Source of the DNA: Strigamia acuminata
Lineage: Eukaryota > Arthropoda > Chilopoda > Geophilomorpha > Linotaeniidae
Direction of reading: 5' to 3'
DNA: 64,000 bases
NCBI GenBank assembly: GCA_949358305.1
Contig: OX442314.1
Coordinates: forward strand, 63,001,369-63,065,368
Position 1 is the first letter of the stretch; each line of letters starts with the position of its first letter. The position numbers were made by a program, and so were the translations under genes. Below, in pieces: positions 1 through 64,000 of the stretch. The notes under the pieces were generated by a model. The model was not told the origin of the DNA. It made no database searches and saw nothing but the letters and a program-made list of their open reading frames with translations.

Positions 1-2706
1 GATGTCTTCGTCCAACTGATTCGCTCTCTTGAGCTCTGAGAAGGAGCGGTTAGCAACAAACTCTTTATTGTGGCACTTCGTAGTGAGATCGGGCGGTCGG
101 CGCTTCATTGCAAATGGTTCACAATTGGCCGCTTGACTCTGCGCCGGTCGGTTCCTTTTTTCTCTTGTCTTTTTTCGTTTCTCTTTTTGGTTTTTCTTTC
201 TGATGGGTTTAGTAACTTGAGGAGTTTGTAACGTCCCAACTGGAGGTGGTTGAGCCCTTTTTTCTAGCTGTTTTTGTTTCACCGTTGCTCTGGTTTTTAT
301 CGGGCTGCGTGAAGAGGCCCTAATTTGACAGTCAACTTTGGGATTATGCAACGTGCTTGATTGGTTAGGCTCCTGAATGCAGTCTTTTATTTTTTTGCTT
401 TCATTTAGACAGGGGGTGCCTTTATATTTGTTCATTGGAGGTAACAATCGATTCCATTGTCTGTCTTCTCGCTCGGGATGATGTTCGTCGCATTTCTGTT
501 TGGCACAGTGAGGATGATGTGTTTTATCATTTTCAGAAGTGCTTTCTTCTGCTTCCTCCCTCTCCGAAATCGCTTGCTCCGGTTGGGCTGGAGTTACGTC
601 GGGCTGTTTTTGTTGGACAGTTTCCTGATGAGGACTTGATTGGTCATCTTGCAAAAGCTCTGGTTTGTCATTCATATTTTCCGGCAACAAATCTTGGTTA
701 TTGTGAAATAATTGACATCGAATTCCTTTGCATTTCTTTTGAATGTCATGTTTGTTTTCATAAAACTTGTTATGCGTGGGATGCAACGGAATTAAGGTGA
801 TTAATGGTGACTGAGACCGTTCTTGTTGTTTATTTTCCTTCTTGTGGCGAACTTTATTGTCATTATTTTCAGAGTGGTGACAATGATGTAGTCGTCCGCC
901 TTGTGGCCAATTTGGCTGATTTTTCGAATTGTTTGGCGGCTTTTTATTGTTCCATTGCTTGTGACAATGCTTCTTTCTTTGCTTCAGCGCTTCTTCCCTT
1001 CCCTTTCGGTTTATACCGATACATTCTCGTTCATCTGTTGTGCGACTCGCGTCAATTTGTATTTGCTGATCCACGATATCATCCAAACTGGTTGAATAAG
1101 TGTCAGTGTTCGAGATGTTCGTACGTCGACGTGCTTGGCTGGTGCTTGTATTTCTCGCACTGTTTCCTTCATCAAATTGTTTAATTTTTTCCATTGGTTC
1201 TAATATTGCTTGCCCTGCTTTATTTGTTTGTCCATGTTCATCACAAATATTCATGATTGGCAGTGGAGTCAGTGTAGAAACCCGTACATCGTTTGCCGTT
1301 TTATTTTTGTTTTGGTCGCAGTTTATTCTTCCCGAAAAAGAAAAGACTGTTTTTGTTAAATTCTCTTTCTGTGCAGTCTTGCCGTCTGACGCTTTCGTTA
1401 ACAGCTTGGTCAAGTGGCTGACCTTGCTCGTTACTTTGGTGTGGCTTGGACATGAAGGGGGCGTTGCTTTTCTGTCTTGAGCTTTTTTCTTTGGCTTGTG
1501 TTTATAATTTTCAAATTCAGACTCGAGGCAGCTTAGCAGTGTTTTAGTTCTATTCGATGCTTCCTTTCTGTTGTCCTTTGTCGTTTGCTCGTGGACATGC
1601 GGCTTGGAATTGGTTACGAAATCTTTTCCCTCTTTGGCTTTCACATTCACTGCTAGTTCACGGTTTTCTTGTCTGAATTTTTTTGCTTCTTTCTCCCAGT
1701 TTTCGGCTTCCCATTTTTTTTGTTCGTCTAATTGTTGCTCTTTTTTCTCTCTAGCCTGTTCAGCTCTCATTCTTTGTATTATTCTTTCCGTTCGCTCGAC
1801 TGTCCTTTTGTCGCGTTGTTGTTTTTCTTCTTCTTCCCTCCAAAGTTGTCTTCTTTCTGCGCTCAATTTTCGTTGCCGATTTATTGTTTCCAATCTCGCT
1901 TCCTCTCGAGCTTTTTCGCGGGCTTTGTAAAGGGCCTTTTGGGGGTCGGGTACAAAACCGCCTATTTCACTTGGCGTTTCTTGTTGCATGGGCGTTTCCG
2001 CTGCTGGTGTTGCGACTGGCGTTGGGGTTTGTGCCACACAAATAGCATCAGTGAGCAGGGTAATCGATTCCCAAACTGACGTTCCGACTGGAATGTCTAT
2101 TACTGCTTCGAGTTGGGCCGCTTGTTGTGTCAGCCGTATTAAATGGGCCACTTCAGGGGGAACGGAGGCAGGTCTCGCCGTAACTTGGGGAGTTATCGGG
2201 GTCCCGCCCAGGTTCCGTACTGGAGTCTGGTCCATTGGTGGCGATGGGTCACTTCGGGGGAAACGGAGGCAGGTCTCGCCGTAACTTGGGGAGTTATCGG
2301 GGTCCCGCCTTGGTTCCGTACTGGAGTTTGGTCCATTGGTGCCGATTGTATTTGTTTGCCTCGGAGTTTTGTGTGTCTCCTCGGCCACTAATATCGATAC
2401 TCGTTCGGTTGATTGTTCGTGAATTTCTTCGCAATTTTCTGGAACTTCTGTATCGGTATCTTCAAAGGTTTGCGTATTCAAGGGAATCCGCTCTCGCTCT
2501 GGCCCATGGTGGGCCGCGAGCGATGCAGCTTGCTCCTTTTTCTGCGTATTAACTTTTTGTTTGTTCGCTCGGGCTTTCGCCTTAGCGGATTGTTCTGGAA
2601 CTGGACCGCCCGACCTTTGGTGGTAGTCGGAGGTCCTGTTTCTCTTTCTGAGCATAGGTTGCTCGGTTTCAGACGCGGATTGTTCGTCTTTGTCTGACAT
2701 TTTCAT
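1..2706 (-). CDS. Gypsy G2 Gag-like protein, N-terminal part (runs off the window)
   Basis: Reading the minus strand from ATG at 2706 (a second in-frame ATG is at 2700), the frame stays open for about 900 codons to base 1, so the C-terminus lies outside the window. The first 60 residues resemble the start of the Gag at 17717-14634: both contain a D-Y-H-x-R-S-G-G-P motif after a short acidic head. The rest is very hydrophilic. A Glu/Arg/Lys-rich probable coiled coil lies around 1920-1620, followed by Asn/Lys/His-rich sequence towards base 1. No capsid core or CCHC knuckle is reached. The ATG lies about 70 bp after the LTR and about 50 bp after the primer-binding site, as in element G. A 101-bp tandem duplication (2164-2265 and 2265-2366) lies inside the frame without closing it. 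Role inferred: structural Gag precursor. The homology to G is visible only at the N-terminus and in the non-coding signals. Confidence 0.72.
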   Translation of the reverse strand, partial: MKMSDKDEQSASETEQPMLRKRNRTSDYHQRSGGPVPEQSAKAKARANKQKVNTQKKEQAASLAAHHGPERERIPLNTQTFEDTDTEVPENCEEIHEQSTERVSILVAEETHKTPRQTNTIGTNGPNSSTEPRRDPDNSPSYGETCLRFPRSDPSPPMDQTPVRNLGGTPITPQVTARPASVPPEVAHLIRLTQQAAQLEAVIDIPVGTSVWESITLLTDAICVAQTPTPVATPAAETPMQQETPSEIGGFVPDPQKALYKAREKAREEARLETINRQRKLSAERRQLWREEEEKQQRDKRTVERTERIIQRMRAEQAREKKEQQLDEQKKWEAENWEKEAKKFRQENRELAVNVKAKEGKDFVTNSKPHVHEQTTKDNRKEASNRTKTLLSCLESEFENYKHKPKKKAQDRKATPPSCPSHTKVTSKVSHLTKLLTKASDGKTAQKENLTKTVFSFSGRINCDQNKNKTANDVRVSTLTPLPIMNICDEHGQTNKAGQAILEPMEKIKQFDEGNSARNTSTSQARRRTNISNTDTYSTSLDDIVDQQIQIDASRTTDERECIGINRKGREEALKQRKKHCHKQWNNKKPPNNSKNQPNWPQGGRLHHCHHSENNDNKVRHKKENKQQERSQSPLITLIPLHPTHNKFYENKHDIQKKCKGIRCQLFHNNQDLLPENMNDKPELLQDDQSSPHQETVQQKQPDVTPAQPEQAISEREEAEESTSENDKTHHPHCAKQKCDEHHPEREDRQWNRLLPPMNKYKGTPCLNESKKIKDCIQEPNQSSTLHNPKVDCQIRASSRSPIKTRATVKQKQLEKRAQPPPVGTLQTPQVTKPIRKKNQKEKRKKTREKRNRPAQSQAANCEPFAMKRRPPDLTTKCHNKEFVANRSFSELKRANQLDEDI

Positions 2707-2756
2707 TTGGTTATTTTTAAAAGAGATCACAAGTTCAGTTTGAGATTTATTTCTAA

Positions 2757-2774
2757 ATCCCGGACAGGCCCCCA
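2757..2774 (-). promoter_or_regulatory. G2 primer-binding site (tRNA-Pro-like)
   Basis: On the minus strand TGGGGGCCTGTCCGGGAT follows the LTR end by two bases. It is complementary to a tRNA 3' end of the form ATCCCGGAC...CCCCCA, close to animal tRNA-Pro with two mismatches (recalled, not searched). The same 18 bases occur at 17767-17784 in element G, which places G2 in the same family. Confidence 0.75.
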
Positions 2775-2776
2775 CG

Positions 2777-3595
2777 TGTCGCGTCCTACTTGGTATAGGT
2801 TTAAATAGCGCTAACGTGTAATACTTTACCTGTGATCAATTATGCAAATACCCAAATGAATACCAAATGTATGTAAATAAACAGGTAATTTATTCACCAG
2901 GCTTTATGCCTTTAAAATACACTCAGTAATAATTCTAGAGTCGACGTGGTCAGCGTCGAACAAAGGATTTCTCAAGATGGCGTCGTCGGTTCCGCGTGGT
3001 CGGCGGAACAAAGGCGGCGTCTCGAGTTGTCGTTAACTCGTCACGGATTCGTCTTCACGGACGCGGTGGAATGCTCTTTCGAGTCTTCTATCCGTGCCTG
3101 TTGTCTAGGGTTTGGTTTAGCGTCGCAGAGGCCTCGTCTAGGAACTTTGGGGTTCCCTACAAAGCACTCGGACACTTACTTCGGCGAATAATCGTCTGGG
3201 CGATTATTCTGGGTGATTTCACAAGGGCTATTCTCGTGCTTTCGCAGGAATAGCTCGCAAGTGACTTCGTGAGAGTTACAGTTTGCACTTTACTCAGCGA
3301 TCCTCGATCAATCCTAACTTGTAGTTGAAGTTGGCCTGACGGTGAGGTAGTTGCTGTGTTCTTGGTGTCGTTTGTGTAAGTTCTGTCTTTTGGCGGGAAT
3401 TTCTCCCTTTTATGGGTCAGTGTGAGGGGCCGGCGCAGCCAATGGGGGCTTGCCACCCGACACCTCACTCCCCTCGGGGCACACACCTGCTCAGAGAGAG
3501 GCGGAGCCAACACGAGAGGAATGACCCGTCTGTTGCAGTGAGTCAAAGGGCAAATATCCGCTTGGGGGGAATATTTATCCCTTTTGCTCACCACA
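2777..3595 (-). repeat. G2 5' LTR (about 819 bp)
   Basis: On the plus strand it starts TGTCGCG, exactly as the G LTRs do, next to the shared primer site. It ends near ...CACCACA at 3595. The outer end is set by homology: from 3596 the sequence ATTTTTACAATCATG matches the duplicated host regions at about 45345 and 55020, so host DNA resumes there. A minus-strand ATAAAAG box lies near 3410. The partner LTR lies left of the window, so the target duplication cannot be checked. Confidence 0.72.
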
Positions 3596-4750
3596 ATTTT
3601 TACAATCATGCGTTTCATGATTCACTTTACATCTGCAGATCTACCACATGCTGTTATTCACAGTCAAAACGTATACAGGGTGAACCAAAAGTCTGTTCCC
3701 CTCTCAAATATTTCCTCAGCAATTGCATCTAGGCCAACTTTGATGAAGCGATTGTATAGGAAGTTGGGTGAGAGCAATCCAATGATGTCATCAAATTTGA
3801 CCTTGAAGACCATTTTCAAAGTCATTCACTTGCTAACTTCTACACCAATCGGGTTAGAGCCAAAAAGTCAATTACAAAGTTGTAGAGCATCATCAAATTA
3901 GTACTATCCAACTTATCTTAGTCATCTTAAGTTAAATGCTTTCTTTTTAAAAAGGAGACAAATCAGAAAAAAAATCAGCAAAGTGAAATTTTTTATTCTT
4001 GTGATAAAATAATTATTGAGGCATTAAAAAAAGGCAGTGGTTTTTTTTGTTTACTTGCATAATGATGCACATTTGAATACGTTTATTTAAGTAATTCAGT
4101 ATTTTTGCAATAGAAATTTAAGTTTTGTCACAATGGCTGGCTTTATTTCAGCTGATTTGTCTTCTTTTTAAAAGGAAAACATTTAACTTAAGTTGACTAA
4201 GATAAGTTGGATAGTACTAATTTGATGATGCTCTACAACTTTGTAATTGACTTTTTTGCTCTAACCTGATTGGTTTAGAAGTTAGCAAATGAATGACCTT
4301 GAAAATGGCCTTCAAGGTCAAATTTGATGACATCATTGGATTGCTCTCACCAAACTTTCTATACAATCGCTTCATCAAAGTTGGCCTATATGCAATTGCT
4401 GAGGAAATATTTGAGGGGGGAACAGACTTTTGGTTCACCCTGTATAAAACCCAAATTTCAGTTTCGAGTAACGAACATCTTTTCATAAGTAAACCAGCAA
4501 GAGTGAAAAATGTTTATCAAAATTTTACTTCCTTTTACATACTTTGCCGTCAGTCAAACTTTTGCTGCTGCCAGGTTCCATCCCACAATGCAATACAACT
4601 CAATATCAATAACAAACTTGTTCCATTAATCAACATAATCTCTAATGCAGTAATTATTGTAACAAAACTCTCTAACACTATTCGAGTGAACGTATTAAAT
4701 CAAATTCCAATAACAAGATCCAATACCAACTTGATCTACAAATTGCTTTG
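3596..4750. repeat. Partial third copy (D0) of the region upstream of the NACHT genes
   Basis: 3596-3675 and 4443-4690 match 45345-45800 and 55015-55495, for example the shared stretches starting TTTACAATC, GATCTACCACATGCTG and GCCGTCAGTCAAACTTTTG. The copy is cut on its left by the G2 LTR and interrupted by a MITE at 3676-4442. Relative to the two right-hand copies it lacks about 150-200 bp around 4575. In the intact duplicates this region lies about 1.5 kb upstream of a minus-strand NACHT gene. Confidence 0.8.
3676..4442. mobile_element. Non-autonomous Tc1/mariner-type MITE with long inverted repeats
   Basis: The element starts CAGGGTGAACCAAAAG and ends CTTTTGGTTCACCCTG, and is flanked by TA on both sides (3674-3675 and 4443-4444). 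The inverted arms extend about 290 bp (3676 to about 3970, and about 4150 to 4442) around an AT-rich centre of about 180 bp. No transposase frame is present; the open frames in the arms are mirror images of each other. The empty site is visible in the paralogous copy near 55095, where GTATATAAAA is uninterrupted. The TA target and CAGGG-type termini suggest mobilisation by a Tc1/mariner-family transposase (inference). Confidence 0.85.
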
Positions 4751-4761
4751 AATAAAGTGAC

Positions 4762-5202
4762 TCAAGCGACGCATTCGTCCATAATTCTCTTAAACACACA
4801 TTTCAACATCTTTCTTGCCGTTAAAACCAATAAATGTCCAAGTACCCAACCTTCTAACTTTGCACAAAAATGCTTTGCCGCCGTTGAAAACAAATCTACG
4901 AACACCCAATCCCTAATTAAATGTATTAAAATAATTGTGCCGTATTTTAAATGAAAACTATTCACGTCAAACTGTCTCCCGTCCATTTGAAACAGTAAAA
5001 AGTAAACGGTTCTTCTTATTTTAACGCCTTTCCCGGAATGTCTGGCAAAATAACTCCAACTATAGTCCATAAATTTCACTTTTACTTCATCCGAAGTAAT
5101 CGACCTCAGATTCTTAACCGCGATCACGTTATCGCTATTTAGCGAAAAACGCAACATGGTAAACTTGACGTGCGAATCTATTGGGCCGTTACCAAAACTC
5201 AA
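4762..5202 (-). CDS. Unassigned ORF, possible exon or gene fragment
   Basis: A 146-codon minus-strand frame from ATG at 5202. I recognise no domain. Its N-terminal 15 or so codons lie in sequence also present at 45806-45850, next to the upstream region of the right-hand NACHT unit, where the rest has been deleted. It has no signal peptide. Hydrophobic stretches in the second half (around 4770-4930) are too irregular to call membrane segments. It could be a chance frame, a remnant of a gene duplicated with the NACHT region, or an exon with unseen neighbours. Confidence 0.2.
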   Translation of the reverse strand: MSFGNGPIDSHVKFTMLRFSLNSDNVIAVKNLRSITSDEVKVKFMDYSWSYFARHSGKGVKIRRTVYFLLFQMDGRQFDVNSFHLKYGTIILIHLIRDWVFVDLFSTAAKHFCAKLEGWVLGHLLVLTARKMLKCVFKRIMDECVA

Positions 5203-5545
5203 TTTTTTTCCGTCTAAAAATACATCTTTTTCTCCTTAAAATGCATTTTTCAGCACGAAACTGTACTTCAAAGCATAAAACATCATGTTTTTGGGTCTGA
5301 AATTGCATTATTCTGATTAAAAATTGCATTTTTGAGCCGAAACTCAATTTTTTCCAACAAAAAACATCGTTTTTCTAATTTATCCGCCTAAAACATCCAA
5401 TTTTTACAATAAACAACTCGTTTATACCTTCCGGTGTACTGCAGAAATGTCTTTTTGAAGACAATCTCCATTCCCGTCATACTGGACATGTGCGACAACT
5501 AAAATCAAACCAAACAAAAATATATTTAAAAAATAAAAATCATAT
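5203..5545. repeat. AT-rich degenerate repeats
   Basis: A non-coding stretch with several imperfect copies of a short motif around TTGCATTTTT...GAAACT (for example near 5240, 5305 and 5330). I see no gene, only diffuse local repetition. Confidence 0.3.
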
Positions 5546-5558
5546 CAAATACATCACA

Positions 5559-5848
5559 CGGTGTTCGTATGACTCCATCTTTGATTCGATACGCAGCGGC
5601 ACTGATGTCTTGGAACTTGATCTTAACCGGATGATCCGGATCGCACCACGGATCGACCGGCACGTCGGAGAATTCGTTCACGATCGGCGCGCTCACCACT
5701 TGCCTCGGAGATACTGGCACGATCGAATCGAGAATTATCGATTCTCGACGACTAACTTGGATCACGTCGCCATTAAGCGTAAATGTCGGCGGACTGCTCC
5801 GCAAAGCCAAGTAGTTCGGCGACGACGGCGACGACGGTGATGAGTCGA
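5559..5848 (-). CDS. Exon of a serine/threonine-dehydratase-like PLP enzyme
   Basis: The minus-strand translation contains IKFQDISAAAYRIKDGVIRTP, typical of the region just before the catalytic core of animal L-serine/L-threonine dehydratase and serine racemase (fold type II PLP enzymes), preceded by a Ser/Pro-rich segment. A pyrimidine-rich acceptor ending TTTTTCTAG sits just before 5848. A donor GTGTGATG lies at about 5559, directly after the R-T-P codons, as expected for a true exon edge. The next exon should carry the Ser-x-Lys PLP-lysine region. I do not find it in 1-5500, so either the intron is very long and filled with G2, or the gene is broken. The upstream exon is not securely identified. 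Confidence 0.55.
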
Positions 5849-6700
5849 CTAGAAAAATCAAAATCAAACGTTTAAATCAAAGAACAAATGAAAAAATTAA
5901 TAAAATTTTTTTTTTGAACATTTATCATAATTTTTTGTTTTGTTTTTGGAATTCAGCGGCCCCGCAGACTGTAAATCTGCTTGCAGGAAATGTTCGGGTT
6001 ATTGGCGTGTACATTTACCTCGGACATGGTTTAGGTGAAGGCGAATGAGAAACTAGCACAATCAAAACTGTCATCTGACATGAGGAGATTAAAAGTTGCA
6101 TGTGTAAACCTGTTTTGAGCTTTACCTAGCACCGAGCTGTACCGGTCGCTTACAGATGTGTTATTTATGGACGTTACGAAAGAATTTATTAGATTTTGTT
6201 GTAGTGTTGCAACAATGAGGCTGCATTTTTAGTTTTTTTTTGTGTGGGAGGATTGTTTGGGTTTGATTGTCGTCGAGAAATGTTGTTTGTGAGAATTATT
6301 TGCGAAGAAAAATGATTATTATATTTTTATTTATTGGTATTTTGTCATCTGATAAGTTTATTGCTTTTGGTATGTGTGGATTTATCGTGAATTTTTATTG
6401 TTGTTTTTAAGTGTGGGATTTCAAAACGATTTTTCAAATTGCTGTTGCAAATGATTGCGCACCCAACTCTCCTTTTTCACCGTGGATACGTTCCAGAAAA
6501 AGACGAACAAAAAGACAAATATTTCCCAAAATGTTTTTTATACCGAGTAGAAAATCACAATTGACGGAAATGTTTTTCATTAAATTTTAAATCAAATTTT
6601 AAATCAAAATAAATCGTATATAAGCCAAATTGAATTCATTTCTTTAGACCAAAGTCGTGTAAATAAGACAGAATTGGGCATATAAGTGTGACCGGTTGCC
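5849..6700. other. No gene seen
   Basis: AT-rich sequence with no credible coding frame or repeat family. A minus-strand ATG at 6027 followed by a donor-like GTAAATG was considered as a first exon for the dehydratase gene, but its phase does not fit. Confidence 0.4.
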
Positions 6701-6725
6701 CCTGCGCTGATCAGTGATCACTTTC

Positions 6726-7158
6726 CTGCGGAATGCACTAAAGAAAAGCAGTGTGATGGATCGCGAGTCTAGGTGGTTTAGAAGCGTTTGAAAGACGCCG
6801 CGAAACAGTAAATTCACACACCCTGGTAGTTTCGTACCTGCCGTAAATCGAATGTGCGCAGGAAGTGGCAGCTAACACACTCTCAGATACTGGGCACCAC
6901 ACTAATATTTATTTGTGGCCGGGTATCCCGAGCTGTAAAACTCGGGGACAGAATGTCCGGTAGTCGCGTCTGAACCAAAACCCAACGCGTGACCCGCCAA
7001 CAATCGTGTTTTCACACAAAGGCAAACGAATGCACGTCTCGTAGTGGCTCATAAGCAACCCCAAACTGTCGAGTTTGAACGAGGATGGGCAATTTACTCG
7101 TGCTTATACAACGCACGGGCCCTAAACCTAACTGCGGAATGCACTAAAGAAAAGCAGT
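6726..7158 (+). repeat. Exact 27-bp direct repeat upstream of the zinc-finger gene
   Basis: CTGCGGAATGCACTAAAGAA and the following AAGCAGT occur at 6726-6752 and again at 7132-7158, 406 bp apart, in the GC-richer region before the zinc-finger gene. The intervening sequence is not itself duplicated. Possible regulatory or element-terminal repeat; function unknown. Confidence 0.6.
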
Positions 7159-7277
7159 ACCTTGCAAACAGGTGGAGCTGCGGGCCCCAGAAATGACCAA
7201 TGAAGTAGCGTGGTCACGTTCGGCGAACATTATTCATCGTAAACGTTTTGCCGACGTGGCGATGAAGACGAGACCGA

Positions 7278-7326
7278 CCATGTATATAAGTACTTGATTT
7301 CATCATTCATTCATTCATTCATTCTG
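7278..7326 (+). promoter_or_regulatory. TATA-type promoter and ATTC microsatellite before the zinc-finger gene
   Basis: TGTATATAAG at about 7279 lies roughly 85 bp before the ATG at 7364. It is followed by five CATT/ATTC units (about 7302-7325). This fits a TATA box with transcription starting in or just after the microsatellite (inference from position). Confidence 0.45.
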
Positions 7327-7363
7327 TTGGTGACAACCACAACAACTCCGGTCAAATTCGAAA

Positions 7364-8118
7364 TTGTCTAAAATCTCTGAAATGGACCCAGATTTAAATA
7401 ACTCTCAGAATTCGTCCGATTCCTCTCTTTCGCCTCCGCCTCAACGTTTGCTTACGATTCCGCCTTCAACTCCTCCTTCGTCGTCTAAAGTAGAAAGACC
7501 TTACCTTCGCGGTGTTCCAAAAACCCGAATGGCCATCAAGGGTTTGCAAGTAAAATGTCCTGTTTGCAAACAATTAAAAGGCTTGGTTAAATTGAAACGG
7601 CATTACGAACGCTGCCATCCCGAAATCAGTCCGTCTGTTCAAATGTCAACCGTACAAAGATTTAAGAATTTGCATCGTCCACCTAAACCTAAACCAACAA
7701 AACCCCGTAGTAAACTCGTGCGTAATCAATGTCCGTATTGTCCACGAGTCGGAATAAGAACTGACCAACATTTGCAGCGAAGCCATAACTTACTTACCGG
7801 TAGCCAGGCACACCGAGATGCGATGGCCGTAGCGAGGTCGGTTCCTGTTGTCGATGACGTTCGAACTAAAGAGGAATTAGATGTTGGTGAGTTTAATAAG
7901 ATTGCCGATCATTTTCGATCTTGGCTGGGCAGTTTCGCTGGAGGAATGAACGCCGAACAACCAGCCACGGCACATTTTCGACGAATATTGGCAATCGTTA
8001 ACTGGTTTTGCAAGGATGAGCCGTTTCGTATGTCCTTTTTGCAACAATTTTTTGACGTTGGTGAACATACGGGTTTGTATATGAATTTTTTGAATCATTT
8101 TGATCCGGCCACACGACT
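7364..8118 (+). pseudogene. Zinc-finger/coiled-coil gene, 5' part (split by Gypsy G)
   Basis: From ATG 7364 the frame encodes a Ser/Pro-rich head and then two C2H2 fingers: C-P-V-C with H-x4-H at about residues 66-86, and C-P-Y-C with H-x4-H at about 123-145. After them comes a helical stretch around 170-250 that loosely recalls the SAM-like core-binding domain of tyrosine recombinases (weak). At 8118 the frame enters the LTR of Gypsy G and is terminated artificially at 8146. Removing the element plus one GACT copy joins codon Arg-Leu exactly to the frame at 18811. The joined reading frame is 1380 bp (459 codons plus stop) with no lesion. No introns are needed. The function is unknown; nucleic-acid binding is inferred from the fingers. 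The insertion probably abolishes the product unless the allele is heterozygous or the element is spliced out. Confidence 0.8.
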
Positions 8119-9138
8119 TGTCGCGCTCAACTCTAACCGTCGCTAACTCGTGGGTTGATTACTTAATTCGACTAACTCACTACCGCTTTGCTCAAGCGGT
8201 TTACCCAAAGAAATGATTACACAGATATAAAAGGTAAAATATAATATAGATTTATTCTGTGGGACAATGTACAGATATATCTTATATATATATATATATA
8301 AAAGGTAGGTAAAAGGTAAATCGGAATGGGTGAAGGGAAATGGAAAGGTAAAGGTATGATGAAAGCTGGCTGGAATCGGCGAGGTCGTCTGTTGTCTCGG
8401 TCGTGTCCAAGATGGCGTCCTCGTTGTGGCAACGTGGTGTCGTCTTGGGCCGGCGTGGCAATATGGCGTCCTCGGCTCGTCTCTGGCTGGTCCTTCGGGC
8501 TCACGCTGGTCGGGCGCGAGTGAATGCTTAGTTAAAAGGCTTACTTCGGGCTGTTGTCTAGGTTTTTGTGTGGTGTCCGGCGATCACACAGCGGCGGACT
8601 CTTCTGGCTCCCGGCGGTCACACAGCGGCGGGAACGCTCGTCGTGGTTTTACTGCAGTTTAGGCTTGTGCGACCGTTTGTCTGCACAACTCGCTAAACTG
8701 GAGTGGTTTTTACTATTTCTAGCTGGTGTGCTAAAATAGTGTGGTAATCTTATCTCGCAGGTTACTCTGCGGAGTTTGACACTGACCAAACGTACTCACG
8801 GTAAATTGTCCTTTGTCCTTGGTCAATCCCAGTATATTTACTTGGGCCTGATCTTGTAGGACGACGGGTTTTACGTGTGTTTCTCGTTTGATGGTTGTGT
8901 TGGTTCTGCCCGCTCAGTGCAAGGCACATTCCTTTGCACAAAACGGGGTTGACAGGTGACCAGAATCACCCAATGGTGGGGTGGACGAGCCATCCCCACT
9001 CCCTCAGGGCAGACGCCTGTCCATTGACTAGATGTCAATGCACTGAGGGAAGGGAGACGCGCTTGCGGCTCCCCTTACACCCGAAACGAGGTCACGAGAG
9101 AAACTCTTCGTTGACCCCGGTCCAGTCGGGTCACAACA
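8119..9138 (-). repeat. Gypsy G 3' LTR
   Basis: 1020 bp, same length as and apparently identical to 17787-18806. It contains a (TA)n run near 8280 and two ATGGCGTCCTCG motifs (8412 and 8464). Its inner side touches the purine tract at 9139-9149. Confidence 0.95.
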
Positions 9139-9149
9139 CTTCCCCCTCC
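9139..9149 (-). promoter_or_regulatory. Gypsy G polypurine tract
   Basis: Minus strand GGAGGGGGAAG directly abuts the 3' LTR, the expected place for the plus-strand DNA primer. Confidence 0.8.
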
Positions 9150-9174
9150 GAGCTCAGACCGTGGGGCTGAGCGA

Positions 9175-12100
9175 TCACTTCTTTCCTGAGGGACCCGACA
9201 CTGAGTCCGTCACCTGGGCGTAACTCACTCCAGGGACGGGCGGTTGAGTGCCGGGTGGCGCGGGTAGATCGCCTACTAGCGCCGAGGACCGATCTCGGGG
9301 GTCCTCATGCTCCGTAATGAAGCATAATGCATGGCCGTCAACTGGCTCATGCGGGGCACGCGTCCTCTCGTGTAACCAAACGCTCGGGATGTAGGCGGAG
9401 AAGCCGGTGTTCGTATGCCGGATGGCATTGGCTTCCGCTGGCGTCACTGGCGCACGGTGGGCTCTCAGCAACCTCTGGTGGAAGATGAGGTCTTTAGTCT
9501 TCCGGATCTGGTTGTGAAGCCAGATGAAGACCGATTTGCCTTTGTCCCGCTGCGCGAGGATAAACCTCCTGGTCGCCGTCGTCATCGAAAGATGGGGAAA
9601 TTCTTCGATGATTCGCCCGTAATAATCTGGTGGAGGCGGTGCCGGCTGCGGCTTCTGGGTGGCCGCGGGAATCACGGCTTGTGTCGTTGTCGCCGCTTGG
9701 GCCGGTGGAGTCACGGGCGGGGTCGGCTTCGTTCGCTCGACGGACTTGACGGGTGGTGTTCGGCACAGCAAGCGCTTTGGTCTACCCGCCACTTCGAACA
9801 GGGCGGGTCCTTGCGGGGATATCTCCGCAGGCATCGGTGGCGGAATCGGAACTCCGCTCGTCGGCGAGATCATCATCTCCACATCCTCTGCCGATTCTTC
9901 CGTCTGGATGGTCATGGCGCGTAGTTGTTGGGTAGGCGCCGCCGTCCAGGTGGCGGAGGTGTAACGAAACGCCGTGCTTCGCAACTTGTACCCCTCAAAT
10001 TCGGGGTTTACCACATCCCTGGTTAGCTCGTACCGAGTCAACACAGGGTCGGGCAGAATGGAGCTCCACTCTGCGAGGAGTGCACGGGGAACCTGTACAC
10101 CCTCTCTGTCCACGACAGACCATGCGGCCATCGCCTGACGCCCTTCTCCGAAGAGTGCTGGGGTTAGCAGCTGCATCATGACCTTGGTCAATGATAGCTG
10201 TAGGCTGCGACGATTCACTGGATTCGATCGCTCTGAATCCGCAGTGAAGGCACGCGAGAGCTTACTCATCATCGCCGTTGCCCATTCGATGAAATATCGC
10301 TGGGCCTGATCCACACCTCGCAAGGCGGGTGCGGAGACTCTTGGGTCTTCCATCACGAAGCGAAACGCTGAGAGCTCGGAGATAGTCGGGTTGGCGGCTT
10401 CTCTCGCGAGTCGCGCTTCTTCGTCTCGCCTCTCGAAGAACAGGGCCGAGGAACCGGGTCGGGGTCGGCTCGGCCTGTAAATGTCGGTCAAATTGGCTCG
10501 ACATTCCTGCATAATGCTCTGTCCAACGGGGAGAGGGACTGAGCGGTCGGTGTGTAAATTCGGCGGATCGCTCGAATTCAACAACGACGGCGGTCGCAGG
10601 TTACGGATCGAGGCAGGTACGATATTTTTTGTTGTTTTTTGTGTCTGTACCTCCTCATTATTGTTTTCTTTTTTATCCGTGTTTTTTGTGTTTGTTTCAG
10701 GAGTTTCTCCTGTTTCCCCCCCGACCAAAATTGGATCCGGAACGGATTCAACTATCTCGTTTACCGGAGGTGAAGGGGCGTCGAAATACTCCTCGTTGTC
10801 ACTTGGCGGTGCTTGTTCCGACTCGCCAGCGAACATATCGACGATTTGGCCGTCAGTTTTAGACTTGACTTGGCCCTTGGCCCACATTTCTTGCGGGAAT
10901 TCCGGAATGTACGGAGTTAACTCTCGTACCTGGATCGACTTTTGCTCGGTGTTGTCCTCGAGCTTGCGTAATTTATACGCGTTACCGCCATGCTTGCCGA
11001 TGATTACATACGGACCATCTCTCTTGTCGGCCAAGCTGGCGGTGATCCCTCTCGCTGCATTTGAGAGGGTGTGTGCATCTTTCCACACCAAATCATTGAT
11101 CTCGAAATTCACGAATTTCCCACCGCTTTTATCTTGTAAAATGCGGTCGCGCATGTTAAAAATGTGCGCCATCATATGTTTGTATGTGTTTGAAATTGTT
11201 TGCTCCAATTTATACACATACTCATGTGGTTTCTCTGGGTCCACCACATTTACTGACTCTGCCACTCGTGGGTCCCAAGGCACTCGTAGCTCTCGGGCGA
11301 AGTTGAGGTAGGCCGGAGAAAAATCTCTCGTCCTCGAGACTGTTGTTCGTATGCTGAACGCGATCTCCCTCAAGTATTCATCCCACCTATTGTGGATGTC
11401 AGTGAATATGCTTAGTGCATATTTAATGTCCCTGTTGAGTCGCTCAACGGGATTTGTTCTAGGATTGTAGGTCGAAGTATGTGACGCCACAATCCTGAAT
11501 TTCTCACAAAACTTACCCCAAATTTTCGAGATAAATTGGGGTCCGTTATCGGATATTATTTTACGTGGAAATCCGTAACGTAACGCCACGTCGTAGATAC
11601 ATTCAACGATTTTCTCTGCTGAAGGTCTAGCGACGGCGTACAACTCGGGCCAACGAGTTGCCACGTCCATTATAACGATAATGTACGCATTTTTATTTCC
11701 CGTAACGGGTTTTGGGCCCATCACATCGACACTTAAACAATCAAAAGGCGCGTAAGGCCCTAAGAAAATAGTTTCGAATGGTGATTTACTCCTCGGCTTG
11801 CACGCTTGACATCGCTGACATTGGTGGACAAAAAGAGCAATATCTTTTTTCATCCCTGTCCAGTGAAAAAGCTGTGTAGCACGATAGAGTGTTCTGCTTA
11901 CTCCCGCATGGCTCGCAAGCGGGTGCCCGTGTAACAACCACAGCACGCGACCGATTAAGGAAGCAGGTATTACTACCTTTACTGCGGTGTCCGATTCACT
12001 CAAGTCATCTTGGTGATTTGGGTGATGTTTCACTAAAAGGCCGTCATCCAATAGGTAATCTATGGATTCGTGTGCATAACGACGCTTCTGCCTTCTGGTT

Positions 12101-14610
12101 AGATTGGGCGGATATTTTCCTGTCAGTACGAATCTAGCTCTGTCCTGACATTTCTTGTCTAATTTTTGTTGCACAATTATTTCCTCCCTTGTCGGGGGAC
12201 TGCTTTGCATCTGCTCGCCGACATGAGCGTGGAAGGCGCTTAGAAGCGGGTCATTTATTCTCCGCTCTAGCTTAAATTCCTTCCTTGCATTTGGGTAATT
12301 GTCAGCAGCTGGTTGGTATAACCGCGTCCAAAATCCACAGAATTTTACATCTGCCGGAGACGCGGTGGGAATTTCATTCATCTTCCTTAAATCCCAACGG
12401 TGACAACTCGTAGGGCAATAAATGATGCGGGAGTCATCCTCGCCATCATCGTCAGCGTCGATTGGATCTGACACTGGTGCCCGTGACAGAGCGTCAGCCA
12501 CGACGTTATATTTGCCGGGCTTGTATTGAATGGTCAAGTCGCATGCCATCAGTTCTAACTGCCATCTGGCTAGTCGACCGGCTGGCTCTTTTAATTTCAT
12601 CAGCCATTGTAACGCTTGATGATCTGTGTGGACCACAAATTTGGTATATTCGAGATAATCTCTGAATTTCCTTATGGCCCACACAACGGCCAAACACTCC
12701 AACTCGGTGGCATTGTAATTCTTTTCAGCGCCTTGGAGTTTGCGACTTATAAACATGCACGGCAGGTCTTGTTCGACTCCGTCGCGCACGTGTGTTTGGA
12801 GCAACGCCGCTCCTAACCCAACTCTGCTGGCGTCCGTGTGTAATATGAACGGCCGGTTTAAGTCGGGTAGAGGCATTACGCCGACTTCCGTCAGCATCCT
12901 CTTTATTGCATTAAATGCGATGTTGCACTCATTTGACCATACAAATTCGTTTTCATTCTTCAGGAGGTCGGTAACTGGGGCTGCCACTTCAGCTAGACCC
13001 GGTAGCAACCTGCCGAAGAAGTTTATCATTCCCATAAACCGTTGGACACCTTTAACGTCCTCGGGTGGTGGGAAACGATTAATCGCATCGATTTTTTCGG
13101 GGCCAATAGCTAAACCATTGACTCCAATGCGATAACCCAGGAAGGCAAGCTCCTTTCGACAGAACTTGCTTTTGCCCGGATGCACGTGTAACCCAGCTTT
13201 TGCCAGCCGGGTGAGCACTTGGTCGATGTGCTCAATGTGCTCTTCGAATGTTTTAGAGGCAATAACTATGTCATCTAGGTATGCCCACACAAACTGATGC
13301 AGGATATCACCCAATACGCTTTCGATTAGTCTCTGAAAGGTACTGGGAGCATTCACTAAACCAAATGGCATGACGTTGAACATCAACCGTCCAATTGGCG
13401 AGTAAAATGCTGTTTTTAACTTATCCTCTGGCCTCATCTCAACTTGCCAGTATCCCTTCGACAGATCCATCGTCGTAACCCAAGAAAAGGGGCTAAGCTC
13501 TCTCAAAATGGATTCGATAGACGGCATCTGTATGGGATCTATTTCTGTCACCGCGTTTAATGGGCGGTAATCAATGCATAGGCGTGGGTCCGAGCCCGGG
13601 CGCATCACGAGCACAACTCGCGTCGCGTATTCTCCCTGGGCCTCGGAGACAATGCCACTGTCTAGCATTTCTTGGCACATTTTTTGCACTATTTCACGTT
13701 TTTGCGGGTTCATTCCCTTATACGCAACTCGTATAGGTTTATTATCCGTCAATTTAATTTCGTGAATAGCCCTATTCGTTCGGCCCGGTTTTTTCGACAG
13801 GATCCCCTCATATTTAAGTAGGACCCTTCGTAGGGCTGCCGCTTCGTTTAATTCTAAAGCGGCGTCGGCGACAAGCGTTTCCACTACATTGTCCCGTTGC
13901 AATTCTGTTACGAATGCTTTAAAATCGTAATCTTGAACGAATTTCTTTAGGCCTTTCTCCCACTGTGTCTTGTCGGCCGCTTCTTTTACAAGAGCTGGTG
14001 GCACGACAATTGCGGGTCTTTCCTTATCATTTCTGATATAATTCCAAGATTTCGTTATTGGATTTGGTTGTATTTCCATTGACGCCATGAGGTCTAAGCC
14101 CAACAGAAAAATTCTGTCGCATGTGGGCAGGACCAGGAAAGGGTGCTGTTCTACCCCTCCGAGCCACTCCATGGTCAATAATATAACTCCTTTTGGACGC
14201 GCCATTCCGTTGGCGGTTTTTAGACGTATATTTTTATTAACGCCTTTTATCTTATCGGTGAGACCCAATGATGCTACTATGTCTTCGGAAACGAACGAGC
14301 GATCTGCTCCCGAGTCTAGCAGTCCCATAATTTTTTCACGTTCTATTGTCATGGGCAACATGCATAGGCGGTTGGTGTATTCGACCGCCACGTTGCACAT
14401 GAAAACACGAAATTCTTCTGTGTCTTCGACTACTTGAGGTAATTCTTCAAGCAGTAGGTTCGGTTCTTCCGCCTCAGCCTCAGCGTTTGCGGTAATTACC
14501 TGCAAAGCGTTGTTGGCCCTGTCTTGAATTTGGGCGTTAGCTATGTCACTACCCATTTCTTTGACTGGTGGCGGCTTATCGAACCCTTTGTTAAACCCCT
14601 TCTTCTTCAT
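9175..14610 (-). CDS. pol: Gypsy G Pol polyprotein with long C-terminal extension
   Basis: 1811 codons from ATG 14610; the frame is also open upstream into the end of gag. Domains in order: aspartic protease with D-S-G-A-D at 99-103; reverse transcriptase with L-C-I-D-Y-R-P-L-N and catalytic Y-L-D-D at about 442; RNase H with H-T-D-A-S at about 590; integrase with a HHCC zinc region at about 890-930 and DDE residues in S-V-D-V-M-G-P (about 958), S-D-N-G-P-Q-F (about 1017) and P-V-E-R-L-N-R (about 1052), ending near 1230. All key residues are present. About 570 further residues follow in the same frame: acidic and Thr/Pro-rich linkers, a possibly globular block around 1345-1500, a Pro-rich linker, and a last block around 1640-1740. 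This extension has no transmembrane segment, so it is not a typical envelope. Expression probably depends on -1 frameshifting at 14661-14679. Confidence 0.93.
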   Translation of the reverse strand: MKKKGFNKGFDKPPPVKEMGSDIANAQIQDRANNALQVITANAEAEAEEPNLLLEELPQVVEDTEEFRVFMCNVAVEYTNRLCMLPMTIEREKIMGLLDSGADRSFVSEDIVASLGLTDKIKGVNKNIRLKTANGMARPKGVILLTMEWLGGVEQHPFLVLPTCDRIFLLGLDLMASMEIQPNPITKSWNYIRNDKERPAIVVPPALVKEAADKTQWEKGLKKFVQDYDFKAFVTELQRDNVVETLVADAALELNEAAALRRVLLKYEGILSKKPGRTNRAIHEIKLTDNKPIRVAYKGMNPQKREIVQKMCQEMLDSGIVSEAQGEYATRVVLVMRPGSDPRLCIDYRPLNAVTEIDPIQMPSIESILRELSPFSWVTTMDLSKGYWQVEMRPEDKLKTAFYSPIGRLMFNVMPFGLVNAPSTFQRLIESVLGDILHQFVWAYLDDIVIASKTFEEHIEHIDQVLTRLAKAGLHVHPGKSKFCRKELAFLGYRIGVNGLAIGPEKIDAINRFPPPEDVKGVQRFMGMINFFGRLLPGLAEVAAPVTDLLKNENEFVWSNECNIAFNAIKRMLTEVGVMPLPDLNRPFILHTDASRVGLGAALLQTHVRDGVEQDLPCMFISRKLQGAEKNYNATELECLAVVWAIRKFRDYLEYTKFVVHTDHQALQWLMKLKEPAGRLARWQLELMACDLTIQYKPGKYNVVADALSRAPVSDPIDADDDGEDDSRIIYCPTSCHRWDLRKMNEIPTASPADVKFCGFWTRLYQPAADNYPNARKEFKLERRINDPLLSAFHAHVGEQMQSSPPTREEIIVQQKLDKKCQDRARFVLTGKYPPNLTRRQKRRYAHESIDYLLDDGLLVKHHPNHQDDLSESDTAVKVVIPASLIGRVLWLLHGHPLASHAGVSRTLYRATQLFHWTGMKKDIALFVHQCQRCQACKPRSKSPFETIFLGPYAPFDCLSVDVMGPKPVTGNKNAYIIVIMDVATRWPELYAVARPSAEKIVECIYDVALRYGFPRKIISDNGPQFISKIWGKFCEKFRIVASHTSTYNPRTNPVERLNRDIKYALSIFTDIHNRWDEYLREIAFSIRTTVSRTRDFSPAYLNFARELRVPWDPRVAESVNVVDPEKPHEYVYKLEQTISNTYKHMMAHIFNMRDRILQDKSGGKFVNFEINDLVWKDAHTLSNAARGITASLADKRDGPYVIIGKHGGNAYKLRKLEDNTEQKSIQVRELTPYIPEFPQEMWAKGQVKSKTDGQIVDMFAGESEQAPPSDNEEYFDAPSPPVNEIVESVPDPILVGGETGETPETNTKNTDKKENNNEEVQTQKTTKNIVPASIRNLRPPSLLNSSDPPNLHTDRSVPLPVGQSIMQECRANLTDIYRPSRPRPGSSALFFERRDEEARLAREAANPTISELSAFRFVMEDPRVSAPALRGVDQAQRYFIEWATAMMSKLSRAFTADSERSNPVNRRSLQLSLTKVMMQLLTPALFGEGRQAMAAWSVVDREGVQVPRALLAEWSSILPDPVLTRYELTRDVVNPEFEGYKLRSTAFRYTSATWTAAPTQQLRAMTIQTEESAEDVEMMISPTSGVPIPPPMPAEISPQGPALFEVAGRPKRLLCRTPPVKSVERTKPTPPVTPPAQAATTTQAVIPAATQKPQPAPPPPDYYGRIIEEFPHLSMTTATRRFILAQRDKGKSVFIWLHNQIRKTKDLIFHQRLLRAHRAPVTPAEANAIRHTNTGFSAYIPSVWLHERTRAPHEPVDGHALCFITEHEDPRDRSSALVGDLPAPPGTQPPVPGVSYAQVTDSVSGPSGKK

Positions 14611-14633
14611 GAATGGCGCAGACGGTCGAGAAG

Positions 14634-17600
14634 TTATTTCTTCGCCGCCTGCGCTGACTCGTTTTTTGACTCGTTTTTTGCCATGGCGAGTTTAATCTCT
14701 GCCATCTGCTTCATTATTGCGTCAAATTTAGCGTCTTCTTTCGCTGTTCTTGGGCACTCATTGGAATAGTGACCCGGTTGGTTACACTTGAAACAACGAA
14801 TATTTGATTTGTCTCTTGGGGCTTCAGTCGATTTTTTCTTTTCAGGGTCTGCTTTCGACGGTGGCGTGTAATTTTTCCGAAAATACTTCGGAATTCGGCC
14901 GGCATTTGGTTTTAACCTGGCGCGAAATTCTTCTACCGCTCTATCTCGATGGATGAGATGTACTAGCGGTCCTTCCTCATCGCAACCCGTTGATAAGGTA
15001 TCGCGATAGCTTCGTATTTCTTCGTCCGTCGAATAATCGTCTTTTTCTTCTTTTTCGTCTGATTTTCCGGCATCTTGTCCGGCTTCCTCCCCCTCCTTGA
15101 CCTCCTCCAGTGTCGCTTGCATGGCTGACGCTGTCGGTGCCTTTTTAGGGGCGGCCAAAGGGTTGGAAGGCAGCGTGGATGTCAGTTTATTTTTTATTTG
15201 CAAACCAACGCTAGCTTCTGCCAGCTCCATTATACCGCTAAGATATTCAGTAGGGCGCATAATCTTATCTGTCGCCCCATATCTTTCCGCACTCAACTTG
15301 AGACGTTTTGCGGTTGCTGCTTTCTCCGCTTCTGGTAAAGCGGAATAATACCTCTTCTCGATATCTATCGTGTTCTCGAACAGGAAGGCGCTCATCTCCT
15401 CGTAGCTGCCTCCTGTCGGTGCCCTTTCTTCAAGTAACACCCGTTGCGAGTACTCCGACAAACCGCCGAGAAAGAAAAGGTTGAATCCCGTGGCATGAAA
15501 TTCCATCGGGGCCTTTTCGAACAACAATCTGGCGCGAATGTCGTAATCCATTATGGTTTCACCAGGCATCTGGCGAAGACCTCGCATCTTTCGGCTCACC
15601 TCTTCGGGTGTCTCGCCGTAGCGCAGGTCGAATCTCATTAAAAAGTCGTCCCAATTGACGCCTTTCAATCCTTGGTACCACTCACGTGCCGAGCCTGTCA
15701 TTAGCTCGACAATACCGTGGGTGAGCATGTCTCCTACGGTGGCTTTAGTGGCAGTCTTAATTCGAATTACTTCGTCAAGGAAGCGATCTCCCGCTTTCCA
15801 TGACCCGTCGAAACGGTTCTGAATATAAAATTGCCACCTAATATTCCCGGTAACACTCATGGTGTCACGTCGGGAGACAGCGTATTTTTTCTTTACGCGG
15901 TCACCAGTGCTACGATTACGATCGTTTCGTTTGCTCAGATCAATTCCCTCGGCTTTTAACGAGCCGAGTAGGGCTCTTCCAAGCTCTCCCATCGTATACT
16001 GCCGACCCGTCGAATCGGTAAACGCGCTTTGTCGGGGAAGGTCCTGAAACTCCTCCCGTCGGTGGTCGCTATTTTCCGATCGACGTCGTTTCTCTCTATC
16101 GCGCGGAGAGTTGGATCTCTTCCGGCGATTACTTGATTTTTCCTTTCGTCTGTCGTCGTTGGATGAGGGGTCGGAGCTGGGGTCGGGAGACGGTGAGCGG
16201 CGTGGCGGGTTGCGCCGTGAAGAGTTTGACTCTTTCCGGCCCCTACGACGGTCGTCACGTTCCCTTTCTCTGCGTTCATCGCGTTCTCTTTCCCTCCGTC
16301 TTTCTCCGGAACCTCTCTCCGAATCGTGATGACTGGGTGCATTTGACTCCAGTCCATCTGACGACGAATCACTATTTCCGTAGTGAAAATATTTCGGTCT
16401 TTCATCGCGTTTGCCTTCTTCTCGCGAAGAGGTGCGATCATGCGATTGTCTCCTTGACGACTCGTCGTCTTTAAGGATGGGCACTGGTTGTTGCCACTCA
16501 GTCCCTTGTGGATTATCATGCTGTTGGCTTGTGAGAGCTTGCTCTTCATTTCGCCTAGCATTATTAGCGTTGATTAACCGCGTTATCGCATTATTTGTGG
16601 CTGAATCGAGAGCTTGCATGCGGGGCCGAGTTTGTTGTTCTCTGGCCGACGCATCTCTCTTGCGCGGAGTAGCTGGTGTTGCCCTCTCCGGCTGGGGTTT
16701 GGGTTTGGCCTTCGGCGTGCGCTTTGGGTCTCCCTCTAGGCTCTCGTCGGACAGCTCGGATGAACTGACCTCTGGTTTGCGAACGGATTTCGGGTCATCT
16801 CGTCGCAATCTGGCCATAAATGCTCGCTCTGCTTCTTGTTGCGAGTGGAAAGCATATCGATGTGCTCTCAGGGCTCGGTCAACTATTTCTACCTCCTCGG
16901 GAGTAGTCGGATTGGGCTGGGTTCTGCCGTACTCGAGAGCTTGCGCTTCTCTTTCCGCCAGCTTCCTCCGTCTCTCGCGAATGGCTTGTCGAGCCTCATT
17001 CTCTGCATCCGCTTCAAATTGAGCGGAATCAACCAATTGTTGAGCGTGTGCACCTTCAACAATGGTGATTTGTGGGGATACACTGTGCGCTTTTAAAGCT
17101 GCACGTACGATTTGTAACGTTTCGTACACGGTAATCTTCCCCGTCGGAAGGGTGTATCTCACTCCCTCCGCTTGTGCCAACTGCATCGCATCAATCAAGG
17201 TGCCCGAGACGCTGTAAGGCTGGCTTGAAACACGCTTGACAGAGGACGAGTTGGACTTGTGCCCTTCAGACACTACCGAGGCTGGTCGACTGTGCGTAAC
17301 TGGCGTGTTTAGTGCCGAATTAGCGGTCGTATTTGAGGCCGTCTTTTGTATCGGAGACGCTGCTTTCGGACTGCCCACCTCGGTGTCGTGCGTTAGACGA
17401 GGCGATTGGTTACGGGATAAAACCTCGTTTCCGCTCGTCTCGCCGTCACGGTTAGAACGCGGCAGTTTGGAGTGAGATTGCTCTTCACCCCGCTCTGTCT
17501 CGTCCAATCGCTGCCTCGTCTCGGCGCGAGACGGGTGCGATGCCTCTGATGCGCTTCTACGATCGGGTTTAGGCTTACGCCGTTTTTGCCTCGCTTCGTG

Positions 17601-17717
17601 CGCTGAGGCTTTGGGTAAGGGACCTCCAGATCGCAAGTGATAGTCGGCGCCTTTACGACTGCCGGCTCTCTTGTTTGCGTCGGAGTCGGAATCTGTTACT
17701 CGGGTATTATCTGCCAT
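14634..17717 (-). CDS. gag: Gypsy G Gag
   Basis: 1027 codons from ATG 17717. Residues 1 to about 610 are an unusually long, highly charged, Arg/Ser/Glu-rich and probably disordered region. A retrotransposon capsid domain follows at about 620-820 (G-N-I-R-W-Q-F-Y start, then the W-Y-Q-G-L and R-x-L-R-Q-M-P-G-E type motifs). Near the C-terminus (about 972-985) one CCHC knuckle, C-F-K-C-N-Q-P-G-H-Y-S-N-E-C, supports RNA binding. The last codons contain a 12-bp tandem duplication that repeats the A-AAA-AAC heptamer. The stop is 14634-14636. At 1027 residues it is long for a Gypsy Gag because of its N-terminal extension. Confidence 0.92.
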   Translation of the reverse strand: MADNTRVTDSDSDANKRAGSRKGADYHLRSGGPLPKASAHEARQKRRKPKPDRRSASEASHPSRAETRQRLDETERGEEQSHSKLPRSNRDGETSGNEVLSRNQSPRLTHDTEVGSPKAASPIQKTASNTTANSALNTPVTHSRPASVVSEGHKSNSSSVKRVSSQPYSVSGTLIDAMQLAQAEGVRYTLPTGKITVYETLQIVRAALKAHSVSPQITIVEGAHAQQLVDSAQFEADAENEARQAIRERRRKLAEREAQALEYGRTQPNPTTPEEVEIVDRALRAHRYAFHSQQEAERAFMARLRRDDPKSVRKPEVSSSELSDESLEGDPKRTPKAKPKPQPERATPATPRKRDASAREQQTRPRMQALDSATNNAITRLINANNARRNEEQALTSQQHDNPQGTEWQQPVPILKDDESSRRQSHDRTSSREEGKRDERPKYFHYGNSDSSSDGLESNAPSHHDSERGSGERRRERERDERRERERDDRRRGRKESNSSRRNPPRRSPSPDPSSDPSSNDDRRKEKSSNRRKRSNSPRDREKRRRSENSDHRREEFQDLPRQSAFTDSTGRQYTMGELGRALLGSLKAEGIDLSKRNDRNRSTGDRVKKKYAVSRRDTMSVTGNIRWQFYIQNRFDGSWKAGDRFLDEVIRIKTATKATVGDMLTHGIVELMTGSAREWYQGLKGVNWDDFLMRFDLRYGETPEEVSRKMRGLRQMPGETIMDYDIRARLLFEKAPMEFHATGFNLFFLGGLSEYSQRVLLEERAPTGGSYEEMSAFLFENTIDIEKRYYSALPEAEKAATAKRLKLSAERYGATDKIMRPTEYLSGIMELAEASVGLQIKNKLTSTLPSNPLAAPKKAPTASAMQATLEEVKEGEEAGQDAGKSDEKEEKDDYSTDEEIRSYRDTLSTGCDEEGPLVHLIHRDRAVEEFRARLKPNAGRIPKYFRKNYTPPSKADPEKKKSTEAPRDKSNIRCFKCNQPGHYSNECPRTAKEDAKFDAIMKQMAEIKLAMAKNESKNESAQAAKK
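14661..14679 (-). promoter_or_regulatory. Two tandem -1 ribosomal frameshift heptamers at gag-pol
   Basis: On the minus strand A-AAA-AAC occurs at 14679-14673 and again at 14667-14661. In the gag frame both are read GCA/TCA-AAA-AAC, so both fit the X-XXY-YYZ rule exactly. The -1 frame is open from here through the pol ATG. This gives a direct route to a Gag-Pol fusion (function inferred from established frameshift signals). Confidence 0.75.
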
Positions 17718-17766
17718 TTTTGGGTATGAAAAATGATCTCAAGTTCTATTCGAGTCGTTTAAATCG

Positions 17767-17784
17767 ATCCCGGACAGGCCCCCA
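17767..17784 (-). promoter_or_regulatory. Gypsy G primer-binding site (tRNA-Pro-like)
   Basis: TGGGGGCCTGTCCGGGAT on the minus strand starts two bases after the 5' LTR. It is complementary to the CCA end of a tRNA resembling tRNA-Pro. Confidence 0.78.
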
Positions 17785-17786
17785 CG

Positions 17787-18806
17787 TGTCGCGCTCAACT
17801 CTAACCGTCGCTAACTCGTGGGTTGATTACTTAATTCGACTAACTCACTACCGCTTTGCTCAAGCGGTTTACCCAAAGAAATGATTACACAGATATAAAA
17901 GGTAAAATATAATATAGATTTATTCTGTGGGACAATGTACAGATATATCTTATATATATATATATATAAAAGGTAGGTAAAAGGTAAATCGGAATGGGTG
18001 AAGGGAAATGGAAAGGTAAAGGTATGATGAAAGCTGGCTGGAATCGGCGAGGTCGTCTGTTGTCTCGGTCGTGTCCAAGATGGCGTCCTCGTTGTGGCAA
18101 CGTGGTGTCGTCTTGGGCCGGCGTGGCAATATGGCGTCCTCGGCTCGTCTCTGGCTGGTCCTTCGGGCTCACGCTGGTCGGGCGCGAGTGAATGCTTAGT
18201 TAAAAGGCTTACTTCGGGCTGTTGTCTAGGTTTTTGTGTGGTGTCCGGCGATCACACAGCGGCGGACTCTTCTGGCTCCCGGCGGTCACACAGCGGCGGG
18301 AACGCTCGTCGTGGTTTTACTGCAGTTTAGGCTTGTGCGACCGTTTGTCTGCACAACTCGCTAAACTGGAGTGGTTTTTACTATTTCTAGCTGGTGTGCT
18401 AAAATAGTGTGGTAATCTTATCTCGCAGGTTACTCTGCGGAGTTTGACACTGACCAAACGTACTCACGGTAAATTGTCCTTTGTCCTTGGTCAATCCCAG
18501 TATATTTACTTGGGCCTGATCTTGTAGGACGACGGGTTTTACGTGTGTTTCTCGTTTGATGGTTGTGTTGGTTCTGCCCGCTCAGTGCAAGGCACATTCC
18601 TTTGCACAAAACGGGGTTGACAGGTGACCAGAATCACCCAATGGTGGGGTGGACGAGCCATCCCCACTCCCTCAGGGCAGACGCCTGTCCATTGACTAGA
18701 TGTCAATGCACTGAGGGAAGGGAGACGCGCTTGCGGCTCCCCTTACACCCGAAACGAGGTCACGAGAGAAACTCTTCGTTGACCCCGGTCCAGTCGGGTC
18801 ACAACA
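17787..18806 (-). repeat. Gypsy G 5' LTR
   Basis: 1020 bp, matching 8119-9138. It should hold the promoter for minus-strand transcription. GACT at 18807-18810 is the target duplication. Confidence 0.95.
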
Positions 18807-18810
18807 GACT

Positions 18811-19435
18811 TACGTACCTTCAGACGATCCAAAAATTTGTACTATTCGTATCGCAATCGACGGCGTTCAATTATAATTATAACGCTGGATGGATCGACTC
18901 GCATCAAGAATTCGAAGAGCTCAACACGCACCTAACGCTCTGTCATAAAACGATCAGTAAAGAGATTAAAAAACACATGTCGCGTTTCAAATCAATTGCA
19001 GAAATTCAGGCTAGTTATAAAACGTCAGTATTGGCTTTTAAGCGGCGCTACAGAATGTTAACTGGGGACGAACCGGATGGTAGCAAACCAGGTTGCTCGA
19101 AGGATCCCGAGTTTCAACCGGAGGTGGGTTTGGATGCGACGCAAGCGACACTAGATGCAAAACGAGCGAACATTGATGCAAAGCAAGGGGAACTAGATGC
19201 GAAATTAGATGAAATGAATGCGGAGCTAACCAAGCTTGATGACAAAATTAGCGAAATCAAAGCTAAACGAACTAAATTGGATGAAAAAATAGTAAAAAAT
19301 GACGATAACGAGCCGGACGAATCGGTGGCGGGCGGAGAAGCTGGAAACGACGAATTTACAGCTAAGGAAATCAAATTGGATACGAATTTAGACGATTCCG
19401 ACGAAATCAATCCAAAATCGGACGAAACTATGTGA
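18811..19435 (+). pseudogene. Zinc-finger/coiled-coil gene, 3' part
   Basis: Continuation of the frame broken at 8118. The first codons (L-T-Y-L-Q-T-I-Q) follow the Gypsy G insertion in the correct phase. It contains a predicted helical region and then an obvious heptad series around 19135-19300 (repeats of the type x-L-D-A-K-x-x / x-I-D-A-K-x-x), a coiled coil of about 50 residues. A strongly acidic tail follows before the stop at 19433-19435. AATAAA at 19557-19562 is a plausible poly(A) signal. The coiled coil suggests self-association of a zinc-finger DNA- or RNA-binding protein (inference). Confidence 0.8.
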
Positions 19436-19562
19436 ATTCCAGCAAAAGGAAGAAAAGAGGCGGACGACAACGACAAAGAGATAGAAGAAGAGCGATGAAA
19501 CAGACGAATGTAGAAGAAAAAGGGACGATTCGATTCACGAATAATACCGAGGTAGAATAAAA

Positions 19563-21048
19563 ACGAGCAACTCACGTTACGAATTGTAACGTAATTTGTA
19601 CGGTTTTTATTGTTTTTCAATGCTTTTTATTGCTTTTTTTTTGTCTACGTACGAGATTTCGTCTCGGGACTTTCCAATCTCGTCTCGGAAAACCGAGACT
19701 TGGAAACGGCAGAGATGCTGAAAGTATACGAAAATTTGTATTTTAAAATTGAAAACTGTATATGACCATGAATTTAAACCAAAGAAAATTCAAAATTGGT
19801 TGAAAGTCTTTAGTCGAATAAAACTCATATTCTCACATTTTTGCAAACCACAAGTTTTGGGCTCGCCAGTTCTGTGGGCACCTAAGCAGATCAAATAAAT
19901 GTCAATTTGTCATAACTTATGAGTGAGTTTTTGCACTACCTGGTGGATACAGCCGAAAACACTAATTCTGCAGGTGAGCTTCAAGCTGGAATGTGACGAT
20001 TTTGATGTCCAAACAGTCTGTACGACAGTTGCGGGTCCAATTGATGAAACGATCAAGTCAGACATCCAAGACTCTACAGTCGAACCTCGTTATAACAAAC
20101 CGCAATACATGACTAATTTTTCGTTGGTTGGTTGACCAAGCCATTTTTAAGCATTTGATGGCCATAAAAGTGCACATGCGTAACAATGCTGGGAAGAGAA
20201 TGACTGACGACTAACAATGAAATTAACCCTCAGAAGGACAATCTTCAAAGACGACGCTTTGGTGCCCACAATGTACTTATTTGGGGACAAAATCCGGAAG
20301 GGCGGTAGCTTAAGCGCTGTTAGGGTAGTGTGATAAAATGTCGCACTTGCTGCTAGTGTTGTTGAGCCAAGAAAATTAATTTTAAATGAAAAAGTTTAAT
20401 TTATCCTAAAAAATTTAATTTTAATTGAAAAAGTTTAATTATCCTAAAAAATTTAATTTTCAATGTGTATGTTAGCCAGAAATGGAACCATGTAATCACT
20501 TCTGTTGGACTACTAGCGCCAAACGATGTCTGCTGATAAAAATTGAAAGCACTAAGTAGAAGCGCTTTTATAAGATTGGGAGAAGCCAACTTAAATTTAA
20601 GCTGGAATTTCTAAGGAGAAGAATTTTTAAAGTAGAGTGTCCTACTCCATAGGTCAATCTTGACCAATCGTAATGTTTCGGCGCTTTTAAGAGCAGCGCC
20701 ACCTATTTGTTAAAACTTGAATAAACACTCTGTTAACTTTACAATGGCCGACATGTTGTACTTCTTGACCAACAACATTATCTTCAATCATCAAGCATAA
20801 ATACACAACATAAAGGTGAATAAATAAATAATGTACAGAACACTCCAATTTTTTTTGAAACAAACATTATTGGCGATCCGTTGTGCGTAATTCGAAACAT
20901 TATTAGGAATTAGTTGCTAAATATCGTCCAGAGATGGCGTTGGTGAGTGATAACATCATCACCTCGTTATTGGATCGATTAATTTTGAATAGGGGGATGT
21001 AAGAGATTTCCTATATAAGAGTTCCACCCACTCTTAGACACTTCACTT
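19563..21048. other. Intergenic, no gene seen
   Basis: AT-rich sequence between the zinc-finger gene and Copia A. It holds the tandem repeat at 20374-20462 and no convincing coding frame. Confidence 0.5.
20374..20462. repeat. Short tandem repeat, about 40-bp unit
   Basis: About two and a half copies of a unit containing AATTTAATTTTAA.TGAAAAA and GTTTAAT..ATCCTAAA. Confidence 0.75.
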
Positions 21049-21485
21049 TGTTGGGAAATGCCCAACTGTTTGAGCTTTATTAGTTGCATGTTTGCGGTTA
21101 AATGCAACAGGCGTGTCTTTGCAATTCCGTGAGTTAGCTGCATTGGTTGATAATGACTTTTAACCTACTTCCCTGTGTTAAGTACCCCAACCAATGCAAT
21201 CTTTAGCAATGACATGCCCATATATCGTCTGCTCTAAAGAGCTGCTTATTGTTTGGTTATGCCAGTCTTTTGTAAAGGACAAATCATGTTTTCCCAACAA
21301 TGATTTGTTCTATCTTAATCGTTTGTATAGGGGAGAGGGAAAATAACCTCGAAGCAGGTGTATTTTAGTTGCTTCTCTCATCTCGATAATAAAAGATGGC
21401 GGACGCGAAATGCGGTCTCCCGCACCTAAATTAAACCGGCTCTCACCTGATTTAATGGCTTCCACATCTCTTCAAATGCACAATA
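21049..21485 (+). repeat. Copia A 5' LTR
   Basis: Starts TGTTGGGAAATG. It contains stem-loops GCTC-TAAA-GAGC (near 21240) and GGACAAATCAT...ATGATTTGTTC (21277-21310), an AATAAA-like signal near 21389 and an AAGATGGCGG motif at 21393. Confidence 0.9.
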
Positions 21486-21487
21486 CA

Positions 21488-21499
21488 TGGTAGCAGAGG
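21488..21499 (+). promoter_or_regulatory. Copia A primer-binding site
   Basis: TGGTAGCAGAGG, the usual Copia primer motif complementary to an internal fragment of initiator tRNA-Met. It is shared by elements B and C. Confidence 0.85.
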
Positions 21500-22351
21500 A
21501 TGGTTGCGGCCAGGCCAACCTGTAATTTTGTGGTTTGAAGACCAGAGAGCGGACATTACCGGCGAACGAAGTCGCGACGTGCACGATTCGACCCGCAGCA
21601 GACGCGAGGCGCGAATCGCCGGGAATTCGTCAGGAAAACAACTTCAATCGACGTTGGATAGTTTACTCAGGCAGTAAGAACACTTGTCGAATTTTTGAAC
21701 TGATTTTTGGCAGAATTATAAGCCACTTTATTCGAGAAACGAGCCACGATGATTTCCGAGATGACGTCACCAGCCAAGATGGCGGCGCCCAAGGAAATTC
21801 GCCTTTAGCAGCAGAAACGAGTTGTTTCGTCGTCGAGACGTTCTGCAGCGGCGGAACAGACATCGTGGGACCGTTGGACATCATTTGGCAACGCCAACGA
21901 TCGTTTTTGGCAAGTTTTTTGTCGCCAATTTGCGACACGACACCGATTTTCGTCGAATCGATCGCGTTGGACAAACGCGACGAGCAGCGAAGCCGTGTAT
22001 TTGCGCCGGTCGTGCATACACGCGGATTTCAACGCGAAGACCTGTGTGGGCATAAGTTTGCACACAGGCAACAGCAATTTGAACGGCCAGAAGACCAGTT
22101 AGCGAGTTAAACGTACGCGCTGGCATTTTTCCCGAGGTTTTGTGCACGGAGCACATCCTACGAAGGTGCGGGCGAGCACGTTGAGTCGACACGCATCGAT
22201 TTCACGACGTGGGATCAACGCGGGAGATTTGCGACGCAAACCAACCCGCAAAACAACGGAATTTCATCTTGCCAGCAATTTATTAGTTTTAAGTTGTCGA
22301 AATTCCTTGTTAATAATATTAAGGTTTTGTTTTGGGGACCCTTTGTATATT

Positions 22352-22496
22352 CGGTACCCTTTAGCCATTCGGCTAGTACCGTCTCATTTCGATCTGGGCT
22401 TGTTCGTGGCCAACTAGCCGTCCCGCGGGCCTCAGTGGTGCCGATCGGAAGCTAGTAGAGCGACCAGATTCGAGTAGTTGTGCTCTCTTATAGAGC
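22352..22496 (+). ncRNA. Structured leader RNA of Copia A (two hairpins)
   Basis: Hairpin 1: CGGTAC (22352-22357) pairs with GTACCG (22376-22381), and inner TAGCC pairs with GGCTA around loop ATTC, with a CCTT bulge on the 5' side. Hairpin 2: GCTCT (22482-22486) pairs with AGAGC (22492-22496). Equivalent hairpins with different bases but preserved pairing occur in B and C about 100-260 bases before the first ORF. Likely a packaging, dimerisation or translation element (inference). Confidence 0.7.
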
Positions 22497-22649
22497 TGTA
22501 CCAAGTGGGGAAGTTGTGCATTGTTTCGCCTAACCTTTTGGGGGTTTGCAATTTGCAAAAGTGTTATTTGTGCTTCAAATTGTGCGGCGAAATTATTTTT
22601 GTGAAAAACAAGTGCATTTATTGGAAAAACTTCACGAAATTGGACAATT

Positions 22650-25600
22650 ATGGCGTCGGATGACAAATACGACGACTATAAATCGATCAAGAAACTCGAC
22701 GGGACGAATTATACGACGTGGGCTGTGCAAGTACATTTATTGTTGGCGCAGCAAGGCGTGTGGGATCACGTCACCGGTACCGAGACCGCGTCTGCTGCGA
22801 CCGCCTCAGCCAAGGAAAAACGCGACTTCAAGGTGCGCGAAAACCGTGCTTGGTCCACAATATGTTTGAGTTGCGGCGAATCGCAACAGATTGTGGCCGT
22901 CGCGCAGGATTCATCCAAGAAAGCGTGGGAAGCGCTCAGAGCGTCGTACCAGCCGACGACGCGCGCCCGAAAAGGTCGTTTGCGGCGAGAATTCCTCCAA
23001 ATGAGGTTAATGGACAACGAGGAAATGATGTGCTTCTTGGCTCGGGTCGACAGAAAAGTTTTGGAACTCAAAAACGTCAAAGTCCTCCCGACAGATGAAG
23101 ACATCGCATTCCAGTACATGGATTTTCTCCCTGCACAGTACGAAACTGTGAAACAAATAATGTATCACTGGGAGGATTTGGACTTTACTACGGTGAAAGT
23201 AAAAGAAAGGTTATTAGGAGAATATAACCGTTTGTATGAATCTTCGGACAATTACGGAATGAGTAAACCGGAATCAGTTGACAATGCGGGTGCATTCTTT
23301 GGAAAAGGTCGTTTTCAGCGAGGGAAAAGTGGAAATCAGCCCTTTACACCTCGCACATGTTTTAGTTGCGGTGGTACAGGACATTTCGCACGCGAATGCC
23401 CTACACCGCCTAAACAACAAGCCAATGTGCAAAGTCAACGAGGTGGCACCTCTGCACAGCTTGCAAAAGGCACTGCACGAGGACGTGGTCGAGGAGGAAA
23501 GACCAAACAGGCAAATATGGGACAATTGGACATTTTTGATGAGCCATTGACAATGTATTCAGCGGCAGTTCATCAGTCTACAGAGGAACAAGTCACCATT
23601 ACGCCACCATTGTCTTTAATGTCACATTGTGATTTTGATCTGCAATGGTACATAGATACCGGAGCGACAGATCACTTTTCATTTAATAGAAGTTGGTTTG
23701 TAACTTTTAAGCCACTGTCCGGCTATAGTGTCCAGCAGGGGGAAGGAAAGTCTAAAATAGAAGGCATTGGCAACGTGTTGATCACTTCTTGTTATGGAAA
23801 CAGATTGCGGAAGATCACACTGCAAAATGTTTATTATGCGCCAAATTTTAAGAAAAATCTCTTATCGCTGGGCCGGACAGATGAAGCTGGCTTCACAACT
23901 TTTATTAAGAATGGAAAGTTGACCATGTACAAAGACCGAATTAATGAGCCCTTCATTGTTGCAGATAGAACAAGTGACCGGATGTACAAGGTTAACTGCA
24001 AAATGGAGGCCAATATTGTAAACACAGCGGCACCTTCTGCGCAACAGAGTGCGGCTGTGGAAATCAATTCGGTCAAAAATCTTGTAAAAAGTGAAAGTGT
24101 CATTAATCCATTACTAAAAACAGTAGATTTTAAGGCAGCTTTACTAAACACATTAAGTGATGCAGGGAAACCTGTAATAAGTAAACCCGTGAGCGTAAAT
24201 GCGCTAGCGAATGCGTCAAACATCAAGAAAAGCGTTTTAAGCAATAATAACGGGCAGAGTGATTTAAATGGGGGAAAAGTTGAAATTGAAAAGATCAAAG
24301 TGAAACCACAGCCAATGGACATTTGGCACTCTAGAATGGGACATTTCAACGCAACTGGGATTGCGAAAATGGAAGTTTCACCCGATATTTTCGGAGTTAA
24401 GCTCTCCGACAAGAATCTTTCGCCTTGTGATGCGTGTTCAAAGGCAAAGAGCACTAGGGCAAGCTTTCCCCCAATAGCGGAAATTTCTACCAAGGAAATA
24501 TTAGAAGTAATCCACATGGATCTGTGGGGCCCTCAACCATTTAAATCTTTGGGTGGGGCCAGTTATTATTTAATAATCGTGGACGATTACTCACGGTTCA
24601 TGTGGGTGGAAATTATCAAGAACAAGGGGGACACATTTGAGCGTTTCAAACGATGGCAAACAGAAGTTGAACGCAGCACCGGGAAAAAGGTCAAATGTAT
24701 TAAGACGGACAACGGTGGGGAATTTGTCTCGAAGAAGTGGGATGATTATGCGTCTTCTATCGGGATGAAGTGCATAAAAACAAACCCCTACTCCCCGGAA
24801 ATGAATTCCGTGGCCGAGAGAGCCAACCGGACTATTGTTGGGGGAATTAGAGCAATGCTCTTCGAGAACAATTTTCCACGGGGTTTATGGGCAGAATTGG
24901 CCGTGACTGTTGTCTATCTTAAGAATAGGTTCCCACATGCGAGTTTGGGTGGGAAAGCCCCTTATAATTTATTTTACAATAAGAAATTGTCGCTGAGACA
25001 TTTGAAATGTATCGGTTCCAAAGTTTACGTGCACATTCCTTCGCAAACAAGGAGAAGCAAATTGGAAAAACGGGCATGGCCTGGGGCCCTAGTGGGCTAC
25101 GCGGTTAGAACGCGTGGATATCGAATTTGGGACCCCAAATCCAACCAAGTTATTGCTTCCAAGCACGTTAAAATTAATGAAAATGTCTTTTGGCACGAAT
25201 CAGTGCAATTGAATTCAATTTCATCCGAACCAAATTTTGTGGGGTCATCATGGGATGATGATTCGGATGATGAGGTTATTCCTGCTGTCCAACAGCAATT
25301 ACCTCAACAGGTGCCCCCTGTTCTAAAAGCGGCGGCTCCTATTCCTCCTCCGCTGCCTAAAGCAGCAATTCCAGCCCCTGTGCCTCAACAAAAAGTTCCC
25401 AACCCCCAGTTGGTTCAGCAGGTACAGCAAGTTGTACAGCCTGAAATTGGTGATGAATTGTTAGCCGCAGAGGCTGTGGGTGGGGATGAAGAGGAGGAAG
25501 TGATACAGGTTCGGAATGAAGAGGTCCCTGCGGTGCCCCCATTACTGAGAAGAAATCCACCACGGGGTGATGGAGTGAAGGGGGACACGGCGCCACGTCC

Positions 25601-27266
25601 GAAACTAAAGGCTTTAGATATGTCTAAATGGGAAAGAAGAGCAACTGTCAGGCAAAGTGGCGAAACAGCGGGACAAGTTGATGTTCTATACATTTCACCG
25701 CTGAGAGACAGAATCCGCAGTCGGATTGACGTTGTGCGTTGGTGCAACGAAGAAGGGTACATTTATGATGGGGGATTGTTTGATTTCAAAACAGCTGATG
25801 AAACCATTGGGTTTGCTGGTCATGCATCCGTTGAACCGGACACCTTTGAAGAAGCTATGTCCGACCCGAACAAATCCGACTGGCAGGATGCTATGGATGA
25901 CGAAATCAATATCTTTAATGACAGAAAGGTTTACGAGGAAGTTGATAAAACTGAAGGGACGAATTTACTGGGAACAAAATGGATTTATAAAATCAAGCGT
26001 GACCATACTAGGGCAATTAAGCGTTGGAGAGCACGTTTAGTTGCGCAAGGTTTTGGGCAGAAAGAAGGAGTTGACTTCACTGAGATATTTTCACCAGTGG
26101 TCAACTTTGTTCTTGTACTGATATTCTTTTGTTCTCTTGTGGTTCTGCAAGGTTGGCGAGATACACATCTCGATATCAAGTCTGCGTACTTGTACGGAGA
26201 CCTTGATGTGCCACAATACATCAAAATCCCGAAGGGCTTCCAAACCGAGAAGAACCAACACAAATGTTGGCGACTAGTCAAGTCCCTGTACGGCTTACAC
26301 CAGTCCGGCAGGATGTGGTATTTCAAGCTCCACGAACGACTACTAGAAATTGGGTTCACTCCAGTCTTAGGACTGAATTGCGTATATAATTACGGCTCAG
26401 ATGCCGTCCTTTTGTTTTACGTGGACGACATTGTTTTGTTTAGTCGTGATGCTTTCGTTGAACAATGCATTATCGAGTGGATCCAAGAGAGCTTTGAAAT
26501 TGTCAACCTTGGACCGGTGACTCTACTATTAGGGATTCATTTTGAGAGGAAAAATGGGGACATTTTAGTACACCAAAAGAGTTATATTGCGAAATTAGTT
26601 AAGAAATATGACATTGATCCGTGCCATAAAATTAAAATCCCGGTTACTGTTGGCACCATGATCCAGAAGGTGCAAACAGGCGAGCAAATTAACTCAACGT
26701 TCCCGTATAGGTCCCTGGTGGGAAGTTTACTGTTTATCGCGAACAGAACGCGCCCAGATATCCTTTTCAGCGTCATTGTGTTATCTCAATACAATGAGAC
26801 CCACTCTAACAGGCATGTTAAGATGCTGATACAGGTGTTGAGATATCTGGCGAATACCCCCAATTACGTGATCAACTTAGCGAATTGTAAAAACAACAAT
26901 TTAACAGTTTACACCGACGCGTCCTTTGCTTTGGACCAAGACAGCAGAAGAAGCTTTGGTGGTCACATAGTGTATTTGGGAGGGGTTCCGATTTCATGGA
27001 ATTGTAGAAAACAATCCATGACTTCTCTGAGCATTATGGAGAGCGAGTTTCTCGCGGTTGTCGATGGCGTACGGGAAGTGATATGGCTTGAACGTTTGTA
27101 CAATGCCGATATCATTCTATGTTTTGACCGAAGCGTTCCTTGCGTCTATGCCGACAGCATGCCGGCAATCAACTATGCGAAAAATAAAATTGAAAACCGT
27201 GCAAACAAACATATAGATGTTAAATTGCATTTTCTCCGCGATTGGTTCGAAAGAGGAGTTTTCAAC
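22650..27266 (+). CDS. Copia A Gag-Pol polyprotein (main part; last 35 codons at 39468-39575)
   Basis: ATG 22650; 1539 codons to the B insertion. Order: Gag of the UBN2/DUF4219 type; CCHC knuckle C-F-S-C-G-G-T-G-H-F-A-R-E-C at about 236; protease D-T-G-A-T-D-H-F at about 335; GAG-pre-integrase and HHCC (W-H-x-R-M-G-H at about 560, C-D-A-C at about 592); integrase with D of H-M-D-L-W-G-P, D of K-T-D-N-G-G-E-F and E of V-A-E-R-A-N all present; Pro/Gln-rich linker; an MBD-like module at 994-1046; RT with Y-V-D-D at about 1257; RNase H with T-D-A-S at about 1421. Deleting B with one TCAAC copy restores the phase into 39468. The whole protein would be 1574 residues in one frame, without the frameshift Gypsy G uses. 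No inactivating mutation apart from the insertion is seen. Confidence 0.93.
25629..25787 (+). other. Methyl-CpG-binding-domain-like module in Copia A
   Basis: Residues 994-1046 of the polyprotein follow the MBD pattern W-x6-R-x-S-G-x2-A-G-x2-D-V...P...R-S-R...F-D-F. Against human MeCP2 numbering, W104, R111, D121 and R133 (the last three contact methyl-CpG) fall on W994, R1001, D1011 and R1023 with identical gapless spacing (7, 10, 12). The module lies between integrase and RT. Confidence 0.7.
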
Positions 27267-27700
27267 TGTAGAGTTTAGGGTCAAATATTGTCACAGTTCC
27301 ATTACTTCGTGCGTTTCTGAATTAGCGCGATTGTTACGCGATTAGTTTATCATTGTATCATGTCCCGAAATTTGCAAATCAGTTGTTATTGTTTTTATAA
27401 ATTGCGTGTGTATGTACCACAACTGATTTACTTCTATATAATGATTTGTCTAATTGTCGCCTGCTCAAATGAGCATTTTGTGTTTTAAGAGTTTGTTTTG
27501 ACATTGTACAGGACAAATCAACTAAAACATAATATTGATTTGTCCTCCTGATAATTTGTGAGGTCAAATAACCTCAAACCGTGTATGTCGTACTCTCACA
27601 TGTTTTTCCACTGCAATAAAGATGGCGGCACAATTTGTGCTTGTAATGCAAAACACTGGAAATAGGATTGGACTCACTTTATTTGATTTAATGGCCTACA
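27267..27700 (+). repeat. Copia B 5' LTR
   Basis: TGTAGAGTTTAGG ... GGCCTACA. It contains GCTC-AAAT-GAGC and the GGACAAATCAA...TTGATTTGTCC stem-loop (27511-27545), CAATAAAG and AAGATGGCGGC at 27619. Confidence 0.93.
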
Positions 27701-28515
27701 AGTGGTAGCAGAGGCTTGCGTGGGTGAGTTCCTGTCGAAATACATTCTTCCTCGGCGATTTTCCACGTCTGGAGCGGCCACGACGCACGGAAAACGAGGG
27801 GCGGGCGATACGAAACGTTTCCCGCACGTCGCCGAGCAGTGAAGTCCGCAAATTGCGACCCGAAGCAGGATCGATCGTTTTGGACGGATTTCATTCGAAA
27901 ACGGTGTTGAATCACCGTAGAATTAGCTGTATAAACAGCAGGAACACAGTGAAGTACTTTTTGCATTTATTTCGGCGTATGATAAGCCATTTTTCTTGTT
28001 TTCATTCGTACGATGACGCGTCATTCCAAAATGGCGGCGCCCAGTGCGACCTGTGTTTGAGGACGGATTCGGACTGTCATCGAGCCAACGTGTGGATCCC
28101 AGCGCTGGAATTAACGACGGGGGACCATAACAAGACCCAAGGAATCGATTGGGACTGGTTTCGAGACGATTTGAAGGATTTTTCATTGAAAACGAAGCAA
28201 TTTTCGTCAGCGGCGATCGAGATTGATTTCCGCAACGTTCTCAAGTCGTCGCTCGCCTATTTCGAGCAGGATACGAACGTACGACGTTCGTACAACGAGC
28301 AGAGCATCGGTACGGGTCAATTTGGATCGATATTTTCCATTTTTGGACGCGTTTCGTGCGACGAGCCGAAACGCATCGCGGATTTGCACGTGAAGTGTAT
28401 CTGCGCATCGCTGGGACCGGTTAAGCCTTGTGCCATGTGCACAAGTGAAAGTCAACGATTTCCAGCACTGAAAACATCACAACTTGCCACCTTCACACCG
28501 TATAAGTGTATATAT

Positions 28516-28993
28516 TGTTGGAATTTGGAGCAGTCATATGGTGCCAGCTTGTTAATGTTGCATGTTTCCGGATATAGTGCGACAACGGCGCATTGCGTTC
28601 ATATTGTATTCTTGTCTTGATGTCGGGTGTCAATTGCTATTGACTTTTATTGCGTGTTACGTTATGTCAATTGGCACATGATTTGCGATACTTAGCGTTT
28701 GCGTCGTCTGCTCGAAAGAGCTGATTGTTTAGTTATTTTTGGTCTGCTATCAATTGATAGTATGAGTCTTTTATATTGTTTATGTAAAGGACAAATCAAT
28801 TCTGTTGTCAAATTGATTTGTTCTCACCTTTTATGATTTGTAGACTTGTGGAGAACAAATCCCAAGTCAAATCACTTGCTCTTAAGTTGGCAACCAATAA
28901 AGATGTCAGCCACCACTTGGATAGTATGGTGACATATGGAAAACATGTCTCTGGCTCCATTTCTCAGCACACACACGGTCTATAGTTTCTATA
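28516..28993 (+). repeat. Element C 5' LTR
   Basis: TGTTGGAATTTGG ... TTTCTATA. Contains GCTC-GAAA-GAGC, GGACAAATCAAT...ATTGATTTGTTC (28788-28824) and AATAAAGATG near 28898. Confidence 0.9.
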
Positions 28994-28994
28994 G

Positions 28995-29006
28995 TGGTAG
29001 CAGAGG
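28995..29006 (+). promoter_or_regulatory. Element C primer-binding site
   Basis: TGGTAGCAGAGG one base after the left LTR, the same initiator-tRNA-type site as in A and B, so C can use the same primer. Confidence 0.85.
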
Positions 29007-30422
29007 ATGGTTCCCGTGAGTGCTACGCAGGTTTAACGCCAAAATTCGGATTCGCGACGATTTTCTGGCCAGAAACGTCTTTTTCGCGTCGACAGGAATC
29101 ACTGGAGCGACGGGCGGCAATCGAGAGACGTTTCTTCCGCACGGCAACCGAGATTTGCGTGCTTGGTTCGGCAGAGAAGTCGGCGAATTGCGAACGGAGC
29201 AGCGAGAGGCGGTTTTTCAACGAGTTTCGACGAGAAACGAGTCGAAATCAGCTTTGGACATTAGCCAAAGACAGTAAGAACATTGAGAATTATATTTTTG
29301 AGTTTATTTGGCAGTTTGTCAGCCATTTTCGTCGATATAAATCAACGATGGCGCGTCATACAAAGATGGCGGCGCCCAGTGCGGTTCTCATCAGTAGCCA
29401 AGTTTAGCCTGTTTTGAGGTCGCCCAGCAGTTTACAACTCTGGAATTGTCGTCGTTTTAGTGAAACAAGGTACGGCGAATCGATTGGAAGCGGTTTCGGA
29501 AGGATTCGAGGACAATTTTTGGTTGAAAACAAGGATTTTCGGCGGCGACGAGAGCGAACATAGTTCGCCAACGTTTAGAAGCACGATTCACGTATTAAAT
29601 ACGTGCCCACCGATTCGAAAACGTTTAGGAAACGTATTTCGGTGGAGAGAGAAGGTTTTTGGTGTCCGGGACACGGAAAATAAACGACGAGCGTCGGCGA
29701 TAGAAGCGACGGACGAAAACGGCGTTATTTACGAGGGAACACGTCGTAGGAAGTGGAATACATCCGCTGGATTTACCAGGGACGGTAGGAATACAATTCC
29801 CAAAGTATTTATTTCGAATTTTGTGCAGGAAAATAAAAGGAAACGAACGGCGCATTTTTCAATTTTTCCCAAAATGGCGGCGCCCATCGCAATACGACTT
29901 TGAGGCCGCATTTGGACTGTTTTCGAGCCGAGAAGTGGTTGGCAACGCTGGATTTACCAACGTGGGACCACACAAGAGTCCAAGGAAGCGATTGGGATCG
30001 GTTTGGAACCGATTCGAGGCATTTTTCGACGAAAACGAAGAGTTTTTTGACGGCGGAAATCGGGATTGATTTCCACAACGTTTCGACGACGTCGCTCGTG
30101 AATATCGAGCTGGATACGAACGTACAACGTTCGTACAGTAAGCAGAGCAGCGGTAGGAATCGATTTGGATCGATATTTTCCTGTTTTGGACGCGTTTTGT
30201 GCGACGAGCACAAACGCATCGCGGATTTGCACGTAGAGTGTATCTGCGCATCGCAGGGACCGGTTAAGTCTTGTGCCAGGTGCACAAGTGAATTGCAACG
30301 GATTTCAGCGTTGAAGACAACACTGAAGTCATCTTCACAGCGATTTAGTGTATTTATTGATTTATTGGGTCGAAATTATTTGTTAGAATTAAGGTTTTGT
30401 TTTTGGGGACGATTAGTTTGTT

Positions 30423-30563
30423 TTCCGCCCTTTACGCAGTCGCGTAGCGGAATCCTATTTCCACACAGGCTATTTCTGGCCACCAAGTGTCCCGCGGGCC
30501 CAGGAGCACCGGTCGGAACTTAGGAAATACTGTGTTGGAGTTTTGCATCTCACTTAGTGAGAT
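30423..30563 (+). ncRNA. Structured leader RNA of element C (two hairpins)
   Basis: Hairpin 1: TTCCGC (30423-30428) with GCGGAA (30447-30452), CCTT bulge, inner TACGC with GCGTA, loop AGTC. Hairpin 2: ATCTCAC (30547-30553) with GTGAGAT (30557-30563). Every stem is perfect although the bases differ from A and B. Confidence 0.7.
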
Positions 30564-30663
30564 AAGTCCAGGGTGGATTGTGATTTTTCTCCTTCATTTT
30601 GGTTGGGGTAAATTGTGTTTTTGTGAATTTTTCAAAGTGAAAAGTGAACCCAACAAATTGAAA

Positions 30664-31452
30664 ATGTGTTTTGTGCCTTCACTCAGTTTGGTGGTGAATT
30701 TGGTGTGGCTTGGTAGTGCAAATTTCGTGCAACAAGCGTTTTGTGCAATAAGAAGGTCTTTAACAGACAATGTGAGTGCCTGCAACAAGCAGACAATGGA
30801 TGACACACACAAGGCACAATTGGAGATGAAAACACACGAACAGAATGTCTTTAACGGACAGGCAGTGTATAACACACTTAATGAACAATTCAAAAGGAAA
30901 ATTAGTGTTCTTGGAAAAGAGAAATTTGATTTGTGTTTTGATTATGACAAAAATGTATTGTTACTAACCCATTTAGTCTGTAAGAGCGCATTAACAGAAA
31001 ACATTGATGTTATGGCAGGGGCCATTAGTGATCTAGTTTTGACACTTTGTGCAATGCATATGCATGTGAGGGAAGCGAATGGGGTTAGCAGTAACAAAGT
31101 GCAGGGCACTAGTGATGGTAATCAGAACAGCAACATGGTTGATTCAAATATGATTTTGAATGCCATGAATGATGTGCAAAACATCAAATCCCAACATGGA
31201 CACGGGGATTTAGAATTTATGAACAAGGTTCAAATTAGAAAAGGAAATAAAGAATTGAATTTCACCACAATTAAAGGTGGTGACCCCCTTAATGGCAATG
31301 GGAAAGAGAATAGATTTGCAAAAATGGAATTTTTGAACCAGGTTCAAAATAGAAAGAAAGAGGGGGATCCAAAGAGAAGTGATCTTTTGAGAGAGATTTC
31401 AGGGAAATCCAAAGGAGGTTTGAGAAACCAAAAGGTCAAGAACAAGAATTAG
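30664..31452 (+). CDS. Element C ORF1, unknown protein
   Basis: ATG 30664 is the start I prefer. It is the position that corresponds to the gag start in A and B, just after the shared leader. An upstream in-frame ATG at 30487 lies inside the hairpin region. 262 codons to TAG 31450-31452. No CCHC knuckle or protease motif. It has a hydrophobic N-terminal stretch, a helical middle (around 30880-31070), a Lys/Asn-rich tail with two similar blocks (E-F-M-N-K-V-Q-I-R-K and E-F-L-N-Q-V-Q-N-R-K), and then basic residues. It does not look like the Gag of A or B. Being open and attached to young-looking LTRs suggests it is functional in the source element (inference). Confidence 0.6.
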   Translation: MCFVPSLSLVVNLVWLGSANFVQQAFCAIRRSLTDNVSACNKQTMDDTHKAQLEMKTHEQNVFNGQAVYNTLNEQFKRKISVLGKEKFDLCFDYDKNVLLLTHLVCKSALTENIDVMAGAISDLVLTLCAMHMHVREANGVSSNKVQGTSDGNQNSNMVDSNMILNAMNDVQNIKSQHGHGDLEFMNKVQIRKGNKELNFTTIKGGDPLNGNGKENRFAKMEFLNQVQNRKKEGDPKRSDLLREISGKSKGGLRNQKVKNKN

Positions 31453-33262
31453 ACAGAGTGATCCCTTGAATTCTGATGTTAAAAATCAGAAACAGTGTTC
31501 TAGAAATGTCACAAAGCTGAAAGAAAAGCTTAACAAGGACAGGGTCCTTCCATTCTCATTGTGGCATGCCCGGATCGGGTATTTAAATGAAGAAAATGTT
31601 CACGCCATGAATGGATCACAAAGTGTGTTTGGTGTCCGATTAGAAGACACGGGGACCACCCCTATAACAGGGGACTTTACAAATACAGATATTTGCCCAA
31701 CACACAGAGATGCTGACAGGAAAGCTTTAGAAGCTATACATTTGAGTGTCTGGAGGGCCCCAACTAGGGAGAAATACATCATTATAGTCGATGATTATTC
31801 TGAATACACATGGTTTAGACCATTAAAGGAAAACAGCATTTTAGTGGAATTTCAAAATTGGTTAGCTGAAATTAAATGCTTGAGAGGAACCGTGAATAAA
31901 GTTTATTTGGGCCCTGGGATGGATTTTTCCACAGAAGAATTGACAGCATGGGTAGAAGTAATGGAGAATTTTGGGATTGCAATTGACAGTGTAGATTCTA
32001 ATAACCCGATGGCTGACTCCATCTCTGAGAGGGCTAATGCAGATATTGCAAACGGGGTGGAAAGTTTGATTGTAGAGAATAGATTCCCCAATAATTTGTG
32101 GTTGGAACTGGCCAACACAATGGTCTATTTAAGAAATAGAACCCCCAGAGTCAATTTAGACTGGAAAACCCCATACAACGTATTGTATGACCGATGTGTA
32201 TCGGTACGGCATCTCAGATGCGTAGGTTCTAGAGTTAAAGTTGCCCACATTAGCAATGGGAAGAAGTGTTCATGGATGGGCGCTCTAGTTGGGTATTCAA
32301 CATCTAATAGGAAATACCGGGTCTGGGACCAAGCAAGGGACAGAATTGTTCAAACGAATACGGTACAGATACATGAGTGGAGTTATTGGCACGAGGGGGA
32401 ATTAAAACCCTCTCTAGAATTTGCCAACTTAGACAATGGCATTGGAAGTTTGGAAGTTGAAATTCTTTCAATGGTTGAAGTGCCAATATCCCCTCATCAA
32501 GAAGTCCCCTCAACATTAGACTTGTTGAATTTAGAGAATCCCCCATTGTCGTTAAGTGAAGAAGTCGACATTATTAAGTGCGAAAGTATTAAAAACGAGG
32601 GGGAACATTTAAGTAATGAAGAGTTTTATGAGGGACTCAATTGTGAACAGGAGCCTTCCACTTCAGTAGACATAGTGGAAGATGAAATTTCCCCATTGGT
32701 TGAGACAGGGGGGGAATTTAAAAAGAAACCGAAAGAATTGAAACCAGAGGAGATTGACACGAATAATTCCGATATTATTGCGAACAGAAGTGAAAGATTA
32801 GGACAGTTTGCATTGGAATTTGAGCCCGAATCTGGTGAAGGGTTTAGACAGATCAATTCCACGAAAGTTTGCGAGATTTCTTCGACGTCACTGGAAGGTG
32901 ACATTTCCCCGACACAGATAGGTGGGAATGAGTATAAAGTCATGAAGACAGAGGGGGAATGCGGAAAGACCAAAAGACGTAAGAAAAGGTCTAAGAAAAA
33001 CAGGAACATCGCTTTAATGGAAACAAATGACATTGAATGCGAATTGACGGCTGGCGAGCCGAGTTGTATTAGTCTTAATGTTCTGACCGAAGGGGATACG
33101 AAATCCGAAGAGGGAAACGAGAAGGAGAATGATGTTGTGAATTCCATCGTCAATAGGAAATCTAATCCCTTGTGGTTTGAACTAAGCGAAGAGGATAAAC
33201 GAACAATAATAGATGAGTTAGGATTCACATGGGACGAAAACTACATTTACCCCAAATATTAG
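31424..33262 (+). CDS. Element C ORF2, integrase-derived protein lacking catalytic residues
   Basis: The frame is open from 31424, in +1 phase to ORF1, and overlaps its end. The first credible initiator would be TTG 31466; the first ATG is at about 31607, so +1 frameshifting or an unseen splice is likely. Numbering from 31466 (598 residues): a GAG-pre-integrase-like W-H-A-R-I-G-Y at 33-39, where the second zinc His is Tyr and the C-x2-C is absent. The integrase fold follows (I-I-I-V-D-D-Y-S, W-L-E-L-A, S-V-R-H-L-R-C-V-G-S, M-G-A-L-V-G-Y), alignable with A and B. The first catalytic Asp is Ser94 and the second is Gly149; only Glu188 remains. Residues 330-560 are acidic and then Lys/Arg-rich. 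The last residues (I-I-D-E-L-G...Y-I-Y) resemble the end of the MBD-like module. A capsid-associated, targeting or regulatory role is possible; strand transfer is not expected. Confidence 0.75.
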   Translation, partial: ETKRSRTRIRQSDPLNSDVKNQKQCSRNVTKLKEKLNKDRVLPFSLWHARIGYLNEENVHAMNGSQSVFGVRLEDTGTTPITGDFTNTDICPTHRDADRKALEAIHLSVWRAPTREKYIIIVDDYSEYTWFRPLKENSILVEFQNWLAEIKCLRGTVNKVYLGPGMDFSTEELTAWVEVMENFGIAIDSVDSNNPMADSISERANADIANGVESLIVENRFPNNLWLELANTMVYLRNRTPRVNLDWKTPYNVLYDRCVSVRHLRCVGSRVKVAHISNGKKCSWMGALVGYSTSNRKYRVWDQARDRIVQTNTVQIHEWSYWHEGELKPSLEFANLDNGIGSLEVEILSMVEVPISPHQEVPSTLDLLNLENPPLSLSEEVDIIKCESIKNEGEHLSNEEFYEGLNCEQEPSTSVDIVEDEISPLVETGGEFKKKPKELKPEEIDTNNSDIIANRSERLGQFALEFEPESGEGFRQINSTKVCEISSTSLEGDISPTQIGGNEYKVMKTEGECGKTKRRKKRSKKNRNIALMETNDIECELTAGEPSCISLNVLTEGDTKSEEGNEKENDVVNSIVNRKSNPLWFELSEEDKRTIIDELGFTWDENYIYPKY

Positions 33263-33489
33263 AGAGTGAATGATGAAGATTGCATGTTAATCTAATTGGA
33301 GTCTTTGATCTCAGGCGTGTCATGGGCAAAAATTATGTTACCGATTTGCTTTATGTCACAACCCTAGGTAATTATATATTCGGGGCGCATTCGGAGTAAT
33401 GTCGCAGTTTCGGGGTTGTTTCAAGTTGTCTGGGTCGTGTCACGTTGTTTTTGTCCCAGTGGGGCCCCATATGCTGCTCAGAGGGGGTA
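33263..33489 (+). other. Element C 3' untranslated region
   Basis: About 230 bp between the ORF2 stop and the right LTR, ending in the purine tract AGAGGGGG. There is no room for RT or RNase H. Confidence 0.7.
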
Positions 33490-33967
33490 TGTTGGAATTT
33501 GGAGCAGTCATATGGTGCCAGCTTGTTAATGTTGCATGTTTCCGGATATAGTGCGACAACGGCGCATTGCGTTCATATTGTATTCTTGTCTTGATGTCGG
33601 GTGTCAATTGCTATTGACTTTTATTGCGTGTTACGTTATGTCAATTGGCACATGATTTGCGATACTTAGCGTTTGCGTCGTCTGCTCGAAAGAGCTGATT
33701 GTTTAGTTATTTTTGGTCTGCTATCAATTGATAGTATGAGTCTTTTATATTGTTTATGTAAAGGACAAATCAATTCTGTTGTCAAATTGATTTGTTCTCA
33801 CCTTTTATGATTTGTAGACTTGTGGAGAACAAATCCCAAGTCAAATCACTTGCTCTTAAGTTGGCAACCAATAAAGATGTCAGCCACCACTTGGATAGTA
33901 TGGTGACATATGGAAAACATGTCTCTGGCTCCATTTCTCAGCACACACACGGTCTATAGTTTCTATA
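33490..33967 (+). repeat. Element C 3' LTR
   Basis: 478 bp, matches 28516-28993 without a difference seen. Confidence 0.92.
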
Positions 33968-34031
33968 TATATTTGGGTTCGAAATTATTTGTGAATATTA
34001 TTAAGTTTTTGTTTGGGCAAATTAGTTTATT

Positions 34032-34179
34032 CTGTACTCTTCGGGCAGTCGCCCACGTACAGTCTCATTCCGGTCTGGGCTTGTCCGTGGTACAAGGTAG
34101 CCGTCCCGCGCCACCAGGTTGGCGGTCGGAAGCTATCAGGACGACCAGATTTGGGTTTTTAATCTCTCTTATAGAGATT
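34032..34179 (+). ncRNA. Structured leader RNA of Copia B (two hairpins)
   Basis: Hairpin 1: CTGTAC (34032-34037) with GTACAG (34057-34062), inner GGGC with GCCC around loop AGTC, TCTTC bulge. Hairpin 2: AATCTCT (34161-34167) with AGAGATT (34173-34179), loop CTTAT. Counterparts are in A and C. Confidence 0.7.
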
Positions 34180-34286
34180 CCCCCGGGAAGAATTGAATTT
34201 TTCGCCTCATTTTTGGTGGGAAAAGTGTTACATTTTGCAAGTGTTGTGATTTTAAGTGATTTTGTGTTTGTGCTACGCATCGTGTC

Positions 34287-35597
34287 ATGGCTAGTGCAGT
34301 GATGGAAGATTTTTCTAAGCCATTTAATGCAAACATTCACAAACTTGATGGCAGTAATTACGACTCATGGGCAGTCGATATGCAGCTCTATTTAGAGCAC
34401 CAAGGAGTCTGGGCTCACGTGGTTGGAACCGAGCCAGCGTTGGCCGTGACGGCCTCCCCGAAAGAAAAGCGTGATTTCCAGGCACGTGAATCACGTGCAC
34501 GTTCCTCCATTTGTCTTGGCTGTACAGAAGCCCAGAAAGGAGTTGCAGTTGCACATAAAACTGCAAAAGAAGCGTGGGACGCGTTAAAAACAGCGTACCA
34601 ACCCACTACGATGGCGCGACAGGCGAGATTGCGCCGGGAGTTTTTACAACTCCAGATGCTCCCAGGAGACGACATGGTCGTGTTTACTTCCAGAGTAGAC
34701 AGGAAGGCGATAGAATTAAAGGACGTTGACATTACTTTATCGGAGAAAGAGATCGCGTTCCAGTATTTGGATTTCCTCGGGCCCGAATACGAGGCATTGA
34801 AATCCATTGTGTACCACTGGGATAAGGCCGACTTTACAGTGGCGAAAGTCAAAGAAAGGCTCCTTGCTGAGTATAACAGGACCCATGGTGGGACTGCGCC
34901 GGGGGATGCGACTGCATCTGCAACGGGAGCTTATGCGACGAACCCACAACGGTCACAGCAAAAAGGAATTGTTTGCTATAATTGCGGCGGAAAGGGACAC
35001 TTTTCACGCGATTGCCCTTCTTCAAAACAGGGTTTCACGATTGTGCCAACAAAGTCAGCATCGAACATTTCTCAGTCTCGTGGGCGCGGCAAAGGCCGAG
35101 GCCGTGCACGGGAAAGGAAAGCTAACCTCAGCTCTTCTGAGGAACTGGAAGGATTCTACACATCGCTTCACCAGACTATTGGACAATCAACGACAACCGT
35201 GTCTTCATTTGTAACATCATCGAGGGTGCAAGACATGGCGTGGTACGTGGACACTGGGGCCACGGACCATTTTACCTTCACTAAACAGGGTTTTGTGAAT
35301 TATAAGCCTCTTACGAATTATTCAGTGCGATTGGGTGAGGGTTCATCCAAAATTGATGGGGTAGGAGATATAAAGCTCGAATCAAGGGATAAATCTCAAG
35401 GGCACCCATTCATATTAAAGAATGTGTTTTACGCACCAAATTTTACTAAAAATTTGATTTCCCTCGGTCGCACTGATGAGGCTGGGTATATAACCCGAGT
35501 TGGTGAAGGAAAAATGGTCATTTTCAAACAACGGATTACGGAACCAATACTGACAGCCATGCGTCAGTCGGACAGAATGTACAAGAGTTCTTGTTAG
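34287..35597 (+). pseudogene. Copia B Gag and protease segment, ends at an in-frame TAG
   Basis: ATG 34287, 436 codons. Gag close to that of A (L-D-G-S-N-Y-D-S-W-A; Q-P-T-T-M-A-R-Q-A-R-L-R-R-E-F). CCHC knuckle C-Y-N-C-G-G-K-G-H-F-S-R-D-C at about 230, protease D-T-G-A-T-D-H-F at about 319. TAG at 35595-35597 interrupts the frame just after the protease region. The same frame continues open directly afterwards, so this is a point nonsense codon, not a designed gene end. A has sense codons at the same place. Confidence 0.88.
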
Positions 35598-36908
35598 ATT
35601 ACGGTTCCTTCTGTAAATGCAAGTGCAATTCCGACGCATGCGGAAGCACCTGGCATAAGTAATCCGATTACTAACCAATTAAGTGTTACTGAAAATGTTG
35701 ATATTGTTAATAATAGCGTTTTATCTAATCCTAACCCAAGTGAATGCGTAACGCAGGCGAGCGAAATTATGAAACCGTTGAAAACACTGAAAGGCATTAA
35801 GGGCAGTAAAACTCCAAAGACTTTAACTGTTTCCGGCGGAACTGACGTGAGTGCGCTTCCGGCCGACGGAGTTAAAGGGGTTCAACCTAATGTAAAGGCA
35901 GATAAAGGGTTAGATATCACTTATTGGCACGGCCGGATGGCACATTTACACACGAAGGGTATTGTTGACATGGAAAAGTCAACAGATATTTTTGGAGTGA
36001 AATTGTCTAATAAAGACATGGACCCGTGTGACGCGTGCATCAGAGCGAAAAAGACGCGTGCGGGGTTTCCTCCGATCGGACAAATTTTGACCAAAGGCAT
36101 ATTAGACCTTGTTCATATGGACGTCTGGGGAGCAAGCCAAACTAAAACCCTTGGGGGTGGGAATTATTTCCTACTTATAGTGGACGATTTTTCACGCTTT
36201 ATGTGGATATACATCATGACGAAGAAAAGTGATGTATTAGGGATTTTTAAGATTTGGCAAAGAGAGATCGAACGCTCTACATCTAAAAAGGTCAAAGCGG
36301 TACGAACTGACAGAGGGGGTGAATTTATATCCAAGGAATGGGAAGACTATGCTCAACAAGAAGGAATTAAATGCGAGCGAACGAATGCATATTCGCCCGA
36401 AATGAATTCTGTGGCTGAGCGGGCCAACCGCCTAATCTTAGAGGGGGTGAGAGCAATGTTAATCGAAACGGGTCTTCCCAAGAGGTTGTGGGGAGAGTTA
36501 GCGGTAACTCTTGTTTATATTAAAAACTTATACCCACATCCGAAATTGAATAATCGTTCCCCCTATAATGTATTTTATAACAAAAGGGCTTCAGTTCGGC
36601 ATCTAAGATGCATTGGGTCAAAGTGTTATACCCATATCCCTGCCCAACAACGACATAGCAAATTAGAGCCAAGAGCTTGGGTTGGAGCCCTGGTAGGTTA
36701 TTGTACCGATACAAAGGGATATCGAATATGGGACCCATCACATAACAAGATTTATGGTCGAAACATGTTACCGTTAATGAGAATGAATACTGGTATGAAA
36801 AGGGGAATAACATTAATGGGAAAGGAAATGAACAGCCACAAGGTTTTGAATACTTTAATTGGAGCGATCTCGAACATGAGTCAGATGATGAGTCACCAAC
36901 TCCAGTGA
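35598..36908 (+). pseudogene. Copia B integrase segment, ends after a frameshift
   Basis: Same frame as 34287-35594; the first ATG after the TAG is 35769. Contains W-H-G-R-M-A-H and C-D-A-C (zinc region), and integrase with H-M-D-V-W-G, R-T-D-R-G-G-E-F and V-A-E-R-A-N, so the DDE triad is intact. Comparison with A shows a single-base frame change close to 36752-36762, after which this frame reads meaningless residues to 36908. Confidence 0.86.
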
Positions 36909-39007
36909 GATTGGCACCGGTTCATGTTCCTGTTCCTATACCAAGCCAACCTTTACCGGGTCAGGTTCCTTCTGTTCAGGTTCCCCCTGTTCCAGGTGCC
37001 GGATTACCTGCTCCGACGGTGCCCACTACATCAACAGCATTGCCAGTCACGAAACTGCCATTACCCCAGACCCCAAAACACACGGTTTTTCAAAAACCAC
37101 GGTTAATCGAATTTACTGGAGAACCAACTGACGAAACCAGTGATGATGAAGAGGTTTTTCAGGAAGCATTGTTGGCTTCTCCTAACGTTAGAGGGGGTCA
37201 AGGGGATGTAACAATTGGGGGTGTTCCTTTATTGAAATTGAACATGAATGACTGGGATGTGAGACCATATATTAGACAAACGGGAAGAGATGCTGGGACA
37301 ACCTATGCGCATTATGTAGCGCCAGACAAGAAAAGGCTCCGCAGCAGAATTGAGGCATTGCATTGGTGTCAAGCAAACGGATACGAGTTTGAGGCGGACT
37401 TGTTTGATTTTTCGAGGAAAAGTCAACATGAAGATCTTCCGAACCCATTTGCTGGTTGTTATGCGCTTGAGCCCAACACCTACGAGGAGGCAATTAAAGG
37501 CGAACGAAAGTCTGAATGGGTTGACGCAATGCAAGAAGAAATTGATATATTTAACGAAAGGAAAGTCTATGAGGAAGTTGATTGTGAGAAAGACCAACAA
37601 TTGCTAGGCAGCAAATGGATCTATAAGATCAAGAGAGATAATACCGGGGTTATAAGACGTCATCGAGCGAGACTGGTCGCCCAAGGTTTCAAACAGCGAC
37701 CAGGTATAGATTTCACTGAGGTGTTCTCACCGGTGGTGAATTTTGTTGTTATCTTGGTGTTATTTTGCATGTTGGTTGTCCTCATGAACTGGAGAGACAC
37801 ACATGCGGACATAAAATCCGCGTATCTTTATGGAGACTTGGACGAGGTCCAATATATGAGCATTCCAAAGGGGTTTCAAACGCAGCAAAATGTTGGAAAG
37901 TGTTGGAAGCTTTATAAAGCTTTATACGGCCTGCACCAGTCGGGCCGTATGTGGTTCGAAAGGTTGCACGACAGACTGTTGCACATAGGATTTAAACCGG
38001 TCCCTGGTTTTAACTGCGTTTATTGTATGGACAGAGATGTAGTGTTAGTCGTGTATGTCGATGACTTAGTCATCTTTTCACGCAACGAGAAGATCGAAAA
38101 AGATGTCCTGTCCTGGATAACAGACCATTTCCAAATGGTAAACCTTGGGCCAGTGACCCTTTTGCTAGGCATAGAATTTACACGTGTGAATGGCAAGATC
38201 TTAGTCCATCAGCGCAAGTATATCGAGAGATTGTGTGCTCATTTCAAAATCGATGGGTCGCATAAAGTTCATTTACCTGGGGCTGTAGGTACTATGATAA
38301 TGGGGGTGAAAAAGGATGAACAACTCGACACCGTGTTCCCCTATAGATCGCTGGTTGGTAGTCTTCTGTTTTTGGCGTCGCGAACCAGACCAGACATACT
38401 ATTTTTCACTATTGTGCTCTCCCAATACAACGAGCGACATTCTCAGAGACATATTAATATGTTATTGCAAGTACTCAGGTACTTAAAGAACACTGAGGAT
38501 TATTGTATTGATCTCTCGAGATGCAAAAGCGCTTTGCTGACGGTATTTACCGATGCGTCATACGCTACTGATGTAGACCAACGAAGGAGTTTCGGAGGTC
38601 ATGTAGTTTTCCTGGGCGGTGTTCCGGTTTCGTGGTCGTGTAGAAAGCAGAAGATGACCACGTTATCCGTGATGGAGTCAGAGTTTGTGGCCATTGTTGA
38701 TGGCGTCAGGGAACTGATATGGCTTAAGAGGCTTTTCAATATGTCGGTGATGTTCGACTACTTTGGGAATTTGCAGCCCTGTGTCTTAGCTGATAGCACA
38801 GCGGCGATACAATATAGTAAGAACCGCGTAGAAAATAAAGCGAACAAACACATCGAGGTTTGCTTCCATTATTTACGCGATCTGTATGAAAGCAAGATCT
38901 TTGATATCCGGCACGTTTCTGGAAAACTGAACGTAGCCGATTTGTTAACTAAATGGTTGGCACGCCCACGTCTGACCGAATTATGTGAGCACATCTTTGA
39001 TATGTGA
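36905..39007 (+). pseudogene. Copia B MBD-like module, RT and RNase H
   Basis: The frame is open from about 36755; the first ATG is 36905. A Pro-rich linker (residues 3-60) and acidic patch are followed by the MBD-like module at 117-169 (W117, R124, R146 retained; the D121 equivalent is Tyr134). RT follows with A-D-I-K-S-A-Y-L-Y-G-D-L-D and catalytic Y-V-D-D near 38060, then RNase H with T-D-A-S near 38555 and the C-terminal H-V-S-G-K-L-N-V-A-D-L-L-T-K-W motif. It is intact internally, but normally expressed only as part of the upstream polyprotein, so it is cut off by the frame change at about 36757. Confidence 0.88.
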
Positions 39008-39028
39008 CAAAATTGCCCAGAGGGGGTG

Positions 39029-39462
39029 TGTAGAGTTTAGGGTCAAATATTGTCACAGTTCCATTACTTCGTGCGTTTCTGAATTAGCGCGATTGTTACG
39101 CGATTAGTTTATCATTGTATCATGTCCCGAAATTTGCAAATCAGTTGTTATTGTTTTTATAAATTGCGTGTGTATGTACCACAACTGATTTACTTCTATA
39201 TAATGATTTGTCTAATTGTCGCCTGCTCAAATGAGCATTTTGTGTTTTAAGAGTTTGTTTTGACATTGTACAGGACAAATCAACTAAAACATAATATTGA
39301 TTTGTCCTCCTGATAATTTGTGAGGTCAAATAACCTCAAACCGTGTATGTCGTACTCTCACATGTTTTTCCACTGCAATAAAGATGGCGGCACAATTTGT
39401 GCTTGTAATGCAAAACACTGGAAATAGGATTGGACTCACTTTATTTGATTTAATGGCCTACA
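39029..39462 (+). repeat. Copia B 3' LTR
   Basis: 434 bp, matches 27267-27700. Followed by TCAAC target duplication and the remainder of the A coding region. Confidence 0.93.
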
Positions 39463-39467
39463 TCAAC

Positions 39468-39575
39468 ATCAAACATGTTCCTGGTGAATTGAACATCGCG
39501 GATTTGATGACGAAGTGGTTGCCGCGCAATAGATTATGTCAGCTCTGTGAGCATATTTTTGTGATTGTCAAATAG
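39468..39575 (+). CDS. Copia A polyprotein, C-terminal 35 codons
   Basis: After the B insertion the A frame resumes with I-K-H-V-P-G-E-L-N-I-A-D-L-M-T-K-W, the conserved end of Copia RNase H polyproteins. It stops at 39573-39575, shortly before the purine tract and right LTR. Confidence 0.9.
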   Translation: MKHVPGELNIADLMTKWLPRNRLCQLCEHIFVIVK

Positions 39576-39592
39576 TTGCGCAAAGGGGGATT

Positions 39593-40029
39593 TGTTGGGA
39601 AATGCCCAACTGTTTGAGCTTTATTAGTTGCATGTTTGCGGTTAAATGCAACAGGCGTGTCTTTGCAATTCCGTGATTTAGCTGCATTGGTTGATAATGA
39701 CTTTTAACCTACTTCCCTGTGTTAAGTACCCCAACCAATGCAATCTTTAGCAATGACATGCCCATATATCGTCTGCTCTAAAGAGCTGCTTATTGTTTGG
39801 TTATGCCAGTCTTTTGTAAAGGACAAATCATGTTTTCCCAACAATGATTTGTTCTATCTTAATCGTTTGTGTAGGGGAGAGGGAAAATAACCTCGAAGCA
39901 GGTGTATTTTAGTTGCTTCTCTCATCTCGATAATAAAAGATGGCGGACGCGAAATGCGGTCTCCCGCACCTGAATTAAACCGGCTCTCACCTGATTTAAT
40001 GGCTTCCACATCTCTTCAAATGCACAATA
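39593..40029 (+). repeat. Copia A 3' LTR
   Basis: 437 bp, differs from 21049-21485 at three positions I could see (GAG/GAT, GTATAG/GTGTAG, CCTAAA/CCTGAA). CACTT at 40030-40034 follows. Confidence 0.9.
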
Positions 40030-40034
40030 CACTT

Positions 40035-40483
40035 CACCTTAAGTTTTCTTTCAGGTACGAGTTCTAGCCATGATATCACGAGGAGCCTAAAGTCGCCCGT
40101 TTGTGGAACGGCTAAGGGTTTCCTTTAGTTGCCAATTAATTATAATTTGTCACACATTGTTTATACTTTGAATTGAGTTTATTCTGTTAAAGTGAAAGAT
40201 CATTTAATGAATCCATAGTTGTTTGTTTATGTAAAGTTCTAATTCAATTAGGTTTCGAACAGATAAATCTATCCGGTTTAAATAAAGAGTTTAAGTTAAA
40301 ATAAAATCAGTCTCTTTTTTTCCTCTCATTAAACAGGATTATGTGGGTAGCCTTTTGAGAGCTTAAATCCCAAGTAACAATACACTTAAGATTTTTCTCT
40401 TACGATATGGCACTAAAATAGTGTATTAGTGGTTAACTGTAAGGGAAAAATGCATCCCTCAAACTCTCTATTATCCGCGGTTG
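40035..40483. other. Intergenic, no gene seen
   Basis: Sequence between Copia A and the duplicated NACHT unit. AATAAA-type signals around 40282-40304 hint at the 3' end of an element or transcript, but no coding frame was recognised. Confidence 0.4.
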
Positions 40484-40643
40484 ACTTTTCAGTTGTTCGA
40501 TAAATTTTCTTAAAAATAATAACTTATCCCAATTGTGGAATTTATTCAATAAGATTCTGCTTTTGATGGTACGTCACAAATTTTTATTTGAAAAATGAGG
40601 TTTCATTACAACAATTATTGACATTATAAGTACTCGGTACGCT

Positions 40644-43600
40644 TTAATTCATATCCACAATTTCAGGATTCTTAGAAATTCTTGTTACAGAAAAAACTTC
40701 ATAAGAAAAAAAAGAATAATAATTATAAAAAGCATAAATACCAAAATCGTAAAAACTAGGATCACAATCAAAATCGACTGTATTACTTTCAAGATTATCG
40801 TATGGGTGGTGGTGAACGACATTAACATTGGTCAGATATTGTCTAATTTTCCACAATTCTTTATTTTCGGCAAATAAATTCACTTTATCCCAATGATTGT
40901 AACGGAGTCCATTCAACAATTCAGACAGCGTTGACTTACAACGCAGAAAATTATCAAATCCATGTTGAATGAAATAAACAATTTTTAAATGAGACTGTCT
41001 TTTAATCATCCACATATCATTCATGTACTTGAATAAATTTAAACGCAAACCGCGCGCGTTTTCAATTACCAATTTTACAATTGAGAGACTATTGATGCAC
41101 TTTGCAATTAGCATTTCTTCTCGATTGGCTGGTTGAAATTCAAATGTAATATGTAACATTTGTAAATTACTGAATACAGAGAATGCATTCCTCTGGTATA
41201 AGTGTATTGAATCTGATCTAAATGGTATCAACAACCTTTTAATAGTGTTAAAGCCGCTCCATGTTGGGTGTTTTGTTATCAAATCATATAAATCAAAGAA
41301 ACGACAATCCAATTGAGAAGGCTCTGATCTAGTTATTGCTTCATTAGGCGACATTTTAAGGTCCCGGTGGTGCATGAAAAACTTAAAAAATTGTACGGGC
41401 TGCTTGGAAACAAATTCACACTTGCTCATTGCCAGATTTTTGTATTTCTTTGTTCCATTCTTGGTAAGTTCCTCTATGTTAATGGTACAATTTTTTAGGT
41501 ACAGCACGGTCAAATCAATTGAACGAGCAGCAGGGCGGCAAAAGTCACTCATGTTTATGTTTAAGGTTCCCTCGAGGAACAGTTGTTGAATTTGATTTCT
41601 TTCAAGCAGTCTTATGACAATTTGTTTCTCAAATTCTGTTTCGATCTGAACGCGTAAATATCGATATTTAATTTGGCGGAATCTTTTATTCTTTGTTGTT
41701 GCTAATAAAAATTGTTTTGAATTTTCTATATTGAGCATCTTCACATCACAAGATTCGATGTCTTGTGATAATGCAACATAATTTAGACATTCGTTTATTG
41801 TACCATCAAATGGAACTAGGGATGAAAAGATTTGTTGCATTTTGCAATGAGCATATGAATGAGCTAGAAACGAGTTTTCAGAAACTGATAAAAGTTTTAG
41901 ATGCAAACGAATCTTATTTTCATTTGTGACTAATCCTGAAGATGGTTTAGCTTTAAAATAAATTGACTTAATTTGACCGCAATCAATTCCATATTTTATC
42001 AGTTTTTTATTCTTTGGACTTACATTAATATTGGTGTAGTCTGCCGATAAAGAGGAAGGAATAAATCTTTTCAGATATTTGCTGCTAATAATTGAATGTT
42101 TCGAACAGTCAGCAACAAGTTTTGCTGTCAACTCAAATTTCAAAGAAAATAAGTAACTGTACAAGTCAACTTGGCACAAAACAAGATCCAAGTCATTTTC
42201 CATCAGACCTGCAAGAAAGGGCAGGACCAATGATGTTCCCTCGGTATCAAGAAAATGATTAACAGTTAGTTTTAAATCATCGTCATTGTTTGCAGATTTG
42301 TTGGATTTTAAGTTCATCCAAACTGCAAAAGCAGCTGCAAATTCCAACATAGACATATGGAATGCCTCGTAATGGTTTCTTGATTCCTTAAAGAATGTGA
42401 TTTCTGAATGTCGGATCAAAAACCCAAGTTCAAAAATCTCTTCAGTCAACTGATCACAATCAAAATTCAAATCATTGCTTGATATCTTTTGCACACATGA
42501 CATTCCAAATTTGAACATATTCTCCTGAATAATGTTAGGTGGATTGTTGCAACAAAACAGATCAAACTCGTTTTCAATTTCCAATCCACGTTTGAGATAA
42601 CTGTGCTTCAAAACGGAATTGAACAGTTTTTTGTAAAACTGTGTTTTTGTTTCGAACTGTCCGATGGTTTTGTCTTGTTCTAGTATTACAGGTATCAGCA
42701 TCAGAAAAAGCGGCGAATCAAATAAGTCAATCTGAGATGACAGAGCTAGCGTTATGTCATCAACAATGGCTTCTGGGAGAAATTTAATTAAAAATTGTCG
42801 CTTTGCATCTTCGCCTTTAACACCTAATATCGATATTCGCTTATCGTAATAATTACGTTTGGTTTGTATTCCGAATAATTGTGCTTCGTCTTCAATTCTT
42901 ATCTTGTCCAAGCCTGTTCTACAGAATACAACTGCTGTCGCAACATCGTATATTTTCTTATGAAGTAGTTTCGTTATTTCATGACGTTTTTCTACCGACA
43001 CTTCGTCTAATCCATCGAGTATGAATATTGTATCCTGCTCGTGAAACTTTAACATTTGGATAACACTGGTAACACCTTCAACACCGACGTGATCCGCAAT
43101 TTGTACAACAACATCTTCAATACTTCTTTGTTGTAATTCTCGAAGGGGAATGAAGAAGGCAAATTTGAAGTTGATGTATTCCTTGTTTGTAGCCCAGTCG
43201 TGCGCTAGTTTTGTAGCTAGAGCAGTTTTGCCAAATCCAGGTTGCCCTTCGATAAGTATTCTAGTTGGTTTTATGTTGTCTACATGTTTGAAAATGTCTT
43301 CTGTCTCTACTGATTTGTCTGACTCAATCATTTGGAGTTTGATGAAATGTTCCACAATTGACAAATCGTGGCCTTCTTTCGCCCAAGCTACTTTGGGTAA
43401 ACTTAAAGTTCTATAAAGGTGCTTCAGTTTTCTCTGAAATACATCGCATGGTTTGTTACCATCTTGGTCATTTACACAGCAGGGTCTGATTTGCTGGGTG
43501 GGCTCACTAGCAGAGGCTGTAAAGATGTATACCATGTTACTATTTTACTTTAAATTTGTATTCACTAAGTGAATGAAGCTAACCTTGCACATCTGGTGTG

Positions 43601-43722
43601 GAAATGGTTTGTTTGTTTTCGCTCGTTACCGTGTTAATAACTGTAACGGTTTTAGCTTCGATGTGCATTGCTACATTTCCACTGCCACTGAATTTATCAG
43701 TGTTGCCCGGTCTGTCATCCAT
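40644..43722 (-). CDS. NACHT-LRR (NLR-like) receptor 1
   Basis: Two coding exons: 43722-43584 and 43516-40644, joined across a 67-bp intron (donor CAAG|GTTAGC, acceptor TTTACAG|CC, phases compatible). The product is 1003 residues. Numbering on the spliced protein: short N-terminal segment 1-46 with alternating hydrophobic strands; linker; NACHT ATPase with Walker A G-Q-P-G-F-G-K-T at 137-144 and Walker B F-I-L-D-G-L-D-E at about 211-218; winged-helix-like helical region; irregular leucine-rich repeats in the C-terminal third (for example L-T-V-L-Y-L-K-N-C-T-I). No signal peptide or membrane span, so cytoplasmic. An acceptor TTTTACACAG before 43733 and a donor G|GTATAAGT near 43803 indicate a further 5' untranslated exon. 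Role inferred from the STAND/NLR family: ligand-triggered oligomerisation in innate immunity. No CARD, Death or TIR domain is present. Confidence 0.9.
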
Positions 43723-43733
43723 ATTATCAAAAT

Positions 43734-45850
43734 CTGTGTAAAATATTCAAAAGAACTGTTCTGTGAGTGTTTGTTAATGATACAAAATTGTAATACTTAT
43801 ACCTCCTTTGTTGGTTATTATAAATTTCTGGTTTGTGATCACCTTTTTGAAAACTGTTCAATCTGTAAGTAATTTCACAAGTGAAGTTTAGTCTTCTGTA
43901 CAGACATTGCCCATCCCAACATTGACCTTTCACTGCAATAGACTCTCAAAATTCGAGTTAAATTGACATTCAAACCAGGGCCAAGTTAGAGTCAAACAAA
44001 CTCGCATTCTACTTGACCATTTCCGCATGTTATTAATGTATTAGCGCCACCTAGCGCACTGTGCTTATACTGTAAATAAACTTTAACGGACCCACTTCCG
44101 GTTTTCAGCTAACGCTAACACGTCTTTTTTCTTCACATCCACTTAAATCCTTCAATATTCATCAGTTTTCATTAATTGTGCGAGACCACAATAATGCATA
44201 CTATTATCATCATTAATAACTAAATACTTTTGGGTATTACATTTACAGGAATTCATCTATTATGTCCAAACAATGATGTCATTCGCGTTGACCCACAAAG
44301 TGGAAGTTGTTAAAAACATTTTCTCCATTTTTTCCCTTTCCTGTTTCCATAGAGTAATAAATCAATAACAACTTTTCCAGAGACATATGATTTGTTAAAT
44401 GAACCCTTAGGGACCAAATTGTTTATCGGTGATGGTTGAAGGATAAACTGTGTTTAAATTGTGCTAAAACTATATTTGATGACTTTTACTGCAAATGTTG
44501 TATCCCAATGTTGTCTAACAGTTTAGAGTAGTAAGCACCCTAATTTTCAGTTTATCCATACAGGATCATAATTCTGGGTATTGACTTCTACAAGTTCTAA
44601 GAACAGGTCAATTCATTTCCTCCCTTAGGTATGATTAAATGGTAATAAAAAAAATTCACTTTACCCTTGAAACATGAAGAAAAGTCTCCTTATTGAATAT
44701 TGTTGAAAACACGGCGATGTAAACGGCTGGTTTAAATGGTCTGCAAACGAGAAGTGAGTGTGTTATTTCAACTACCTAAAGTTTGAGCTCTAGTTATTGC
44801 GCCGTTTCCTTTCTTGTTTAATTTAATCAAGTATTGTAGATTTTGAGACTTATGATAAGGTGTTGTGGGAAATTTCTATAACATAAAATAGCATATTTTT
44901 TCATATAGGAACTTCATAAAACAAAACCTATTTAAATGCTGGTAATTAAAGAATATGTAAACTGCGCAGAAACGGAATATAATGTGACAACTGTGTGAAT
45001 TTTGGTTTGCTTTCTCCAACTCAAAATGGCAGCTTGCAGTTTTGGAAATCATTGTCATTTATAGACGCAAATGTTTATCTTACTGCTACCCCTCTAACTT
45101 ACCATTCTGTCGAAATTAGACCTCCAGTTTAGACAAAATTGTGAAATATACATTTACAATCGAGTCAACACACTGACAAGCAATTTTTTTCTCCGAGTCT
45201 ACATCACATCCAACGGCTGTTCTTATCACTCTTCTCTTCCTGTTGTGTTTATGCAACAGTCATGCTGGTTTCTCTCGTTAGGTGGCAGTTGTCAAGGTTT
45301 TCTCCAAGTAATTGGCGGATTAATAGCCTCTGGTTTTTATTTTTACAATCATGTGTTTCATGATTCACTTTACATCTGCAGATCTACCACATGCTGTTAT
45401 TCACAGTCAAAACGTATACAAAACCCAAATCTCTGTTTCGAGTAACGAACATCTTTTCCTGAGTAAACCACCAACAGTGAAAAATGTTTATCAAAATTTT
45501 ACTTCTTTTTTCACATCTATTGCCGTCAGTCAAACTTTTGCTGCTTCCAGGTTGCATCGCCAAATGTCAAGTTCGCAAAAAAAAAATTAAATCAAACACA
45601 CCGGTACTATTTGTTAGTTTTGATAAATGAATGTCCACTTCACACATTGAATAATAAACAAACTGATGTACTTGTATTGTCCAATTATGCTTCAAATTAT
45701 ACACAAACGCTTCTCGCTGAATTCCACTGACATATCACAAGTGTTAACAATCCCACAATGCAATACTACTCAATATCAATAACAAACGCGTTCCATTAAT
45801 CAACATGGTAAACCTGACGTTCGAGTCTATTGGGCCGTTACCGTCCATTT
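43734..45850. other. Upstream region of NACHT gene 1
   Basis: Holds the putative 5' untranslated exon (ending near 43803) and sequence duplicated at 52859-55500 and in part at 3596-4690. I see no further gene. Minus-strand promoter signals could not be fixed. Confidence 0.5.
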
Positions 45851-47016
45851 CGTTCATCAAATCGGCCCAAAATCGGAAAACTACGCAATTCCTAGGAATG
45901 TGATAGTCGTAATTATGCACGAGGTTGTTGGCACACTCTCGCCAGAAATAAAGAATAAAGTCCCATCACCATTTAACCCCTTTTTCCATCCCTTTGATAC
46001 ATGTTGCGAGCAACAGAGAATGTTATGTAACCTGCTGCCTACAAATCGAATTTCCTGCTAAAAGAAGTTGTGCTTTTTAAAACGTGCTCTTACGTTTGTT
46101 CGTCACGAGAATACGTATCTGACAGTTCCGCAAGTCCATCGCCTGTGTTTTCCTTTCCGTCCCTCGTTGTTCTTTGTGGTTTCGGTGAACTCCTGCGCAA
46201 GATACGCTTATTACGCTAATTTTCAAGGGTCATTTGTTAATATTTCTTACCTTTTCTTCTGTTTCAGTATCGTGGGCAGTCCCGCGAATCGTCCGCCCGC
46301 TCCTTTCTTCTCGTGTTTGCTGCTTGCCGTGATGGTGTCCGCCGTGTTGGCTTTGCCCATCCTTGCTTGCTTCGAAGTCTCTCCCGCCGCCTATTCAAAA
46401 GACACGTCTCGGGTTATGCCATGGAAACTTTGGTGTCACTCGAACTTAACGCTACCTTACCTTCTTAAGTTCCTAGGTGCGATCTCCGAGCGGTGAGAAG
46501 CTTCGTTGAGCGCCGCCTGCAAGCTAGCAAGGTCCCGGGCAGCCATCTTGTCGTCTGAGTACCAGTGCCGCCCTCGATGCTGGAATTAGGGTCTTCTCTA
46601 ATCGTTTTCTTTTCTAGGGGTTAGTCGGTCCTTTAAATAATCGTAGATTAATTACTTACGAACAGGATAATTATCACACTCCTCATTCGAAGTAGTTTAA
46701 TGGCGGCGATGCACTCGTTTGCAGCGCATCAGGTTTTCGAGTTCCCCGCTTCGTTTCGCCTATCAATGATGATAGTTTATCCCTTTAGTTTCTAACCAGT
46801 TATTTAAGATCTTTATTTCATTTAACGTTTTCCAATCATTAAAAGAACGACTCAATTGCGCCGGAATTTAGTGAGGCAATGCCGAGAGTCAAGAGTAAAT
46901 GCTCTCAGTCAGCGCGGGATGCTCATTGAACGCGTTTATTTTTCAAACGCAGCTGCAAAGTGTAAAAATGCATTATTTTTTAAGTCCAGAATTCTATTCT
47001 TTAGGTGTCATAAATT

Positions 47017-47062
47017 GATTCTCATATTTCAAAAGTTGATTAACTTTTGAAATATGAGAATC
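47017..47062. repeat. Perfect 21-bp inverted repeat
   Basis: GATTCTCATATTTCAAAAGT(T) at 47017-47037 is exactly complementary to 47042-47062 around loop GATT. Imperfect direct repeats of CCTTGCAAAATCCATTG follow. Confidence 0.9.
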
Positions 47063-47468
47063 CTTGCAAAATCCATTGTAATAATCTTTAAACATATCCT
47101 TGCAAAATCCATTGAAATCCATTGAAATCTGAAAATTCTAACATCTTGGATGTATGGCATGTCTAACAGACATCTAAAGGTCATCTAAGGTCATACATTT
47201 TCGTAAATCAAAACAAAATTTGACAGAAATCAATGAAAATGAACAGAAATGCACGAAATTGAAAATTTGTTTCCTTCATAGGTCATTAGGACAAATGTGG
47301 TAGCCACAAGGATGCAGGTCGCAGTGTTGCGGGAGCAACATTTGGTTAAAACGGTATGAGCTAGTTATTTTGCTTAGCTGAGGTCAGGTTTTTCCTTTCA
47401 AGTTCATTAGCTTTAGCCCGTTAGAAGGGTTAAATGCTGGTCAAAAAGGTGCATGTATTGTTTTATGC

Positions 47469-47826
47469 GGGCGCACACATACCGCGATTTCGCATCGCGT
47501 CGTGATCGCGTTGCCATTGCGCATGCGCAGATAACGTCATTTCCTTCGTGCCGGTTTGAATTCTACTTTTGAAAATAGTACTTGTCCCAAGTACTATTTC
47601 GCCCGGGATTCATGTCGCAGCCAATCCGTGAGCTGTGTGAAATGACGTCATTTCATCAACATTTTCAACCAAAATGGCGGGCAGGTTTTTCGGATCAGGA
47701 ATGATGTCTTAACATTGAAATAGCAAAGCTGGAATAGCTATATGTGTGTAGCATTGCGCGCGATTCACAGGGCAATTTTGCTTGCGAAATTGCGACGAAA
47801 TGCAAAATCGCGGTATGGGTGCGCCC
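47469..47826. mobile_element. MITE-like element with about 45-bp terminal inverted repeats
   Basis: GGGCGCACACATACCGCGAT at the left is mirrored at the right end with few mismatches over about 45 bp. No transposase and no clean target duplication; edges are uncertain by about 10 bp because the pairing extends into ATGC/GCAT. Confidence 0.6.
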
Positions 47827-49017
47827 AGCATTACAGGTTTACGTCAATGCGACCTGTGAAGACAACACTGAAAACATCACTTTGGTATACAAATTGTGTT
47901 GTTTTTGTAGGCCAATTCAGTGTTTAGAATTTTAGCGTAATACGGATTAATTCTTTTTCAATAATGCTGTGTAATTGATCACAATGATTCACCTGATTAG
48001 CCAGGATTGTAATTTTCTGAATTGAAATGATGCAAATTATTTCAGTTCAGAAAAAAAAGTTGGAATTGTTTACATTGAATTTTATATGACATTTGTCAGT
48101 TAATCCTTAGACATACAATATTTGCAGATATTAATTAGAACACATAAACTACTATATCTAAAATTATTTTAGAAGTTTTAAAAGTAAATGATCAGTGGTG
48201 TTGAAGACTCTTTTGTCCCTGATGTGAGAAATGATTCTAGTCTTAAAAGACAGGGCTTTTTAATTTTTAACTTTCATTGTTTTTATGCCATCAAAGTTTG
48301 AAGTAAGTGAAAAAATTGCTTCGTTGCAGGACTTTGTCAAACTTCTTTTTATTTTTCATCACGGAGAGGTAAAAGAAAGGAGTTTAATCCCTAACATTCC
48401 AAACATCAAGTGACTAAAGGGTCAGTAAACTGGCCCTAGTCGGCAATCACCAAACAAACTCAAACTCAAAAATTTCAACTACAGACCGTACATCAATTCA
48501 AAATATCACATCAAATATTTAACAGTTGCAAGTATCAAAAGTGAGTTTGCAGTAAGTGCGGAATACTAATAAAAAAATGTAAAACTGTATATATTTTCTG
48601 TATGAAACGCAAAACTGTGACTAAATTTGTAATTAAAAAAAAGTTTTTTTTTAAGGGCATCATCTCTCACTAGGAGCCTTCAATAAAGCGTAACACGACA
48701 ACCGTGCGCAAAACTTCGTATTGCCTCACGTGGCACGACAAAAGAGTGTCCCGTGTTACTAATTGTGCTTAGCACCAGTGGGCACCAGCGCATGTTAACA
48801 ACTTTTTTTAATCTCCAGTAACTAATGTTAGTGAAATTCGAGCATCGCAAAAAAGCTGACGCAGGAGAGCGACCCGACAAATTTGAACAAAACATACAAC
48901 TTTATAAACATACATACGATAATTTTCCAGAAAAAAAAGTTATGACATTATCCGAGGTTGACTTTGTCGTAATTCGGCTTTAGTGGTTAGAATTATAATA
49001 AAAACGATCGGGACATA

Positions 49018-49060
49018 ATAATAATAATAATAATATATAATAATACATAATAATATAATG
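49018..49060. repeat. AAT microsatellite
   Basis: Run of AAT/TAA trinucleotides with interruptions. Confidence 0.8.
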
Positions 49061-49793
49061 CAATAAACTTTTATTGAAATATAAACTTACGATTGATAAT
49101 ACTATTAAAATAACTTGATTGTTGGTAGTCTTCGGATTCCTTGCGAATACGCTGCTAGAACAATTGTTCCTGAATTGTTTAGGCTTACACGTGGTTTGCT
49201 GATTGATGTCTAGGGTTAACACATGTTATAATGAACACGCGGGAATTCGCTTTGTGCGAATTAAACGATATCGCTTGGATAATTTATTCTAACGTGGTTT
49301 TATCATGTTAAATAAATGTGACTTGGTGTACAGTTAACTTGGTCAGCATGCATCGGTCCTCGATCAATCCGATATAATAATAACGGCCTGAAAGGTGAGG
49401 AAAGTGATGCTCTTGCTGAAATGTTGTAACTATAGTGTCGTTTCCGGTCTCGCTTTGGTCTAATATACTGACCGGAAATGACGTCATGTGCAAATCTCTG
49501 CTGATTATGCAGGTTCGCAGAAACGACAGACTAGCCAATCTAGTCATCGTCTTGATTAGTCCTGGTGACAAGATTTGTCAACATAACTAATGTTATTGAT
49601 TTCACTTCAGGTGATTTGGAATCACAACTTTTCAGTTGTTCGATAGTTTTTCTTGAAATTAATAACTTATCCCAGTTGTGGAATTAATTCAATAAGATTC
49701 TGATGAGTTGCTTTTGATGGTATGTCACGAATTTTTATTTGAAAATGAGGTTTCATTACAACAACCATTGACATTGAAGGTATTTGGTACGCT

Positions 49794-52700
49794 TTAATTG
49801 ATATCCAAAATTTCAGGATTCTTGGAATTTCTTGTTACAGAAAAAACATGATAATAATAAAAATAATGATAATTATTATTATCACAAATATAGGTATTGT
49901 CAAAACGAGGATCAGAATCATACTCGACTATACTTTCAAGATTTTTGTATGAGTGACAGTGAAAGACATCAAAATTGGTCAGATATTGTCTAATTTTCCA
50001 CAAATTTTCTTTTTGGGAAAATAAATTCACTTTATCCCAATGATTGTAACTGAGTCCCTTCAACAATTCAAGCAGCATTGACCGCAAATCCTCGAATTGA
50101 TGTTGAAAGTATTCTACAGTTTTTAAATGAGAATGTCTTTCATCCATCCACAAATCATTCATGTATTTGAAGAGATGTAAAGGCAGATGGAGCCGGTTTT
50201 CAATTACCAATTTTACAATCGAAAGACTATTGATGCACTTTGCAATTACTTTCTCATTGGTTGGTTCAGATACAAATTTAATATGTAACATTTGTAAATT
50301 TCTGAATGCAGAGAATGCATTCATCTCGTATAAGTGTATTTGATCTGATTCAAATGGTATGAACAACCTTTTAATAGTGTTAAAGCCGTTCCATGTTGGG
50401 TGTTTTGTTATCAAATCATATAAATCAAAGATACCACAATCCAATTGAGAAGGCTCTGTTCTAGTTATTGCTTCATTAGGCGACATTTTAAGGTCCCGGT
50501 TGTACACGACCAACTTAAAAACTTGTACTGGCAGCTTGGAAAGAAATTCACAGTTGTACATTGTCAGATTTTTGTATTTCTTTGCGCCATTCTTGGTAAG
50601 ATCCTCTATATTAATGGTACAATTTCTTAGGCACAGCATGGTCAAATCAGTTGAACGTGCAGCAGCGCAGCAAAAGTCACTCATGTTTATGTTTAAGACT
50701 CCTTGGAGGAACAGTTGTTTAATTTTATTTGTTTCAAGCATTCTTAGGACAATTTGTTTCTCAAATTCTGTTTTGACATCAACGTGTAAATGACCATATT
50801 TAATTTGGTTGAATCTTTCATTCTTTGTTGTTGCTACTAAAAATTGTCTTGAATATTTGCCGAACATCTTCACATCAGAAGATTCGATGTCTGACGATAA
50901 TGCAACATAATTTAGACATTCGTTTATTGTACCATCAAATGGAACTGGGGATGAAAAGATTTGTTGCATTCTGCAATGAGCATATGAATGAGCCATAAAC
51001 GAGTGTTCATAATCTGATATGAGTTCTAGATGCAAACGAATCTCATTTTCATTAGTGACTAATTCTGAAGATGGTTTAGCTTTAAATTCAACTGACTTAA
51101 TTTGACCGCAATCAATTCCATATTTTATCAGTTCTTTATTGTTTGGTCTTAAATTTCCTTTGGTGTAGTTTGCTAATAAAAAGCAAGGAATAATTCTTTT
51201 CAGATATTTGCTGCTAATAATTGAATGTTTCGAACAGTCAGCAACAAGTTTTGCTGTCAACTCAAATCTCAAAGAAAATAAGTAACTGTATGAGTCAACT
51301 TGGCACAAAAGAAGATCCAAGTCATTTTCCATCAAATTTGCGAGAAAGGGCAGGACCAATGATGTTCCCTCGGTATCAAGAAAACGATTAACAGTTAGTT
51401 TTAAATCATTGTCTTTGTTTGCAGATTTGTTGGATTTTAAGTTCATCCAAAGTGCAAAAGCAGCTGCAAATTCCAACATAGACATATGGAATGCCTCGTA
51501 ATGATGTTTTGATTCCTTAAAGAATGTTTTTTCTGAATGTCGGATCAAAAACCCAAGTTCAAAAATCTCTTCAGTCGACTGATCACAATCAAAATTCAAA
51601 TCATTTCTTGATATCTTTTGCACACATGACATTCCAAATTTGAACATATTACTCTGAATAATGTTAGATGAATTGTTGTAACAAAACAGATCAAACTCGT
51701 TTTCAATTTCCAATCCACGTTTGACATAACTGTGCTTCAAAACGGAATTGAATAGTTTTTTGTAAAACTGCGTTTTTGTTTCGAATTGTCCGATGGTTTT
51801 GTCGTGTTCTAGTATTACAGGTATCAGCATCAGAAAAAGTGGCGAATCAAATAAGTGAATCTGAGATGACAAAGCTAGCATTATGTCATCAACAATGGCT
51901 TTTGGGAGAAATTTAAGTAAAAATTGTCGCTTAGCATCTTTGCCTTTAACACCTAATATCGATATTCGCTTATCGTAATAATTATGTTTGGTCGGTATTC
52001 CGAATAATTGCGTTTGTTCTTCAATTCTTAACTCGACCAAGCCTGTTCTACAGAATACAACTGCTGTTGCAACATCGTATATTTCCTTATGAAGTAGTTT
52101 CCCGATTTCACGACGTTTTTCTACCGACACTTCATCTAATCCATCGAGTATGAATATTGTATCCGGCTCATGAAACTTGACCATTTGGATAGCCCTGGTA
52201 ACATCTTTAACACCGACGTGATCAGCAATTTGTGCAATAACATCTTCAATACTTCTTTGTTGTAATTCTCGAAGTGGTATGAAGAAGGCAAATTTGAAGT
52301 TGATGTATTCCTTGTTTGTTGCCCAGTCGTACGCTAATTTCGTCGCTAGAGCTGTCTTGCCAAATCCAGGTTGCCCTTCGATAAGTATTCTAGTTGGTTT
52401 TGTGTTGTCTAAACGTTTGAAAATGTCTTCTATCCCTACTGATTTGTCTGATTCAATCATTTGGAGTTTGATGAAATGTTCCACAATTGACAAATCGTGG
52501 CCTTCTTTCGCCCAAGCAACTTTCGGTAGAGCTAAAGCACTGTAGAATTGCTGAAGTTTTCTATGAAAAACATCGCATGGTTTCTTGCCATCTTGGTCAT
52601 TTACACAACAGGATCTGATGTGCTGCGTTGCCTCACTAGCAGATGCTGTAAAGATGTACACCGTATTACTATTTTACTTTAAATTTGTATTCACTAAGTG

Positions 52701-52845
52701 AATGAAGCTAACCTTGTACATCTTGTGTGGAAATAGTTTGTTTGTTTTTGATTATTACCGTGTTAGTAACTTTTTTAGCTTCAATATGAATTGCTGCACA
52801 TCCAATGCCACTAAATTTATCAGTGTTGCTCGGTCTGTTACCCAT
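49794..52845 (-). CDS. NACHT-LRR (NLR-like) receptor 2
   Basis: Paralogue of 40644-43722 with the same structure: coding exons 52845-52713 and 52645-49794, 67-bp intron, donor CAAG|GTTAGC and acceptor TTTACAG|CA. The product is 994 residues. Walker A G-Q-P-G-F-G-K-T and Walker B F-I-L-D-G-L-D-E are both intact. Similarity to receptor 1 is strongest in the NACHT region; the C-terminal leucine-rich third and the last 60 residues differ more, including small indels, as expected for a diversifying ligand-binding part. The N-terminal exon keeps N-T-D-K-F-S-G and H-I-E-A-K but is otherwise diverged. The acceptor before the coding exon is ACAG near 52858; a good donor GGTAAGT near 52925 supports an upstream untranslated exon. 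Both copies are open, so both are likely functional (inference). Confidence 0.9.
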
Positions 52846-52858
52846 ATTGTTAAAATCT

Positions 52859-55500
52859 CTGTAAAATATTCAAAAGAACTGTTCTGTGAGTGTTTGTTAA
52901 TGGTACAATATTATAATACTTACCGGTATACCTCCTTTGTTGGTTATTACAAATTTCTAGTTTGTGATCGCCTTTATGATAACTGTTCAATCTGTAAGTA
53001 ATTTCACAAGTGAAGTTTAGTCATAAATAACTAATGCCACGTTCAGACTTGAACCACTTATCTACACAACCCGCCCACTTTAAGAAAGTTTTGTGTTCAC
53101 ACAAGGTTCCAGTTTTCTACAACTTAGAACAAAATGGCGACACTTAAAAGTTGTAGAAGTGACTTCTACAACTTGACGTCACAACTCTAAGTTCCGCCCT
53201 TTCCCATCCTTGCCCTGAGATAGGAAATAAACCAGGCTAGCTGTTTGGCCTAAATGTTTCTCCTCTACTTCTCTAATAGAAGTAGATGCTTTATTGTCAT
53301 GTAACCTGACCAACTGTCACTAGGGGGAAAAGATGGAAACTGCATGATGCCTTGTACATTGTATTGTTGGCAATACAATGTACTATTTCAATGCTCTTAA
53401 ACCTGCATTAATTCCTTGTGGTGTCAATACTGTTGATGTTTTGATCAACTATATGGTGTTATATGGTGTTATATGGTCCGAATTAGTGCGACTGTGGCGC
53501 AATCTAGTTTATTATCGTTTATTGTCCCGGACTCGAGAGTTATACTTAGTACAAAAGTAGAACAAATCAATGCAGAATTGCAATTGATTTGTTTGAATGG
53601 TGACATTGGTAAATTATGTTTGGACTCCATTTCAGCACACTCACACTGGATATGATTAACAAATACACCACACGCCCCCATTCTGTCACATGACTGATCG
53701 CACAAAAATCCAAAATATAAAATGGATGCCAAATCAATTTTTATTGCTACTTTCCGCATCAAAATTAAGTACCTTCCAAAACATGTAAAAATTAATAAAA
53801 CACATCAAAATGTAGATAAAAAATAAGATTTTTTTTAAAAAAAAATACATACTTCTAGCCCTAATGGTTCGTTTAATACGAACGAAAATGCGTTTCAGTT
53901 CGTTTCGATAGTGTGGAAACAAGATCGTGACCTACATTTCGGCCCCAAAATCATCAGGTTTACATGCAGACAAAAATTTAAAAAATATGTGAGATTACTA
54001 AACTGGCATCTATCTTTCTTTTAAAAAAAATTCGAAGTTTCTATCTTTAATGGTTCATTAACTGCAAGTAGAAATGCAAACCCCTACCTTTCAATGAATA
54101 AAATTTGGCCAGACATTTTGAAGAGGTGCATTATTGCATTATTGCATGATTACATTATTGAATCTACTACATAACTAATGAATTTGTGTGAACCGTCTAA
54201 AAATAGATCATTCACACTTAAAAATTAGACTTTCTAAAAGTCACAACTTCTGCATAAGTTGTTCATGTGTGAACTACTAGTAAGCATAAATACTTTTGGG
54301 TATGACACTCACAAGAATTCATCTATTAAGTTCAAACAATAATAATTTAAAAAAATTCACTTTACCTTGAAATATGAAGAAAAGTATCCTTATTGAATAT
54401 TGTTGAAAACACAGCAATATAAACGGCTGGTTTAAATGGTCTGCAAACGAGAAGTGGGTGTGTTATTTCTACTACTTGAAGTTTGACCTCTAGTTATTAC
54501 GCCGTTTCTATTCTAGTTTAATCTAATCAAGTATTGTGGATTTTGTGACTTATTGAAATAGATAAGGTGTTGTGGGAAATTTTTATAACATAAAAAGAGC
54601 ATATTTTTTCAAAAAGGAACTTCATGCAACAAAACCTATTTAAATGCTGTTTATTAAAGAATATGTGATAACTGTGTGAAGTTTGTTTTGCTTTCTCCAA
54701 CTCAAAATGGCAGTTTGCAGCTTTGGAAATCATTGTCATTTATAGACGCAAATGTTTATCTTACTGCTACCCCTCTAACTTACCATTCTGTTGAAATTAG
54801 ACCTCCAGTTTAGACAAAATTGTGAAACATTCGTTTTCTATCGAGTCAACATACTGACAAGCAATTTTTTCTCCAAGTCTACATCACATCCGACTGCTGT
54901 TCTTAGCACTCTTCTCTTCCTGTTGTGCTTATGCAACAGTCATGCTGGTTTCCCTCGTAAGGTGGCAGTTGTCAAGGTTTTCTCCAAGTATTTGGCGGAT
55001 TAATAACCTCTGGTTTTTATTTTTACAATCGTGTGTTTCATTCACTTTACATCACCAGATCTACCACATGCTGTTATTCGCAGTCAAAACGTATATAAAA
55101 CTCAAATTTTTGTTTCGAGTAACGAAGAGTGAAAAATGTTTATCAAAATTTTACTTCTTTTTTCACATCTATTGCCGTCAGTCAAACTTTTGCTGCTTCC
55201 AGGTTCTACCGCCAAATGTCAAGTTCGCAAAAAAAGATTAAATCAAACATACCGGTACTATTTGTTAGTTTTGATAAATGAATGTCCACTTCACACATTG
55301 AAAAATAAACAAACTGATGTATTGTCCAATTATGCTTCAAATTACACACAAACGTTTCACGCAGAATTTCACTCACACAGCACAAGTGTAAACAATCCCA
55401 CCATGCAATACAACTCAATATCAATAACAAACTCGTTCCATTAATCAACATAATCTCTAACACAGTAATTATTGTAACAAAACTCTCCAACACTCAAGGT
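52859..55500. other. Upstream region of NACHT gene 2
   Basis: Contains the putative 5' untranslated exon, a solo-LTR remnant and sequence shared with 43734-45850. No additional gene recognised. Confidence 0.5.
53365..53660 (+). repeat. Degenerate solo LTR of the Copia A/B/C group
   Basis: Starts TGTTGGCAATAC. It contains the group's hallmark stem-loop AACAAATCAAT...ATTGATTTGTTT (53561-53594) and a tail GGACTCCATTTCAGCACAC resembling the end of the C LTR. No internal region or partner is present; the right edge and target duplication are unclear. It lies only in unit 2, so it probably entered after the duplication. Confidence 0.6.
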
Positions 55501-56211
55501 TGAACGACGTTAATAGGTTTGGCTACTTCGGCCAAATGACCTCACTGCCTGAAATTGAATGGGCGGAGCTAGTGGCGCATTGGTTATTTTCGGAGTCAGC
55601 TTTCTCATTATTGAGATAGTTTACACAACCAAATGTTTTGTTGAATAACAAAAAAAATGTGACAGTACAGTTTAATTTAATACCATATCGTATCCATTAA
55701 TTTTTCATCCAAATTTATCACACAGGTTTGATTTCAAAAGTCATAAAATCATACAACAGTAATAAAATAAAAAAAAATAGAAATTTATTGATACAATAAA
55801 TTCATGCAATCAAATAATTTAGTTAAGAAAAAATATTTTTGAAAACCATTCCAGCTTATTGTTACGTGGCCCGATTGGCCTAATTGGACCACGTATTATT
55901 TAACTTATTTACTGCTAAATTAACTAAGCAACTAAGAGTGAAATGACCTGACAGACACATGAGCTTGGGTTGAGAATATAACAGAATGTTTTATTCTTTA
56001 ACCTTGAGGTATGTGTGCGGATTTTGTCAGGGGCGAAAGGGTCACGCTTTTTAACATTATGACGGTCTATATGTTGTTTCATTGATCGCGACTGTGTTGC
56101 GGAATTTGCGGATGTTGTTTTGGCCGAGTAATTCGTACGATCGAGCGCATTTTGTTCGTTGTCCTTCAGTGTTCGGTGGGTTTTGTGACCGGTCAAGGGT
56201 TTCGCTAAAAT
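55501..56211. other. AT-rich, no gene seen
   Basis: No coding or structural feature supported. It changes to strongly GC-rich repeats at about 56200. Confidence 0.5.
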
Positions 56212-56560
56212 GTGGTTTTTGGGACACGGGGGGAGGGGGAGACCCCGAACGTGCTGCGACGCGCCGTGACTTGGGCCAAAAACCACCCGATCGGAAACCG
56301 GAACCCGGGCTTCCTTGAGGCGTGGTTTAGGAACGGGGGAGGGGGCCATTCTCCGGCCGCGGTGCAACGCGCCGTGAGTCGGGCAAAAACAACCCGATCG
56401 GAGACACGACGTCGGGCTTCCTCGAGGCGTGGTTTTGGGACGGGGGAGGGGGCCGTTCTCCGGCCGCGTGGCAACGCGCTGTGAGTCGGGCAAAAACGAC
56501 CCGGTTGGAAACGGGACTTCGGGCATCGCCAAGGCGTGGTTTTGGGGTGGGGGCGGCAGT
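56212..56560. repeat. GC-rich minisatellite, 107-110-bp unit
   Basis: Units start at GTGGTTT at 56212, 56322, 56429 and 56536 (spacings 110, 107, 107). Each has a purine-rich GGGGGAGGGGG core, GCAACGCGC and an ACCCGATCGGA-like block. Long frames across it are artefacts of repetition. Confidence 0.85.
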
Positions 56561-56984
56561 TTTGAAAAATTACGTTACAGGCCACGTGGCCAGAAATTGA
56601 ATCCCGCGCTCAAACATTCGTGTCGAGTTAAACGAAAGCCTTTAATGAAAAATAGAAATCGGTTTCCCGATCGTTGAATTAATTTTGCGCCGTGTGCTCC
56701 GATCATTAATTAGAATATCGTATAGACGTTGCGTGAAACAAAGATCGTGCACGTTTCGACCGGTTCACAATTTAAATTTCATCTCGCGGTACACGACGCA
56801 CCATCGCCATTGATCGGTGTTTTCATCACCACATTCAGCAGACTTTGCAGCACTTTCAAATCAAGGCCAGGCATATTTACTGCAAAGTAATGTATGAACC
56901 GTAACGAAGCCTTTGATTCGGAATTGCCTGTAGGCAATTCTGCACTGGTCTCCAATGGGGACATCCGCGCTGGTCTCCTGGGGA

Positions 56985-57342
56985 GTCCGTGCGCGGGAAG
57001 TCCGTGCGCGGACTCCGTGACGCGGCGTCCGTGCACGCGGCGTCCGTGCACGCGGCGTCCGTGCACGCGGCGTCCGTGCACGCGGCGTCCGTGCACGCGG
57101 CGTCCGTGCACGCGGCGTCCGTGCACGCGGCGTCCGTGCACATGGCACATGCGGCGCACGCGGAGTCTGTGCACGGGGAGTCTGTGCGCGGGGAGTTCGT
57201 GCGCGGAGAGTTCGTGAGCGGGAAGTCTGTTGCCGCGGAGTCCGTGACGTGGAGTCCGTGCACGCGGAGTCCGTGCACGCGGAGTCCGTGCACGGGAATC
57301 CATGCACAAGAATCCGTGCACGGAAGTCCGTGTACCGTGTGA
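56985..57342. repeat. 15-bp minisatellite
   Basis: Eight perfect tandem copies of GCGGCGTCCGTGCAC at 57022-57141, flanked on both sides by diverged 15-bp units (AGTCCGTGCACGCGG type), about 23 units in total. Because the unit is a multiple of three, every frame stays open; I regard these frames as non-genic. Confidence 0.92.
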
Positions 57343-58967
57343 TCTTGCCAATTACTACGTGTATCTCAACAACCGTTCACCTTAGAGACTCCTACTTTTT
57401 TTAAAAAAAATAAAGCCAACGACCAGTTTAATTAAGGTGTCTATTTTACTACGAGCCGAAGCGGTATGACATGATCGCACTCGCTCGTCGGATTCTGCGG
57501 AACCCATCAACCTGGGGATTGCGCGCGGCAACGGGTAAAAAACTCTCGACCCGAAAATAACGTGGGGTTGTGTGAAAACCTGGATTTGGATTTTTGTCAA
57601 GGCGCGCGCCGACGCATGGGGAATGTGGGGGTCCCGCCCCTGTGTTCCGAACAAGTCAATTTCACCCCGAAAATATCCCGAAATTACCGATACGTGCATT
57701 TTGAGCCAAAAATATTGATCTTTATGTACATTTTGATTGTTTAGCTTATTTTTTTGAAATTTTATTAATTTTCCTTATCTCCTGTCTTCCTCCCTCATTT
57801 GACACCAAAATGGCCTGCATTGAGGATTTTTCCCATAATCCTTTTCGCACGTATGGAGCGCAAACAGTCGCAATAAATGAATTCAGCGGAATTCGACCTT
57901 GAGTTTGTGACGCCATCTTGAATACGGATAAAAGCACAGAATGGTGTCAATTATTCGAACTGATTGCGGGGCACGGGACAAAAATTGATTAAAAATACAG
58001 ACAAATCTATTAAAAACCAGCAAAAAACTAATAGAAATCCAGAAAATTAATTAAAAATCAACAGATATTCATTTTGTTTGTTTTTGAACAAATTAAGAAC
58101 TTTGAAAACACACGACAATTTTAAAAAGTAAACACCGGGGTCAAATAGACGCCGGGATTCGTTTAAATATAGGTATTTGTGAAATCCCAGTTGTGCAATT
58201 TAATGCTGTACTATCCCAGTGATGGGAGTCAATCTGCCAGAGTGAGTGCGGTGTGGAAGCGGTGGAAATAAATAATAATGCACGGTGATGCGTATCGACA
58301 TGTCTTAACGATAACGCGCTGGTCGGAGTGGAGGCGGTGTGCGCGTTCGTGCGCAATATCGCGTGTAATGCGCACGTCTGAGTGAGCACTAGAAAAATGG
58401 TGCACGCCGGCAGCTCACCAATGTGTCGAGGTCGGCGTACGAGGGCGACTCGCGTCGTACGTCTCAGGCAACGTAAATACGGTGGTTTGGTGTTTACATC
58501 GAACGCACCAAACATGGACCAACTAGCAAATATACAAAACTAACAGTTATTTTAATAAAACGAGGTAACTTACATAGTTGAAACCAAAAAGAAATTTAAA
58601 GGTGACAAAAGACATGGCCGTCGCCATGTGCGCGCGCGCGTGTGTCAAACTGGGAAAATTAATAAACGCCCCGGCGTTTATTCGAGGCAGCACGATAGGT
58701 TTATTAAACGCACATTTCATTTTCACGTGAACAAAACGTGACATTTATTACTGCTCCAACATCTCCCCAACAACACCGACCGCTCCCTTTCTGACCGACG
58801 GCACCCCGTTGAAATTCAGACTGTTTCCCGCCTTGGAAATGACCACCGAAGGCGAGAACCATGACGCGGCCATGGCAAAGGATTTGCCCAAAACCCCGAC
58901 CTTTTTTCTGCCAAAAGTCGGTGCAAGTTTTATACGCAACAAACGCCCAATGTGACAATACCCACGC
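57343..58967. other. No gene seen
   Basis: Mixed-composition sequence with several short open frames without recognisable features. Confidence 0.45.
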
Positions 58968-60055
58968 ACGTGGGCGCGTGTGGACGCTCGATTTACTGGC
59001 ACGTTGGACAAGTTTTTAAAAAAAAAATTCCAATTTCTTACAAAACTTGCATCGATTTTGGTTTAACTCGTCCAACGCGCTGGTAAATCGAGCGCCCACA
59101 TGCGTGGACAGTGTGAGGTCGGGGGCACACGCGTAGACTCTCGACCGTTTTCGGGCACAGTTTGATTCGCCCAAATCTAGCAAAACTTGCACGGACTTTG
59201 GGCAATTTTTGACAAAACTTGCACAGATTTTTGACAAAACTTGCACAGATTTTTGACAAAACTTGCACAGATTTTTGACAAAACTTGCACAGATTTTTGA
59301 CAAAACTTGCACAGATTTTTGACAAAACTTGCACAGATTTTTGTCAATATTTGATAAATTTCCACAGAATTTCAGCAATAAAACCTTTGAAAATGTATCC
59401 AAAAGAGCAGAAATGTCCTGTAAAATATTGCTGAAATTCTGTTGAAATTCATCAAATATTGACAAAATCTGTGACGGGCGGAGGGGCGATCCTTTGGCGG
59501 CCGAGAGAGAGAGAGAGAGGGGACGGCCGGGGCTCCCGTCGACGGGCGGAGGGGCGAGCCTTGGCGGGTTGGACGACCCCCAGCACTGTCCACGCATGTG
59601 GGCGCACGATTTACCGGCGCATTGAACGAGTTTTGAAAAAAGTTTTTTCCTAATTTCTGACAAAACTTGCACCGAATTTTGTCAATATGTGATAAATTTC
59701 TATGGATTTTAAGCAATGTTTTACAGAAGTCCATCCCACAAGGCAGAAATGTCTCGTAAAATATCGCTGAAATTCCGTGGAAATTTGTCAAATTTGTCAA
59801 ATTTTTTTTATACCCGTCCAATGCGCCGGTAAATCGAGCGCGCACGTGTCAGATCGGGCACACCGCGTGGATTCTCGTGCACAGTTTGATGTTCGCAAAA
59901 CTTGCACCGACTTTTGGCAACATTTTACGACACATTTCTGCCCGGTTTGACACATTTCCACAGGATTTTTGTAAAACATTGCTTAAATTCCGTTGAATTT
60001 CATCAAAAATTGTCAAAAGTCGGTGACGGGCGGAGGGGCGAGCTCCGGGCGGCTG

Positions 60056-60086
<31 letters not shown>

Positions 60087-60200
60087 ACGGCCGGGGCTCC
60101 CGCCGACGGGCGGAGGGGCGAGCCTTGGCGGGTTGGACGTGCACTATCTAGGCATGTGGGCGCTCGATTTACCGGCGCGTTGGACGAGTTTTGAACATGT
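58968..60200. repeat. Inverted-repeat satellite-like array
   Basis: A module containing GCTCGATTTACCGGCGCGTT followed by GGACGAGTT occurs in plus orientation near 58985, 59608 and 60163, and in minus orientation near 59068 and 59818. The modules alternate in direction. GACGGGCGGAGGGGCGA blocks occur near 59471, 59540, 60024 and 60104, with (GA)n runs at about 59503 and 60054. No coding function is supported. Confidence 0.8.
59211..59342. repeat. 22-bp minisatellite, six perfect copies
   Basis: Unit GACAAAACTTGCACAGATTT plus TT, six times without a mismatch (6 x 22 = 132 bp). The unit is a diverged building block of the surrounding array. Confidence 0.93.
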
Positions 60201-61691
60201 TTTTTCCTAATTTATGACAAAACTTTCACCGAATTTTATCAATACTTGATAAATTTCCTCAGAATTTTGTCAAAAACCCGTGGAAATGTGTCCAATCGGG
60301 CAGAAGTGTCTCGTTAAATATCGCTAAAATTCTGTGGAAATTTATCAAAAAATGACTTCGTTCGTGGATTTCGGGACATCGGTGAGGTCGTTGATGAATT
60401 CGCCCCATCCCGATAAATCTCGCGCGACAGCAACCATGTGAAAATACCAAATCTTGTACGAATAATAAATCTAGTGAAAATTGCACATATTGCATATTGT
60501 GAGTTAACTCACAATATAAAATCGAATATTGTCTATTGGCACTCCCAGCATTCCCCCGGACATTTTCCGAAAGAGTTTGACCCGACAGGAATAAAAGGAA
60601 TAGTCACCCTCAAAATGCGGATTTTGCGGCTGCCGCGGATTCCGAAGGTTAAATACAAATCATAAACATAACTGAAATCTAAAACTAAACCTAAATGTAA
60701 ACCTAAAATATAAGTTAAACCTTAAGACTAAAGACATGAATAACACCTCTCTCTTATTTGTGTACTAATCACGCCATATACTGGCTGAACATTAATCATT
60801 TGAAAGTCATGGGAAGACTGAGCTCTAAGAGTGTAAGTGGCTCTTTTATATCCAAGTCACCTCCTAATTTCATTCTAATTGACTCGTCCGTGATGTCACC
60901 ATCACGTACGCTGTCTAGTGATAGATTTTGACAATTCCTATATTATTTGCGCTGGTTTGAGACGGTCGGCAGACGACGCGACTCAACCACACGACAACTC
61001 CCTCTTTAAATTTTTTGGTCTCCAAAAACTAAAACAACTAAAATCTAAACTATCCCACGTGTTATTCATTCTAATAATCCTTATTTTAACACTAAAATTG
61101 TGAGTTCTTCCCATGTGTTATTCATATCTTCATGTCTCTTAGTCCCAATAAAATTCACAAAGGAAAAAACAATGTCAATATATCTCATCATACACTTTCA
61201 CAAATTGCAAAAACACTTTTTTGGATTTTTTTTTTCATCAATTATATTACTTTTTTTCTCTTTTTTCTTATTTTCTATACAAAACAAAATTAAATTACAA
61301 ATTAAAATTTCAAACTGGAGGCGGTTTGAGTTTTCCAGTCTCCTCTTCGAATGGTTCCAGTTGAATTCCAATCGTGTTCCAACTTAATTCTAACTGAATC
61401 CAAATTAATCTTCAATCTGTCTATTATGGCTATTATTTAATTTAATGGCTATGAACTTATTAATTATTCAATGTAAAAAATTCCTAAGTTAATAATTCTA
61501 ACTCAATGTCTCGAAAATTATCCACGTTGATTTTGTCTCAAACCCTTCAAATTACCGCAATTTAAATCTTCAGCCTAATTGTTCCAAAATACCAATTGTT
61601 ACTCACTAATTCTCCCAAAAATTCAAGTTGGTAAATTCAAACCAAGCTTTTCTCCAGTCACAACAATATACTTGTGTTCCCTTTGAAAAAC
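60201..61691. other. No gene seen
   Basis: AT-rich, with poly(T)/poly(A) runs around 61210-61300 and AAACCTAAA-like simple sequence near 60680. The 3' LTR of the Gypsy fragment to the right was looked for here and not found. Confidence 0.45.
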
Positions 61692-62369
61692 TTAGTAGAA
61701 AGAAGTGTAATCTCGCCGTGCCTGTTTGCGTAGGCGACGTGACCGGAAACTGCCGTTTTCAGGTGGCCGCGCGTGCGCGTCGTTGTCAACCGCACTTGCG
61801 ACACCTGGTGACGGTTTCGGAAGTTGACTTTTTCCTTTCTCCACCGGAAGTTCGTTCTCAAATAGGCCTCGCAACAATATCTGATCGGCATCGTCGATGA
61901 AACGTTCCGTGGCTGCGGAAACAGGTTTGTTTGACGAATTTACGTTATTTTCCGTGATAATTTCGTCTTGGCTATCTGTTTCTGTCAAATCCTTCGCGAA
62001 TGTAACCTTTTTAGATGTTAAAGGTTTCATAATGTCCTCTGAGATTTCTTCTCTTGATTTATACGGTTTCAGTCGCTCCACGTTCACAATATCCATTTTC
62101 TTACCCGACGAGCTTCGAATTTCGTAATCATTTGGCGCTGTCCGTCGTACTATCTCATATGGACCAGAGAATTGTGGCAGGAGTTTCTCGCTTAGACCAA
62201 CCTTTCTATTTGGTGTTTTCAGGTAAACTAGCTCTCCTGGATCGAATTCCACATGAACTCTGTCCAAATCAAATCTTTTCTTACTTTTTTCACCTTGTTC
62301 TTGTATCCGTTCATTAGAAATTCTCCTTGCTTCCCTGATAAATCTGGAAGTACGCAAAGTGAATTCTTT
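61692..62369 (-). pseudogene. Gypsy integrase C-terminal part (GPY/F region)
   Basis: Same minus-strand frame as 63299-62370, continued after one TGA (62370-62372). Contains the integrase C-terminal module (P-G-E-L-V-Y-L-K, F-S-G-P-Y-E-I-V, V-N-V-E-R-L-K-P-Y) and then a hydrophilic tail to 61692. No ATG is needed if it is the end of a pol frame; the apparent start at 62357 is TTG. Remnant of an element unrelated to G. Confidence 0.8.
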
Positions 62370-63299
62370 TCAAGGAAGGTTTAAGTTGACATCCACGTTG
62401 AGATCAGCTTCATAACCACGCAATAAATAATAAGGAGTGTAACCTGTTGTTTCATGGACTCCAGTATTATAAGAGAAAAGAAGAAAAGGCAAAAATTCAT
62501 CCCAATCCGTATGATCTTTATTTACATAATTTTGCAACATTTTTGCAATTGTTGCATTAAATCTCTCGGTAAGCCCGTTTGTTTTTGGGTGGTACCCGGA
62601 AGTGCTCTTATGGAGGGATTTGAATAATGCAGATATCTCCTTAATCATCTCATTTCTATACTCCGTCCCCTTATCGCTCAAAATCTCTCGTGGGCTTCCT
62701 TCTTTCAGCATGACCTCATAAACAAGGGATTTCGCTGCTTCAAGAGCTGTGCATGCTTGCACCATCTCTGGTTCCAACTGGAATTTTTGAGCAATCTTCA
62801 ACATCTGAGGCATGTATGGCATGAGAATGTTCATATAGCAAGAAATGGACAGCATCACCATTTCTCCATAACTTATGAAAAGTTTTTTAACCTCCTCCAT
62901 GATTTCAGGGTCGTTAACTAAATCTCTCAACTCGTTTGGGGTTTGAAAAGTAGAAATGGCGGTTATGATGTCTTCGTCTTCACCGATTTCCATAACTTTT
63001 CTCATTTTACTGTCAACCAAGTGACGCAACTTGAAACCCTCCTCTATCACTTCGGCCTGCTTCTTGCTGTTACATTTCATAATTTCTTCTTGCTGGTTGA
63101 ACCAGTACTTGAGTAAGTCCATGATGGTGTGGGAAGTTTCTGGGTCTTGCAGAATTTCGTGTACACGTTGTCCAATGCGCAGGACGGTTCCGATTGCGAC
63201 GGCGTTGACAGAAGTGCCGAATTTCGGACAAGCAGCTTTGGGAAGCGCAGAATTAGTTAGCCCGAAAATGCAGGCACTGACAAAAAGGTATCTAATCAT
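62370..63299 (-). CDS. Chimeric ORF: secreted helical N-terminus joined to a Gypsy integrase core
   Basis: 309 codons from ATG 63299. Residues 1-18 form a good signal peptide (M-I-R-Y-L-F-V-S-A-C-I-F-G-L, then small residues). Residues 20 to about 190 are helical, with a few cysteines and no retroelement similarity I can see. From about residue 192 the sequence is the second half of a Gypsy integrase catalytic core: P-R-E-I-L-S-D-K-G-T-E-Y (second Asp), G-Y-H-P-K-T-N-G-L-T-E-R-F-N (catalytic Glu) and Y-T-P-Y-Y-L-L-R-G. The zinc domain and first Asp are absent. A TGA at 62370-62372 ends the frame. Either an element inserted into a secreted-protein gene and fused in frame, or the element lost its 5' part by deletion next to that gene. 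The secreted part is not recognised. Confidence 0.65.
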   Translation of the reverse strand: MIRYLFVSACIFGLTNSALPKAACPKFGTSVNAVAIGTVLRIGQRVHEILQDPETSHTIMDLLKYWFNQQEEIMKCNSKKQAEVIEEGFKLRHLVDSKMRKVMEIGEDEDIITAISTFQTPNELRDLVNDPEIMEEVKKLFISYGEMVMLSISCYMNILMPYMPQMLKIAQKFQLEPEMVQACTALEAAKSLVYEVMLKEGSPREILSDKGTEYRNEMIKEISALFKSLHKSTSGYHPKTNGLTERFNATIAKMLQNYVNKDHTDWDEFLPFLLFSYNTGVHETTGYTPYYLLRGYEADLNVDVNLNLP

Positions 63300-63720
63300 C
63301 TAATTGTATAACAAAGATTAATACGAATACGATAAATACAATACAATACAATATAATACGATATAATACCGTAGGTAGGTAATATTGCGTGTCGATTCCA
63401 AACTAACCTTGGTTAATTTGTTCTTTCTGTTGTCTGCTATCCGAGAAATAGCACAACTGATTGCTTCACAAATCCACTCCCAGCTTTCATATTTTCGAGT
63501 GAAAACAAAAGAAAAAGGATTATTTTTAATGTCTATTGTAATACGCTTATTTTTATTTCTTCATTACTCATGCAGGCCCACATTTGCAGATAAAAATCAG
63601 CTTGAAAAAAGGAATTCAAACAATTACAAATCAAAAGAAATATTTTAATTTATTCACATTTCAATTTCTAAAGATTCTACAATTCATCCTCGTTATATAC
63701 ATTTTAACTCTTTATATATA
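63300..63720. other. No gene seen
   Basis: Upstream side of the chimeric ORF. Contains ATACA/ATATA simple repeats (about 63325-63365) and a short plus-strand frame without features. Confidence 0.4.
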
Positions 63721-63969
63721 TGTGGAGTTTTTCGGGTTTCGACGGGCGATAACGATCGCCAGGGGGCGGGCGGACACGAGGAATATGTTCGCTAGACGTT
63801 TTTGGGGTCAAACAGCCAATCGGGGGCTGTTCCTTGTAGTCAACCAATCAGGGTTGACCAGTGTCATATATGAAGAGGAATTGTTTGTTAATAAAATTAC
63901 TTTTGAATTGAACAAGCGTGTGTCATGTTATTTCTTAGTCAGCTGTCAATTGGTTTTTGATAGTTTACA
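63721..63969 (+). repeat. 5' LTR of a further LTR retrotransposon leaving the window
   Basis: TGTGGAGTTTTTC ... GATAGTTTACA, 249 bp, with two CCAAT-type boxes (about 63810-63850), TATA-like CATATATG near 63868 and AATAAA at about 63890, in the order expected of U3-R. It is followed by a primer-site-like sequence. The partner LTR lies to the right, outside the window. Confidence 0.6.
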
Positions 63970-63984
63970 TCAGAAGTGGGATAG
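63970..63984 (+). promoter_or_regulatory. Putative primer-binding site of the right-edge element
   Basis: TCAGAAGTGGGAT directly follows the LTR. It is complementary to the acceptor/T-arm side of a tRNA-Leu-type 3' end (recalled from tRNA sequences, not searched). Confidence 0.5.
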
Positions 63985-64000
63985 ACGAATTCAATGCGAC

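Follow-up and report, generated by a model that had tools for sequence, protein, structure and literature searches.

Element C, a Copia-related LTR retrotransposon that carries no reverse transcriptase (RT), is probably one copy of a non-autonomous Copia parasite that is packaged by helper elements and whose sole protein is a repurposed dead integrase. It occupies positions 28516-33967 of the window, the whole stretch of 64,000 nucleotides from Strigamia acuminata that was analysed here, and lies on the plus strand, as do all other features below except the unstranded target-site duplications. The dead integrase belongs to a large family in the host genome (237.5 Mb), and it has been under purifying selection after the loss of catalysis. 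All enzymatic parts have been discarded while this one protein has been kept under selection, which implies that integrase has a non-catalytic job valuable to a parasite.

The status of C as an LTR retrotransposon is established by paired LTRs, a target-site duplication, a primer site and a purine tract. The two 478-bp LTRs (28516..28993 and 33490..33967) are identical, with 0 mismatches, and the duplication TATAT, visible directly in the sequence, flanks the element on the left (28511..28515) and on the right (33968..33972). The primer binding site TGGTAGCAGAGGATGGTT (28995..29012) is of the initiator Met-tRNA type, since we take it to be the complement of the animal initiator Met-tRNA, and relatives have the same kind. 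The polypurine tract CAGAGGGGGTA (33479..33489) adjoins the 3' LTR; most fetched relatives have it unchanged, and element B has a nearly identical one. This autonomous-type Copia element (27267..39462), whose frames are broken in this copy, carries C in its leader, and its own insertion split another autonomous-type Copia element, A (21047..40031). An earlier note on this DNA had described these signals in C correctly, and it was also right that protease, RT and RNase H are missing. In Pfam searches the sole match was SH3_retrovirus in ORF2, ORF1 giving none, and gag, protease, RT and RNase H were all missing. Protein queries from the window's two autonomous-type Copia elements reached C by tblastn only in its integrase region. 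A protease-like peptide spotted by eye in the 3' untranslated part was set aside, having no Pfam match and lying where the untranslated sequences of relatives differ in length. C belongs to the Ty1/Copia lineage by domain homology, its integrase part being 31-34% identical to those of A and B and grouping with them in a tree; the RT with an upstream integrase that otherwise characterises this lineage is found neither in C nor between the LTRs of fetched relatives.

Judged by its sequence, ORF2 of C encodes a Copia integrase whose catalytic site has been lost, an identity that the earlier note did not recognise. It shares 34% identity over 323 residues with the integrase of element A. Homology, alignment and profiles place the pseudo-integrase, an integrase core plus an SH3-like domain without the catalytic site, at 31559..32401. 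In the alignment, Ser stands at the first catalytic Asp of A and B (31745..31747) and Gly at the second (31910..31912). Both Cys, the second His and the two catalytic Asp are missing in all 17 distinct family sequences aligned, while A and B keep the HHCC and DDE residues; the family thus lacks the catalytic integrase of an autonomous element. The former active positions are nevertheless conserved in a new state, with Ser and Tyr in 17/17 sequences and Gly in 16/17. In the tree, the dead integrases form a single clade, all on one side of a branch (100/100), and group with A and B at 99/98, and the family profile matches the Ty1 integrase core (7z0h_W, E 3.4e-4). AlphaFold models were poor and unusable (mean pLDDT 32.3 and 37.0). 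Further along ORF2, a basic stretch KTKRRKKRSKKNR (32966..33004), where the family alignment has KTKRRKK as its majority sequence, may act as a nuclear localisation signal.

The two-ORF coding programme reported by the earlier note does not extend to the family. Among 24 fetched relatives, mostly best-scoring matches, a single frame of 776-1198 codons spans the ORF1 and ORF2 region in 19 (16 of 21 distinct; the 19 include four that are identical copies over this region), and five have split frames as in C. The two ORFs of C are therefore a frame break in this copy. ORF1 (30664..31449), with a hydrophobic start and no known domain, is the N-terminal part of the family's single frame, and ORF2 (31424..33259, 612 codons) follows at a net +1 shift. 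Both are longer than chance would give: the ORF1 and ORF2 regions have 334 and 612 open codons, against maxima of 236 and 244 among 5,000 first-order Markov sequences per region. Codon-usage scores are z 1.4 for ORF1 and z 2.34 for ORF2, and the C-terminal part of ORF2 scores lower than shuffles (z -0.59).

Selection was measured as omega, leaving out of these and the dead-site counts the split loci L021, L023, L026, L028 and L030 as well as L016-L018, which show no difference from L015 over 5,656 or 5,854 bp. For the pseudo-integrase, omega is 0.21-0.43 in eight disjoint pairs (upper bootstrap bounds 0.32-0.68), whereas out-of-frame controls give 0.63-1.35. Over 120 pairs with dS 0.1-1.2, of 136 possible, the median is 0.27 and none is at or above 1, the pairs having common ancestry and the elements recombining. 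The strongest constraint within the family protein falls on the integrase core. ORF1 is only weakly constrained in sequence, with no clear amino-acid constraint: its omega is 0.54-0.97 in eight disjoint pairs, four of the eight intervals include 1, and the values are no better than those of out-of-frame controls. The purifying selection that the earlier note proposed to look for, and with it the suggestion that the kept proteins have a job, is thus supported for the dead integrase but not clearly for ORF1. A Gag origin of ORF1 was considered and rejected (hhalign probability 0.3, no PDB match; four Pfam families, each matched in a single member of the 15, with E 0.001 at best).

A search of the genome returned 2,557 first-look candidates, 73 of which were scored, and no RT was present within the element in any fetched copy of this large family, which supports the view that C is not a unique deletion. 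Family copies still move. For example, L015, L017 and L018 are identical over 5,854 bp and sit at sites with different duplications (CATTC, TAAAT and AGAAT). The split-frame copies C, L026, L028 and L030 have LTRs that are identical or nearly so, and recent insertions can therefore have a broken frame. Trans action of the protein or its dispensability could account for this, as could breakage after insertion or errors in the assembly. No relatives were found in viral contigs; four distant integrase relatives occur in assemblies filed as bacterial.

Two other readings start from the split frame. One takes the two ORFs of C as genuine and joined by programmed +1 frameshifting where they overlap (31424-31449). 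This overlap is open in both frames and no ATG precedes the conserved start of ORF2 (the first is at 31607), but the single frame of most fetched relatives, together with frame changes in L026, L028 and L030 that lie elsewhere with respect to the integrase part, makes frameshifting very improbable. The other treats C as an ordinary deletion derivative with decaying frames, as the break in C and in five of the 24 relatives might suggest. We give this reading hardly any credence, for omega is well below 1 in all eight disjoint pairs, 121 of 135 match rows from the family search have no listed stop, and a fixed inactivation is common to the family. Decay is contradicted for the family and could apply at most to individual copies, C among them.

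The noncoding leader of C (28994..30663) has large parts in common with autonomous Copia elements, reaching 79-90% nucleotide identity over 321-493 bp with the leaders of B, L037 and L038. Over the last 320 bases ahead of ORF1, identity is 86% with L038, an element of the autonomous B type, and 90% with L037, and it runs roughly as far as the start of gag. A long open frame common to B and C in this region (61% identical over 151 codons) was rejected, and the leader taken as noncoding, because omega is about 1.3 between C and B and stops occur in several relatives. The leader core (30210..30325), detected in 16 of the 19 leaders supplied to the search, is predicted to form two RNA hairpins and is a candidate packaging signal. 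Its 18 pairs are paired in 97.2% of cells, three are changed on both sides, and its covariation score was reached by 0 of 500 shuffles; pairs changed on both sides and further pair types do not exceed shuffles (101/500 and 425/500 as high). Autonomous Copia elements with open frames of about 1600 codons are present in the same genome. With the RT of B as query, 64 of 3,297 first-look candidates were scored, many in frames of 1587-1626 codons, and with the integrase of A, 125 of 5,581, many in frames of about 1567-1628 codons. As in a trans-mobilised parasite, C has cis sequences in common with these possible helpers. The U5 end and primer site of L015 are common with element B; C itself resembles A more in its primer site and at the start of its LTR, and B more in its leader, so that the signals point to no single helper.

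In the helper-dependent reading that we prefer, the lineage would have shed gag along with protease, RT and RNase H and kept one protein. This consists of an orphan N-terminal region, the dead integrase, then an acidic linker and finally a basic tail, apparently followed in some members by a degenerate methyl-CpG-binding domain (MBD). The transcript would enter helper particles via the common leader RNA element, helper RT would copy it, and helper integrase would insert the cDNA. Least surely, the pseudo-integrase might serve in trans, without catalysis, as a subunit or tether on helper integrase or parasite cDNA, and so promote nuclear entry, the capture of ends or targeting. Selection on the dead integrase suggests that the protein helps to exploit the machinery of related jumping genes. 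We see an even chance that the family is a radiated class of LTR-retrotransposon parasite whose sole protein, a dead integrase whose former active site has acquired new conserved residues, acts in trans on helper integration complexes.

The protein could instead be a trans-dominant inhibitor of helper integration, by analogy with what Ty1 p22 does to Gag, its dead subunits poisoning helper intasomes and so limiting copy number or favouring parasite cDNA. Retention of the core and SH3-like regions with loss of catalysis would fit, and p22 is described as a dominant-negative protein that Ty1 derives from itself (PMC4599808); yet the parasite would itself need helper integrase, and autonomous elements with long open frames are abundant, which leaves inhibition unlikely. 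Somewhat more doubtful still is a role on the host independent of helper integrase, as silencing suppression or tethering of DNA to chromatin. The basic tail would suit it, as would an MBD-like stretch in nine of the 24 fetched loci, 38-49% identical to that of element A, and Ty1 integrase binds Pol III through a C-terminal segment (PMC10050235). Against a host role, MBD passes E 0.01 in Pfam in only two of 17 members, the L035 version compared with a solved MBD gave only E 0.54, C has no Pfam match to this domain, and the integrase core is the most constrained part.

Non-autonomous LTR elements are commonly regarded as passive passengers. The present system lends itself to tests, since a single genome offers many diverged copies, plenty of possible helpers and a candidate packaging RNA. 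Among the matches listed from mainly openly accessible literature, none described a non-autonomous element with a dead integrase, or a Copia element with an MBD. LARD and TRIM elements are non-autonomous LTR elements mobilised in trans, with no known coding capacity; unlike them, the C family has retained a selected frame some 800-1200 codons long, and its internal region is not the non-coding one of a LARD (776-1198 codons in 19 of 24 loci, omega <1). BARE-2 and other gag-defective Copia parasites are Copia derivatives thought to use helper Gag, and BARE-2 has kept pol, whereas the C family has no RT, RNase H or protease. Ty1 integrase is catalytic, unlike the C-family protein, from which zinc-binding and catalytic residues have been lost. 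The N-terminal half of the Ty1 enzyme is structured and its C-terminal half, which carries a nuclear localisation signal, is disordered (PMC10050235). In Ty1 copy-number control, p22 is a retrotransposon-derived, non-enzymatic protein acting in trans (PMC4599808); the C-family protein has the same kind of origin and is likewise non-enzymatic, and its trans action is proposed. The non-autonomous Athila families of Arabidopsis are whole pol-less families with recent insertions, inter-family recombination and intact ORFs under purifying selection, in which Gag or Gag plus Env is kept (PMC2410132). Like them, the C family is RT-less and recombining, with recent insertions and a coding frame under selection. 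Pfam and profile comparison found no Gag in ORF1, and Pfam no Env; where the reported Athila lineages keep Gag or Env, the C lineage, without gag, keeps a catalytically dead Copia-type integrase instead.

The window contains a nest of LTR elements, with B inside A and C inside the leader of B. Element A (Copia; 21047-40031; LTRs of 441 bp with 3 mismatches) is broken by element B (Copia; 27267-39462; identical LTRs of 434 bp, duplication TCAAC), whose leader is in turn broken by element C (28516-33967; identical LTRs of 478 bp, duplication TATAT). Besides a primer site and a purine tract, C contains ORF1 and ORF2 as two long open frames, and it lacks gag as well as protease, RT and RNase H; the anatomy given in the earlier note is right. 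Despite the identical LTRs of B, its gag-protease frame is followed by a stop at 35595 and the frame changes at 36743-36905, in the integrase-to-RT stretch; its relatives have frames of about 1600 codons. Elsewhere in the window, a Gypsy-type element (8116-18806; LTRs of 1023 bp, 1 mismatch) carries a gag frame of 1027 codons and a pol frame of 1811 codons on the minus strand, and a pair of genes with NACHT domains, each some 960 codons long (40644-43535 and 49794-52661, minus strand), form a tandem duplication with repeated stretches 81-94% alike. These genes and the type of primer site suggest an animal origin.

By sequence comparison, ORF2 of C is a Copia integrase. It shares 34% identity with the integrase of A over 323 residues and 31% with that of B over 307, and it includes a retroviral SH3-like domain (Pfam, E 1.2e-7). 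Compared with the PDB, a profile of the dead-integrase family, that is, C and its relatives, hits Ty1 integrase at E 3.4e-4, and none of 17 family members matched the Pfam integrase core (rve) at E 0.01. The zinc finger and catalytic triad of A and B comprise seven residues, whose roles as metal-binding and catalytic positions are taken from retroviral integrases. Five of them are gone in C: the second His is Tyr, both Cys are absent, the first Asp is Ser and the second Asp is Gly. All 17 distinct aligned sequences (16 loci and C) have Tyr at the second His and Ser at the first Asp and lack the CxxC; the second Asp is Gly except for Ser in one locus (L014), and the last Glu of the triad is retained in 14 and replaced by Lys in three. 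The replacement residues at the former active positions are conserved across the family. In the tree, a branch with support of 100/100 has the dead integrases on one side; they group with A and B (99/98), and their stem, 1.94 changes per site long, leads to branches that are much shorter. This tree includes just seven other integrases, one a 74-residue piece, and came with a program warning about long branches. The dead site thus appears to have a single origin in the family.

A search of the 237.5-Mb assembly with ORF2 returned at least 135 match rows (73 of 2,557 first-look candidates scored; some loci make up several rows), and no stop is listed in 121 of the 135. Among 24 relative loci fetched, 20 from the top of the match list and four lower ones picked for diversity, a single frame of 776-1198 codons spans the ORF1 and ORF2 region in 19 and is split in five; with the identical L015-L018 counted once, it is single in 16 of 21. 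The start MCFVPS lies inside the frame in 16 of the 19 single-frame loci (L016-L018 through their identity to L015), and ORF2 of C has no ATG ahead of its conserved beginning. The family protein is thus a single chain, contrary to the two-ORF programme of the earlier note, and C is split by a copy-specific frame break or an assembly error; recoding is less likely.

The fetched elements match A solely in the integrase part, plus, in 9 of 24, the part with the methyl-CpG-binding domain (MBD; 38-49% identity). The search for RT-bearing relatives suggested in the earlier note found no RT within the elements of these 24 loci: gag and RT matches fall outside the LTR pair where a pair bounds the frame, and elsewhere they were assigned by distance from frame and leader. 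Four dead-integrase copies that follow one another at G000:C7:352553-370834, at intervals of about 5.7 kb and each having a single TAG within its match, are probably a tandem array. LTRs and ORF1 of the fetched loci resemble mosaics of a few alternative modules, which suggests recombination between subfamilies. Two contigs filed as Labilibacter sediminis (L001, L002) encode Copia-like integrases and are possibly eukaryotic contamination.

Selection was compared inside the dead-integrase clade, and the comparisons therefore postdate inactivation; dN/dS ratios (omega) are pairwise Nei-Gojobori values and not estimates on a tree, and some dependence remains even between disjoint pairs. For the pseudo-integrase, eight disjoint pairs gave 0.21, 0.29, 0.30, 0.35, 0.37, 0.37, 0.41 and 0.43 (upper bounds from the bootstrap, 0.32 to 0.68), versus 0.63-1.35 in the out-of-frame control on the same pairs. 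Across the 120 of 136 possible pairs with dS of 0.1-1.2, the median was 0.27 and no pair reached 1. The linker and C-terminal part is intermediate (0.35-0.71; seven disjoint pairs). ORF1 gave 0.54-0.97 in eight disjoint pairs, four intervals including 1, with controls of 0.41-1.03; its three sections over all pairs had medians of 0.50, 0.73 and 0.55, with omega of at least 1 in 1/90, 22/104 and 3/137 pairs. Of the two frames for which the earlier note had suggested a test of purifying selection, ORF2 thus shows it in the pseudo-integrase, after loss of the active site, and ORF1 is weakly constrained, half of its intervals including 1 and its controls being alike. Profile, Pfam and PDB comparison gave ORF1 no gag, Pfam or PDB relative that stands; its frame has probably stayed open because translation must pass through ORF1 to reach the integrase part.

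Of 14 LTR pairs around family frames, nine are identical, four have one differing site and one has an indel. Five-bp duplications match in nine pairs and 4-bp ones, with the LTR edge uncertain, in three; none matches in L016, whose 3' LTR is cut short, and L026. L015, L017 and L018 are identical across 5,854 bp at sites with different duplications, and L016 is identical across 5,656 bp, which shows recent movement in the family, as the earlier note claimed for C. Another element must have moved these copies, because they have neither RT nor a catalytic integrase. Possible helpers are abundant: with B-type RT, 64 matches were scored out of 3,297 candidates, and many of them lie in open frames of 1587-1626 codons; with A-type integrase it was 125 out of 5,581, many in frames of about 1567-1628 codons.

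The leader of C is 79-80% identical to that of B over 456-493 bp. The approximately 320 bases ahead of ORF1 are 86% identical to L038, a B-type autonomous element, and 90% to L037; in the same stretch B itself matches 83 bases (73%) and A 174 bases (69%). ORF1 starts close to the position of the gag start. Long stop-free leader frames at 27709-28515 and 29837-30520 are common to B and C and lack amino-acid constraint; the leader is not translated, judging by an omega of about 1.3 between C and B and by stops in relatives. A 116-base core (30210-30325) was found in 16 of the 19 leaders given, the exceptions being A, L019 and L022. Its predicted fold has two helices with 18 pairs, and 97.2% of cells are paired; it scores 0.135 for covariation versus 0.069 in shuffles (reached by 0 of 500), a signal that comes from three pairs, is abolished by sliding the pair partners and belongs to a kind of count that related rows inflate. 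No excess over shuffles was seen for pairs changed on both sides (3 versus 1.9; 101 of 500 shuffles at least as high) or for additional pair types (6 versus 6.1; 425 of 500). On contig C12 the core occurs again, about 3.1 kb upstream of an RT of the B type, and in L038 a gag-pol frame follows it. L015 and B have the U5 end and an unusual primer site in common. These features fit a model in which helpers of the B type package the RNA and sequence is exchanged through template switching. The helpers may be of more than one type, since the primer site and LTR start of C are nearer to those of A than of B.

From this anatomy, the LTR would drive transcription of C, the transcript would be packaged into helper particles through the leader core, helper RT would copy it and helper integrase would insert the copy. 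The protein retains the core, the SH3-like domain and a basic tail and has lost catalysis and zinc binding, and this pattern of constraint fits a decaying enzyme less well than it does a catalytically inactive partner or tether within the integration complex. It may instead be a trans-dominant inhibitor, by analogy with Ty1 p22 for Gag (PMC4599808), or have a host-directed role. C, L026, L028 and L030 have split frames and yet identical or near-identical LTRs, which counts against the protein being strictly required in cis.

Other elements share the leader. L037 (G000:C12:7207400-7211400), a second derivative, has a partial gag, protease, integrase with DDE motifs and MBD, with most of RT missing; its 88% leader class has twelve rows in the genome listing, of which L037 was read. 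A third derivative (L039 and the first half of L040; G000:C13:6482600-6509000) has a partial gag, a zinc knuckle and a protease-like region without a visible DTG motif, possibly another kept dead domain. The MBD lies between integrase and RT in A (25596-25865; Pfam 1.6e-7; 4.7e-8 to solved MBD1) and B (36905-39004; 8.7e-5), is degenerate in the dead-integrase member L035, and is perhaps a targeting module of the chromodomain kind.

Among the papers listed, from a collection with few subscription journals, none reports an MBD in Copia or a non-autonomous LTR family whose protein is a dead integrase. In Ty1 integrase, a bipartite NLS and a contact with Pol III lie in the disordered C-terminal half (PMC10050235). 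The nearest precedent found is Athila (PMC2410132), with frequent recombination and with whole non-autonomous families in which purifying selection acts on Gag or Env frames; Athila keeps Gag or Env, whereas the present family keeps a dead integrase. As non-autonomous LTR retrotransposons mobilised in trans, these elements would belong to a known kind, and what sets them apart is the protein they have kept.
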